A stretch of 34,678 nt of DNA from Clostridiales bacterium (GTDB lineage: Bacteria > Bacillota > Clostridia > Lachnospirales > Lachnospiraceae), in contig JAJQBI010000031.1 of the NCBI GenBank assembly GCA_021203365.1, positions 1 to 34,678 on the forward strand. Reading direction: 5' to 3'. This document shows positions 1 to 34,678 of this stretch, one piece after another. The first letter of the stretch is position 1. Each line of letters begins with the position of its first letter. Position numbers and translations under genes: made by a program. The notes under the pieces are model-generated. The model saw nothing but the letters and a program-made list of their open reading frames with translations. It ran no database searches and had not been told where the DNA came from.

Positions 1-45
1 GTGACGGATATATTAAAAAAATGTGAAAGAAAAATTATCAAAAAA

Positions 46-919
46 TTATCGGTTGCTGCCCCAGTAAATCAGAGCCAGCATTCCAGGACCTGTGTGAGCG
101 CCGATTACCGGGCCGATATCCGCCGTGTAGATATCTGCGTCATTGAAGCGATCCAGAACCATTTTTTTCAGCTGTGCCGCGCCTTCCGGATTATCTCCAT
201 GTCCGATAAATACCAGTCTGCTGATATCAGGACGCCATCCCTGTTCCATTTTGGAGAACTGAGCCTTCATGGCTTTTTTCCGGCCCCGGGCATTTTCCGT
301 AGATTCCAGCTTCCCCTGCTCATCCACATGCAGAAGGGGTTTAATCTGCAGAACTGTGCCTGCCACAGCCGTAGCCGCGGAGACCCGTCCCCCCATGACG
401 GAGATGGTCAAACACATCCACCGTGAACCAGTGGCATACCAGAAGCCTGTGGGAGATCACCCATTGGGCAAGATCATCAATGGACATTCCCTCGGCCTGC
501 TTCCGCGCGGTTTCACAGACAAGGAAGCCGCCGCCGACAGAGGCGCACAGAGAGTCAATGCAGTATATTTTCCGCTGGGGATAGAGTTCTTTCAGTTCGT
601 TCACCGCAAGCTGTGCGGACTGGTAGGAGCCGGAGAGACCGGAGGTAAAGCAAACATAGAGTAGATCTTTCCCTTCTTTCAGAACCGGTTCAAAGGTATC
701 TCTGTAGGCCTGAGGTGTGATCTGTGAGGTGGTTGCGTAGTTCCCCTGCTTCTGCAGCGTGTAGAACTGTTCCACTGTAATATCGCCGCCCGGTCCGTAC
801 AGATAGCTCCTCCCGCCGATCTCCACCTGCATGGGAATGTTTTTCACAGAAGGATATCTGTGAAGAAGTTCGGTACTGCAGTCGGCCGTCGCGTCCATAA
901 AAATCTGATAATCCGCCAT
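46..919 (-). pseudogene. DegV family fatty-acid-binding protein, frameshifted
   Basis: DegV (FakB-like) proteins bind a fatty acid and, with a FakA kinase, supply acyl phosphate for lipid synthesis. The N-terminal part (start codon 917-919, MADYQIFMDATAD) and the C-terminal part (ending at 46) lie in two frames that meet at a run of six C (389-394; six G in the sense strand). Removing one base from the run gives a continuous protein of about 290 aa, the family's usual length, reading HGGRVSAATAVAG across the junction, a typical DegV stretch. A GGAGGG ribosome binding site lies 7 nt before the start. No other lesion is visible, so a sequencing error, a very recent mutation or homopolymer slippage are all possible. 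It is probably the last gene of the ribU-NUDIX-degV run. The family is clear; whether it is functional is not. Confidence 0.85.
389..394. other. Six-C homopolymer at the degV frameshift
   Basis: On the minus strand the run is GGGGGG. Five G would keep degV in frame; six shift it and lead to early termination. Such runs are slippage-prone both biologically and in sequencing. Confidence 0.75.
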
Positions 920-965
920 TTTAAAACCCTCCATTATCAAATATATCGGTTGTTTTCCTCCGGGA

Positions 966-1583
966 TTATTCGATCCCGGCCTCCAGAAAGGCAAAGGGCT
1001 CGTCGTCCTGAAGGAAGTGCATCAGCATATATGCACACATGATCGCCACATTTTCCTCCCGGAGGATGCGGCGGACCTCCTGGCGGTCAGCCAGAACCAC
1101 CTCAATTTCCTCGCTGGCCTCCTGTCCCCTGGTGCTGATTTCTCCGGAGGCATATCCGTAAACCGAAGCACAGGATTCATCTGTCATGCCAACTGTGGTG
1201 AAATAAGGTCTTTCGAAGGATTTATCCACCTTCAGGGGCGTGAGAGTCAGACCGGTTTCCTCCCGCAGCTCCCGGGCCGCGCCCTCGTGAAAATCCTCCC
1301 CGGGTTCCACCAGGCCGGCGGGAAACTCATAGATATAGTCATCCAGTGTATAGCGATATTGCCGGACCAGTACAACCCGGTCTCTTTTTTCACCGTAAAT
1401 GGCGTAGATGATGACGCCGTCCGGCTTGTTGCGCTTTGTCTTAAGCTTCAGATCTTCAATATCCGTCGCCGGGGATGCCACATAGTAGGAGACCGGCGTA
1501 TTGTGTACGCTGGTCGCCTTCACATTATACAGATTTACGAAACGACTGTCTGTCAGTTTTTCTACGTGATTGATTTTTCCCAT
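966..1583 (-). CDS. NUDIX hydrolase, ADP-ribose pyrophosphatase type
   Basis: 205-aa NUDIX protein that probably hydrolyses ADP-ribose or a related nucleoside diphosphate to a nucleoside monophosphate plus a phosphate ester. The full NUDIX box G-x5-E-x7-REUxEExGU is present at residues 90-112 (G90, E96, R104, E105, E108, E109, G111). The preceding FPAG and RQYRY motifs are typical of the ADP-ribose pyrophosphatase subgroup. The ATG has a GAAGGGAG ribosome binding site 5 nt upstream. It sits 62 nt after the ribU-like gene and 46 nt before degV on the same strand, so co-transcription under the FMN riboswitch is plausible. A flavin-related substrate (such as FAD) is speculation from context only; substrate specificity cannot be read from the sequence. 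Confidence 0.9.
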   Translation of the reverse strand: MGKINHVEKLTDSRFVNLYNVKATSVHNTPVSYYVASPATDIEDLKLKTKRNKPDGVIIYAIYGEKRDRVVLVRQYRYTLDDYIYEFPAGLVEPGEDFHEGAARELREETGLTLTPLKVDKSFERPYFTTVGMTDESCASVYGYASGEISTRGQEASEEIEVVLADRQEVRRILREENVAIMCAYMLMHFLQDDEPFAFLEAGIE

Positions 1584-1645
1584 AAAGCTCCCTTCTCCAG
1601 CAGAAAGTCTGCATGGCTGTATTCCCTGCCGGCCCCGAAGGAAAA

Positions 1646-2281
1646 TCAGTCACCCCTTAAAACTACGCGGATTCTCTTGTAAATCAGAAACACAATTACG
1701 GAGTTCAGGGTGTATTTAAACAGATTAAACGGAACCAGAATGAAAATGGCAAAGCTGGCCAGTCCGCTTACCGCGCTGTTCACCGCCGCGCCCATCTCGA
1801 TAAAGGACTGGATGGGCATGCCGAAAGCCTCCCCATAAGCCGGAAGCAGCACGAAAACATTGATAAAGCAGGCAAGGATTGTGGTCAGAATGGTTCCCGC
1901 AGTCATTCCGACTACGGCGTGTAAGCGGCTCTTCTTATGGCGCCAGCGATAGATCATTCCGGCAGGAACCACATAGGAACAGCCGAAAAGAAAATTCGCC
2001 AGGTCGCCCACACCGGCAGTCATGGTTCCCTTTGTCACAAGGTGAACCAGAATCTTCACCAGCTCCGTAAGGACACCCGCCAGCGGCCCCATGGCAAAGG
2101 AACTGATCAGCACCGGAACCTCGGAGAAATCCAGCTGGTAGAAGGAAGGCGCCAGAAACGGCAGGGGAAATTCCAGATTCATCAGGACACCTGCCAGGGC
2201 CCCCAGCATTGCAATCTGGGCAATGGTTCTCGTGTGGCTTCTCTCCATCACATCACCGCGTCTTAATACCTGTTCACTCAT
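1646..2281 (-). CDS. ribU: ECF transporter S component, riboflavin-specific (RibU-like)
   Basis: 211-aa hydrophobic protein with about five to six predicted membrane helices, matching the substrate-binding S component of ECF transporters. It would capture riboflavin outside the membrane and work with shared EcfA/EcfT energising units encoded elsewhere. The N-terminal segment ALAGVLMNLEFPLPFLAP followed by QLDFSEVPVLISSFAMGP is typical of RibU. The decisive context is the FMN riboswitch in its leader (2375-2521), which switches expression off when flavin is plentiful. The start at 2279-2281 has an AAAGGTG site about 10 nt upstream; an internal ATG at 2246-2248 (MERSHTR) has a weaker site. Downstream on the same strand are a NUDIX hydrolase and degV. 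Confidence 0.92.
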   Translation of the reverse strand: MSEQVLRRGDVMERSHTRTIAQIAMLGALAGVLMNLEFPLPFLAPSFYQLDFSEVPVLISSFAMGPLAGVLTELVKILVHLVTKGTMTAGVGDLANFLFGCSYVVPAGMIYRWRHKKSRLHAVVGMTAGTILTTILACFINVFVLLPAYGEAFGMPIQSFIEMGAAVNSAVSGLASFAIFILVPFNLFKYTLNSVIVFLIYKRIRVVLRGD

Positions 2282-2324
2282 TTTGTGTCACACCTTTCCA
2301 TATATAATCCGGGATCCTCATACA

Positions 2325-2353
2325 GAAATAAACCCCGGGGAATTTCCCGAGGC
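2325..2353 (-). terminator. Hairpin with U-rich tail between FMN aptamer and ribU (attenuator)
   Basis: On the minus strand, CCTCGGG and CCCGGGG arms form a 7-bp stem with a 6-nt loop, followed by GTTTATTT. It lies directly after the aptamer, where an intrinsic terminator of a transcriptional OFF switch is expected. The U tract is interrupted, so termination strength is uncertain. Confidence 0.55.
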
Positions 2354-2374
2354 ATGGCGCACATCAAAACGCGT

Positions 2375-2521
2375 GTTCTTCTCTCATCCAGACTATACTG
2401 TCGGTTCCGGAATTCCCCTCTGGATCTCTCCAGAAAAAGTCACCGGATCAGCCGCCTGCAGGCGGGTCGCGGACTGTACCGCCGGTAGGGAATTCCACTT
2501 ACATGGTCACCCTGCCCCGAA
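2375..2521 (-). promoter_or_regulatory. FMN riboswitch (RFN element)
   Basis: Read on the minus strand, the segment contains the conserved RFN blocks in order: GGGGCAGGGTGA at the 5' end, ATTCCCTACCGGCGGTA, the variable GC-rich arm with CCGCGACCCG, a GGTGA element, CCGGAACCGACGGT-like sequence (here AACCGACAGTATAGTC), and GGATGAGAGAAGAAC closing the aptamer. FMN binding normally stabilises a downstream terminator or hides the ribosome site. The element sits between a good promoter (2545-2573) and the ribU-like gene. Recognition rests on direct motif reading. Confidence 0.95.
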
Positions 2522-2544
2522 GAAATTTTCTTTTACTGAAAAAT

Positions 2545-2573
2545 ATTATACGCCCTGATTCCGGAACGCGCAA
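2545..2573 (-). promoter_or_regulatory. SigA-type promoter of the FMN riboswitch/ribU transcript
   Basis: Minus-strand -35 TTGCGC (2568-2573) and -10 TATAAT (2545-2550) are separated by 17 bp. Transcription would start near 2538, about 17 nt before the aptamer. Confidence 0.75.
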
Positions 2574-2678
2574 TAGATTTTGAGATATTTCAGGCGGAAA
2601 GTTTTTCTGGTTTCACAAAAAAGCCTGTACTGCGTAATCGGCTTCCCAAAGAAAAATCTTTAAATTCTATCAAATGAC

Positions 2679-2707
2679 TTGAATTGACTGCATTTTCAGA
2701 TTATAAT
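2679..2707 (+). promoter_or_regulatory. Promoter of the zinc-ribbon gene
   Basis: -35 TTGAAT (2679-2684) and -10 TATAAT (2702-2707) with a 17-bp spacer. It predicts a leader of about 95 nt before the start codon at 2809, containing the structured element at 2734-2780. Confidence 0.7.
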
Positions 2708-2733
2708 AGAGAAAGGTTCATCCGAAACCGACA

Positions 2734-2780
2734 GGTATAACAGCGATAGAATATCTTTTGTCGCTTCAATATGTTATACC
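2734..2780 (+). repeat. Leader hairpin before the zinc-ribbon gene (diverged member of the leader-hairpin family)
   Basis: A perfect 8-bp inverted repeat GGTATAAC (2734-2741) / GTTATACC (2773-2780) encloses an inner AGCGA/TCGCT stem. The inner 3' arm TTTTGTCGCT is the same as in the leaders of hom and the nrdG-like gene, and it lies about 44 nt upstream of the ATG. The 5' arm has diverged. Confidence 0.5.
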
Positions 2781-2808
2781 AGAATAAAGCGAAAGTGAGG
2801 AATTGATT

Positions 2809-3003
2809 ATGGCAGTATTACAGGGTTGTGAATCCAAATTCCGTACGGCGGAGCCGGTGGACAGGGTATGTCCGAAATGCGGACAGGAGGTTGAGGTTTT
2901 TGAGTTAAACGGCCGGGTCGTGGAGGATGCGGCCTGTGAGTGTGGTTATGTGTTTGAGGCTGAGGAGAAGGATTCTCCCAAGGTGGAGAGAAAGAAAGAC
3001 TGA
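2809..3003 (+). CDS. Small zinc-ribbon protein
   Basis: 64-aa soluble protein with one probable zinc ribbon formed by CPKC and a later CEC pair (C-x2-C ... C-x-C), followed by an acidic then basic tail (EEKDSPKVERKKD). The ATG at 2809 has a GTGAGG site 8 nt upstream; an in-frame TTG at 2803 is too close to that site. It has its own promoter, a structured leader and a strong terminator, so it is a monocistronic unit. Small zinc ribbons of this kind often bind nucleic acid or proteins, but no function can be given. The N-terminal part has one further Cys (GCESKF). Confidence 0.8.
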   Translation: MAVLQGCESKFRTAEPVDRVCPKCGQEVEVFELNGRVVEDAACECGYVFEAEEKDSPKVERKKD

Positions 3004-3034
3004 CAGCGGTCATGCCGCCTCCGGATGACAGAGG

Positions 3035-3073
3035 AAAAAGGGAGAAACCGGTTCCTTCGGTTTCTCCCTTTTT
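3035..3073. terminator. Bidirectional intrinsic terminator
   Basis: A 16-bp stem with arms AAAAAGGGAGAAACCG (3035-3050) and CGGTTTCTCCCTTTTT (3058-3073) and a short loop. It has a T run on either strand, serving the zinc-ribbon gene (+) and the convergent mscS (-). Confidence 0.9.
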
Positions 3074-3089
3074 ACAGCCTGCAGAGTGT

Positions 3090-3941
3090 TTACTGGTGAA
3101 GATGTACATCCAGCTGATTGTATGGAATCTGAATTCCCTCTGCATCAAACTCTTCTTTGATCCGTTCATTTACCCGCCATTTAATGTCCAGGTATTTCGA
3201 AGTGGGCACCCAGGCCAGAATGCCCATGATGATGGAGCTGTCTGCCATGGAATCCATGTAAACCTTCATGTCCCGGTCGGACATCACGTCCGGATCCTCC
3301 CGGAGCACCCGCTCCAGAATTGTTTTTACCTTTTTAATATCTGAGGTATAGGAAACCCCCAGTTTGATTTCCAGCTTTCGCTCCTTCTGTCCGGTCACAT
3401 TGGTGACGATCACATCCGAAAGCGTGCCGTTTGGAATTACAATCTGCCGGTTGTCAATGGTGGTCAGTGTGGTGTAGCAGATTTCGATTTTGGATACGGA
3501 TCCCTCGCAGGCATTTGTGTCGTTGACCACAATGTAATCGCCCACCTGAAAGGGCTTAAACAGCAGAAGCATTACGCCGCCTGCCAGGTTGGAAAGCCCG
3601 CCCTGGAGAGCCAGACCTACGGTGACGCCGGCGGAGGCCAGCAGCGCCGCCATGGAAGATTCGGTTACGCCGAAATAGGAGGCGATGTTGTAAACCAGCA
3701 TCACATACAGGACGATTTTTGCGAAGGAGCCCAGAAAAGAGATGACGCCCTTGTCTATGGTGGTTTTATCCAGAGACTTTTTCATTGTGCGGATGGCCCA
3801 GTTAATCAGCCGGCTTCCGATCCAGAACACCACAATGGCCAGGACCACCCGTATTCCAAAACTCGCGATGGCCGGAAGGCTTTCCTGTACCAGCTGTCCG
3901 AATTTGCTGACCTCTGTAGTGATTTCTTCTACTTCTTCCAT
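3090..3941 (-). CDS. mscS: Small-conductance mechanosensitive channel (MscS family)
   Basis: 283-aa channel that opens under membrane tension to release solutes on osmotic downshock. Three hydrophobic segments are visible (about residues 27-47, 70-92 and 95-125). The third is the glycine/alanine-rich pore helix, running into VGLALQGGLSNLAGGVMLL and then FKPFQVGD, the classic start of the cytoplasmic beta domain. The PNGTLSDVIVTN segment and the C-terminal alpha/beta domain are complete. Length matches the E. coli-type minimal MscS (286 aa). It lies downstream of the tex-DUF1294 pair on the same strand and ends against the bidirectional terminator at 3035-3073. Confidence 0.93.
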   Translation of the reverse strand: MEEVEEITTEVSKFGQLVQESLPAIASFGIRVVLAIVVFWIGSRLINWAIRTMKKSLDKTTIDKGVISFLGSFAKIVLYVMLVYNIASYFGVTESSMAALLASAGVTVGLALQGGLSNLAGGVMLLLFKPFQVGDYIVVNDTNACEGSVSKIEICYTTLTTIDNRQIVIPNGTLSDVIVTNVTGQKERKLEIKLGVSYTSDIKKVKTILERVLREDPDVMSDRDMKVYMDSMADSSIIMGILAWVPTSKYLDIKWRVNERIKEEFDAEGIQIPYNQLDVHLHQ

Positions 3942-3969
3942 TCTGTACTCCTCTCTTTTGTTCTTTGAT

Positions 3970-3999
3970 TCCCGCCCCTTGTTTGCAGCGGGATTTTTT
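3970..3999 (+). terminator. Plus-strand terminator-like hairpin between mscS and the DUF1294 gene
   Basis: TCCCGC (3970-3975) pairs with GCGGGA (3988-3993), followed by TTTTTT on the plus strand only. The neighbouring genes are both on the minus strand, so it would act on antisense transcription. Function is uncertain. Confidence 0.4.
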
Positions 4000-4010
4000 G
4001 TTTTTAAATC

Positions 4011-4319
4011 CTACAGTGCGCGGAAAATTTCGCATATATTTTCCCGGAACAATATGGGAAGGGCACACTGAAGAACAAGCATGGCCGGTACCAGCAGCCG
4101 GAATTTCCATTTTCTGGTCTTGTGGTGAAAAAACAGCATGCCGAGCAGCGCTCCCGGTGAGCCGCCTGCAGCGGCCAGAAGCAGCAGCCGTGCCTCCGGA
4201 ATCCGCCACTGTCTGGCCGCCGCTCTTCGCTTATCCAGTCCAAAGGCCGCAAAGGCAGCCAGATTGATGCCTGAAAGCCATAGCCCCAGAATGGTAAGAC
4301 AGAGCACCGCGTCGGTCAT
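4011..4319 (-). CDS. DUF1294 membrane protein
   Basis: 102-aa integral membrane protein with about three helices. It shows the DUF1294 signature FGLDKRRA, RIPEARLLLLAAAGG, GALLGM and FFHHKTRKWKFR in the right order. The biochemical role of the family is not known. Its ATG overlaps the tex stop codon in an ATGA arrangement (4316-4319), which implies translational coupling to tex. No frame damage; family assignment is firm, function is open. Confidence 0.87.
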   Translation of the reverse strand: MTDAVLCLTILGLWLSGINLAAFAAFGLDKRRAAARQWRIPEARLLLLAAAGGSPGALLGMLFFHHKTRKWKFRLLVPAMLVLQCALPILFRENICEIFRAL

Positions 4320-6472
4320 TTCTGAATTCCCTTCATGGAAAGGCTGATGCGTTTCTTTTTCTCATCCACACCCAGAACACGCACATCCACAATGTCTCCC
4401 ACATGTACAGCCTCCAGGGGATGGCGGATATATTTATCGCTCATCTGGGAAATATGAACCAGGCCGTCCTGATGAACTCCGATATCCACAAAGGCTCCGA
4501 AGTCAATGACGTTGCGCACGGTTCCCTTCAGGATCATTCCTTCCTTTAAATCTTTTATGTCCAGTACGTCTGTCCGAAGAATGGGACGGGGCATTTCATC
4601 CCGGGGATCCCGGGCCGGTTTTTCCAGCTCTTTTACAATATCACGCAGGGTGGGCTCTCCCACATTCAGTTCCCCGGCCAGCTTTTTGTAATCCCGTACC
4701 TGTCTGGAGATCCGGGATAGCTTTCCGGAATTCAGATCCTCCGGCCGAAAGCCCAGCTTTTCCAGAAGGCCGGCGGCAGCCTGGTAGCTCTCCGGATGCA
4801 CGCTGGTGGAATCCAGAGGATTGGTTCCGCCTGTGATCCGCATGAAGCCCGCACACTGCTCAAAGGCCTTCGGTCCCAGCTTCGGCACCTTTAACAGCTC
4901 TTTGCGGTTCCGGAAGCGGCCGTTTTCCTCCCGGTAGAGAACGATATTTTTTGCGATGGTTTTTGTGACGCCGGAAATATATTCCAGGAGGGAGGCGGAG
5001 GCTGTGTTCAGATCCACGCCTACCCGGTTGACACAGTCCTCAACCACTGCGTTCAGGGCCTCCCCCAGCTTTTTCTGGTTCATGTCGTGCTGGTACTGTC
5101 CGACTCCAATGGATCTGGGCTCAATCTTTACCAGCTCCGCCAGGGGGTCCTGTACCCGCCGGGCGATGGAGGCGGCGCTTCTCTGGCCGACATCAAAACC
5201 CGGAAATTCCTCTGTGGCCAGCTTGCTGGCAGAGTATACGGAAGCTCCGGCTTCATTGGTGATGACGTAGGAAACCTTCTCCGGAATTTCCTTCAGCATT
5301 TCCGCAATAATCTGCTCAGATTCCCTGGAGGCCGTGCCGTTTCCCAGGGAAATCAGGGTGACGCCGTATTTGCGGATCAGCTTCTTACAGGTCTCCTTCG
5401 CGGCGCGGATTTTTGCGTCGTTTGTGGGGGCGGTGGGATAGATCACCGCGGTGTCTAGTACCTTTCCCGTAGCGTCCACTACGGCAAGCTTGCAGCCGGT
5501 CCGGAAGGCGGGATCCCAGCCAAGGACTACCTGTCCGGCGATGGGGGGCTGCATGAAAAGCTGTTTCAGATTTTCCCCGAAGACCCGGATCGCGCCATCC
5601 TCCGCCGTTTCGGTCAGGGTGCTTCGGATCTCACGCTCAATAGCCGGGCCGATCAGGCGGTGATAGCTGTCGCCCACCGCTTCCCTCAGGATGGGGGAGG
5701 TATACGGGTTGTCCCGGAGGATTACCTTATGCTGCAGGTAACGCAGGATATCTTCCTCCGGCGCCTGAATTTTTACGGTCAGAAACTTTTCCTTTTCTCC
5801 CCGGTTGATGGCCAGAATCCGGTGTCCCGCCAGTTTTTTCACCGGTTCCTCAAAATCGTAGTACATTTCATAGACGGACTGGGCCTTCTCATCCTTTGCC
5901 GCCGCAACAAGGCTGCCCCGGGAGAAGGTCAGCTCCCGGATGTGGATCCGGAAATCCGCCTCATCGGAGATATGCTCCGCCAGAATGTCTCTGGCTCCGT
6001 TTAAAGCTTCCTCCACGGTATTTACGCCCTTCTCTTCCGACAGGAAGGCCTTTGCCTCTTCCTCCAGAGGTTTTCGGGTCATCTGAAGGAGAATCAGAGA
6101 GGCCAGCGGCTCCAGTCCCTTTTCTTTTGCGATGGTGGCCCGGGTGCGCCGTTTGGGCCGATAGGGGCGGTACAGGTCTTCCACCACAACCAGCGTCTGC
6201 GCTTCCTCAATCTGTCTGCGAAGCTCCGGCGTAAGCTTTCCCTGCTCCTCAATGCTTCCGAGGACCTGGCTTTTTTTGTCCTCCAGGTTCCGGAGATAGG
6301 TCAGGCGCTCATTCAGATTTCGCAGCTGTTCATCGTTCAGGGAGCCGGTGGCTTCTTTTCGATAACGGGAAATAAAAGGAATGGTGCAGCCCTCGTCGAT
6401 CAGCTTTACTGCGGCCTCCACCTGATGCTTCTGCACTCCCAGCTCCTGTGTGATTATCTGAAGAATGTCCAT
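4316..6472 (-). CDS. tex: Tex family RNA-binding transcription accessory protein
   Basis: 718-aa Tex protein, a conserved nucleic-acid-binding factor linked to transcription. Domains visible in order: helical N-terminal region with FISRYRKEATGSLNDEQLR (about 34-52) and VEDLYRPYRPKRRTRATIA; a YqgF-like RNase H-fold domain beginning VLGWDPAFRTGCKLAVVD (about 318-335); helix-hairpin-helix motifs (SLLEYISGV and VPKLGPKAFEQ); and a C-terminal S1 domain (about 640-715, with GTVRNVIDFGAFVDIGVHQD). Length is normal for the family. The AAGGAG site is about 13 nt before the ATG, rather far, but MDILQIITQELG aligns with the usual Tex start. It is coupled to the DUF1294 gene downstream. Confidence 0.96.
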   Translation of the reverse strand: MDILQIITQELGVQKHQVEAAVKLIDEGCTIPFISRYRKEATGSLNDEQLRNLNERLTYLRNLEDKKSQVLGSIEEQGKLTPELRRQIEEAQTLVVVEDLYRPYRPKRRTRATIAKEKGLEPLASLILLQMTRKPLEEEAKAFLSEEKGVNTVEEALNGARDILAEHISDEADFRIHIRELTFSRGSLVAAAKDEKAQSVYEMYYDFEEPVKKLAGHRILAINRGEKEKFLTVKIQAPEEDILRYLQHKVILRDNPYTSPILREAVGDSYHRLIGPAIEREIRSTLTETAEDGAIRVFGENLKQLFMQPPIAGQVVLGWDPAFRTGCKLAVVDATGKVLDTAVIYPTAPTNDAKIRAAKETCKKLIRKYGVTLISLGNGTASRESEQIIAEMLKEIPEKVSYVITNEAGASVYSASKLATEEFPGFDVGQRSAASIARRVQDPLAELVKIEPRSIGVGQYQHDMNQKKLGEALNAVVEDCVNRVGVDLNTASASLLEYISGVTKTIAKNIVLYREENGRFRNRKELLKVPKLGPKAFEQCAGFMRITGGTNPLDSTSVHPESYQAAAGLLEKLGFRPEDLNSGKLSRISRQVRDYKKLAGELNVGEPTLRDIVKELEKPARDPRDEMPRPILRTDVLDIKDLKEGMILKGTVRNVIDFGAFVDIGVHQDGLVHISQMSDKYIRHPLEAVHVGDIVDVRVLGVDEKKKRISLSMKGIQK

Positions 6473-6642
6473 GTTTTCACTTTCACTCCTTATATGATCG
6501 GCGGCAGAAGACCGGATTTTCCGGACCGGACAGATCGCACCGCGATCCCTCCGGCACTTCGCCTGCCTGTTTCACCGACAGTGTATAAAGTCTGCGGCTT
6601 TTCCCATGGTAACACAGAAACAGCCGGATTGCCACAAGAAAA

Positions 6643-8115
6643 TTATAAACGAGATCTCTCCTTAATTTCAGCCTGTTCCGAATCAAGATTGTCCTCCACC
6701 CGGAAAAATACGAACAGGAGTACTGCGCAAACTGCATAGGCCACGGTTCCGGACCAGATGTAGCCCGCGGAAATACCGGCCCGTACCAGCTGGTTCTGCA
6801 CGTCGGTTCCGACCACCATATTCTGGTCATATCCCACGAGATTCAGAAGGGCTGAAAACGCAGCGTTCATGACGGGGGTGGCAGCCACCGCCAGGGAGCT
6901 GTAAATGGACATGGTCAGACCATCTGTGCGCAGTCCGGTTTTCCATTCTATGTGATCGATGACATCCGCCAGCATGGCGAGAATCATATAGCAGGCAGGT
7001 GCGGAGCCAAGGCATTTCAGCGCAACCCCCACCGCGACCGGGACAATATGACTGCCGCCCACGACGGCGATTCCCCCTCCGATTACTCCAAGCCCAAGAA
7101 AAACGCTGACGATTTTTCTTTTTCCGAATTTCTGGCAGAGAGGATTTACAAAGACCATGGCAACGGCCATGGGAATTGCGCCCATAACCGCGAGAACGGT
7201 CTGATATGCGCCCCAGCCGCTCTCTCCAAGCGCGGAATTGTCAAGGACCCAGCGGCAGAAGTAGGACATGGATCCATTTTTGAGGGCTCCGGAGAACTGG
7301 AAAAGAAGGTAAAAAATCATGATCACCCACCACCATTTTTCCGACGTAACCGCTTTTAGCTGTGTGCCGATGGAAGGGGTGCTTTTTTCTTCCCTATTGG
7401 AAGAATCCATGGAATGAGGGTTCATCCGTTCTTCCGTGACCCGTTCCCGGCTGAATTTGTACTGAAGAAAGATGGTGACGGCACTGATCATACCCACAGC
7501 GAGCATGGTCATAAACCAGCGGGTCTGGTTTTCCCGGAGAGAAAATGAAACCAGCAGAGGGAAGAGCATGGTGCCGATCCCCATGGCAGCCAGGCCGGCG
7601 ATATTGGTGAAAGAGGCCAGCAGGCTGCGTTTGTGGGAATCCCTTGTGGATACGGCCACCAGGGTGGAATTTGCGGTGCTGTAGATTGGAAAGGCCACCG
7701 AATAGTATAAGTTGTAGGCAATGGTGATCCAGACCATTTTCGCGGTTCCCTCAAAGGGAACGATAAACATCAGCACACAGGAAATGGAAATGGTGAGAGC
7801 GGACAGCAGAATCCACGGTCTTGCCTTTCCGGCCAGCGCCTGTGTCTTTTCGATCAGCTGTCCCGCCACAAGATTGGCAATGACGATCAGAATGGTGGAA
7901 AAAAGCTGCAGCCGGGTCAGAAATGTCAGATCCAGCTTCAGAACATCTGTAAAGTAAGTGTTGAGAATGCTGGTAAAGATACCCGCTGAAAGAAGACCTC
8001 CAATGGGACCGATGAAATATCCGATCACCATTTCCGGCATATGTACATCTGCGTCCTGGCACAGACTGGAGGTCAGGGGCGTATTCCAGAAACCGGTCTG
8101 TTTTTGGCTGTTCAT
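6643..8115 (-). CDS. GPH-type (glycoside-pentoside-hexuronide) cation symporter, MFS superfamily
   Basis: 490-aa membrane protein with about twelve predicted helices. The N-terminal block (GYFIGPIGGLLSAGIFTSIL, TYFTDVLKL), the loop after helix 3 (GKARPWILLSA), the NSTLVAVSTRDSHKRS segment and the late ADVIDHIEWKTGLRTDG motif are all GPH-family features. Members import sugars or glycosides with Na+ or H+. The substrate cannot be predicted: no glycosidase or sugar regulator sits beside it. A GGGAG site precedes the ATG by 8 nt, and a candidate promoter lies at 8172-8201. The hydrophilic central loop between the two six-helix halves holds a charged stretch (about 228-248). Confidence 0.88.
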   Translation of the reverse strand: MNSQKQTGFWNTPLTSSLCQDADVHMPEMVIGYFIGPIGGLLSAGIFTSILNTYFTDVLKLDLTFLTRLQLFSTILIVIANLVAGQLIEKTQALAGKARPWILLSALTISISCVLMFIVPFEGTAKMVWITIAYNLYYSVAFPIYSTANSTLVAVSTRDSHKRSLLASFTNIAGLAAMGIGTMLFPLLVSFSLRENQTRWFMTMLAVGMISAVTIFLQYKFSRERVTEERMNPHSMDSSNREEKSTPSIGTQLKAVTSEKWWWVIMIFYLLFQFSGALKNGSMSYFCRWVLDNSALGESGWGAYQTVLAVMGAIPMAVAMVFVNPLCQKFGKRKIVSVFLGLGVIGGGIAVVGGSHIVPVAVGVALKCLGSAPACYMILAMLADVIDHIEWKTGLRTDGLTMSIYSSLAVAATPVMNAAFSALLNLVGYDQNMVVGTDVQNQLVRAGISAGYIWSGTVAYAVCAVLLFVFFRVEDNLDSEQAEIKERSRL

Positions 8116-8171
8116 AATGTTTTTCTCCCTGATTTTTAACTGTAAATATTTATAATTTTCTGCTCCCTGGT

Positions 8172-8201
8172 ATCATACTATATCCGATCCATTGTTGTAA
8201 A
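8172..8201 (-). promoter_or_regulatory. Candidate promoter of the GPH symporter gene
   Basis: Minus-strand -35 TTTACA (8196-8201) and -10 TATGAT (8172-8177), 18-bp spacer. Confidence 0.5.
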
Positions 8202-8257
8202 GCCCGAAAGAGAATGAGAAATCCGGGGTTTGCTGTTTTTGCGGGGTTTCCGGACAC

Positions 8258-8285
8258 TTGACAATGCAACAGAAGGTGTTATAAT
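8258..8285 (+). promoter_or_regulatory. Promoter of the DUF4190 gene
   Basis: Consensus -35 TTGACA (8258-8263) and -10 TATAAT (8280-8285) with a 16-bp spacer, about 50 nt before the start codon. Confidence 0.8.
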
Positions 8286-8335
8286 GTGTGGAATCAGAGA
8301 AAGGGAGAACCGTAAGATTTACAGGAGGATAAAAT

Positions 8336-9007
8336 ATGGATCAGAATGACTATGGAAGCGGTTCAGAGAACCAGGATTATGCCGGCTGGCAAAACAGTGA
8401 CCGGCAGGGATACACAGATTATGAGAGAAACGGCAGCGGACAGAATTATACCGGATATCAGGGCGATTCCGGCGCGAATTATCAGAACAGCTATAATGGC
8501 TATACGGATCATGATAGACAGAATCGGTGGAATGGGTATGAAGGGTACGGAGGATATTCCAACGGGGAGAACCGCGGCCGCAGATCCGGCCGTGGCCTGG
8601 CCGTGGCCGCGGTGGTTCTGGGAATCCTTTCCCTGCTTACCAGCGTTACGGTAGCGGGAGGCATCCTTCTGGGCGTGATCGGTATTGTTCTGGCTGTTTT
8701 ATCCAGAAAACAGCGTCCCATGCGCACCTCCGCCAGGGTTGGTATGGGTTTTTCCATCGCGGGAATTGTTTTAAGCGTGGTAATCCTGGCGGGAACCATT
8801 CTGTGGTTCGTCTCTTTTATTAACGAATATCTTCAGGATCCCTATGGCATATACGATTATTTTTATGAGTATGGCGATGAATATGAATATGGGGATGAGT
8901 ATGATTTTGGGAATGAATATGAATTTGAAAATCCGGGAGGAGGATTTTCCCAGCCGGGAGACCTGCCGGGAAATTCGGGCGATTCCTCCGGAGCCTATTC
9001 TCTGTAG
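8336..9007 (+). CDS. DUF4190-type membrane protein with Tyr/Asn/Gly-rich N-terminus
   Basis: 223 aa. Residues 1-85 are a low-complexity hydrophilic region rich in Tyr, Asn, Gly, Asp and Gln. Two membrane helices follow (about 88-118 and 133-160), with VAAVVLGILSLLTSVT and GMGFSIAGIVLSVVIL matching the DUF4190 pattern. The C-terminal tail is acidic and repetitive (EYGDEYEYGDEYDFG), then Gly/Pro-rich. AGGAGG lies 7 nt before the ATG and the promoter is near consensus. Such small proteins are common and uncharacterised in Lachnospiraceae. Both tails are likely disordered. Its stop lies 7 nt from the convergent apbE stop with no terminator between them. Confidence 0.75.
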   Translation: MDQNDYGSGSENQDYAGWQNSDRQGYTDYERNGSGQNYTGYQGDSGANYQNSYNGYTDHDRQNRWNGYEGYGGYSNGENRGRRSGRGLAVAAVVLGILSLLTSVTVAGGILLGVIGIVLAVLSRKQRPMRTSARVGMGFSIAGIVLSVVILAGTILWFVSFINEYLQDPYGIYDYFYEYGDEYEYGDEYDFGNEYEFENPGGGFSQPGDLPGNSGDSSGAYSL

Positions 9008-9014
9008 AAGCCGT

Positions 9015-10088
9015 TCAGACTGACTGTACGGAATAGTTTTCCTGGAGCAGGGTGAATCTCTTTGCCATCCCTTCCGTCAGATATACATTAAATTCTTCGT
9101 CCACGAACAGAGCGTCTGCCCCATATTCCTCCAGAAGCGCCGTTCCTGCCTCCACGCCAAGGACAAAGCAGGCGGTGGAGAGACCATCGGCCGCAAGGCC
9201 GCTGTCACAGACAACCGTGACGGCTGTGATCCCATTCTGTGCCGGGTATCCGGTATCCGGATCCAGGATATGGTGATAGCGGACCCCGTCTTCTATAAAA
9301 TATTTTTCATAGTCCCCGGAGGTGGAGAGAAATTCGGTGCTGTCCAGGGAGACAATCCCAAGATAGTCTCCGTCCTCCTCCTCCCTGGGATCTGTAATGG
9401 CAATCTGCCAGAGAGAGCCGTCCGGCTTGTTTCCCCAGGTGAGTACGCTGCTGCCCCCAAGATTTACCAGAAGACCCGTCACTTCCTCCTGATCCTCCAT
9501 GTATTCCAGAATCCTGTCACAGCCGATGCCCTTTCCAAAGGCGCCCAGATCCAGGGAACAGCCTTCCTTTATTGTCACGGTATTTCCGGAAAGCTCCACA
9601 TTTCCATATCCGATGTCCGCCAGAACTGCCTGGATTTCCTCTTCATCTGGAATCCTCTGATCTTCCCCGCCGATGTCCCAGAGGCGGATCAGATTCCCGA
9701 TGGTGGGATCAATGGCGCCGTCGGATTTCCGGGACATTTCCAGTATTTCTGTAAGATATCCGGTAAGTTCGGAGGAAATTTCTGTGGGCTGGCCGCTTTG
9801 AGCGTTTATCAGGGAAATTTCGGAATCCTCATTGGTCCAGGAGAGAAGGCTTTCTTCTGTTTCCCGCAGAAGCGTTCCGATTTCACCCGTGATATCCTCC
9901 CCGGAGGTATAGAGCGTTTCCGATACCACTGTGTCCATGGCGAAGTCAATATTTGAAAAGGTCTGTGTTTTTCCGGCGGCGGGACACAGAGATGTGTCCA
10001 GAATTACGATTGCGGCGGGAATGAGCAAAAGGATGCCCATGGCCGTCGGAGTTCTTCCGATTTTTACTTTTCTGCCCTGTTTTGCCAT
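9015..10088 (-). CDS. apbE: FAD:protein FMN transferase (ApbE)
   Basis: 357-aa ApbE enzyme. It splits FAD and attaches FMN through a phosphodiester to Thr/Ser of target flavoproteins. An N-terminal membrane anchor (about 15-33) places it on the outer face. Family motifs are complete: FAMDTVVSE, TIGNLIRLWDIG, SLDLGAFGKGIGCDRI, LLVNLGGSSVLTWG, STSGDYEKYF, HHILDPDTGYPA and GLAADGLSTACFVLG. The HILDPDTG and AADGLSTA segments carry the metal- and FAD-binding residues. A promoter lies at 10130-10159. It is divergent from the NusG_II and Gx genes. These three are typical companions in flavin-based membrane electron transfer, but no FMN-binding-domain target protein is encoded in the window. Confidence 0.95.
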   Translation of the reverse strand: MAKQGRKVKIGRTPTAMGILLLIPAAIVILDTSLCPAAGKTQTFSNIDFAMDTVVSETLYTSGEDITGEIGTLLRETEESLLSWTNEDSEISLINAQSGQPTEISSELTGYLTEILEMSRKSDGAIDPTIGNLIRLWDIGGEDQRIPDEEEIQAVLADIGYGNVELSGNTVTIKEGCSLDLGAFGKGIGCDRILEYMEDQEEVTGLLVNLGGSSVLTWGNKPDGSLWQIAITDPREEEDGDYLGIVSLDSTEFLSTSGDYEKYFIEDGVRYHHILDPDTGYPAQNGITAVTVVCDSGLAADGLSTACFVLGVEAGTALLEEYGADALFVDEEFNVYLTEGMAKRFTLLQENYSVQSV

Positions 10089-10129
10089 ATAACTACCTCT
10101 GCCGTGTCTATTTCTGTTGTTTCCCTTTT

Positions 10130-10159
10130 ATTATACGTCAGGACTCTGTGTGAGAACAA
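10130..10159 (-). promoter_or_regulatory. Promoter of apbE
   Basis: Minus-strand -35 TTGTTC (10154-10159) and -10 TATAAT (10130-10135), 18-bp spacer. Confidence 0.6.
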
Positions 10160-10228
10160 CCGGTTTTTCCTCTGATTCCCCTGATTTTAAGGAACAGATT
10201 TCGAAGAGTGTCATAAGCTCCACGGAAT

Positions 10229-10257
10229 TTGCCTTTTTTACAAAGGTATGTTATGAT
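10229..10257 (+). promoter_or_regulatory. Promoter of the NusG_II-Gx pair
   Basis: -35 TTGCCT (10229-10234) and -10 TATGAT (10252-10257), 17-bp spacer. Transcription would start near 10264, which supports the TTG start at 10292 over upstream ATGs. Confidence 0.6.
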
Positions 10258-10291
10258 TGAAGCGAAAAAAGAGATCAGGGGAGGCATTTAT

Positions 10292-10690
10292 TTGGAAAAA
10301 CAGGATCGCTTATCCCGTCGGATTTCAAAAAAGGAGCTTCTGTTTATCGCCGGAATCCTGGCACTGGCTGCCATCCTGTGGCTCTGGTTCAGGTTTTCCT
10401 CCGGGGAAGACTGTGTGTATATTCGAATTACGGTGGACGGAGAGGAGCTGGGGGTTTATTCCCTGGCGGAGGATCAGGTGATCGCCATCGGGGATACCAA
10501 TGTGTGCGAGATCAGAGACGGAGAGGCGAGAATGATCCAGGCGGACTGTCCGGATCAGCTGTGCATGTATCAGGATGCCATCGATGAGCGCGGAGGCACC
10601 ATCATATGCCTTCCCAACAAAGTTATAATAGAAGGAGAGGAAGCCGGAGATCCGGATGAAAATGAAATCCAGATTGACTCGGTGACGTGA
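10292..10690 (+). CDS. NusG domain II-containing membrane-anchored protein
   Basis: 132 aa from a TTG start that has AGGGGAGG 7 nt upstream; in-frame ATGs at 10229 and 10253 lie inside the promoter and lack a ribosome site. A single N-terminal membrane helix (about 17-33, LLFIAGILALAAILWLWF) is followed by an extracytoplasmic beta domain of the NusG_II type, with DCPDQLC and GGTIICLPNKVII as hallmark motifs. The two Cys of DCPDQLC may form a redox-active pair. The stop is 4 nt before the Gx gene start, so they form an operon. As I recall, this domain plus Gx corresponds to EetA/EetB of Listeria flavin-based extracellular electron transfer; that is inference here. Confidence 0.85.
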   Translation: MEKQDRLSRRISKKELLFIAGILALAAILWLWFRFSSGEDCVYIRITVDGEELGVYSLAEDQVIAIGDTNVCEIRDGEARMIQADCPDQLCMYQDAIDERGGTIICLPNKVIIEGEEAGDPDENEIQIDSVT

Positions 10691-10694
10691 GAAT

Positions 10695-11183
10695 ATGAAG
10701 CACAAGGTCGCATATCTGGGCGTTTTTTCCGCGATTGCCATTATTCTTGGCTATGTGGAAACGCTGATTCCGGTTTTTACGGGGATTCCGGGTATTAAAT
10801 TAGGACTGGCCAATCTGGCAGTCCTTTTCATTCTGAAACGGTATTCCCTCAGGGAGGCCGCTCTGGTATCCGTGGTACGGATCCTGGTCATCGGCTTTCT
10901 CTTTGGAAGTATGTTTTCCATTGTTTACAGTCTGGCGGGAGCCGCCTTAAGCCTGACGGCCATGACACTGCTGATCCGGCACTCCGGTTTTTCCATTCTG
11001 GGAATCAGCGTGGCCGGAGGTGTGGCCCACAATCTTGGGCAGCTGGCTGTGGCTATGCTGGTCCTTGAAAGTACAAGCCTGATTTATTACGTGCCGGTTC
11101 TTCTTGTCTCCGGAGTTCTCACCGGTCTGGTTATCGGAACGGTTACCGGTGAAATCCTCAGGCGGGTTCCGCCGTCGCCCTGA
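10695..11183 (+). CDS. Gx transporter family protein (heptaprenyl diphosphate synthase component I-like)
   Basis: 162-aa integral membrane protein with five to six helices, matching PF07456. The core GIPGIKLGLANLAVLFILKR, REAALVSVVRILVIGFLFG and YSLAGAALSL is typical. The old name links it to heptaprenyl diphosphate synthesis, but the family resembles ECF S components and usually sits beside NusG_II and ApbE or FMN-binding proteins, as here. It starts 4 nt after the NusG_II stop. Its stop is 3 nt from the stop of the convergent DUF975 gene. Function in quinone or flavin handling at the membrane is inferred from context. Confidence 0.87.
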   Translation: MKHKVAYLGVFSAIAIILGYVETLIPVFTGIPGIKLGLANLAVLFILKRYSLREAALVSVVRILVIGFLFGSMFSIVYSLAGAALSLTAMTLLIRHSGFSILGISVAGGVAHNLGQLAVAMLVLESTSLIYYVPVLLVSGVLTGLVIGTVTGEILRRVPPSP

Positions 11184-11186
11184 AGC

Positions 11187-11984
11187 TTACGGCAGCCGAC
11201 GGGTGTCTCCGGTGTCGTACATATCCGGATAGGCGTTCCTGTAATCGGTTCGGGGCTCCTCCCCATACAGGCTCTGCCGGATTCCCAGATAAAATTCGGT
11301 GATACTCATCTCCATGTAGGGAATTACCCACAGAAGCGCCAGATAAAGAGTGAAAATCGAGAGAATCAGCCAGGGAACAAAGCTCAGGTTCAGAAGAATA
11401 AACTTCCAGATTCTCCCTTTCATCATCTGAGCGCTTTTTTTCAGCGCATCCATGCCTCCCAGGTTTTCCTCATCCGCCAGAAGAAAATAAGTCAGCGCAA
11501 AGGGGATGGTGACGAGGAAATTCAGAAGAGATCCCAGAAGCAGCAGCGCGAAATACGTAACCATCCATACCATCTGTTCCTCTGCGGTATCGCCGACTTC
11601 CGACGCGTAGCCAAAGATCATGCAGGGCAGGGAGGTGATCAGACTGATGACAGAGAGCACAAAGGAGGCTACAATCACACAGTCCGGCCGGTTCCGGAAG
11701 AAGTACAGAAGATCTCCCATGGAATATGTCTCTCCCCTGGCGATGCACAGGTAAATCCGGTAAAGTCCCGCTGAAAACACACATACCAGGAGGGAGAGGA
11801 TAAAGTAAAACACTTCTCCCAGAATCATACTGACCGTGCCTTCTCCCGGGAAAAGCGCGGAAGTCAGAGAACTTCCCAGGAGACTTAAGCCGGAGGATGT
11901 GATGGTTCCCACAATGGGAATCAGATAATTCCCCCGCAGACTCATTTTTGCCAGCTTTTTACACTCACGGATACTTCTCTCCAT
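11187..11984 (-). CDS. DUF975 family membrane protein
   Basis: 265-aa integral membrane protein with about five to six helices. It starts with a short amphipathic RSIRECKKLAKMSLRGNY segment typical of DUF975. The late block ALTYFLLADEENLGGMDALKKSAQMMKGRIWKF is the family's most conserved part. DUF975 proteins are widespread in Firmicutes and uncharacterised. The C-terminal tail (about 40 residues) is hydrophilic and likely cytoplasmic. An AAAGGGTG site precedes the ATG. It follows hom on the same strand with a 43-nt gap and no clear terminator. Confidence 0.85.
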   Translation of the reverse strand: MERSIRECKKLAKMSLRGNYLIPIVGTITSSGLSLLGSSLTSALFPGEGTVSMILGEVFYFILSLLVCVFSAGLYRIYLCIARGETYSMGDLLYFFRNRPDCVIVASFVLSVISLITSLPCMIFGYASEVGDTAEEQMVWMVTYFALLLLGSLLNFLVTIPFALTYFLLADEENLGGMDALKKSAQMMKGRIWKFILLNLSFVPWLILSIFTLYLALLWVIPYMEMSITEFYLGIRQSLYGEEPRTDYRNAYPDMYDTGDTRRLP

Positions 11985-12027
11985 AAAAACACCCTTTCTG
12001 AAGGATTGACCCGGCGGCCGTGGGACT

Positions 12028-13242
12028 TCAGTCCTTTACCCGGATCATGGTGATCACGCTGCCGTTCAGCTTTCCGGCTTTCTCTCTGTATTCTCCCTGG
12101 GTCATGCCGGCGGCGATAAATGCAAATTCTCCTGGCAGATTCTTCAGGTTTACAATCTGAACCGGTCCCATTATATTCTGTACTTCGCTTACGGTCATAC
12201 CCTTAACCCGGACAAAGAAACGGCCGTTCACCTGGTCCAGATCCATGAGCTTCAGGGCCCGGCTGCTCCAGTTGGTCATAATATTCCGGTGGAGATGCTT
12301 GGCCTCATCCACCACATCCGCAACCACCGCGCTGGCCGTGGGAAGCTTTCCGGCTCCGCTGCCGTAGAACATGGCGTCTCCCAGCACGTTTCCGTGAATA
12401 AAGACCGCATTAAATACATCGTTCACGCTGAAAAGAGGACTGTTCTGGCCAAGAAGGAAGGGCGCCACAAGGGCGTAAAAGGAGTCGCTGTCCACCTTGC
12501 GGCTGGTGGCCAGAAGCTTGATGGTCATGCCCAGCTCTTTTGCGTAGGCCATGTCCTCCGGCGTAATTTTCGTGATTCCCTCTGTGTATATTTCCTCGTA
12601 ATCCAGAAATTTGCCATAAGCAAGGGAAGAGAGGATGGCAATTTTACGGCTGGCGTCCGCGCCCTCCACATCCGCGGTCGGATCTGCCTCAGCGTATCCC
12701 TTGGCCTGCGCCTCTTTCAGTACACTGTCAAAATCACTGCCTTCCATGCTCATTTTATAGAGCATGTAATTGGCGGTTCCGTTCAGGATTCCGGTGATCT
12801 CGTCAATTTCGTCTGCGGTCAGGGAGGAATTCAGCGCCCGTATGATTGGGATTCCGCCGCCGCAGCTGGCCTCGAAAAGGAAGTTGATATCTTTTTCTCT
12901 GGCGATTTCCATCAGCTCGGAGCCGTACTTCGCCACCAGAGCCTTGTTGGAGGTGGCCACACTTTTTCCTGCGAGAAGCGCGCGCTTTACAAAGGTGTGA
13001 GCCGGCTCAATACCGCCCATAACCTCCACCACAATCGCGACCTCGGGATCATTCAGAATTACCTCGTAATCGTGAACCAGCACTTCCTGCACAGGGTCGC
13101 CGGGAAAGTCCCGGAGATCCAGCACATATTTGATCCGGATTTCGTCTCCGGCGCGTTTATTGATGCTCCTGTGGTTGGTGTTGATAACCTCCACAACACC
13201 GCTTCCCACTGTTCCGTATCCTAATACTGCTATGTTTATCAT
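12028..13242 (-). CDS. hom: Homoserine dehydrogenase
   Basis: 404-aa enzyme reducing aspartate semialdehyde to homoserine with NAD(P)H, the branch point to threonine and methionine. Rossmann motif GYGTVGSG is at residues 8-15. The catalytic domain contains SNKALVAKYG, FEASCGGGIPIIRAL and ILNGTANYML, and the YAEADPTADVEGADA motif that places the substrate and catalytic lysine region. A short C-terminal ACT-like domain (about 330-404, GRFFVRVKGMTVSEVQNIMG) suggests feedback control by threonine. GGAGG lies 6 nt before the ATG. It lies downstream of pheB, the usual partner in Firmicutes. A leader hairpin (13270-13292) sits 28 nt before the start. Confidence 0.97.
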   Translation of the reverse strand: MINIAVLGYGTVGSGVVEVINTNHRSINKRAGDEIRIKYVLDLRDFPGDPVQEVLVHDYEVILNDPEVAIVVEVMGGIEPAHTFVKRALLAGKSVATSNKALVAKYGSELMEIAREKDINFLFEASCGGGIPIIRALNSSLTADEIDEITGILNGTANYMLYKMSMEGSDFDSVLKEAQAKGYAEADPTADVEGADASRKIAILSSLAYGKFLDYEEIYTEGITKITPEDMAYAKELGMTIKLLATSRKVDSDSFYALVAPFLLGQNSPLFSVNDVFNAVFIHGNVLGDAMFYGSGAGKLPTASAVVADVVDEAKHLHRNIMTNWSSRALKLMDLDQVNGRFFVRVKGMTVSEVQNIMGPVQIVNLKNLPGEFAFIAAGMTQGEYREKAGKLNGSVITMIRVKD

Positions 13243-13269
13243 ACTTACCTCCAGTTATGTCATGCCTGA

Positions 13270-13292
13270 GGCGACAAAAGGTATTTGCCGCC
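13270..13292 (-). repeat. Leader hairpin, copy upstream of hom
   Basis: Sense-strand arms GGCGGCAAA and TTTGTCGCC pair over 9 bp including one G-U, around a TACCT loop. It lies 28 nt before the hom start. Just upstream, ATGATAC/GTATCAT (13293-13319) forms a second 7-bp inverted repeat. No T tract follows, so it is not an ordinary terminator. Confidence 0.7.
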
Positions 13293-13345
13293 ATGATACT
13301 CTTTTGTCCCCTGTATCATCTGATCCTGGTATCATCATTCTCATG

Positions 13346-13798
13346 TTATTCTCTGCCCAGTATTTTCAGATAATGGATGCCCCTGCGCTGCTCAATATCT
13401 TCTACCATGGCCTCTGCGTCTCCCTCTCCGGGCAGAATATCCACACTCAGGGTCAGAGTCGCGATTCCATTGATGGGAATGCTCTGGTGGATGGTGAGGA
13501 TATTTCCGTGAAAACGGGCGATTGTCTGCAGGACCATGGACAGAAGTCCCGGTTCATCGTCCATCTGAATGATGAAAGTGATGGTCTTGCCCTTTGCGTC
13601 CTCATGAAAAGGAAAAATATCGTCCTTATATTTATAAAAGGAACTGCGGCTGATGCCGGTCTGTTCGGCCGCCTCCTGTACGGTGGCCGCCTGATTGGAT
13701 TCCAGAAGCTTTTTAGCCTCCACAACCCGGAGGAGAACATCCGGTATGGCCCGTTCCTTTACGACATAGTATTTCTTTTTATTTCCCTGATTCTGCAT
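13346..13798 (-). CDS. pheB: ACT domain-containing protein, PheB family (UPF0735)
   Basis: 150 aa from MQNQGNKKKYYVV; the frame is open further upstream, but the promoter (13848-13876) and an AGTGAGGGG site just before 13798 fix this start, and B. subtilis PheB is similar in size. An N-terminal helix-turn-helix-like segment (EAAEQTGISRSSFYKYKD, about 43-60) precedes a C-terminal ACT domain (about 72-145, ITFIIQMDDEPGLLSMVLQT). PheB is thought to be regulatory in amino acid metabolism, with the ACT domain probably sensing an amino acid; its exact role is not settled. It lies directly before hom on the same strand with a 103-nt gap. Confidence 0.9.
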   Translation of the reverse strand: MQNQGNKKKYYVVKERAIPDVLLRVVEAKKLLESNQAATVQEAAEQTGISRSSFYKYKDDIFPFHEDAKGKTITFIIQMDDEPGLLSMVLQTIARFHGNILTIHQSIPINGIATLTLSVDILPGEGDAEAMVEDIEQRRGIHYLKILGRE

Positions 13799-13847
13799 AA
13801 TCCCCTCACTGTCCGCATTGTAAAGACACCTGTTTTTCTCCGAAAGT

Positions 13848-13876
13848 ATATTATCACATTCATGGAACCGGCGCAA
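13848..13876 (-). promoter_or_regulatory. Promoter of pheB(-hom)
   Basis: Minus-strand -35 TTGCGC (13871-13876) and -10 TAATAT (13848-13853), 17-bp spacer. Confidence 0.6.
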
Positions 13877-13885
13877 GTTAAATTT

Positions 13886-13924
13886 ATCTCAGTCCCCGTA
13901 CATATGTCGTACACGGACTGAGAT
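13886..13924 (-). terminator. Hairpin after prfB
   Basis: Perfect 10-bp stem ATCTCAGTCC (13886-13895) / GGACTGAGAT (13915-13924) with a 19-nt loop, 7 nt after the prfB stop. On the minus strand it is followed by AAATTTAAC, a poor T tract, so it may be a weak terminator or an mRNA-stabilising 3' hairpin. Confidence 0.5.
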
Positions 13925-13931
13925 AATCATT

Positions 13932-15051
13932 TTACTCCGGCTTCTTTGCCAGCGCGATCCATTTCAGATAGGAGTTGATAAATGTGTCAATGCTTCCGTC
14001 CAGCACCGCGTCCACATTTCCGGTCTCCTCGCCGGTGCGGTGGTCTTTCACCATGGTATAGGGCTGCATTACATAGGAACGAATCTGATTGCCCCAGCCA
14101 ATTTCCGTGACCTCTCCGCGGATTCCGGAGAGCTTCGCCTCCGCCTCCTGCTGCTTCAGGAGATAAAGCTTTGCCTTCAGCATCTGCATGGCCTTATCCT
14201 TATTCATATGCTGGGAGCGTTCGTTCTGGCACTGCACCACAATTCCCGTGGGGAAATGGGTAATTCGGATAGCCGAGGAGGTTTTGTTGATGTGCTGCCC
14301 GCCGGCCCCGCTGCTTCGATAGGTATCAATGCGGATGTCTTCATCGTTGATTTCCACATCCAGGTCTTTTTCTATATCCGGCATAACATCACAGGATACA
14401 AAGGAGGTCTGCCGTTTCCCCGCCGCGTTAAAGGGGGAAATCCGAACCAGGCGGTGTACGCCCTTTTCAGATTTCAGATATCCGTAGGCGTTTTCCCCGT
14501 TGACCTGGAAGGTCACGGATTTGATGCCAGCCTCGTCCCCGTCCAGGTAGTCCAGAACCTCCAGACTGTACCCCTTTCGGTCCGCCCAGCGGCTGTACAT
14601 GCGGTACAGCATACCGCACCAGTCACAGGCCTCGGTTCCGCCGGCCCCGGCGTTCAGCTTAAGGATGGCGTTCTCCGTGTCATATTCCCCGGACAGCAGA
14701 GTTTTCGCACGGATACTGTCAAATTCCGCCTGGAACGCATCCAGCATTTCCTGGATTTCCGGGATCAGGTCCGGATCATTTTCCTCATAACCCATCTCAA
14801 TCATGGTTTCCATATCCTCCATCTGGGTGACCAGATTCTGATAGGTCTCCATGTCGTCCTTCAGACTTTTCAGCTCCTTCATTTTCTTCTGGGAGGCTTC
14901 CGTGTCATCCCAGAAGCCCGGCGCTTCCATTTCCCGTTCTAATTCCTCGGCCCTTTTTTCCTTATTGGCGAGGTTAAAGTGAATCCCTCACTTCCACTAA
15001 TGGTTCTGTGAATGTTGCAAGAATGCTCTTGAACTGATCTAACTCAACCAC
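13932..15051 (-). CDS. prfB: Peptide chain release factor 2, programmed +1 frameshift
   Basis: RF2 releases the finished peptide at UGA and UAA codons. The gene is read from GTG (15049-15051; AAGGTG site upstream) for 25 codons to CTT TAA at 14974-14979. A +1 shift there continues in the second frame to the stop at 13932, giving about 372 aa, the normal RF2 length. After the shift the sequence runs NLANKEKRAEELEREMEAPG, as in other RF2 proteins. The tripeptide SPF (RISPFNAAGK) for UGA recognition and the catalytic GGQ (GAGGQHINKT) are intact. A GAGGG sequence 5 nt before CTT can act as the internal SD stimulator. The odd point is UAA in place of the usual UGA. It follows secA on the same strand, as in B. 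subtilis. Confidence 0.93.
14974..14988 (-). promoter_or_regulatory. RF2 autoregulatory +1 frameshift site with UAA
   Basis: Minus strand: AGGG, five bases, CTT TAA C. Zero frame ends at TAA (14974-14976); slippage on CTT (14977-14979) resumes with AAC. In most bacteria the site is CTT TGA C with an SD-like motif 3 nt upstream. Confidence 0.85.
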
Positions 15052-15170
15052 AGCTTCACCTTCTTTCTTATATTTTTACCGGGACAGAACCGGCCTGCCC
15101 GGGTATGCCGCAGATTCTCTGCCGGCCGTATTTAAACATAACATATCTTTTCAGATTCTGCAAATACCTT

Positions 15171-17750
15171 TCAGGCCTTTGCGGCTTTCCGCCCGCAGCA
15201 CTGCTTGTATTTCTTCCCGCTTCCGCAGGGACAGGGATCGTTGGGATAGATTTTGGTTTCCTTTCTCTGGACAGGCTTCTTCGGGCCGGCACTGTCGTCC
15301 TTGTTGGTCCCGGTTACCTTGGCCACCTGTTCCCGCTCTACCTTCTGCTCCACACGCACATGGTACAGCATACGCACCGTATTCTGCTGAATGGATTCCG
15401 TCATGTCGCTGAACATATCGTAGGCGCTCATCTTGTATTCCACCACCGGATCCCGCTGGCCGTAGGCCGTAAGACCGATGCCTTGGCGCAGCATCTCCAT
15501 GTCGTCGATGTGATCCATCCATTTGCTGTCAATGCATTTCAGAAGGACTACCCGCTCCAGTTCACGAAGCTGCTCCGGTTCCTGGAATTCGGCTTCCTTA
15601 GCTTCGTAAAGCTTTACGGCCTCCTCTTTGACCTGATGCTTCAGCTCATCCTTCCTCTTTCCCTTCACCTTCTCGGCGGTGAGAGGCTCCACGGGAATAA
15701 TGGGAATCAGCGCCGTATTAAACTCGTTCAGATCCCACTCGCTGGAATCGGTCTCATCGGAGAAACACATATCCGTGGTGCTGTCCACGATATCCGTGAT
15801 CATTTTGTAAATCGCGTCCCGCATATTCTCTCCGTCCAGAACCTGGCGGCGCTCCTTATAAATAATTTCCCTCTGCTCGTTATTTACCTGGTCATAATCC
15901 AGAAGGTTTTTCCGGATTCCGAAGTTGTTAAACTCGATCTTTTCCTGGGCCTTCTCAATGGCGCCGGAGAGCATTTTGTGCTCGATCTGCTCGTTCTCCG
16001 CTACCCCCAGGGAGGTAAATACCTTCATCAGACGCTCGGATCCGAACAGGCGCATCAGATCATCTTCCAGGGAAATATAAAAACGGGATTCACCCGGATC
16101 GCCCTGCCGTCCGGACCGGCCGCGCAGCTGATTGTCAATCCGCCGGGACTCGTGGCGCTCTGTACCGATGATCTTAAGACCTCCGGCGGCGCGGGCCACA
16201 TCGTCCAGCTTGATATCCGTACCACGTCCGGCCATATTGGTGGCGATGGTGACGGCGCCGGCCTGTCCGGCCTGAGCCACAATCTCCGCCTCCAGCTCGT
16301 GAAACTTGGCGTTCAGAACATTATGCTGGATTCCCTGTCTGCGCAGCATTTTGCTGATAAGTTCCGAGGTCTCAATGGTAATGGTACCCACCAGCACAGG
16401 CTGCTGTTTTTCATGGGCCTCCACTACCGCGTTGACCACGGCGTTAAATTTTTCCTTTTTGGTCATGTATACGGCGTCGTCCAGATCCTTCCGCTGTACA
16501 GGTACGTTGGTGGGAATCTCCACCACGTCCATACTGTAGATGTCCCGGAATTCCTTCTCCTCTGTGAGGGCTGTACCGGTCATGCCGCCTTTTTTGTCAT
16601 ATTTGTTAAAGAAATTCTGGAAGGTTATGGTGGCGAGGGTTTTGCTCTCTCTCTTTACCTTCACATGCTCCTTGGCCTCTATGGCCTGGTGCAGGCCGTC
16701 CGAGTAGCGGCGGCCGGGCATGATCCGTCCCGTAAATTCATCGACGATGAGAATCTCGTCATCCTTTACCACATAATCCTGGTCCTTATGCATCAGATTG
16801 TGCGCGCGCAGCGCCAGGATAATGTTGTGCTGGATCTCCAGGTTCTCCGGATCCGCCAGATTGCCTATGTTAAAGAACTTTTCGACTTTTTTTACACCCT
16901 GTTCGGTCAGATTGACGATCTTATCTTTTTCGTTGACGACAAAGTCTCCGGTCTCAATGACCTCTTCTCCCATAATGGCCGCCATTTTGGTCATCTCATG
17001 GCTGGCCTCGCCCCGTTCCAGCTGCTGGGCCAGGATATCGCAGACCTCATAGAGCTTTGTGGATTTGCCGCTCTGGCCGGAGATGATCAGAGGGGTGCGG
17101 GCTTCGTCGATGAGAACGGAGTCCACCTCGTCGATGATGCAGTAGTGAAGCTCTCTCTGCACGAGCTGTTCCTTATAAATGACCATGTTATCACGGAGAT
17201 AGTCGAAGCCCAGCTCGTTATTGGTCACATAGGTGATGTCACAGGCATAGGCGGCCCGGCGCTCATCCGGCTTCATGTCATTTAAAACCACGCCCACGGT
17301 CAGGCCAAGAAACTCATGTACCTTGCCCATCCACTCAGCGTCACGCTTTGCCAGGTAGTCGTTGACGGTTACAATGTGTACGCCTCTGCCTTCCAGGGCG
17401 TTTAAGTAGGCGGGAAGAGTGGAGACCAGGGTTTTGCCCTCGCCGGTTTTCATCTCGGCGATCCGGCCCTGGTGAAGGACAATGCCGCCGATGAGCTGTA
17501 CCTCATAGTGCTCCATTCCAAGAGTGCGCAATGCAGCTTCCCGAACTGCCGCGTAGGCCTCAGGGAGAAGGGCGTCCAGTGTCTCGCCCTTCTCAAGTCT
17601 GGCACGGAATTCCCGGGTCTTGCCCCGCAGCTCCTCATCGCTGAGCTTCTGCATATCAGGCCGCAGCGCCTCGATCTTCCGAACCAGAGGCATGATACGC
17701 TTCACCTCATGCTGACTGTGTGTTCCAAATATTTTTGTAAAAACACTCAT
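15171..17750 (-). CDS. secA: Preprotein translocase ATPase SecA
   Basis: 859-aa motor that drives proteins through SecYEG. Visible: Walker A TGEGKT (102-107), the [14 protein letters not shown] motif, DEVD helicase motif II ([18 protein letters not shown]), [11 protein letters not shown] and the [18 protein letters not shown] arginine-finger motif. The C-terminal zinc-binding SEC-C tail [14 protein letters not shown] is intact, meaning full-length SecA able to bind SecB-like partners or ribosomes. Length is typical of Firmicutes SecA1. The start at 17748-17750 has TAGGAG about 12 nt upstream. A promoter lies at 17890-17918. prfB follows on the same strand after 119 nt without a terminator. 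Confidence 0.98.
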
Positions 17751-17889
17751 CCGATATATTACTCCTATCCTTTTATGTCAGTTTTTTTACAATCCATGCG
17801 TGAATTCAGATGACGCTGGGTCAAAAGTATCTGGAATCCGTTCATCTGATTCATGATCTTTTGTCTTCTGTATGAATACATACTTTTGT

Positions 17890-17918
17890 ATTTTATCACT
17901 TTCTCTTCCTAAAAACAA
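17890..17918 (-). promoter_or_regulatory. Promoter of secA(-prfB)
   Basis: Minus-strand -35 TTGTTT (17913-17918) and -10 TAAAAT (17890-17895), 17-bp spacer. It gives a leader of about 130 nt before secA. Confidence 0.55.
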
Positions 17919-17949
17919 TGAATAATTATTGAACAAATCATGTACGGGA

Positions 17950-17985
17950 GTAAAAAAAAGAGATCGGAAAAAATCCGGTCTCTTT
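17950..17985 (-). terminator. Intrinsic terminator after hpf
   Basis: Minus strand: AAAGAGACCGG pairs with CCGATCTCTTT (one mismatch), followed by a run of T. It separates the hpf transcript from secA. Confidence 0.8.
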
Positions 17986-18063
17986 CGTATCCAGATTCAC
18001 TGGATGGGGTAAACCAATATGGTTTTTTTACCGGCGGCCGCAGATTTCCGGTTCGATAAAAAA

Positions 18064-18591
18064 TCAGAATTCCGGTTCGATGAGTCCGTAGGTATTCCCC
18101 TTCCGTTTATAAACCACATTGACCTGTTCCGTTTCCGCGTTATAAAATACAAAGAAATTATGTCCAAGCAGCTCCATCTGTACACAGGCATCCTCCGGAT
18201 ACATGGGCTTGATTCCAAACTTCTTCGTGCGGATGATCCGGACCTCCTCATCCTCCTCGTAATCCTTCTCCAGGTAGGCCGGCTGGAAGTTCCCGGGCGC
18301 CTGATGCTTGTCCACGATCTTATTCTTGTATTTCCGAAGCTGACGTTCAATCACTTCCTCTACAAGATCGATGGATACATACATATCACTGCTCACCTGC
18401 TCAGAACGGATGATGCTGCCCTTTACCGGAATCGTCACTTCAATTTTCTGCCGTTCCTTCTCAATGCTTAAGGTCACTACAACTTCGGTATCAGGAGTGA
18501 AATACCTTTCCAGTTTGCCAAGCTTGTCTTCCACGGCGCTGCGGAGTCCCTCTGTGATTGCGATATTTTTTCCGCTGATAATAAATTTCAT
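18064..18591 (-). CDS. hpf: Ribosome hibernation promoting factor, long form
   Basis: 175-aa long-type HPF (YvyD/RaiA family). The N-terminal domain (1-100) binds the 30S decoding region and blocks mRNA and tRNA. The C-terminal domain (about 117-175, RIIRTKKFGIKPMYPEDACVQMELLGHNFFVF) dimerises to join two 70S ribosomes into inactive 100S particles. The start MKFIISGKNIAITEGLR and the end GNTYGLIEPEF are family hallmarks. A strong ribosome site (GGGGG region) and a promoter at 18629-18658 precede it; an intrinsic terminator follows. Position upstream of secA-prfB matches many Firmicutes. Confidence 0.97.
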   Translation of the reverse strand: MKFIISGKNIAITEGLRSAVEDKLGKLERYFTPDTEVVVTLSIEKERQKIEVTIPVKGSIIRSEQVSSDMYVSIDLVEEVIERQLRKYKNKIVDKHQAPGNFQPAYLEKDYEEDEEVRIIRTKKFGIKPMYPEDACVQMELLGHNFFVFYNAETEQVNVVYKRKGNTYGLIEPEF

Positions 18592-18628
18592 ATTTTCATC
18601 CCCCTTGCTTTTTTATTCATCCATTTTC

Positions 18629-18658
18629 ATTATAGCACAGAGACCTGAATTTAAACAA
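18629..18658 (-). promoter_or_regulatory. Promoter of hpf
   Basis: Minus-strand -35 TTGTTT (18653-18658) and -10 TATAAT (18629-18634), 18-bp spacer. It starts 18 nt past the nucleoside hydrolase stop. Confidence 0.7.
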
Positions 18659-18676
18659 CCGTTTATGAAAAATTAC

Positions 18677-19621
18677 TTATTGAAATGCCGCGAGAAACAT
18701 ATTCACGGCTCTTGGGGAATCTACTTCCACACAGTGTTCCACGAACCGGCCTTCGATGGGGTGTTCTCTCTGGTCTGTGACCAGCATTCCTCTGCAGTAG
18801 GTTCCCTGGCACTCCACACGGGTGATCATTTTCCGGGTTGTGACAAGGCCGGGATTGAAGACGGTGAGCATGGCCAGCGGATCGTGGAGGGGACAGCATT
18901 CAAGAAAATAATTGGCGTTCCGGTATGCGTTCATATAAAAACGAAGTTCTTCTTTTATAAAGTCCAGGAGAGGTGCACACTCTTTTCGGCAGCACCGGCG
19001 CGCTTTGTCCAGGTCGGATATTTTCAGCAGGGTTTTCAGGGTCACGTCCAGGCCTACCAGAGATACGTTCCAGCCGGCACACAGCACCTGGTCCGCGGCT
19101 TCGGGGTCTCCGGCAATATTGGCCTCCGCCACGGGGGTAACATTTCCGGGAGTGTAAAGGGTCCCGCCCATGGAAACCACCCGGGAGATTTTCCGGGAAA
19201 AATCAGGATAGCGCTGAAGGGTCAGGGCGATATCGGTCATCCGCCCCAGGGTGATCAGTACCAGCTCTCCGGGACAGGCGCAGGCCTTCTCATAGAGAAA
19301 ATCACGAAAGTCCATGTCTACCGGGCGCTGATCGGTTTCGGGAAGCTGAACATTGCCGATGCCGTTTGCTCCGTGAATGTTGGGAGCGGTCTCCTTCGGA
19401 ATTCCATTTACAGGCAGTTCTGCACCCACACAGACCGGAATGGCACCTTCCTTCCCCGCAAGCTTCAGAACCCGCAGAGTGTTCTCTGCTCCCTGGGCGG
19501 CGGATACATTGCCGGCAGACACGCAAATTCCCGCAATCTCCGCATCCGGCCGCTGCAGGGCGTATAAGAGGGCAAGAGAATCGTCGATTCCAAGGTCACA
19601 GTCAATCAGTAATCGCAGCAT
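18677..19621 (-). CDS. Inosine/uridine-preferring type nucleoside hydrolase
   Basis: 314-aa hydrolase that cleaves the N-glycosidic bond of ribonucleosides to free base and ribose for salvage. The N-terminal Ca2+/ribose site appears as DCDLGIDD (residues 8-15; most relatives have DTDPGxDD). Other family features are SAGNVSAAQGAENTLRVL, the ITLGRMTDIALTLQRYPD block, SMGGTLYTPGNVTPVAEANIAGDPEAA (about 153-180) and the C-terminal CPLHDPLAML with the last metal-binding Asp. GAGGAGG precedes the ATG. Base preference cannot be predicted. It has its own promoter and a leader with two GC-rich hairpins. Confidence 0.92.
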   Translation of the reverse strand: MLRLLIDCDLGIDDSLALLYALQRPDAEIAGICVSAGNVSAAQGAENTLRVLKLAGKEGAIPVCVGAELPVNGIPKETAPNIHGANGIGNVQLPETDQRPVDMDFRDFLYEKACACPGELVLITLGRMTDIALTLQRYPDFSRKISRVVSMGGTLYTPGNVTPVAEANIAGDPEAADQVLCAGWNVSLVGLDVTLKTLLKISDLDKARRCCRKECAPLLDFIKEELRFYMNAYRNANYFLECCPLHDPLAMLTVFNPGLVTTRKMITRVECQGTYCRGMLVTDQREHPIEGRFVEHCVEVDSPRAVNMFLAAFQ

Positions 19622-19661
19622 AAAATCACTCCTCCTCGTAAGGTTTTGTTATGAAACACAC

Positions 19662-19696
19662 TGCCTGCCTCGGCAGGCACCCGCCGGAAAGGGCGG
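19662..19696 (-). other. Two GC-rich hairpins in the nucleoside hydrolase leader
   Basis: TGCCTGCC/GGCAGGCA (19662-19679; 7-8 bp, tiny loop) and CCGCC/GGCGG (19681-19696; 5 bp, 6-nt loop) lie between the promoter and the ribosome site. No T tract follows and I do not recognise a known riboswitch. The rest of the interval 19755-19932 shows only the DUF6128 gene's ribosome site. Confidence 0.55.
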
Positions 19697-19725
19697 ACTC
19701 TGCAGCGGTTTCTTTTTTAATATGA

Positions 19726-19754
19726 AGTATAACAGAATCCGCGGTGAAAAACAA
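19726..19754 (-). promoter_or_regulatory. Promoter of the nucleoside hydrolase gene
   Basis: Minus-strand -35 TTGTTT (19749-19754) and -10 TATACT (19726-19731), 17-bp spacer; leader about 100 nt. Confidence 0.6.
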
Positions 19755-19932
19755 TCAGGACTGTGTTCCTGAGAGGGGAAATGCCCGGATCGGATACGGG
19801 CCCGGGAATTCACGGGATCTGTTCCGGAAAATCCGAATGAAATTCTGATTGGTTCATATAAATGGTACAGGGGGATTTCTCCGGGAAAACCTGTATGTTT
19901 ATGGAAAGAATAAATAATTGGAGGAATGAAAT

Positions 19933-21003
19933 TTGGCGGAATATCGGCGGTTTGTGGCGTATGTATATGAATATCGGAAAGGGATGAAGGGAGACAACTG
20001 CGGATTTGTGAAGGTGGAGGTAAGGGAACGCAGGTGTATGGCGGAGGTTCATCTGCACTGTGAAGGGCTTTCCTCGGGCAGCGAATGTGAGGTGTATGGT
20101 TTTATCCGAACGGAAGGACTGCTGGACGGCATTTTGCTTGGAAGGTGTCAGACGGAGCGGGATCAGATTATCTGTGCGCTGGAAACAGACGCGGAAGGAG
20201 TAGGAGGAACCGGGATTTCACTGGAAAAACTGGGCGGGATGATTATTCGGACCAGGTCCGGGGGCTTTTTTGGAACAGAGTGGGATGATATGCCCATTCG
20301 TCCGGGAAATTTCCGGGAATACCGGGAAGCCCGGATCTTACAGTCGGAAGCCGCCCCGGATAAGGGACAGGAAGTGAAAATGGCCGAGATTACACAGGCG
20401 GATACCGAGGAGCCGTGCGTGAAGGAGGAAAGCCCGGCGGTGTCGGCGGACGGCGCAGAGAAAGAATGCGGCCGGACAGACCGGAGGAATCCCGGGAGAG
20501 AGGATGACTGGCCAAAGCCGGATGATTTCAGGAGGAAGGCGGGTCAGCCGGAATCGGATGATCCCGGGAAGGAGGGCGACCAGGTCGGCCTGGAACCGGA
20601 AAGAGAGGAAATGGAAGCAGGAAGAGAGAGAATTTCATTTCCGGCGATTTCCGGTCGGGGAAAAATCGGCTTTGGCGAGGAATTTGCACCCTTCGGAGAC
20701 GGGGAATTTATGGAGTGCCGGAAAATCCGCCCGACGGATATCACACATTTTTCCAGGAGTGAATGGGGGTACCGGAACAACCGTTTTCTGCTGTACGGCT
20801 TTTACAGCTTCGGGCACATTCTCCTTGGCAGAAGAAATGACGGCCGGTACATACTGGGGATTCCCGGGGCGTATGATCCGCAGGAGCGATTTATGGCGAA
20901 TATGTCCGGCTTTCCATATTTTAAGGACAGCGCGTACATCGGATTTAAAAACAGACGGGGCGGCTACTGGTACTGCTTTGTCAGTCCGCTGTCCGATGTG
21001 TGA
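19933..21003 (+). CDS. DUF6128-like protein of unknown function
   Basis: 356 aa from a TTG start with GGAGG 8 nt upstream. Three parts are visible. Residues 1-130 form a folded beta-rich domain (FVAYVYEYRKGMKGDNCGFVKVEVR ends in RPGNFREYREARI at about 125-137). Residues 140-235 are a charged, Glu/Lys/Pro-rich linker of low complexity. Residues 236-356 are a conserved C-terminal domain (MECRKIRPTDITHFSRSEWG, NNRFLLYGFYSFGHILLGRR, ILGIPGAYDPQERFMANMSG) that I recognise as DUF6128, seen mainly in Lachnospiraceae. No membrane segment or signal peptide. The Trp/Tyr-rich C-terminus is aromatic and probably binds a ligand or partner, but no function is known. Confidence 0.78.
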   Translation: MAEYRRFVAYVYEYRKGMKGDNCGFVKVEVRERRCMAEVHLHCEGLSSGSECEVYGFIRTEGLLDGILLGRCQTERDQIICALETDAEGVGGTGISLEKLGGMIIRTRSGGFFGTEWDDMPIRPGNFREYREARILQSEAAPDKGQEVKMAEITQADTEEPCVKEESPAVSADGAEKECGRTDRRNPGREDDWPKPDDFRRKAGQPESDDPGKEGDQVGLEPEREEMEAGRERISFPAISGRGKIGFGEEFAPFGDGEFMECRKIRPTDITHFSRSEWGYRNNRFLLYGFYSFGHILLGRRNDGRYILGIPGAYDPQERFMANMSGFPYFKDSAYIGFKNRRGGYWYCFVSPLSDV

Positions 21004-21007
21004 CTGA

Positions 21008-21043
21008 AAAAATGGCAGAAAGCTGTCCGGCAGTTTTTTTGAA
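21008..21043 (+). terminator. Possible weak terminator after the DUF6128 gene
   Basis: A short imperfect stem (AAGCTG with CAGTT) is followed by seven T. The stem is weak; the T run is clear. Confidence 0.4.
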
Positions 21044-21055
21044 TCTCTTCCCCGT

Positions 21056-21757
21056 TCAGTCCAGGTCAATTCCCCGGATTTCCACAGCGGGTATGGTTCG
21101 AAGCAGAATCTGCCGGTAACGCTTCAGGGTTTCCGGAGAACAGCAGGAGAAACCGGGGACAAGGACCTCCTCTGAATCTCTGTAGGCCTGGAGAAAATAG
21201 GCCTTTGCCCCGGCCAGCCACCGGCCGATCTTCTTAAAATCTTTTTCCCCGTGAAGCTCCTTCACGACGGTGGTGCGAAACTCATAATCCAGAGTTCCGT
21301 TGAGAAGAAAATCCGCGGTTTCAAGGACAGGGGACAGATCCGGGGAAGGGAGGCCTGTGGCGGGGCCATAGTTTTCCGGGCAGGCCTTGATGTCCATGGC
21401 AACCTTCTGAATCAGGCCATTTTGGAAAAGCTCTTTTATTACGGAAGGCCTGGAACCGTTTGTATCCAGCTTTACCTCGTAGCCCAGCCGGCGGATATCC
21501 AGAAGAAAATCCGGAAGCTCCGGCGACAGGGTCGGCTCTCCGCCGGAGATACATACCCCGTCCAGGATTCCCCTTCGTTTTTTTAAAAATGAAAGAATCT
21601 CTTCTCTGGAATATTCCGGCTGTCGTTCCACCTTTGTGACCAGAGGACTGTTCTGACAAAACGGGCAGCGGTAGTTGCATCCCCCGAGAAAAACAGTCGC
21701 GGCCACCTTTCCCGGGTAATCCAGAAGCGTTGTTTTGTTAAAACCACATATTTTCAT
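21056..21757 (-). CDS. nrdG: Anaerobic ribonucleotide reductase activating protein-like radical SAM enzyme
   Basis: 233-aa radical SAM protein. The iron-sulfur motif C-x3-C-x2-C is at C27, C31, C34 (GGCNYRCPFC), within an N-terminus MKICGFNKTTLLDYPGKVAATVFLGG typical of the NrdG2-type clade. ISGGEPTLSPEL is the SAM-binding GGE motif. Such enzymes make a glycyl radical on a partner, classically the class III ribonucleotide reductase NrdD. No nrdD is next to it, so the partner is unproven and pyruvate-formate-lyase-activase-like roles remain possible. No good SD is seen beyond AGAGGGAAAT directly before the ATG. A TATAAT (21830-21835, minus) and a leader hairpin lie upstream. Confidence 0.85.
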   Translation of the reverse strand: MKICGFNKTTLLDYPGKVAATVFLGGCNYRCPFCQNSPLVTKVERQPEYSREEILSFLKKRRGILDGVCISGGEPTLSPELPDFLLDIRRLGYEVKLDTNGSRPSVIKELFQNGLIQKVAMDIKACPENYGPATGLPSPDLSPVLETADFLLNGTLDYEFRTTVVKELHGEKDFKKIGRWLAGAKAYFLQAYRDSEEVLVPGFSCCSPETLKRYRQILLRTIPAVEIRGIDLD

Positions 21758-21795
21758 ATTTCCCTCTTTTCCGGCAGTGTGTCCGTTGTTTCCAT

Positions 21796-21820
21796 AGCGA
21801 CAAACGGTATTTTGCCGCCT
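21796..21820 (-). repeat. Leader hairpin, copy upstream of the nrdG-like gene
   Basis: Sense-strand arms GCGGCAAA and TTTGTCGC pair over 8 bp with one G-U around an ATACCG loop. It starts 10 nt after a TATAAT box (minus strand) and ends 40 nt before the nrdG-like start. Confidence 0.7.
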
Positions 21821-21952
21821 TATGAGTTATTATACTCTCTCATCAGAAAAAATGGTAGGCAGAAAAAGTATGGGCGGAAAAGTTCCGCAAACACTCCTTG
21901 CCCCGGAAGCGGCTTTGTGGTAAGCTGTGTCTGAAAAAGGAAGGTGCGCAGG

Positions 21953-22444
21953 ATGACGGAACAGGAACGTTTTATGAAGGAAGCAATTCGGCAGGCAAAA
22001 AAAGCCAGGGCACTGGAGGAGGTTCCCATTGGCTGTGTGATTGTCTCGGAGGGGAAGATCATTGCCAGGGGTTATAACCGCCGGAATACAGACAAGAACA
22101 CACTGTCTCATGCGGAGCTGAACGCCATCCGCAGAGCTTCCCGGAAGCTGGGAGACTGGCGGCTGGAAGGGTGTACCATGTACGTGACTCTGGAGCCCTG
22201 TCAGATGTGTGCCGGGGCGCTGGTACAGTCCAGAATTGATGAGGTCGTCATCGGAAGCATGAACCCCAAGGCCGGGTGTGCCGGCTCTGTGCTGAACCTG
22301 CTGGAGATGGACGGGTTTAATCATAAAGTTCGGGTTGTGCGGGGAGTGCTGGAAAAGGAGTGCAGCGAGATGCTTTCCGCTTTTTTCCGTGAGCTGAGAG
22401 AGAAGAAGAAAAGAGAAAAAGATGAATCTGATGAAAAACAATAA
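21953..22444 (+). CDS. tadA: tRNA-specific adenosine deaminase
   Basis: 163-aa enzyme that converts A34 to inosine in tRNA-Arg(ACG). Zinc ligands and catalytic Glu are in place: H53-A-E55 and P82-C83-x2-C86 (EPCQMCAGAL). Further family motifs are VPIGCVIV, GDWRLEGCTMYVTLEP and GSMNPKAGCAGSVLNLL. The ATG at 21953 was preferred over an in-frame GTG at 21944 because AAGGAAGG lies 8 nt upstream of it. The C-terminus is Lys/Glu-rich. A bidirectional terminator follows directly, shared with the SRP RNA gene. In many Firmicutes tadA is next to the SRP RNA and dnaX-ybaB-recR, as here. Confidence 0.96.
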   Translation: MTEQERFMKEAIRQAKKARALEEVPIGCVIVSEGKIIARGYNRRNTDKNTLSHAELNAIRRASRKLGDWRLEGCTMYVTLEPCQMCAGALVQSRIDEVVIGSMNPKAGCAGSVLNLLEMDGFNHKVRVVRGVLEKECSEMLSAFFRELREKKKREKDESDEKQ

Positions 22445-22472
22445 AGCAGCCCTTAAAAGGCTGCTTTTCTTT
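22443..22472. terminator. Bidirectional terminator between tadA and the SRP RNA
   Basis: AAAGCAGCC (22443-22451) pairs with GGCTGCTTT (22459-22467), T-rich on both strands. Confidence 0.85.
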
Positions 22473-22481
22473 TACTTTTTT

Positions 22482-22741
22482 GCGCGCCGCACTTCGACAT
22501 GCTCCCACAGACGTTACCTCTACAGTTAACTCGGCCCAGGCACCCTCACGTCACACAGAAGGTTCCGCTTAGTGCTGCTGCATTCCTGCCCTGACACGGT
22601 TCACGGATTCCTGTTGCGTAAGACCCGAACGTCAACGCCACTTATAAAGGGCAGCTCCACAGGACACATGCCTCAGATTGGCATCACCCCTGCTGTAGCG
22701 GATTGCAGGTACAGGGCACCGCTATCTCCCCGGCTGCGCGA
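22482..22741 (-). ncRNA. ffs: Signal recognition particle RNA, large Gram-positive type
   Basis: About 260 nt. Minus-strand sequence contains the Alu-domain block GGTGCCCTGTACCTGCAATC followed by a CGCTACAGCAGGGG loop, the helix 5 strand GGGTGCCTGGGCCGAGTTAA, and the helix 8 apical region GTCAGGGCAGGAATGCAGCA with a GGAA tetraloop at 22583-22586 (closed by A-U, not C-G) and the AGCAGC asymmetric loop. The 5' CGCGC and 3' GCGCG ends pair. With Ffh it targets nascent membrane and secreted proteins. Ends are estimated from the promoter and terminal pairing. Confidence 0.95.
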
Positions 22742-22746
22742 AATTC

Positions 22747-22775
22747 AGTATAGCCTTTTTAAGCGGATTTGTCAA
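22747..22775 (-). promoter_or_regulatory. Promoter of the SRP RNA gene
   Basis: Minus-strand consensus -35 TTGACA (22770-22775) and -10 TATACT (22747-22752), 17-bp spacer. Start predicted near 22741. The rest of the interval up to 23041 has two small inverted repeats (CCGGAA/TTCCGG near 22934 and CAGTC/GACTG near 22948) but no gene I can support. Confidence 0.85.
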
Positions 22776-23041
22776 CGATTTTGTTCATCTTCGCAAAAAA
22801 CAGGGGAGTGATCCGGCTGGAAAAATCAAAATCGCCTTACATACAGTCAAAATCCTGTCTTTTACTGCAGCCCTGAAGACGGTATGATATAGACGTTGAC
22901 AGGTTAAAAAAGCTTAAAGCAAACGATTGTCCGGAAAATATTCCGGCAGTCGCCGGCGGACTGCACCGGGATTTCTCTGTATTATATATGTGAGGATTTT
23001 ACAGTGCAATTTACCGGGACATGAGAACAGGAGGAATAAAT

Positions 23042-23230
23042 ATGACAACGACAACTGCAAATTTATATAAAAATACACCTGTGGAAAACGAGAAAAAGGA
23101 AAGTTCCTTTTGGGGAAGATGCAAAGGGTATTTCCGGGAAAGCCAGGCTTCAATCGTCTGCGGAATGCTGACCATGAACGGGAGCACAAATGTTTCCGGG
23201 CTGTACAGGTCTCTTACGGAGACAGAATAA
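23042..23230 (+). CDS. Small protein of unknown function (62 aa)
   Basis: 62 aa with a perfect AGGAGG about 8 nt before the ATG and a strong terminator 53 nt after the stop, so it looks like a real monocistronic gene. The sequence is hydrophilic, Thr/Ser-rich at the N-terminus (MTTTTANLYKNTPVENEKK), with a basic aromatic middle (FWGRCKGYFRE) and one stretch ASIVCGMLTMNG that is mildly hydrophobic. Two Cys. No signal peptide or membrane helix. I do not recognise the family. Candidate -10 sequences (TATTAT near 22979) exist but no clear -35. Confidence 0.6.
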   Translation: MTTTTANLYKNTPVENEKKESSFWGRCKGYFRESQASIVCGMLTMNGSTNVSGLYRSLTETE

Positions 23231-23282
23231 ACCTGCATCCGTTTTGGCAGGCACTCAGACTTTATATGCGTTTTCAGATTTC

Positions 23283-23331
23283 ACCGACCCGGGGAATGCT
23301 CTTTTTGGAGCACTTCCCCGGGTCGGTTTTT
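23283..23331 (+). terminator. Strong intrinsic terminator
   Basis: 14-bp perfect outer stem ACCGACCCGGGGAA (23283-23296) / TTCCCCGGGTCGGT (23314-23327), inner GCTC/GAGC, then TTTTT. It closes the small-ORF unit. Confidence 0.93.
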
Positions 23332-23372
23332 GTAATAAGTATCCTGAATCGGAAAGATTCATGAAGATTTTA

Positions 23373-23401
23373 TTGTGAAAAACGCAGAAATGATTTATAA
23401 T
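23373..23401 (+). promoter_or_regulatory. Promoter of pfk
   Basis: -35 TTGTGA (23373-23378) and -10 TATAAT (23396-23401), 17-bp spacer; it predicts a leader of about 255 nt. Confidence 0.65.
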
Positions 23402-23535
23402 GAAACCTATGAGCGGGAACCGTTGTGAAAGAACCATTCAGACTGTGCAGGATGCGCAGGCTGTTCCACGACGGGCTCTGAGTCACTGCTGCGGGTTTCA
23501 GGTATGTGTGTATAGCTGTGCGGGCGGAGACAAAA

Positions 23536-23610
23536 CAGGGCGGCAAAATATTTATTGCCGCATCAATCATAAGATGTGCGGAATCATATGGGAGCACGGA
23601 AACCGCCCTG
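23536..23610 (+). repeat. Leader hairpin, copy in the pfk leader, with alternative pairing
   Basis: GCGGCAA (23540-23546) pairs with TTGCCGC (23555-23561), the leader-hairpin family. The overlapping CAGGGCGG (23536-23543) is also perfectly complementary to CCGCCCTG (23603-23610) further down, so two exclusive folds are possible. The remaining leader (23402-23662) holds no convincing gene. Confidence 0.55.
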
Positions 23611-23662
23611 ATTCGGGGGACCGGCCTGGGGCAGTATGAGAGAGCACGGAACGGAGGGTACT

Positions 23663-24745
23663 ATGATTAAAAGGATTGGCATGTTGACAAGTGGCGGAGA
23701 CTGCCAGGCGCTGAACGCGACTATGCGGGGCGTGGTAAAGGGACTGAGCAACAGCATTGACGAGCTGGAGATTTATGGTTTTGACGATGGATACAAGGGA
23801 TTGATCTATGGCAAATACCGGATGCTCACCTCGAAGGATTTTTCCGGTATTCTGACCCAGGGCGGCACTATTCTGGGAACGTCCAGACAGCCGTTCAAGC
23901 TGATGCGCGTACCGGATGAAAAGGGAGTGGACAAGGTGGCGGCCATGAAGCAGACATACTATAAGCTTTGTCTGGACTGCCTTGTGATCCTGGGAGGCAA
24001 CGGAACCCAGAAGACGGCCAACCTTCTTCGCGAGGAGGGGCTGAATATTATTCATCTTCCCAAGACCATTGACAACGATATCTGGGGGACGGATATGACC
24101 TTTGGTTTCCAGAGCGCCGTGAATATTGCCACCGACGCCATTGACTGCATTCACACCACTGCCGCTTCCCACGGCCGTGTATTTATCGTGGAGGTTATGG
24201 GCCATAAGGTTGGAAGTCTTACGCTGCACGCCGGTCTGGCCGGCGGCGCGGACATCATCCTGATTCCTGAAATTCCATATGATGTTAAAAAGGTGATCGC
24301 AGCCATCAATAAGCGGGCCAGGGCGGGCAAGCGCTTTACGATTCTCGCGGTTGCGGAGGGCGCGATTTCCAAGGAGGACGCCAAGCTTTCCAAGAAGAAA
24401 TATAAGGAAAAGCTGGCGGAGCGCGCGAAGAAATATCCCTCTGTTTCATATGAGATCGCGGACCGGATCCAGAAGGAGACCGGAAGCGAGGTTCGCATCA
24501 CAGTTCCAGGCCATACCCAGCGAGGCGGGGAGCCCTGTCCCTATGACCGTGTTCTTTCCACAAGGATCGGTGCGGGCGCAGCGCAGGCCATTATCGACGA
24601 AGAGTATGGCATCATGATCGGTATTGTGAACAATAAGATCAAGCGCGTGCCCCTGGCGGAGTGCGCGGGCAAGCTGAAGATGGTTTCCGAGAAGGATCAG
24701 ACCGTCCAGGCAGCCAAACAGATTGGAATCAGCTTTGGAGATTGA
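23663..24745 (+). CDS. pfkA: 6-phosphofructokinase
   Basis: 360-aa enzyme phosphorylating fructose 6-phosphate, the committed step of glycolysis. Start chosen at MIKRIGMLTSGGD because GGAGG lies 5 nt upstream. Visible: nucleotide loop TSGGDCQALNA (8-18), LGGNGTQKTA (phosphoryl-donor site), the catalytic PKTIDNDIWGTD, and VEVMGHKVGSLTLHAGLAGGAD. The donor-site position equivalent to E. coli Gly104 is Gly and that of Gly124 is Lys (PKTIDND), a combination reported for a group of ATP-dependent long PFKs, while PPi enzymes have Asp/Lys. The Asp normally before Gly104 is Asn here. ATP dependence is therefore likely but not certain. dnaX begins 66 nt downstream. Confidence 0.93.
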   Translation: MIKRIGMLTSGGDCQALNATMRGVVKGLSNSIDELEIYGFDDGYKGLIYGKYRMLTSKDFSGILTQGGTILGTSRQPFKLMRVPDEKGVDKVAAMKQTYYKLCLDCLVILGGNGTQKTANLLREEGLNIIHLPKTIDNDIWGTDMTFGFQSAVNIATDAIDCIHTTAASHGRVFIVEVMGHKVGSLTLHAGLAGGADIILIPEIPYDVKKVIAAINKRARAGKRFTILAVAEGAISKEDAKLSKKKYKEKLAERAKKYPSVSYEIADRIQKETGSEVRITVPGHTQRGGEPCPYDRVLSTRIGAGAAQAIIDEEYGIMIGIVNNKIKRVPLAECAGKLKMVSEKDQTVQAAKQIGISFGD

Positions 24746-24811
24746 CGGCGTCCGGGACACGGTCTGTGAGCCCGGCTGCGTTATGCCCGACAGGATGAAA
24801 AGAGGTGTTCC

Positions 24812-26425
24812 ATGAGCTATACAGCCCTTTATCGGAAGTTTCGGCCGGATAATTTTGCGGATGTAAAAGGCCAGGATCATATCGTGACGACTCTGACCAA
24901 TCAGATTCGGGCAAACCGCATCGGGCACGCCTACCTGTTCTGCGGAACCCGGGGCACAGGCAAGACCACAGTGGCCAAAATACTGGCCAGGGCGGTGAAC
25001 TGCCAGCATCCGGTAAACGGAAGTCCATGCAATGAATGTGAGATGTGCCGGGCCATTTTGTCCGGCACATCTATGAATGTGATTGAGATTGACGCTGCCT
25101 CCAACAATGGCGTGGACAATATCCGCGAGATCCGGGAGGAGGTTGCCTATCGCCCAACAGAGGGCAATTATAAGGTATATATCATTGACGAGGTTCACAT
25201 GCTTTCCACCGGAGCCTTCAACGCTCTTCTGAAAACCCTGGAGGAACCTCCCTCCTATGTGATCTTTATTCTGGCGACCACGGAGGCTCATAAGATCCCT
25301 GTCACCATCCTTTCCAGATGCCAGAGATATGATTTCCATCGTATTTCTCTGGATACCATTGCGGCGCGTCTGTCGGAGCTGCTGAAGGTGGAAGGTGTGG
25401 AGGCGGAGGAAAAGGCCGTCCGCTATGTGGCCCGGGCGGGGGACGGTTCCATGCGCGATGCTCTGAGTCTTCTGGATCAGTGCATCGCTTTTTACCTTGG
25501 GCAGACACTGACCTATGACCGTGTGCTGGATGTGCTGGGGGCCGTGGATACAGAGGTTTTCAGCCGCCTTCTGCGGAAAATTCTGGCCGGGGATGTGACC
25601 GGCTCCATCCGGATCCTGGAGGAGCTGATCATGGGAGGCCGGGAGCTGGGGCAGTTTGTGGGGGATTTTACCTGGTATATGCGGAATCTTCTTCTGGTAA
25701 AAACCTCGGAGAATCCGGAGGACGCCGTTGATGTCTCCTCCGAGAATCTCCGGCTTCTCCGGGAGGAGAGCGAGATGACGGATATTGACACGCTGATGCG
25801 GTATATCCGTGTTTTTTCCGAGCTTTCCGGCCAGATCCGCTATGCGGCCCAGAAAAGAGTGCTGGTGGAGATTGCGCTGATTAAGCTGTGCCGTCCGGCG
25901 ATGGAGACAAATCTGGATTCCCTTCTGGATCGTGTGCGGGTTCTGGAAAAGCAGATGGAGGAGCGTCCGGCGGGGCCGGCAGTTATGGCGGAAATAACCG
26001 GAAGGAGACAGGGCTCTGGGGAAGCGGGCCTGGAAGATTCGTCCGGGGAGCCTGCACCCGCGAAGGCCGCGCCGGAGGACCTGAAAAAGATTGTGGCCGG
26101 ATGGCGCGGAATTGTAAACCGGATATCCGGCGGCGCATTCCGGATCGCCCTGCAGCAGGCCGTTCCAAAATACAACGGGGATACGGGAGAGCCGGTGCTT
26201 TATGTGGAATTTCAGAATTTCCGCGGCAAAAATTATGTGGATGATCCGGAGGCAAAAGCGGAGCTTGCGGACATTATCCGGGAGCAGACCGGAAAGACTG
26301 TGGAAATTCATATGCTTGTGGCAGGGGAACACCCACATGGGAATCTGTCCCGGATTACCGTGGATCAGGCGATCCGGGAGAACATTCATATGGATGTGGT
26401 AATTGAAGAGGGGCCGGAGGAGTAA
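24812..26425 (+). CDS. dnaX: DNA polymerase III subunits gamma/tau
   Basis: 537-aa clamp-loader ATPase. Walker A GTRGTGKTT (45-53), zinc module with Cys 64, 73, 76 and 79, Walker B IIDEVH (124-129), sensor/SRC motif (SRCQRYDF, 168-175) and the DAL SLLDQ block are all present. The C-terminal third (about 380-537) is a less conserved tau-like region ending in an acidic tail. It loads the sliding clamp and links polymerase to helicase. No strong A-AAA-AAG slippery site is seen, so only the full form may be made. It is followed closely by ybaB and recR, the classic Firmicutes operon. Confidence 0.97.
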   Translation: MSYTALYRKFRPDNFADVKGQDHIVTTLTNQIRANRIGHAYLFCGTRGTGKTTVAKILARAVNCQHPVNGSPCNECEMCRAILSGTSMNVIEIDAASNNGVDNIREIREEVAYRPTEGNYKVYIIDEVHMLSTGAFNALLKTLEEPPSYVIFILATTEAHKIPVTILSRCQRYDFHRISLDTIAARLSELLKVEGVEAEEKAVRYVARAGDGSMRDALSLLDQCIAFYLGQTLTYDRVLDVLGAVDTEVFSRLLRKILAGDVTGSIRILEELIMGGRELGQFVGDFTWYMRNLLLVKTSENPEDAVDVSSENLRLLREESEMTDIDTLMRYIRVFSELSGQIRYAAQKRVLVEIALIKLCRPAMETNLDSLLDRVRVLEKQMEERPAGPAVMAEITGRRQGSGEAGLEDSSGEPAPAKAAPEDLKKIVAGWRGIVNRISGGAFRIALQQAVPKYNGDTGEPVLYVEFQNFRGKNYVDDPEAKAELADIIREQTGKTVEIHMLVAGEHPHGNLSRITVDQAIRENIHMDVVIEEGPEE

Positions 26426-26439
26426 GAAAGGAAGATGTT

Positions 26440-26790
26440 ATGGCAAAGCGTGGAGGATATGCGGGCGGTATGCCCGGAAATATGAGCAATCTGATGAAAC
26501 AGGCGCAGAAAATGCAGCGCCAGATGGAAGTGAGTCAGAAGGAACTGGAGGAAAAGGAATTTACCGCCGCGTCCGGAGGCGGAGCGGTGGAAGTTACCAT
26601 TACCGGCAAGCGCGAGATAAAGAAGGTAACCCTGGCCCCGGAGGCGGTGGACCCGGAGGATATTGAAATGCTGGAGGATATGATTGCTGCGGCGGTCAAT
26701 GAGGCAATCCGTATGGTTGACGAGGAGAATATGGCAGCCATGTCCAAATTTACCGGCGGGATGAACATGGGCGGAGGCTTTCCGTTCTGA
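26440..26790 (+). CDS. ybaB: YbaB/EbfC family nucleoid-associated protein
   Basis: 116-aa DNA-binding protein. The N-terminus is Gly/Met-rich (MAKRGGYAGGMPGNMSN), then LMKQAQKMQRQMEVSQKELEEKEF (18-41) forms the usual helix and SGGGAVEVTITGKREIKKV the beta part, ending in a Met/Gly tail. The family forms dimers that coat or bend DNA. It begins 14 nt after dnaX; the stop TGA overlaps the recR ATG by one base, so the three genes are co-transcribed and coupled. Confidence 0.95.
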   Translation: MAKRGGYAGGMPGNMSNLMKQAQKMQRQMEVSQKELEEKEFTAASGGGAVEVTITGKREIKKVTLAPEAVDPEDIEMLEDMIAAAVNEAIRMVDEENMAAMSKFTGGMNMGGGFPF

Positions 26791-27389
26791 TGGAGTATTA
26801 CAGCAGTCATATCAATAAACTGATTGAGCAGCTTTCCCATCTCCCGGGAATCGGGGCAAAATCCGCCCAGCGGCTGGCGTTTCACATTATCAATATGCCG
26901 GCGGATCAGGTGGAGCAGCTGACTTCATCGATTACGGCGGCGAGAAAGAATGTGCGGTACTGTAAATGCTGCTGTACACTGACGGATCAGGAAATCTGTC
27001 CGATCTGTGCCAGTGAAAAGCGGGATCATTCCACGATTATGGTGGTGGAGAATCCAAGGGACCTGGCCGCTTATGAAAAAACCGGGAAATTTGAGGGCGT
27101 CTATCATGTTCTTCACGGAGCGATTTCCCCCATGCTTGGCATCGGGCCGGATGATATCCGCCTGAAGGAGCTGATGACACGGCTTTCCGGGGAAGATGTA
27201 AAGGAGCTGATCATAGCCACAAATTCAAGCCTGGAAGGTGAGACCACCGCCATGTACATCAGCCGGCTGGTGAAGCCCATCGGGATCAGAGTAAGCCGGA
27301 TTGCCAGTGGTGTGCCTGTGGGCGGCGACCTGGAGTATATTGATGAGGTGACTCTTCTGCGTGCGCTGGAGGGAAGAGTGGATCTGTAA
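26790..27389 (+). CDS. recR: Recombination protein RecR
   Basis: 199-aa RecFOR-pathway protein that helps load RecA at gaps. Helix-hairpin-helix LPGIGAKSAQRLAFHI (18-33), a four-Cys zinc finger (CKCC...CPIC, about 55-72), and a Toprim domain starting STIMVVENPRDLAAYEKTG are complete. The C-terminal Walker-like RIASGVPVGGDLEYIDEVTL is standard. Its ATG overlaps the ybaB stop (A of TGATG). No clear terminator follows before the fsa promoter at 27438. Confidence 0.97.
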   Translation: MEYYSSHINKLIEQLSHLPGIGAKSAQRLAFHIINMPADQVEQLTSSITAARKNVRYCKCCCTLTDQEICPICASEKRDHSTIMVVENPRDLAAYEKTGKFEGVYHVLHGAISPMLGIGPDDIRLKELMTRLSGEDVKELIIATNSSLEGETTAMYISRLVKPIGIRVSRIASGVPVGGDLEYIDEVTLLRALEGRVDL

Positions 27390-27437
27390 AAATTTGTCTG
27401 GGATTTTTCCGGATTCTGACCTGATTGGAGGGCCAAC

Positions 27438-27466
27438 TTGACCCTGGGTTCAGAATCCGCTATAAT
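27438..27466 (+). promoter_or_regulatory. Promoter of fsa-transketolase operon
   Basis: -35 TTGACC (27438-27443) and -10 TATAAT (27461-27466), 17-bp spacer. Start near 27473, followed at once by a GCACC/GGTGC hairpin (27477-27490). Confidence 0.8.
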
Positions 27467-27520
27467 TAGAGACAGAGCACCTGACGGTGCAAAAAAAGCG
27501 GCAGATGCAACAAAGTCATA

Positions 27521-27543
27521 GGCGGCAAAATACCTTTTGCTGC
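27521..27543 (+). repeat. Leader hairpin, copy upstream of fsa
   Basis: Arms GCGGCAAAA and TTTTGCTGC pair over 9 bp with one G-U around the TACC loop (27531-27534). It lies 31 nt before the fsa ATG and about 50 nt after the predicted transcription start. Confidence 0.72.
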
Positions 27544-27574
27544 TTCCATCATTTCATTATTCAGGAGGAAAAAA

Positions 27575-28228
27575 ATGAAGTTTTTTATTGACACAGCCAA
27601 AGTTGAAGACATCAAAGCTGCAAATGATATGGGAATTATCTGTGGCGTGACCACCAATCCCTCTCTGATTGCCAAGGAGGGCCGTGATTTTAATGAGGTT
27701 ATTAAGGAGATCACCACAATCGTGGACGGCCCCATCAGCGGTGAGGTGAAAGCCACCACCACAGATGCGGAGGGGATGATTCGTGAGGGCCGCGAGATTG
27801 CGAAAATCCATCCGAATATGGTTGTAAAGATCCCGATGACGGGAGAAGGACTGAAAGCCGTGAAGGTTCTTGCCTCCGAAGGGGTAAAGACCAATGTGAC
27901 TCTTATTTTTACCGCCAACCAGGCACTTCTGGCCGCCAGAGCAGGCGCGACCTATGTATCTCCGTTCCTCGGCAGACTGGATGATATTTCCACAGACGGA
28001 CTGGATCTGATCCGCCAGATTGCGGAGATTTTTGCCGTGGCGGACATTTCCACAGAGATCATCGCGGCAAGCGTGCGTCATCCTGTGCATGTTACGGAGT
28101 GCGCACTGGCAGGTGCGGACATTGCGACTGTACCGTTTAAGGTTCTGGAGCAGATGCTGCATCATCCGCTGACCGACGCGGGAATTGAGAAATTCCAGAA
28201 AGACTACAAAGCTGTTTTCGGAGAATAA
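27575..28228 (+). CDS. fsa: Fructose-6-phosphate aldolase / small transaldolase
   Basis: 217-aa single-domain aldolase of the FSA/TalC family. It either transfers dihydroxyacetone units (transaldolase) or cleaves fructose 6-phosphate. [26 protein letters not shown], the Schiff-base lysine in VVKIPMT (about residue 88), NVTLIF and [15 protein letters not shown] are all present. AGGAGG sits 8 nt before the ATG. Because transketolase subunits follow on the same strand (22-nt gap), a transaldolase role in the non-oxidative pentose phosphate pathway is the more likely one. The leader carries a member of the hairpin family. Confidence 0.94.
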
Positions 28229-28250
28229 GCACAGGATTCGGGAGGAACTT

Positions 28251-29090
28251 ATGGAAAAACTTGAGCTTCAGAAAATCGCCAACGAGGTCCGCAAGGGCAT
28301 CGTAACGGCCGTGCATGCGGCGAAAGCCGGACATCCCGGCGGTTCCCTTTCCGCGGCGGATGTTTTTACCTATTTATATTTTGAGGAGATGAATATTGAT
28401 CCGAAGGATCCGAAGAAACCGGATCGGGACCGTTTTGTTCTTTCCAAGGGCCATACGGCGCCGGGACTTTATTCTGTGCTGGCCCAGAGGGGTTATTTCC
28501 CCCGGGAAGACTTAAAGACGCTTCGCCATCTGGGCTCTTATCTTCAGGGACATCCGGATATGAAGCATATTCCGGGTGTGGACATGTCCAGCGGCTCTCT
28601 TGGGCAGGGAATCTCTGCGGCGGCGGGCATGGCGCTGTCGGCGAAGCTTAGCGGAGAAGATTATCGTGTTTATACCCTTCTGGGAGACGGTGAGATTCAG
28701 GAAGGCCAGGTGTGGGAGGCTGCCATGTTCGCGGGCTTCCGCAAGCTGGACAATCTGGTTGTAATTGTGGACAACAATGGTCTGCAGATTGACGGAAGAA
28801 TTGACGAGGTGTGCTCTCCTTATCCCATCGATAAGAAATTTGAGGCATTTAACTTCCATGTAATTAATGTGGAGGACGGAAATGATATGGATCAGCTTCG
28901 CGCGGCCTTTGAGGAAGCGCGGACCGTCAAGGGGGCTCCCAGCGCGATTATCATGAAGACCGTCAAGGGCAAGGGCGTTTCCTATATGGAAAACGCGGTT
29001 GGCTGGCATGGAAAGGCTCCCAACGATGAGCAGTATGCACAGGCCATGGAAGAACTGGAGAAAGCAGGTGAAGCGTTATGTCAGAAGTAA
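28251..29090 (+). CDS. Transketolase, N-terminal (TPP-binding) subunit
   Basis: 279 aa from the ATG with GGAGG 5 nt upstream; the frame is open further back into fsa but without a ribosome site. It carries the first half of transketolase: AAKAGHPGGSLSAADV, DRFVLSKGHTAPGLYSVL, MSSGSLGQGISAAAGMAL and the TPP/Mg motif GDGEIQEGQVWEA ... NNGLQIDG. Split transketolases work as heterotetramers. The last 13 nt overlap the next gene, so the two halves are made together. Confidence 0.96.
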   Translation: MEKLELQKIANEVRKGIVTAVHAAKAGHPGGSLSAADVFTYLYFEEMNIDPKDPKKPDRDRFVLSKGHTAPGLYSVLAQRGYFPREDLKTLRHLGSYLQGHPDMKHIPGVDMSSGSLGQGISAAAGMALSAKLSGEDYRVYTLLGDGEIQEGQVWEAAMFAGFRKLDNLVVIVDNNGLQIDGRIDEVCSPYPIDKKFEAFNFHVINVEDGNDMDQLRAAFEEARTVKGAPSAIIMKTVKGKGVSYMENAVGWHGKAPNDEQYAQAMEELEKAGEALCQK

Positions 29091-30016
29091 AGAAGATTGC
29101 TACCAGGGCCAGCTATGGGAACGCTCTGGTTGAGCTCGGCCGACAGCATGAGGACGTAGTGGTTCTCGACGCGGATCTTGCCGCGGCAACGCAGACCGGT
29201 ATTTTTAAGAAGGAATTTCCGGAACGCCATATTGACTGCGGAATCGCGGAATGCAATATGACCGGAGTGGGAGCGGGCATTGCCACCACGGGGAAGGTTC
29301 CCTTTATCAGCACCTTTGCCATGTTTGCCTCCGGACGCGCCTATGAGCAGGTGCGCAACTCCATCGGCTATCCAAGGCTGAATGTAAAGATCGGCGCCAC
29401 CCATGGCGGAATCTCTGTGGGGGAGGACGGAGCTACCCATCAGTGTTGCGAGGACTTTGCCCTGATGCGGGTAATTCCGGGTATGGTTGTAGCCAGCCCT
29501 GCCGACGACATTGAGGCAAAAGCCCTGGTGAAGGCGGCCTATGAGCACCAGGGACCGGTTTACATGCGTTTTGGCCGCCTTGCCGTTCCGGTGATTAACG
29601 ACAATCCGGATTATAAATTTGAACTTGGAAAGGGCATTGTTCTTCGCGAAGGGAAGGACGTGGCCATAATTGCCAACGGCCTTTGCGTGGCCGCCGCTCT
29701 GGAAGCCGCACAGAAGCTGGCCGCGGACGGAATCGACGCGAAGGTGATCAATATTCATACCATTAAGCCTCTGGATGAGGAGCTGGTAATTGCAGCGGCG
29801 AAAGAAACCGGAAAGGTCGTCACCGTGGAAGAACATTCGATTATCGGAGGCCTTGGCGGAGCTGTCTGCGAGTGCCTGTCCGAAAATGCTCCGGTTCCGG
29901 TGAAACGCATCGGCATTAACGATGTGTTTGGCGAATCCGGCCCGGCAGCAGCGCTTCTGGAAAAATACGAACTGGACGGCGCGGGAATTTATAAGCAGGT
30001 GAAGGCCTTTCTCTGA
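29078..30016 (+). CDS. Transketolase, C-terminal (pyrimidine-binding) subunit
   Basis: 312-aa second half of transketolase. It contains the TPP-activating glutamate in CGIAECNMTGVGAG, the FATFAMFAS-like block (PFISTFAMFASGRAYEQVRN), ATHGGISVGEDGATHQ, and the C-terminal domain with ITVEEHSIIGGLGGAV-like TVEEHSIIGGLGGAVCE. It starts inside the end of the N-subunit gene (13-nt overlap). Its 3' end overlaps the convergent yyaC gene by 101 nt, with no terminator between them. Confidence 0.96.
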   Translation: MSEVKKIATRASYGNALVELGRQHEDVVVLDADLAAATQTGIFKKEFPERHIDCGIAECNMTGVGAGIATTGKVPFISTFAMFASGRAYEQVRNSIGYPRLNVKIGATHGGISVGEDGATHQCCEDFALMRVIPGMVVASPADDIEAKALVKAAYEHQGPVYMRFGRLAVPVINDNPDYKFELGKGIVLREGKDVAIIANGLCVAAALEAAQKLAADGIDAKVINIHTIKPLDEELVIAAAKETGKVVTVEEHSIIGGLGGAVCECLSENAPVPVKRIGINDVFGESGPAAALLEKYELDGAGIYKQVKAFL

Positions 30017-30554
30017 TCTCTGATTCCTGAAGGAAGGTCTCGATTCCTCCGACAATGATGTCTCCCAGAGAGATCACCGTAGAGAGGCGGGTGGTCTGGA
30101 GCGCCGTCTGCTCCATATGTCCGCAGATATTGACGATTCCGGTGATGTGGATATCACCGACAGGCGGCAGATCCTTCTGCACCCCGGCACCTGGGTACAG
30201 TGCGCCATTTCCGATGGTCACGTATCCCAGGTGCTTTTTTTGTCCAAGGGAGGCGTCAACGGCAATGACAAGAGCATGGGGGTGCAGACGGTGTATGGAT
30301 TCCCGAGTGCGGGCAAGGTTCAGAGCATGTACCGGTTTTTGCAGAGTTCCGTAAATGGAAACACCCCATAAATTGCGGCCGCTCAGCTGATGGCCCACAT
30401 AAGGTCCAAGGCAGTCGCCGGTTACCCGGTCGCTTCCCACACACAGAAAGACAAGCTCATTCCAGTTCCCGGAATGGCCGCATATGCAGTTTTTTAAAAG
30501 AAAGGCCAGATCCTTCTCAGGGTTGTTCTTTCTGGTGTCAATATAAAAAGCCAT
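29916..30554 (-). CDS. yyaC: YyaC family spore protein (DUF1256)
   Basis: 212 aa. The core VFLCVGSDRVTGDCLGPYVGHQL, HALVIAVDASLGQ, HITGIVNICGHMEQTALQTTRLSTV and ISLGDIIVGGIETFL matches the DUF1256 family, distantly related to the GPR spore protease fold. It is found in endospore formers and is expressed during sporulation. The core ends near residue 177; a further 35 residues rich in Arg and Pro are encoded opposite the end of the transketolase gene and may be a read-on tail. GCGAGG lies 7 nt before the ATG. No clear housekeeping promoter is seen, consistent with a sporulation sigma factor. Confidence 0.88.
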   Translation of the reverse strand: MAFYIDTRKNNPEKDLAFLLKNCICGHSGNWNELVFLCVGSDRVTGDCLGPYVGHQLSGRNLWGVSIYGTLQKPVHALNLARTRESIHRLHPHALVIAVDASLGQKKHLGYVTIGNGALYPGAGVQKDLPPVGDIHITGIVNICGHMEQTALQTTRLSTVISLGDIIVGGIETFLQESEIRERPSPAYKFPRRPVRIFPEALLPGRIRQTHR

Positions 30555-30758
30555 TAAAAACCTCGCCTGTAATGAAACCCTTTGTGTTCTCCGCTCCCAT
30601 GGATGCAGTCATGTTTTCCTGTATCATCATCTTATCCCGTTCAGGCCAAAAATATGCATACGCAGATTCTGTCGTTAAATTCTTGGATAAGACAGCCCTG
30701 TTCCGTCAAAATCTGCATTTTTCATGTGATATGCTGATACCCGAAGGGGTGATGTGAT

Positions 30759-32327
30759 ATGATAGAGGTCATTTATAAGGATGAGAAGCGGGAAGAGGAA
30801 AACGGGGAAAAAAACATTCTGCCCAGAAATGTGCGTCAGATAGGCCTGGCGGACAAAAACTACAGAATTTACGTGGAGGATTATGTGTATACCTTTCTGG
30901 GCAGACTGACGGATATGTCTGTGCGGGGAGATCAGGAAAAAACGGAAAAAGGCTGTCTTGCCATTCTGACAGGTATGGTAAAATGGGCCTCCGGAATGAC
31001 CTGTCTGTACGTAAAGGGTGCACTGAATGTGGAAAAAACGGATGTGGCTGCGGATCACATTGCTTTTACGGAGGAAATCTGGAAACAGATTCATCAGGAG
31101 AAAGAAGAATACTTTCCGGAGGATGAGATCGTCGGCTGGTTTTTTGCGGATGGGCAGCTGACCATGAGCGTTCCGGAAGCTTTTGAGCGGGCCCATCTGA
31201 AATATTTTGGGGGTGAAAAGGTTCTGATGCTTATGAATCCGGCGGAGCGTGAGGACACTTTTTTTCGCTTTGAAAATGGAACGATGGTGGCTCAGAGCGG
31301 ATATTACATTTATTATGAAAAAAATCCGCACATGCAGGCATACATGGTGAAGCTCAGCCAGGATACGCCTTCCGGCGGAAGAGAAGAGACGGGAGACGAG
31401 GCGGTAAAGCGTTTCCGCCGTATCATTGCCGGAAAAAAGAAAAGAGAAAAGGATATCGTATCGAAAGAGGAAGAGAACGCAGAGGAAATGGAGGAGTCTT
31501 CCTCTTTCTTTTCCTATGCGGCTACCGCGTGCCTGGCTGTGGCGATTGTGGCGGTGGGCGTGAATTTTTACAGAAATTACCGGGAAGTACAGAGCCTGCA
31601 GCAGGAAACAGAGGCAATTTCCACAGTTTCCGTGGAAAACGGACTGCCGGCTCCCACAGGAACAGCGGAAGATACGCTGCAGGGCTTTGGAGATACAGAG
31701 GATGAGAGCCAGGACAGCCTGGAGGCGTCGGCGGAAACAGAGGATGAGACCGATGAGGAGGATACCTCTTATATTTATAAGGAAGAGTCAGACACCCGAA
31801 AAGCAGACCGCCGGGTAGCGGAGCTGGAGACGGAAGAGGCAGCGGAGGAAACGGAAGATACAGACAGCAGCGACGCCACATCCTCTGCCGAAAAAGATAC
31901 AGATGGCAGTGCGGCCACATCCTCCACTGAAAGAGATACAGACAGCGGCACGGCCACATCCTCCGCTGAAAAAGATACAGACAGCGGCGCGGCCACATCC
32001 TCTGCTGAAAAAGATACAGATGGAAGTGCAGACACATCCTCTGCCAGCAGGAATGCGGACAGCAGCAGTGGAACTTCCACAGCCAAAGAAGCCACGGATG
32101 ACAGCGATGAGACAACTTCTGCCCGTGTTTCATCTGACAGCGGGGAGGAGGAAACCTCCGCACAGTCCGCCGTTCACGAAACCTATGTGATCCGGCCTGG
32201 AGATACGCTTTATCAGATCAGTCTGGACAAGTATGGAAGCACGGAAATGATAGAGGAGATCTGTGATTTAAACGGAATAACCCAGACAGAAACGATTTAT
32301 CCCGGTCAAATCATTGTCTTACCCTGA
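30759..32327 (+). CDS. LysM-domain membrane protein with N-terminal MPN/JAMM-like domain
   Basis: 522 aa. Residues 1-200 form a folded cytoplasmic domain. The segment EDEIVGWFFADGQLTMSVPE (about 120-139) followed by a conserved SGYYIYYEKN resembles an MPN/JAMM fold but lacks the H-x-H zinc ligands, so it would be inactive. One membrane helix is at about 247-267 (SYAATACLAVAIVAVGVNFY). Then comes an acidic Ser/Thr-rich linker with 13-residue tandem repeats (373-440) and a C-terminal LysM domain (474-522, YVIRPGDTLYQIS ... YPGQIIVLP) that binds peptidoglycan. AAGGGGTGATG precedes the ATG. It is likely an envelope sensor or anchor; function unknown. Confidence 0.8.
   Translation: MIEVIYKDEKREEENGEKNILPRNVRQIGLADKNYRIYVEDYVYTFLGRLTDMSVRGDQEKTEKGCLAILTGMVKWASGMTCLYVKGALNVEKTDVAADHIAFTEEIWKQIHQEKEEYFPEDEIVGWFFADGQLTMSVPEAFERAHLKYFGGEKVLMLMNPAEREDTFFRFENGTMVAQSGYYIYYEKNPHMQAYMVKLSQDTPSGGREETGDEAVKRFRRIIAGKKKREKDIVSKEEENAEEMEESSSFFSYAATACLAVAIVAVGVNFYRNYREVQSLQQETEAISTVSVENGLPAPTGTAEDTLQGFGDTEDESQDSLEASAETEDETDEEDTSYIYKEESDTRKADRRVAELETEEAAEETEDTDSSDATSSAEKDTDGSAATSSTERDTDSGTATSSAEKDTDSGAATSSAEKDTDGSADTSSASRNADSSSGTSTAKEATDDSDETTSARVSSDSGEEETSAQSAVHETYVIRPGDTLYQISLDKYGSTEMIEEICDLNGITQTETIYPGQIIVLP
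31875..32069 (+). repeat. 39-bp tandem repeat inside the LysM gene
   Basis: Five units of 39 bp (13 residues, of the form ATSSAEKDTDGSA), the first four close and the fifth diverged, starting at 31875, 31914, 31953, 31992 and 32031. They encode a Ser/Thr/Asp-rich flexible wall-spanning linker. Frame is kept because each unit is a multiple of three. Confidence 0.85.
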
Positions 32328-32348
32328 AGTTGTGTGATATAATGTGAA

Positions 32349-32530
32349 CACTTAATGAGCGCAAGCCGAAGGCGCAGTGCGAATTTAGTGAGAACATATA
32401 CCTGGACACTTAATGAGTCCAAGCCGAAGGCGCAGGACGAATTTAGTGACCACGGTATAATGTGAACACTTCCCTACGGGATGCCTTCGGTATAATGAGC
32501 GCAAGCCGAAGGCGCAGTGCGAATTTAGTG
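32349..32530 (+). repeat. Three-copy 42-nt hairpin array
   Basis: Copies at 32349-32390, 32407-32448 and 32489-32530. Each has the layout 8-nt arm, GA, 4-bp stem, AA, GCC-GAA-GGC, GCA, 4-bp stem, GA, ATTTAGTG. Stem is GCGC/GTGC in copies 1 and 3 and GTCC/GGAC in copy 2. Copies are joined by TATAATGTGAAC boxes at 32338-32349, 32456-32467 and 32538-32549. The region 32328-32591 contains no gene. Confidence 0.85.
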
Positions 32531-32591
32531 ACCATGGTATAATGTGAACTATGCAGGAACAAAACAGACGTATGACGGAATAAGGGGTATT

Positions 32592-33809
32592 ATGGCAAAC
32601 ATCATAACAAAGTTGAAAAAGAACATAAGAAAAAACAAATTGAATAAGGAAAAGGCAAACGAAAAAAATATCAGCTATGAACAAAAGCTTGCCCGCCGCC
32701 GCAGGGCGCTGATCCGGCGTGGGGTTCTGACTGTGGCCGTGGTTGCGGCGGCCGTTGCGATTGTGCTGCTCTATCTGGAAAAAAGAAGTTTCAATAATTT
32801 TCAGATCCTTCATTCCAGTGAACAGGAAGATGTTGTCTCCACACAATACGCGGAAATGAATGGAAACATCCTGCGGTACAGTACAAACAGCGTATCGCTG
32901 GTGGATACCAGTCTGAATACTCTCTGGAGCGAAAGCTGTTCCATGGAAAATCCGATTGCGGATGTAAATGGGGACAGAGCTGTGATCGGGGACCAGGACG
33001 GGACCACATTGATTTTGCTGGATGAGAATGGGATTACCGGAAATATAACGGTTTCCTATCCGATTGTAAAGGTGCGCGCAGCCGGGGATGGCATGGCTGC
33101 GGCGATCCTTGACAACGGAGATGAAACATGGATCAATTTTTACAGCACAGATGGCAGCCTGATTGCAGAAAACCAGACGAATATTGAGGATCCGGGATAT
33201 CCGCTGGATGTGGCAGTGGCGGATGACGGACTTATGATGGTAGCATATCAGTTCATTGAGGGAAGCGACACGACAAGCTATGTGGCTTTTTACAATTTTG
33301 GCGATGTGGGTCAGAATGAGGATGACAGGATCGTCAGCGGCTATACATATGAGGGGGTGATTATACCGCAGATTGCCTATCTGGGGAACGGAAGATTCGC
33401 GGCATTTCGGGATGACGGGGTTACTTTTTATGAGGGGACTCAGATTCCGAAGGAGACGGAAACCATTGAAGCGGAGGAAGAGATTGTCAGTACATTTTAT
33501 GATGAGGACTCAGTAGGCCTTGTTTATAAAAATACGGAAAATGATGAGAATCTTTACGTGCTGAAGGTATATGATACCAGCGGCAATCTGATTTTACAGA
33601 AAAGCTTTAATATTTCTTATACTACGATTAAAATGAGCGGGAACAGCATCCTGTTGTATAACAGTTCGCAGATCTGCGTCATAAGTGGACATGGCGTACA
33701 AAAATATGCCGGTTCCATGGACGGGACAGTCAGCAATTTCTTTAAAGTTGGCTGGAATCGTTATCTTCTGGTAATGGACACAGGCGTGAGTGTGATTAAA
33801 TTTAGCTAA
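32592..33809 (+). CDS. DUF5711 family membrane-anchored protein
   Basis: 405 aa from MANIITKLKK; the frame is open upstream into the repeat array but AAGGGG 5 nt before 32592 fixes the start. A basic cytoplasmic N-terminus (1-43, with ARRRRALIRRG) is followed by one membrane helix (44-62, VLTVAVVAAAVAIVLLYLE). The rest is extracytoplasmic, beta-rich and repetitive (SVSLVDTSLNTLW, GTTLILLDENGI, TWINFYSTDGSLI), consistent with a propeller-like fold. The family is common in Clostridia and of unknown function. cvpA starts 13 nt after its stop with GGAGG, so they form an operon. Confidence 0.82.
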   Translation: MANIITKLKKNIRKNKLNKEKANEKNISYEQKLARRRRALIRRGVLTVAVVAAAVAIVLLYLEKRSFNNFQILHSSEQEDVVSTQYAEMNGNILRYSTNSVSLVDTSLNTLWSESCSMENPIADVNGDRAVIGDQDGTTLILLDENGITGNITVSYPIVKVRAAGDGMAAAILDNGDETWINFYSTDGSLIAENQTNIEDPGYPLDVAVADDGLMMVAYQFIEGSDTTSYVAFYNFGDVGQNEDDRIVSGYTYEGVIIPQIAYLGNGRFAAFRDDGVTFYEGTQIPKETETIEAEEEIVSTFYDEDSVGLVYKNTENDENLYVLKVYDTSGNLILQKSFNISYTTIKMSGNSILLYNSSQICVISGHGVQKYAGSMDGTVSNFFKVGWNRYLLVMDTGVSVIKFS

Positions 33810-33822
33810 GGAGGAAGCCCGA

Positions 33823-34530
33823 ATGGGTATAACATGGCTTGGAGTTGTGGCACTGGTGATTTTGGTGGTGTCCTGCGTGAGAGGATTTCGCCGGGGACTT
33901 ATAAGGGAGGTCGTATCAGCATTATTCGTGGTGCTTGCTCTTGGGATCGTATCCCTGATTAATCCCTATGTGAATGAATTTCTTAAGGAAAATACACCGG
34001 TGTATGAGATGGTTCAGTCAGGCTGTGAGAGCTTCGTGGAAAACCAGCTGAACGGGGAGACCGTTCTGGACAGCACGGAGCAGGCAAACCTGATTGATAC
34101 ACTGAATCTTCCCGATCTTCTGACAAACGGACTTTTTGAAAACAATACGGCAGAGGTATACAGTTATCTTGCAGTAAGCTCCTTTTCGGAATATGTTTCC
34201 GGATACCTGGCAGTTGTGATTATGAACGCGCTGTCTTTTCTGCTTTCATATTTACTGTCCTCTATATTGATCAAAACAGCGGTTTACGCGCTGGATATCT
34301 TTGCAAGGCTTCCGGTTATTCATGGCGTGAACAAGCTGGCCGGGGCCGCGGTGGGACTCCTGAAGTGCGTTTTGTTTATATGGGTTGCACTTCTGGTGCT
34401 TACGGTTCTGTGCAATACAACGATTGGAAAGACGGGACTTGAGCTGGTGGAAAAGGATACGCTGCTGAGCTTTCTGTATAACCAGAATATCTTCGCGAAA
34501 TTTTTCACCGGAATTTTTTACGGAAATTGA
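33823..34530 (+). CDS. CvpA family membrane protein
   Basis: 235 aa with about four membrane helices. The start ITWLGVVALVILVVSCVRGFRRGLIREVVS is the CvpA signature. A hydrophilic extracytoplasmic loop of about 60 residues follows the second helix, larger than in E. coli CvpA (162 aa). The name derives from colicin V production, but in most bacteria the role concerns envelope integrity and is unclear. GGAGG is 8 nt before the ATG. A terminator follows at 34569-34600. Confidence 0.87.
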   Translation: MGITWLGVVALVILVVSCVRGFRRGLIREVVSALFVVLALGIVSLINPYVNEFLKENTPVYEMVQSGCESFVENQLNGETVLDSTEQANLIDTLNLPDLLTNGLFENNTAEVYSYLAVSSFSEYVSGYLAVVIMNALSFLLSYLLSSILIKTAVYALDIFARLPVIHGVNKLAGAAVGLLKCVLFIWVALLVLTVLCNTTIGKTGLELVEKDTLLSFLYNQNIFAKFFTGIFYGN

Positions 34531-34539
34531 AAAAAAGAC

Positions 34540-34568
34540 TTGACGTCGAAAAATGAAAATGATATACT
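34540..34568 (+). promoter_or_regulatory. Strong promoter directly after cvpA
   Basis: -35 TTGACG (34540-34545) and -10 TATACT (34563-34568), 17-bp spacer. The predicted start falls inside the terminator hairpin that follows. Confidence 0.7.
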
Positions 34569-34600
34569 AAAACCCGCTTCCGATGAGGCGGGTTTTTCTT
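34569..34600 (+). terminator. Intrinsic terminator after cvpA
   Basis: AAAACCCGC (34569-34577) pairs with GCGGGTTTT (34588-34596), followed by T. Confidence 0.88.
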
Positions 34601-34642
34601 TTCGAGGAAAGAAAAACAAAAATAAAAAAATAAAAAAACTTG

Positions 34643-34671
34643 TTGACAAGCTTGGAAAGATGTGGTAATCT
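34643..34671 (+). promoter_or_regulatory. Strong promoter at the window end, with A-tract upstream
   Basis: -35 TTGACA (34643-34648) and -10 TAATCT (34666-34671), 17-bp spacer, preceded by an A-rich stretch (34607-34639) like an UP element. This layout is typical of rRNA or tRNA operons. The gene itself lies outside. Confidence 0.75.
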
Positions 34672-34678
34672 AAATAAG

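Follow-up and report, generated by a model that had tools for sequence, protein, structure and literature searches.

Introduction

Clostridiales-1 is an orphan family of Rfam (RF01699), which has been known since 2010 and is entered there as an sRNA to which no function has been assigned. In a table of Weinberg 2010 (PMC2864571), it is described as probably an RNA, neither cis-regulatory nor a switch, and mobility of Clostridiales-1 or RF01699 is absent from the titles and abstract openings of papers naming either. Several small repeats and insertion sequences (IS) of other bacteria provide a frame for comparison. BOX elements are modular and transcribed and, together with RUP and SPRITE, over-represented between convergent genes (PMC3049150), most mapped positions of Correia elements are directly upstream of genes (PMC10969869), and IS1272 reportedly takes the place of stem-loops without a target-site duplication (TSD) (PMC5678879).

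In this study, we are discussing a window of 34,678 nucleotides (the whole stretch of DNA analysed), which is contig C16 of a genome of 3.13 Mb in 84 contigs, and in which a sequence-only reading had pointed to hairpins shared by the leaders of several genes. These hairpins are very probably what remains of the right end of a MITE, a non-autonomous DNA transposon, the full-length form of which is Clostridiales-1 (RF01699). What is new is the resemblance of an orphan Rfam RNA to a MITE, and to one that has an unusual preference for promoters.

Hairpin copies in the window

The four intergenic hairpins described by the sequence-only reading were all found, with coordinates and strands as claimed, and a fifth copy was added. 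The copies and the features belonging to them are as follows:

2742..2764, plus strand: fifth copy, overlooked by the earlier reading; pattern match with 3 mismatches; z -6.7
13270..13319, minus strand: hom copy, with left end ATGATACAGGGGACAAAAGA, its GTATCAT partner and the claimed hairpin at 13270-13292
21056-21757, minus strand: nrdG-like radical-SAM gene, downstream of the hairpin at 21796..21820
21796..21820, minus strand: nrdG-like copy, a hairpin remnant matching the genome pattern; z -3.1
23538..23561, plus strand: pfk copy, a hairpin remnant matching the genome pattern; z -4.7; pfk start at 23663
27438-27466: promoter-like site TTGACC-17-TATAAT, upstream of the fsa hairpin
27521..27552, plus strand: fsa copy, a hairpin with a degenerate right end; fsa start at 27575

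From the end of the hairpin to the start codon, the distance is 27 nt (hom), 38 nt (nrdG-like gene), 31 nt (fsa) and 101 nt (pfk), and the downstream genes carry the Pfam domains Homoserine_dh, Radical_SAM (nrdG-like gene), PFK and TAL_FSA. The fifth copy lies 44 nt before an ORF of 64 aa (2809-3003), for which no match was obtained in the Pfam scan. The z values were calculated against dinucleotide shuffles and amount to -3.3 for hom, besides those listed for the nrdG-like and pfk copies; the fsa stretch folds weakly (z -1.9), with the hairpin contained in the centroid and a different minimum-energy fold.

Among the five window copies, only that of hom has a recognisable left end, a match to the terminal inverted repeat (TIR) with two mismatches at C16:13300-13319. 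This copy is a 54-nt mini-element devoid of internal modules, folds into two hairpins (ATGATAC/GTATCAT, then GGCGGCAAA/TTTGTCGCC) and is flanked by an imperfect duplication with 5 of 7 positions matching. At fsa, a right-end TIR match is located at 27533-27552. Overall, the window copies retain end hairpins only and represent, with their GGCGGC, diverged minority variants of the genome-wide form. The 14-base 5' arm alone is unremarkable in the window, with 8 matches at up to three mismatches, a number that was reached by 7 of 100 shuffles. Intrinsic terminators were ruled out from the sequence, given that there is no T tract.

The Rfam scan of the window gave no match to RF01699 and returned only an ordinary FMN riboswitch (RF00050; 2372-2528, minus strand) and the bacterial large SRP RNA (RF01854; 22480-22741, minus strand), the latter with a promoter-like site upstream. 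A lone TIR-like ATGATTGAAGCGAAAAAAGA with two mismatches (10253-10272, plus strand) may be an isolated end remnant or a chance match.

Copies in the genome and in relatives

Genome-wide, the full hairpin pattern RGCGRCAAAATACCTTTTGYCGC (at most three mismatches) was matched 31 + 36 times on the two strands, and 0 + 0 times by the reversed control. Seven of these 67 matches were second-strand readings of the same palindrome and were dropped, leaving 60; the hom copy carries a deletion and was added by eye to give a total of 61 copies. The majority form is GTATCAT-AGCGACAAAA-TACC-TTTTGTCGCT-TCAATCAT, and the hairpin flanks GTATCAT and TTCAATCAT are part of the element. A sister hairpin type (GGGGTC), TATCAYAGGGGTCAAATACTTTTGACCCC, occupies 33 places in the same genome (control 0). 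Among 40 relatives, the hairpin pattern was matched eight times in five genomes, each time with two or three mismatches and never with fewer. A looser pattern was in clear excess in genomes G013 and G046 only; since it is one base out of register for the main type of the present genome, its 1 + 1 matches there are uninformative. The left end had 0 matches in viral contigs and no match in plasmids.

Element structure

The hairpin belongs to a larger unit, which starts with GATACAAGGGACAAAAGG and ends with CCTTTTGTCGCTTCAATC, these being inverted repeats of each other. A combined pattern of the two TIRs, GATacAAGgGACAAAAGG and GATtgAAGcGACAAAAGG, was matched 55 + 54 times, compared to 0 + 1 for the control. 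The element is usually 194 bp in length, with variants of 36, 54, 77-78, 95-102, 216 and 236 bp, and the hairpin itself consists of the right TIR and an adjoining inverted copy of it. The inner modules P2-P4 are missing in many copies, resulting in elements of 36-102 nt and in bare hairpins. In the extreme case of the 36-nt copy at C18:5997, two TIRs stand back to back with a perfect ATCACAT duplication on both sides.

Typically, the elements are flanked by direct repeats of 7-8 bp, mostly ATNNNAT. The TSD tally comprises 48 elements of five genomes, 36 of them belonging to this one, and applies the same border rule to rows and permutations; C52:22474, which shares its left end with C52:22522, is left out. 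The TSDs are perfect in 28 of the 48 elements (permuted mean 0.45, maximum 4) and match at 6/7 or better in 40 of the 48 (permuted mean 5.7, maximum 13). Of the features by which a MITE is recognised, TIRs, TSDs, a length of 36-236 nt, a high copy number in the absence of a transposase and related IS ends occur here.

With its alternative of a REP-like mobile hairpin, the earlier reading came closer in proposing a mobile repeat and went astray in the type, the element being a MITE with TIRs and TSDs. Palindromes of the REP/RAYT type, which are moved by a Y1 transposase, are likewise short hairpins with numerous intergenic copies. However, Y1 transposases are not known to make TIRs and 7-8 bp TSDs, both of which are present, and the matching IS ends are of the DDE type; the probability of a REP/RAYT origin is, therefore, regarded as very low.

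Match to Clostridiales-1

All four full-length copies submitted to Rfam (L187, L196, L156, L241) match RF01699 over 166 of 166 positions, with E-values of 1.3e-28, 7e-26, 2e-24 and 6.5e-23. Of 16 further loci, ten match as well (L293, L242, L287, L299, L303, L088, L046, L252, L164, L074) and six short variants gave no match (L249, L026, L053, L014, L052, L176); scores range from 61 to 132 bits at a gathering threshold of 48. Matches are also found in four other genomes (G013, G117, G002, G209), L241 and L252 being from G209. The model begins at the left TIR and ends at the ATCA immediately before the hairpin noted in the window; as it spans the element from the left inverted repeat to the hairpin edge, the orphan RNA family appears to be a transposon. 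The remark of the earlier reading that it knew no named motif of this kind holds in part, in that the hairpin falls beyond this model, and fails for the parent element, which is Rfam RF01699. Most aligned elements of this genus carry this extra 3' hairpin beyond the model; in the two aligned G209 elements, its 5' arm is missing, so that the palindrome may be a later addition in the genus.

An optional insert with a sequence close to ACACCCGCAGGGCGCTCTGTGAGG is found within the P4 arm in L046, L047, L074, L157 and L166. It recurs in the two subfamilies of this genome alike, as if they exchanged modules. At L074, a cobalamin riboswitch (297-484, plus strand) and one MITE copy are separated by about 800 nt.

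It might be argued that Clostridiales-1 is a genuine gene for an sRNA acting in trans, which has been multiplied by transposition, the RNA being the functional product. The strong conserved fold and the covariation are in line with this, as is the table of Weinberg 2010 (PMC2864571) that lists the family as a probable RNA outside the cis-regulatory class. Against it, the ends of the model coincide with transposon ends, and many TSD-flanked copies are situated upstream of unrelated genes, which makes an sRNA gene unlikely.

Candidate mobilising insertion sequence

IS-type ends (ATGATTTRRGCGACAAAAGG) are present at nine contig ends of this genome (one with a mismatch), a location that is expected when a repeated IS breaks the assembly. 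They were found in 4 of 200 genomes of the family, this one included. A further IS-end match at C65:130918, between transport genes, was discarded as it looks like chance.

A nearly complete IS, of which the outer left TIR is cut by the contig start, is contained in JAJPYH010000080.1 (L256; MAG Lachnospiraceae bacterium AH.6_10), and its two subterminal stretches match these contig ends of this genome. Its transposase of 533 aa has NCBIfam NF033551 (IS1182) as the best match (E 3.8e-36; 125 bits vs. a cut-off of 270), scores above the cut-off for Pfam DDE_Tnp_1_6 and DUF772, and shares 60% identity over 406 aa with the transposase of an IS copy in G117. No right end was found in the G117 copy; G117 also has a MITE (L242) whose left end is similar. 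In L256 (1-1862), the IS is oriented like the MITEs, with its ATGATTTGAGCGACAAAAGG end towards the start of the co-directional ORF that follows.

By computation, the element ends are shown to resemble those of a putative IS1182-like DDE insertion sequence. A gene like the L239 transposase had 0 matches in this assembly; thus, the mobilising IS is known here by its ends alone, and its transposase is the presumed enzyme that moves the element.

Placement relative to genes

The earlier reading had placed the hairpins upstream of genes in sense orientation. This was borne out genome-wide: 34 of the 61 copies are tandem-sense and 4 tandem-antisense in co-directional gaps, 19 lie in divergent and 2 in convergent gaps, 1 is inside a gene and 1 at a contig edge. 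The sister subfamily, with 30 distinct places (3 of the 33 GGGGTC places are without a locus, and 2 of 32 rows repeat another place), behaves similarly, with 18 tandem-sense, 2 antisense, 5 divergent, 2 convergent, 1 inside and 2 edge copies. In G013 and G046, two other species of the genus, 31 rows comprise 14 sense, 4 antisense, 6 divergent, 1 convergent and 6 edge copies (9 of the 39 matches have no separate locus, of which one was read inside L289). Where a left end was recognised (27 copies), 16 are sense, 3 antisense, 7 divergent and 1 convergent.

In 16 of 19 divergent gaps, the copy lies closer to the gene that it precedes in sense (p 0.004); in tandem gaps, the copy is nearer to the start codon than to the upstream stop in just 20 of 34. 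As to the clustering ahead of start codons, which the earlier reading had proposed to look for throughout the genome, 22 of the 53 copies in sense or divergent position have no more than 60 nt between their end and the start codon, and the fullest 10-nt bin is 30-40 nt, with 11 copies; gene calls are from a simple hexamer script, and start codons may be off. The sense bias of 34/38 is not clearly above a background of 80% co-orientation (p 0.10). An effect of the replication strand alone on orientation is compatible with the 34:4 ratio taken by itself; it would leave the divergent-over-convergent excess unexplained.

Pfam scans covered at least 12 of the 22 genes that start within 60 nt of a copy; ten of these are amino-acid kinase, gyrase A, SHMT, isopropylmalate dehydrogenase, Mur ligase, SpoIVA, tetrapyrrole methylase, isopropylmalate synthase, AraA and glutamine synthetase. 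The view that the downstream genes are metabolic is, thus, incomplete, as gyrase A, SpoIVA and Mur-ligase types are among them. Gyrase A is among the essential genes, and the presence of such genes downstream suggests that insertion is tolerated.

Fold and pairing changes

The 200-nt transcript has a predicted folding energy of -85.8 kcal/mol (z -10.5). In the predicted fold, GTATCAT pairs with ATGATAC and thereby encloses three hairpins, which are followed by the end hairpin. Two-sided changes that keep pairing occur at 18 of 46 predicted pairs in an alignment of 25 elements (A2, which omits 8 of 33 long elements). For the end hairpin, 60 stems yield 500 Watson-Crick, 21 G-U, 8 A-C and 11 other cells. 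The earlier argument that tolerance of G-U indicates RNA function is, therefore, weak, as the 21 G-U cells face 8 A-C and 11 others, and as the copies are related. The pairing is accounted for equally well by RNA function and by a common origin of the copies, transcription-linked mutation and recognition of the TIRs. Furthermore, two TIRs which are recognised by one transposase can co-vary without RNA function, so that the covariation of Clostridiales-1 needs rereading.

Leaders of hom and fsa in relatives

Genomes with a match, this one included, numbered 61 for hom and 52 for fsa, and only those with a locus were read. The hairpin is absent before hom in 29 of 29 relatives read, where hom follows an ACT-domain gene by 4-120 nt, and before fsa in all 27 relatives with a start found (2 of 29 were dropped, no start being found). 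Most fsa relatives have TTGACC or a similar -35 box, TATAAT and then a short leader, and the fsa of the window has an additional segment between the -10 box and the ribosome-binding site. The comparison shows that presence of the hairpin at hom and fsa is lineage-specific, which does not support the earlier reading as far as a conserved leader element is concerned.

These leaders bear directly on the idea of a cis-regulatory RNA, riboswitch-like or protein-binding, that coordinates metabolic genes from their mRNA leaders. Such an RNA would account for the sense placement upstream of genes and for diverged copies largely keeping their pairing, with G-U cells outnumbering A-C cells. It is at odds with the hom and fsa ortholog leaders read, with the TSDs and with a mixed set of downstream genes, in which gyrase A type, SHMT, isopropylmalate dehydrogenase, Mur ligase, SpoIVA and AraA stand side by side; we consider it very unlikely.

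Promoter nearness and a model of leader formation

In 17 of 47 elements, the left end is preceded by a -10-like hexamer (5 of 6 positions) at a distance of 2-13 nt, compared to 6.8 in shuffled flanks, 0 of 1000 of which reached 17. For this genome alone, the excess is modest (10/36 vs. 4.9 shuffled, fraction 0.02), and for the other genomes 7 of 11 elements were counted vs. 2.1 shuffled. A -10 hexamer together with a -35 box precedes 10 of 46 elements (shuffled mean 1.1, maximum 5). Beyond the right end, a mirror-image -10 occurs in 10 of 46 elements vs. 17 of 46 in sense (Fisher p 0.17), and together with a -35 box in 4 of 46, vs. 10 in sense; hence, promoter nearness is supported, and promoter-directed orientation is not proven by these counts. 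Being too near to a contig edge, one of the 48 elements was left out of the -10 count and two of the mirror test. TATCAT before the hairpin was rejected as a general -10 box because it is without a -35 box and sometimes reads TATCAC, and a count of 18 of 33 "-10" boxes for copies without a left end is an artefact, given that TATCAT itself scores 5/6.

Nearness to -10-like boxes, together with the palindromic nature of the site, would also be anticipated for a DNA operator bound by a global transcription factor. However, the arm letters co-vary between the GCGAC and GGGGTC subfamilies of one genome, the sites are element-length units with TSDs, the TACC loop is largely conserved, unlike a typical spacer, and the site is missing at hom or fsa in the relatives read. 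An operator is, accordingly, highly improbable.

For the MITE, the most likely course is that the element inserts at promoters and turns into a self-folding mRNA leader. The IS transposase would move the element and would pick AT-rich ATNNNAT sequences as targets, either at a -10 box or immediately downstream of it; once inserted, the element would have its left end towards the promoter, transcription would begin near the first bases of the element, and the element would become the self-folding 5' leader of the mRNA. Such a leader may be tolerated because the element folds on itself and the ribosome-binding site stays free. That Clostridiales-1 is a promoter-seeking MITE, inserted by its transposase in sense at open promoters such that transcription begins at its left end, with a fold selected as an insulating, harmless and perhaps stabilising leader under which the host gene stays on and the transposon survives, is a tentative proposal, which we rate as possible and somewhat short of an even chance.

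Comparison with known systems

With these results, an RNA family that has been without a function since 2010 gains an identity, in that it appears to be a mobile element. It offers a testable case of transposons becoming mRNA leaders in gut Firmicutes and, at the same time, a caution against naming such hairpins regulatory leaders.

To Clostridiales-1 RF01699, the likeness is that full-length elements match the entire model above the gathering score; the difference is that Rfam speaks of an sRNA gene, whereas the ends seen here coincide with TIRs flanked by TSDs. With the IS1182 family (IS1272), the system shares a putatively IS1182-like transposase in the matching IS, and the TIRs resemble those of the MITE; in contrast to what is reported for IS1272, the elements described here have 7-8 bp TSDs, mostly ATNNNAT. 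The pneumococcal BOX and RUP and the neisserial Correia elements are alike in being small non-coding repeats. Unlike BOX, RUP and SPRITE, however, the elements of this genome have just 2 of 59 placed copies between convergent genes, and their orientation is strongly sense.
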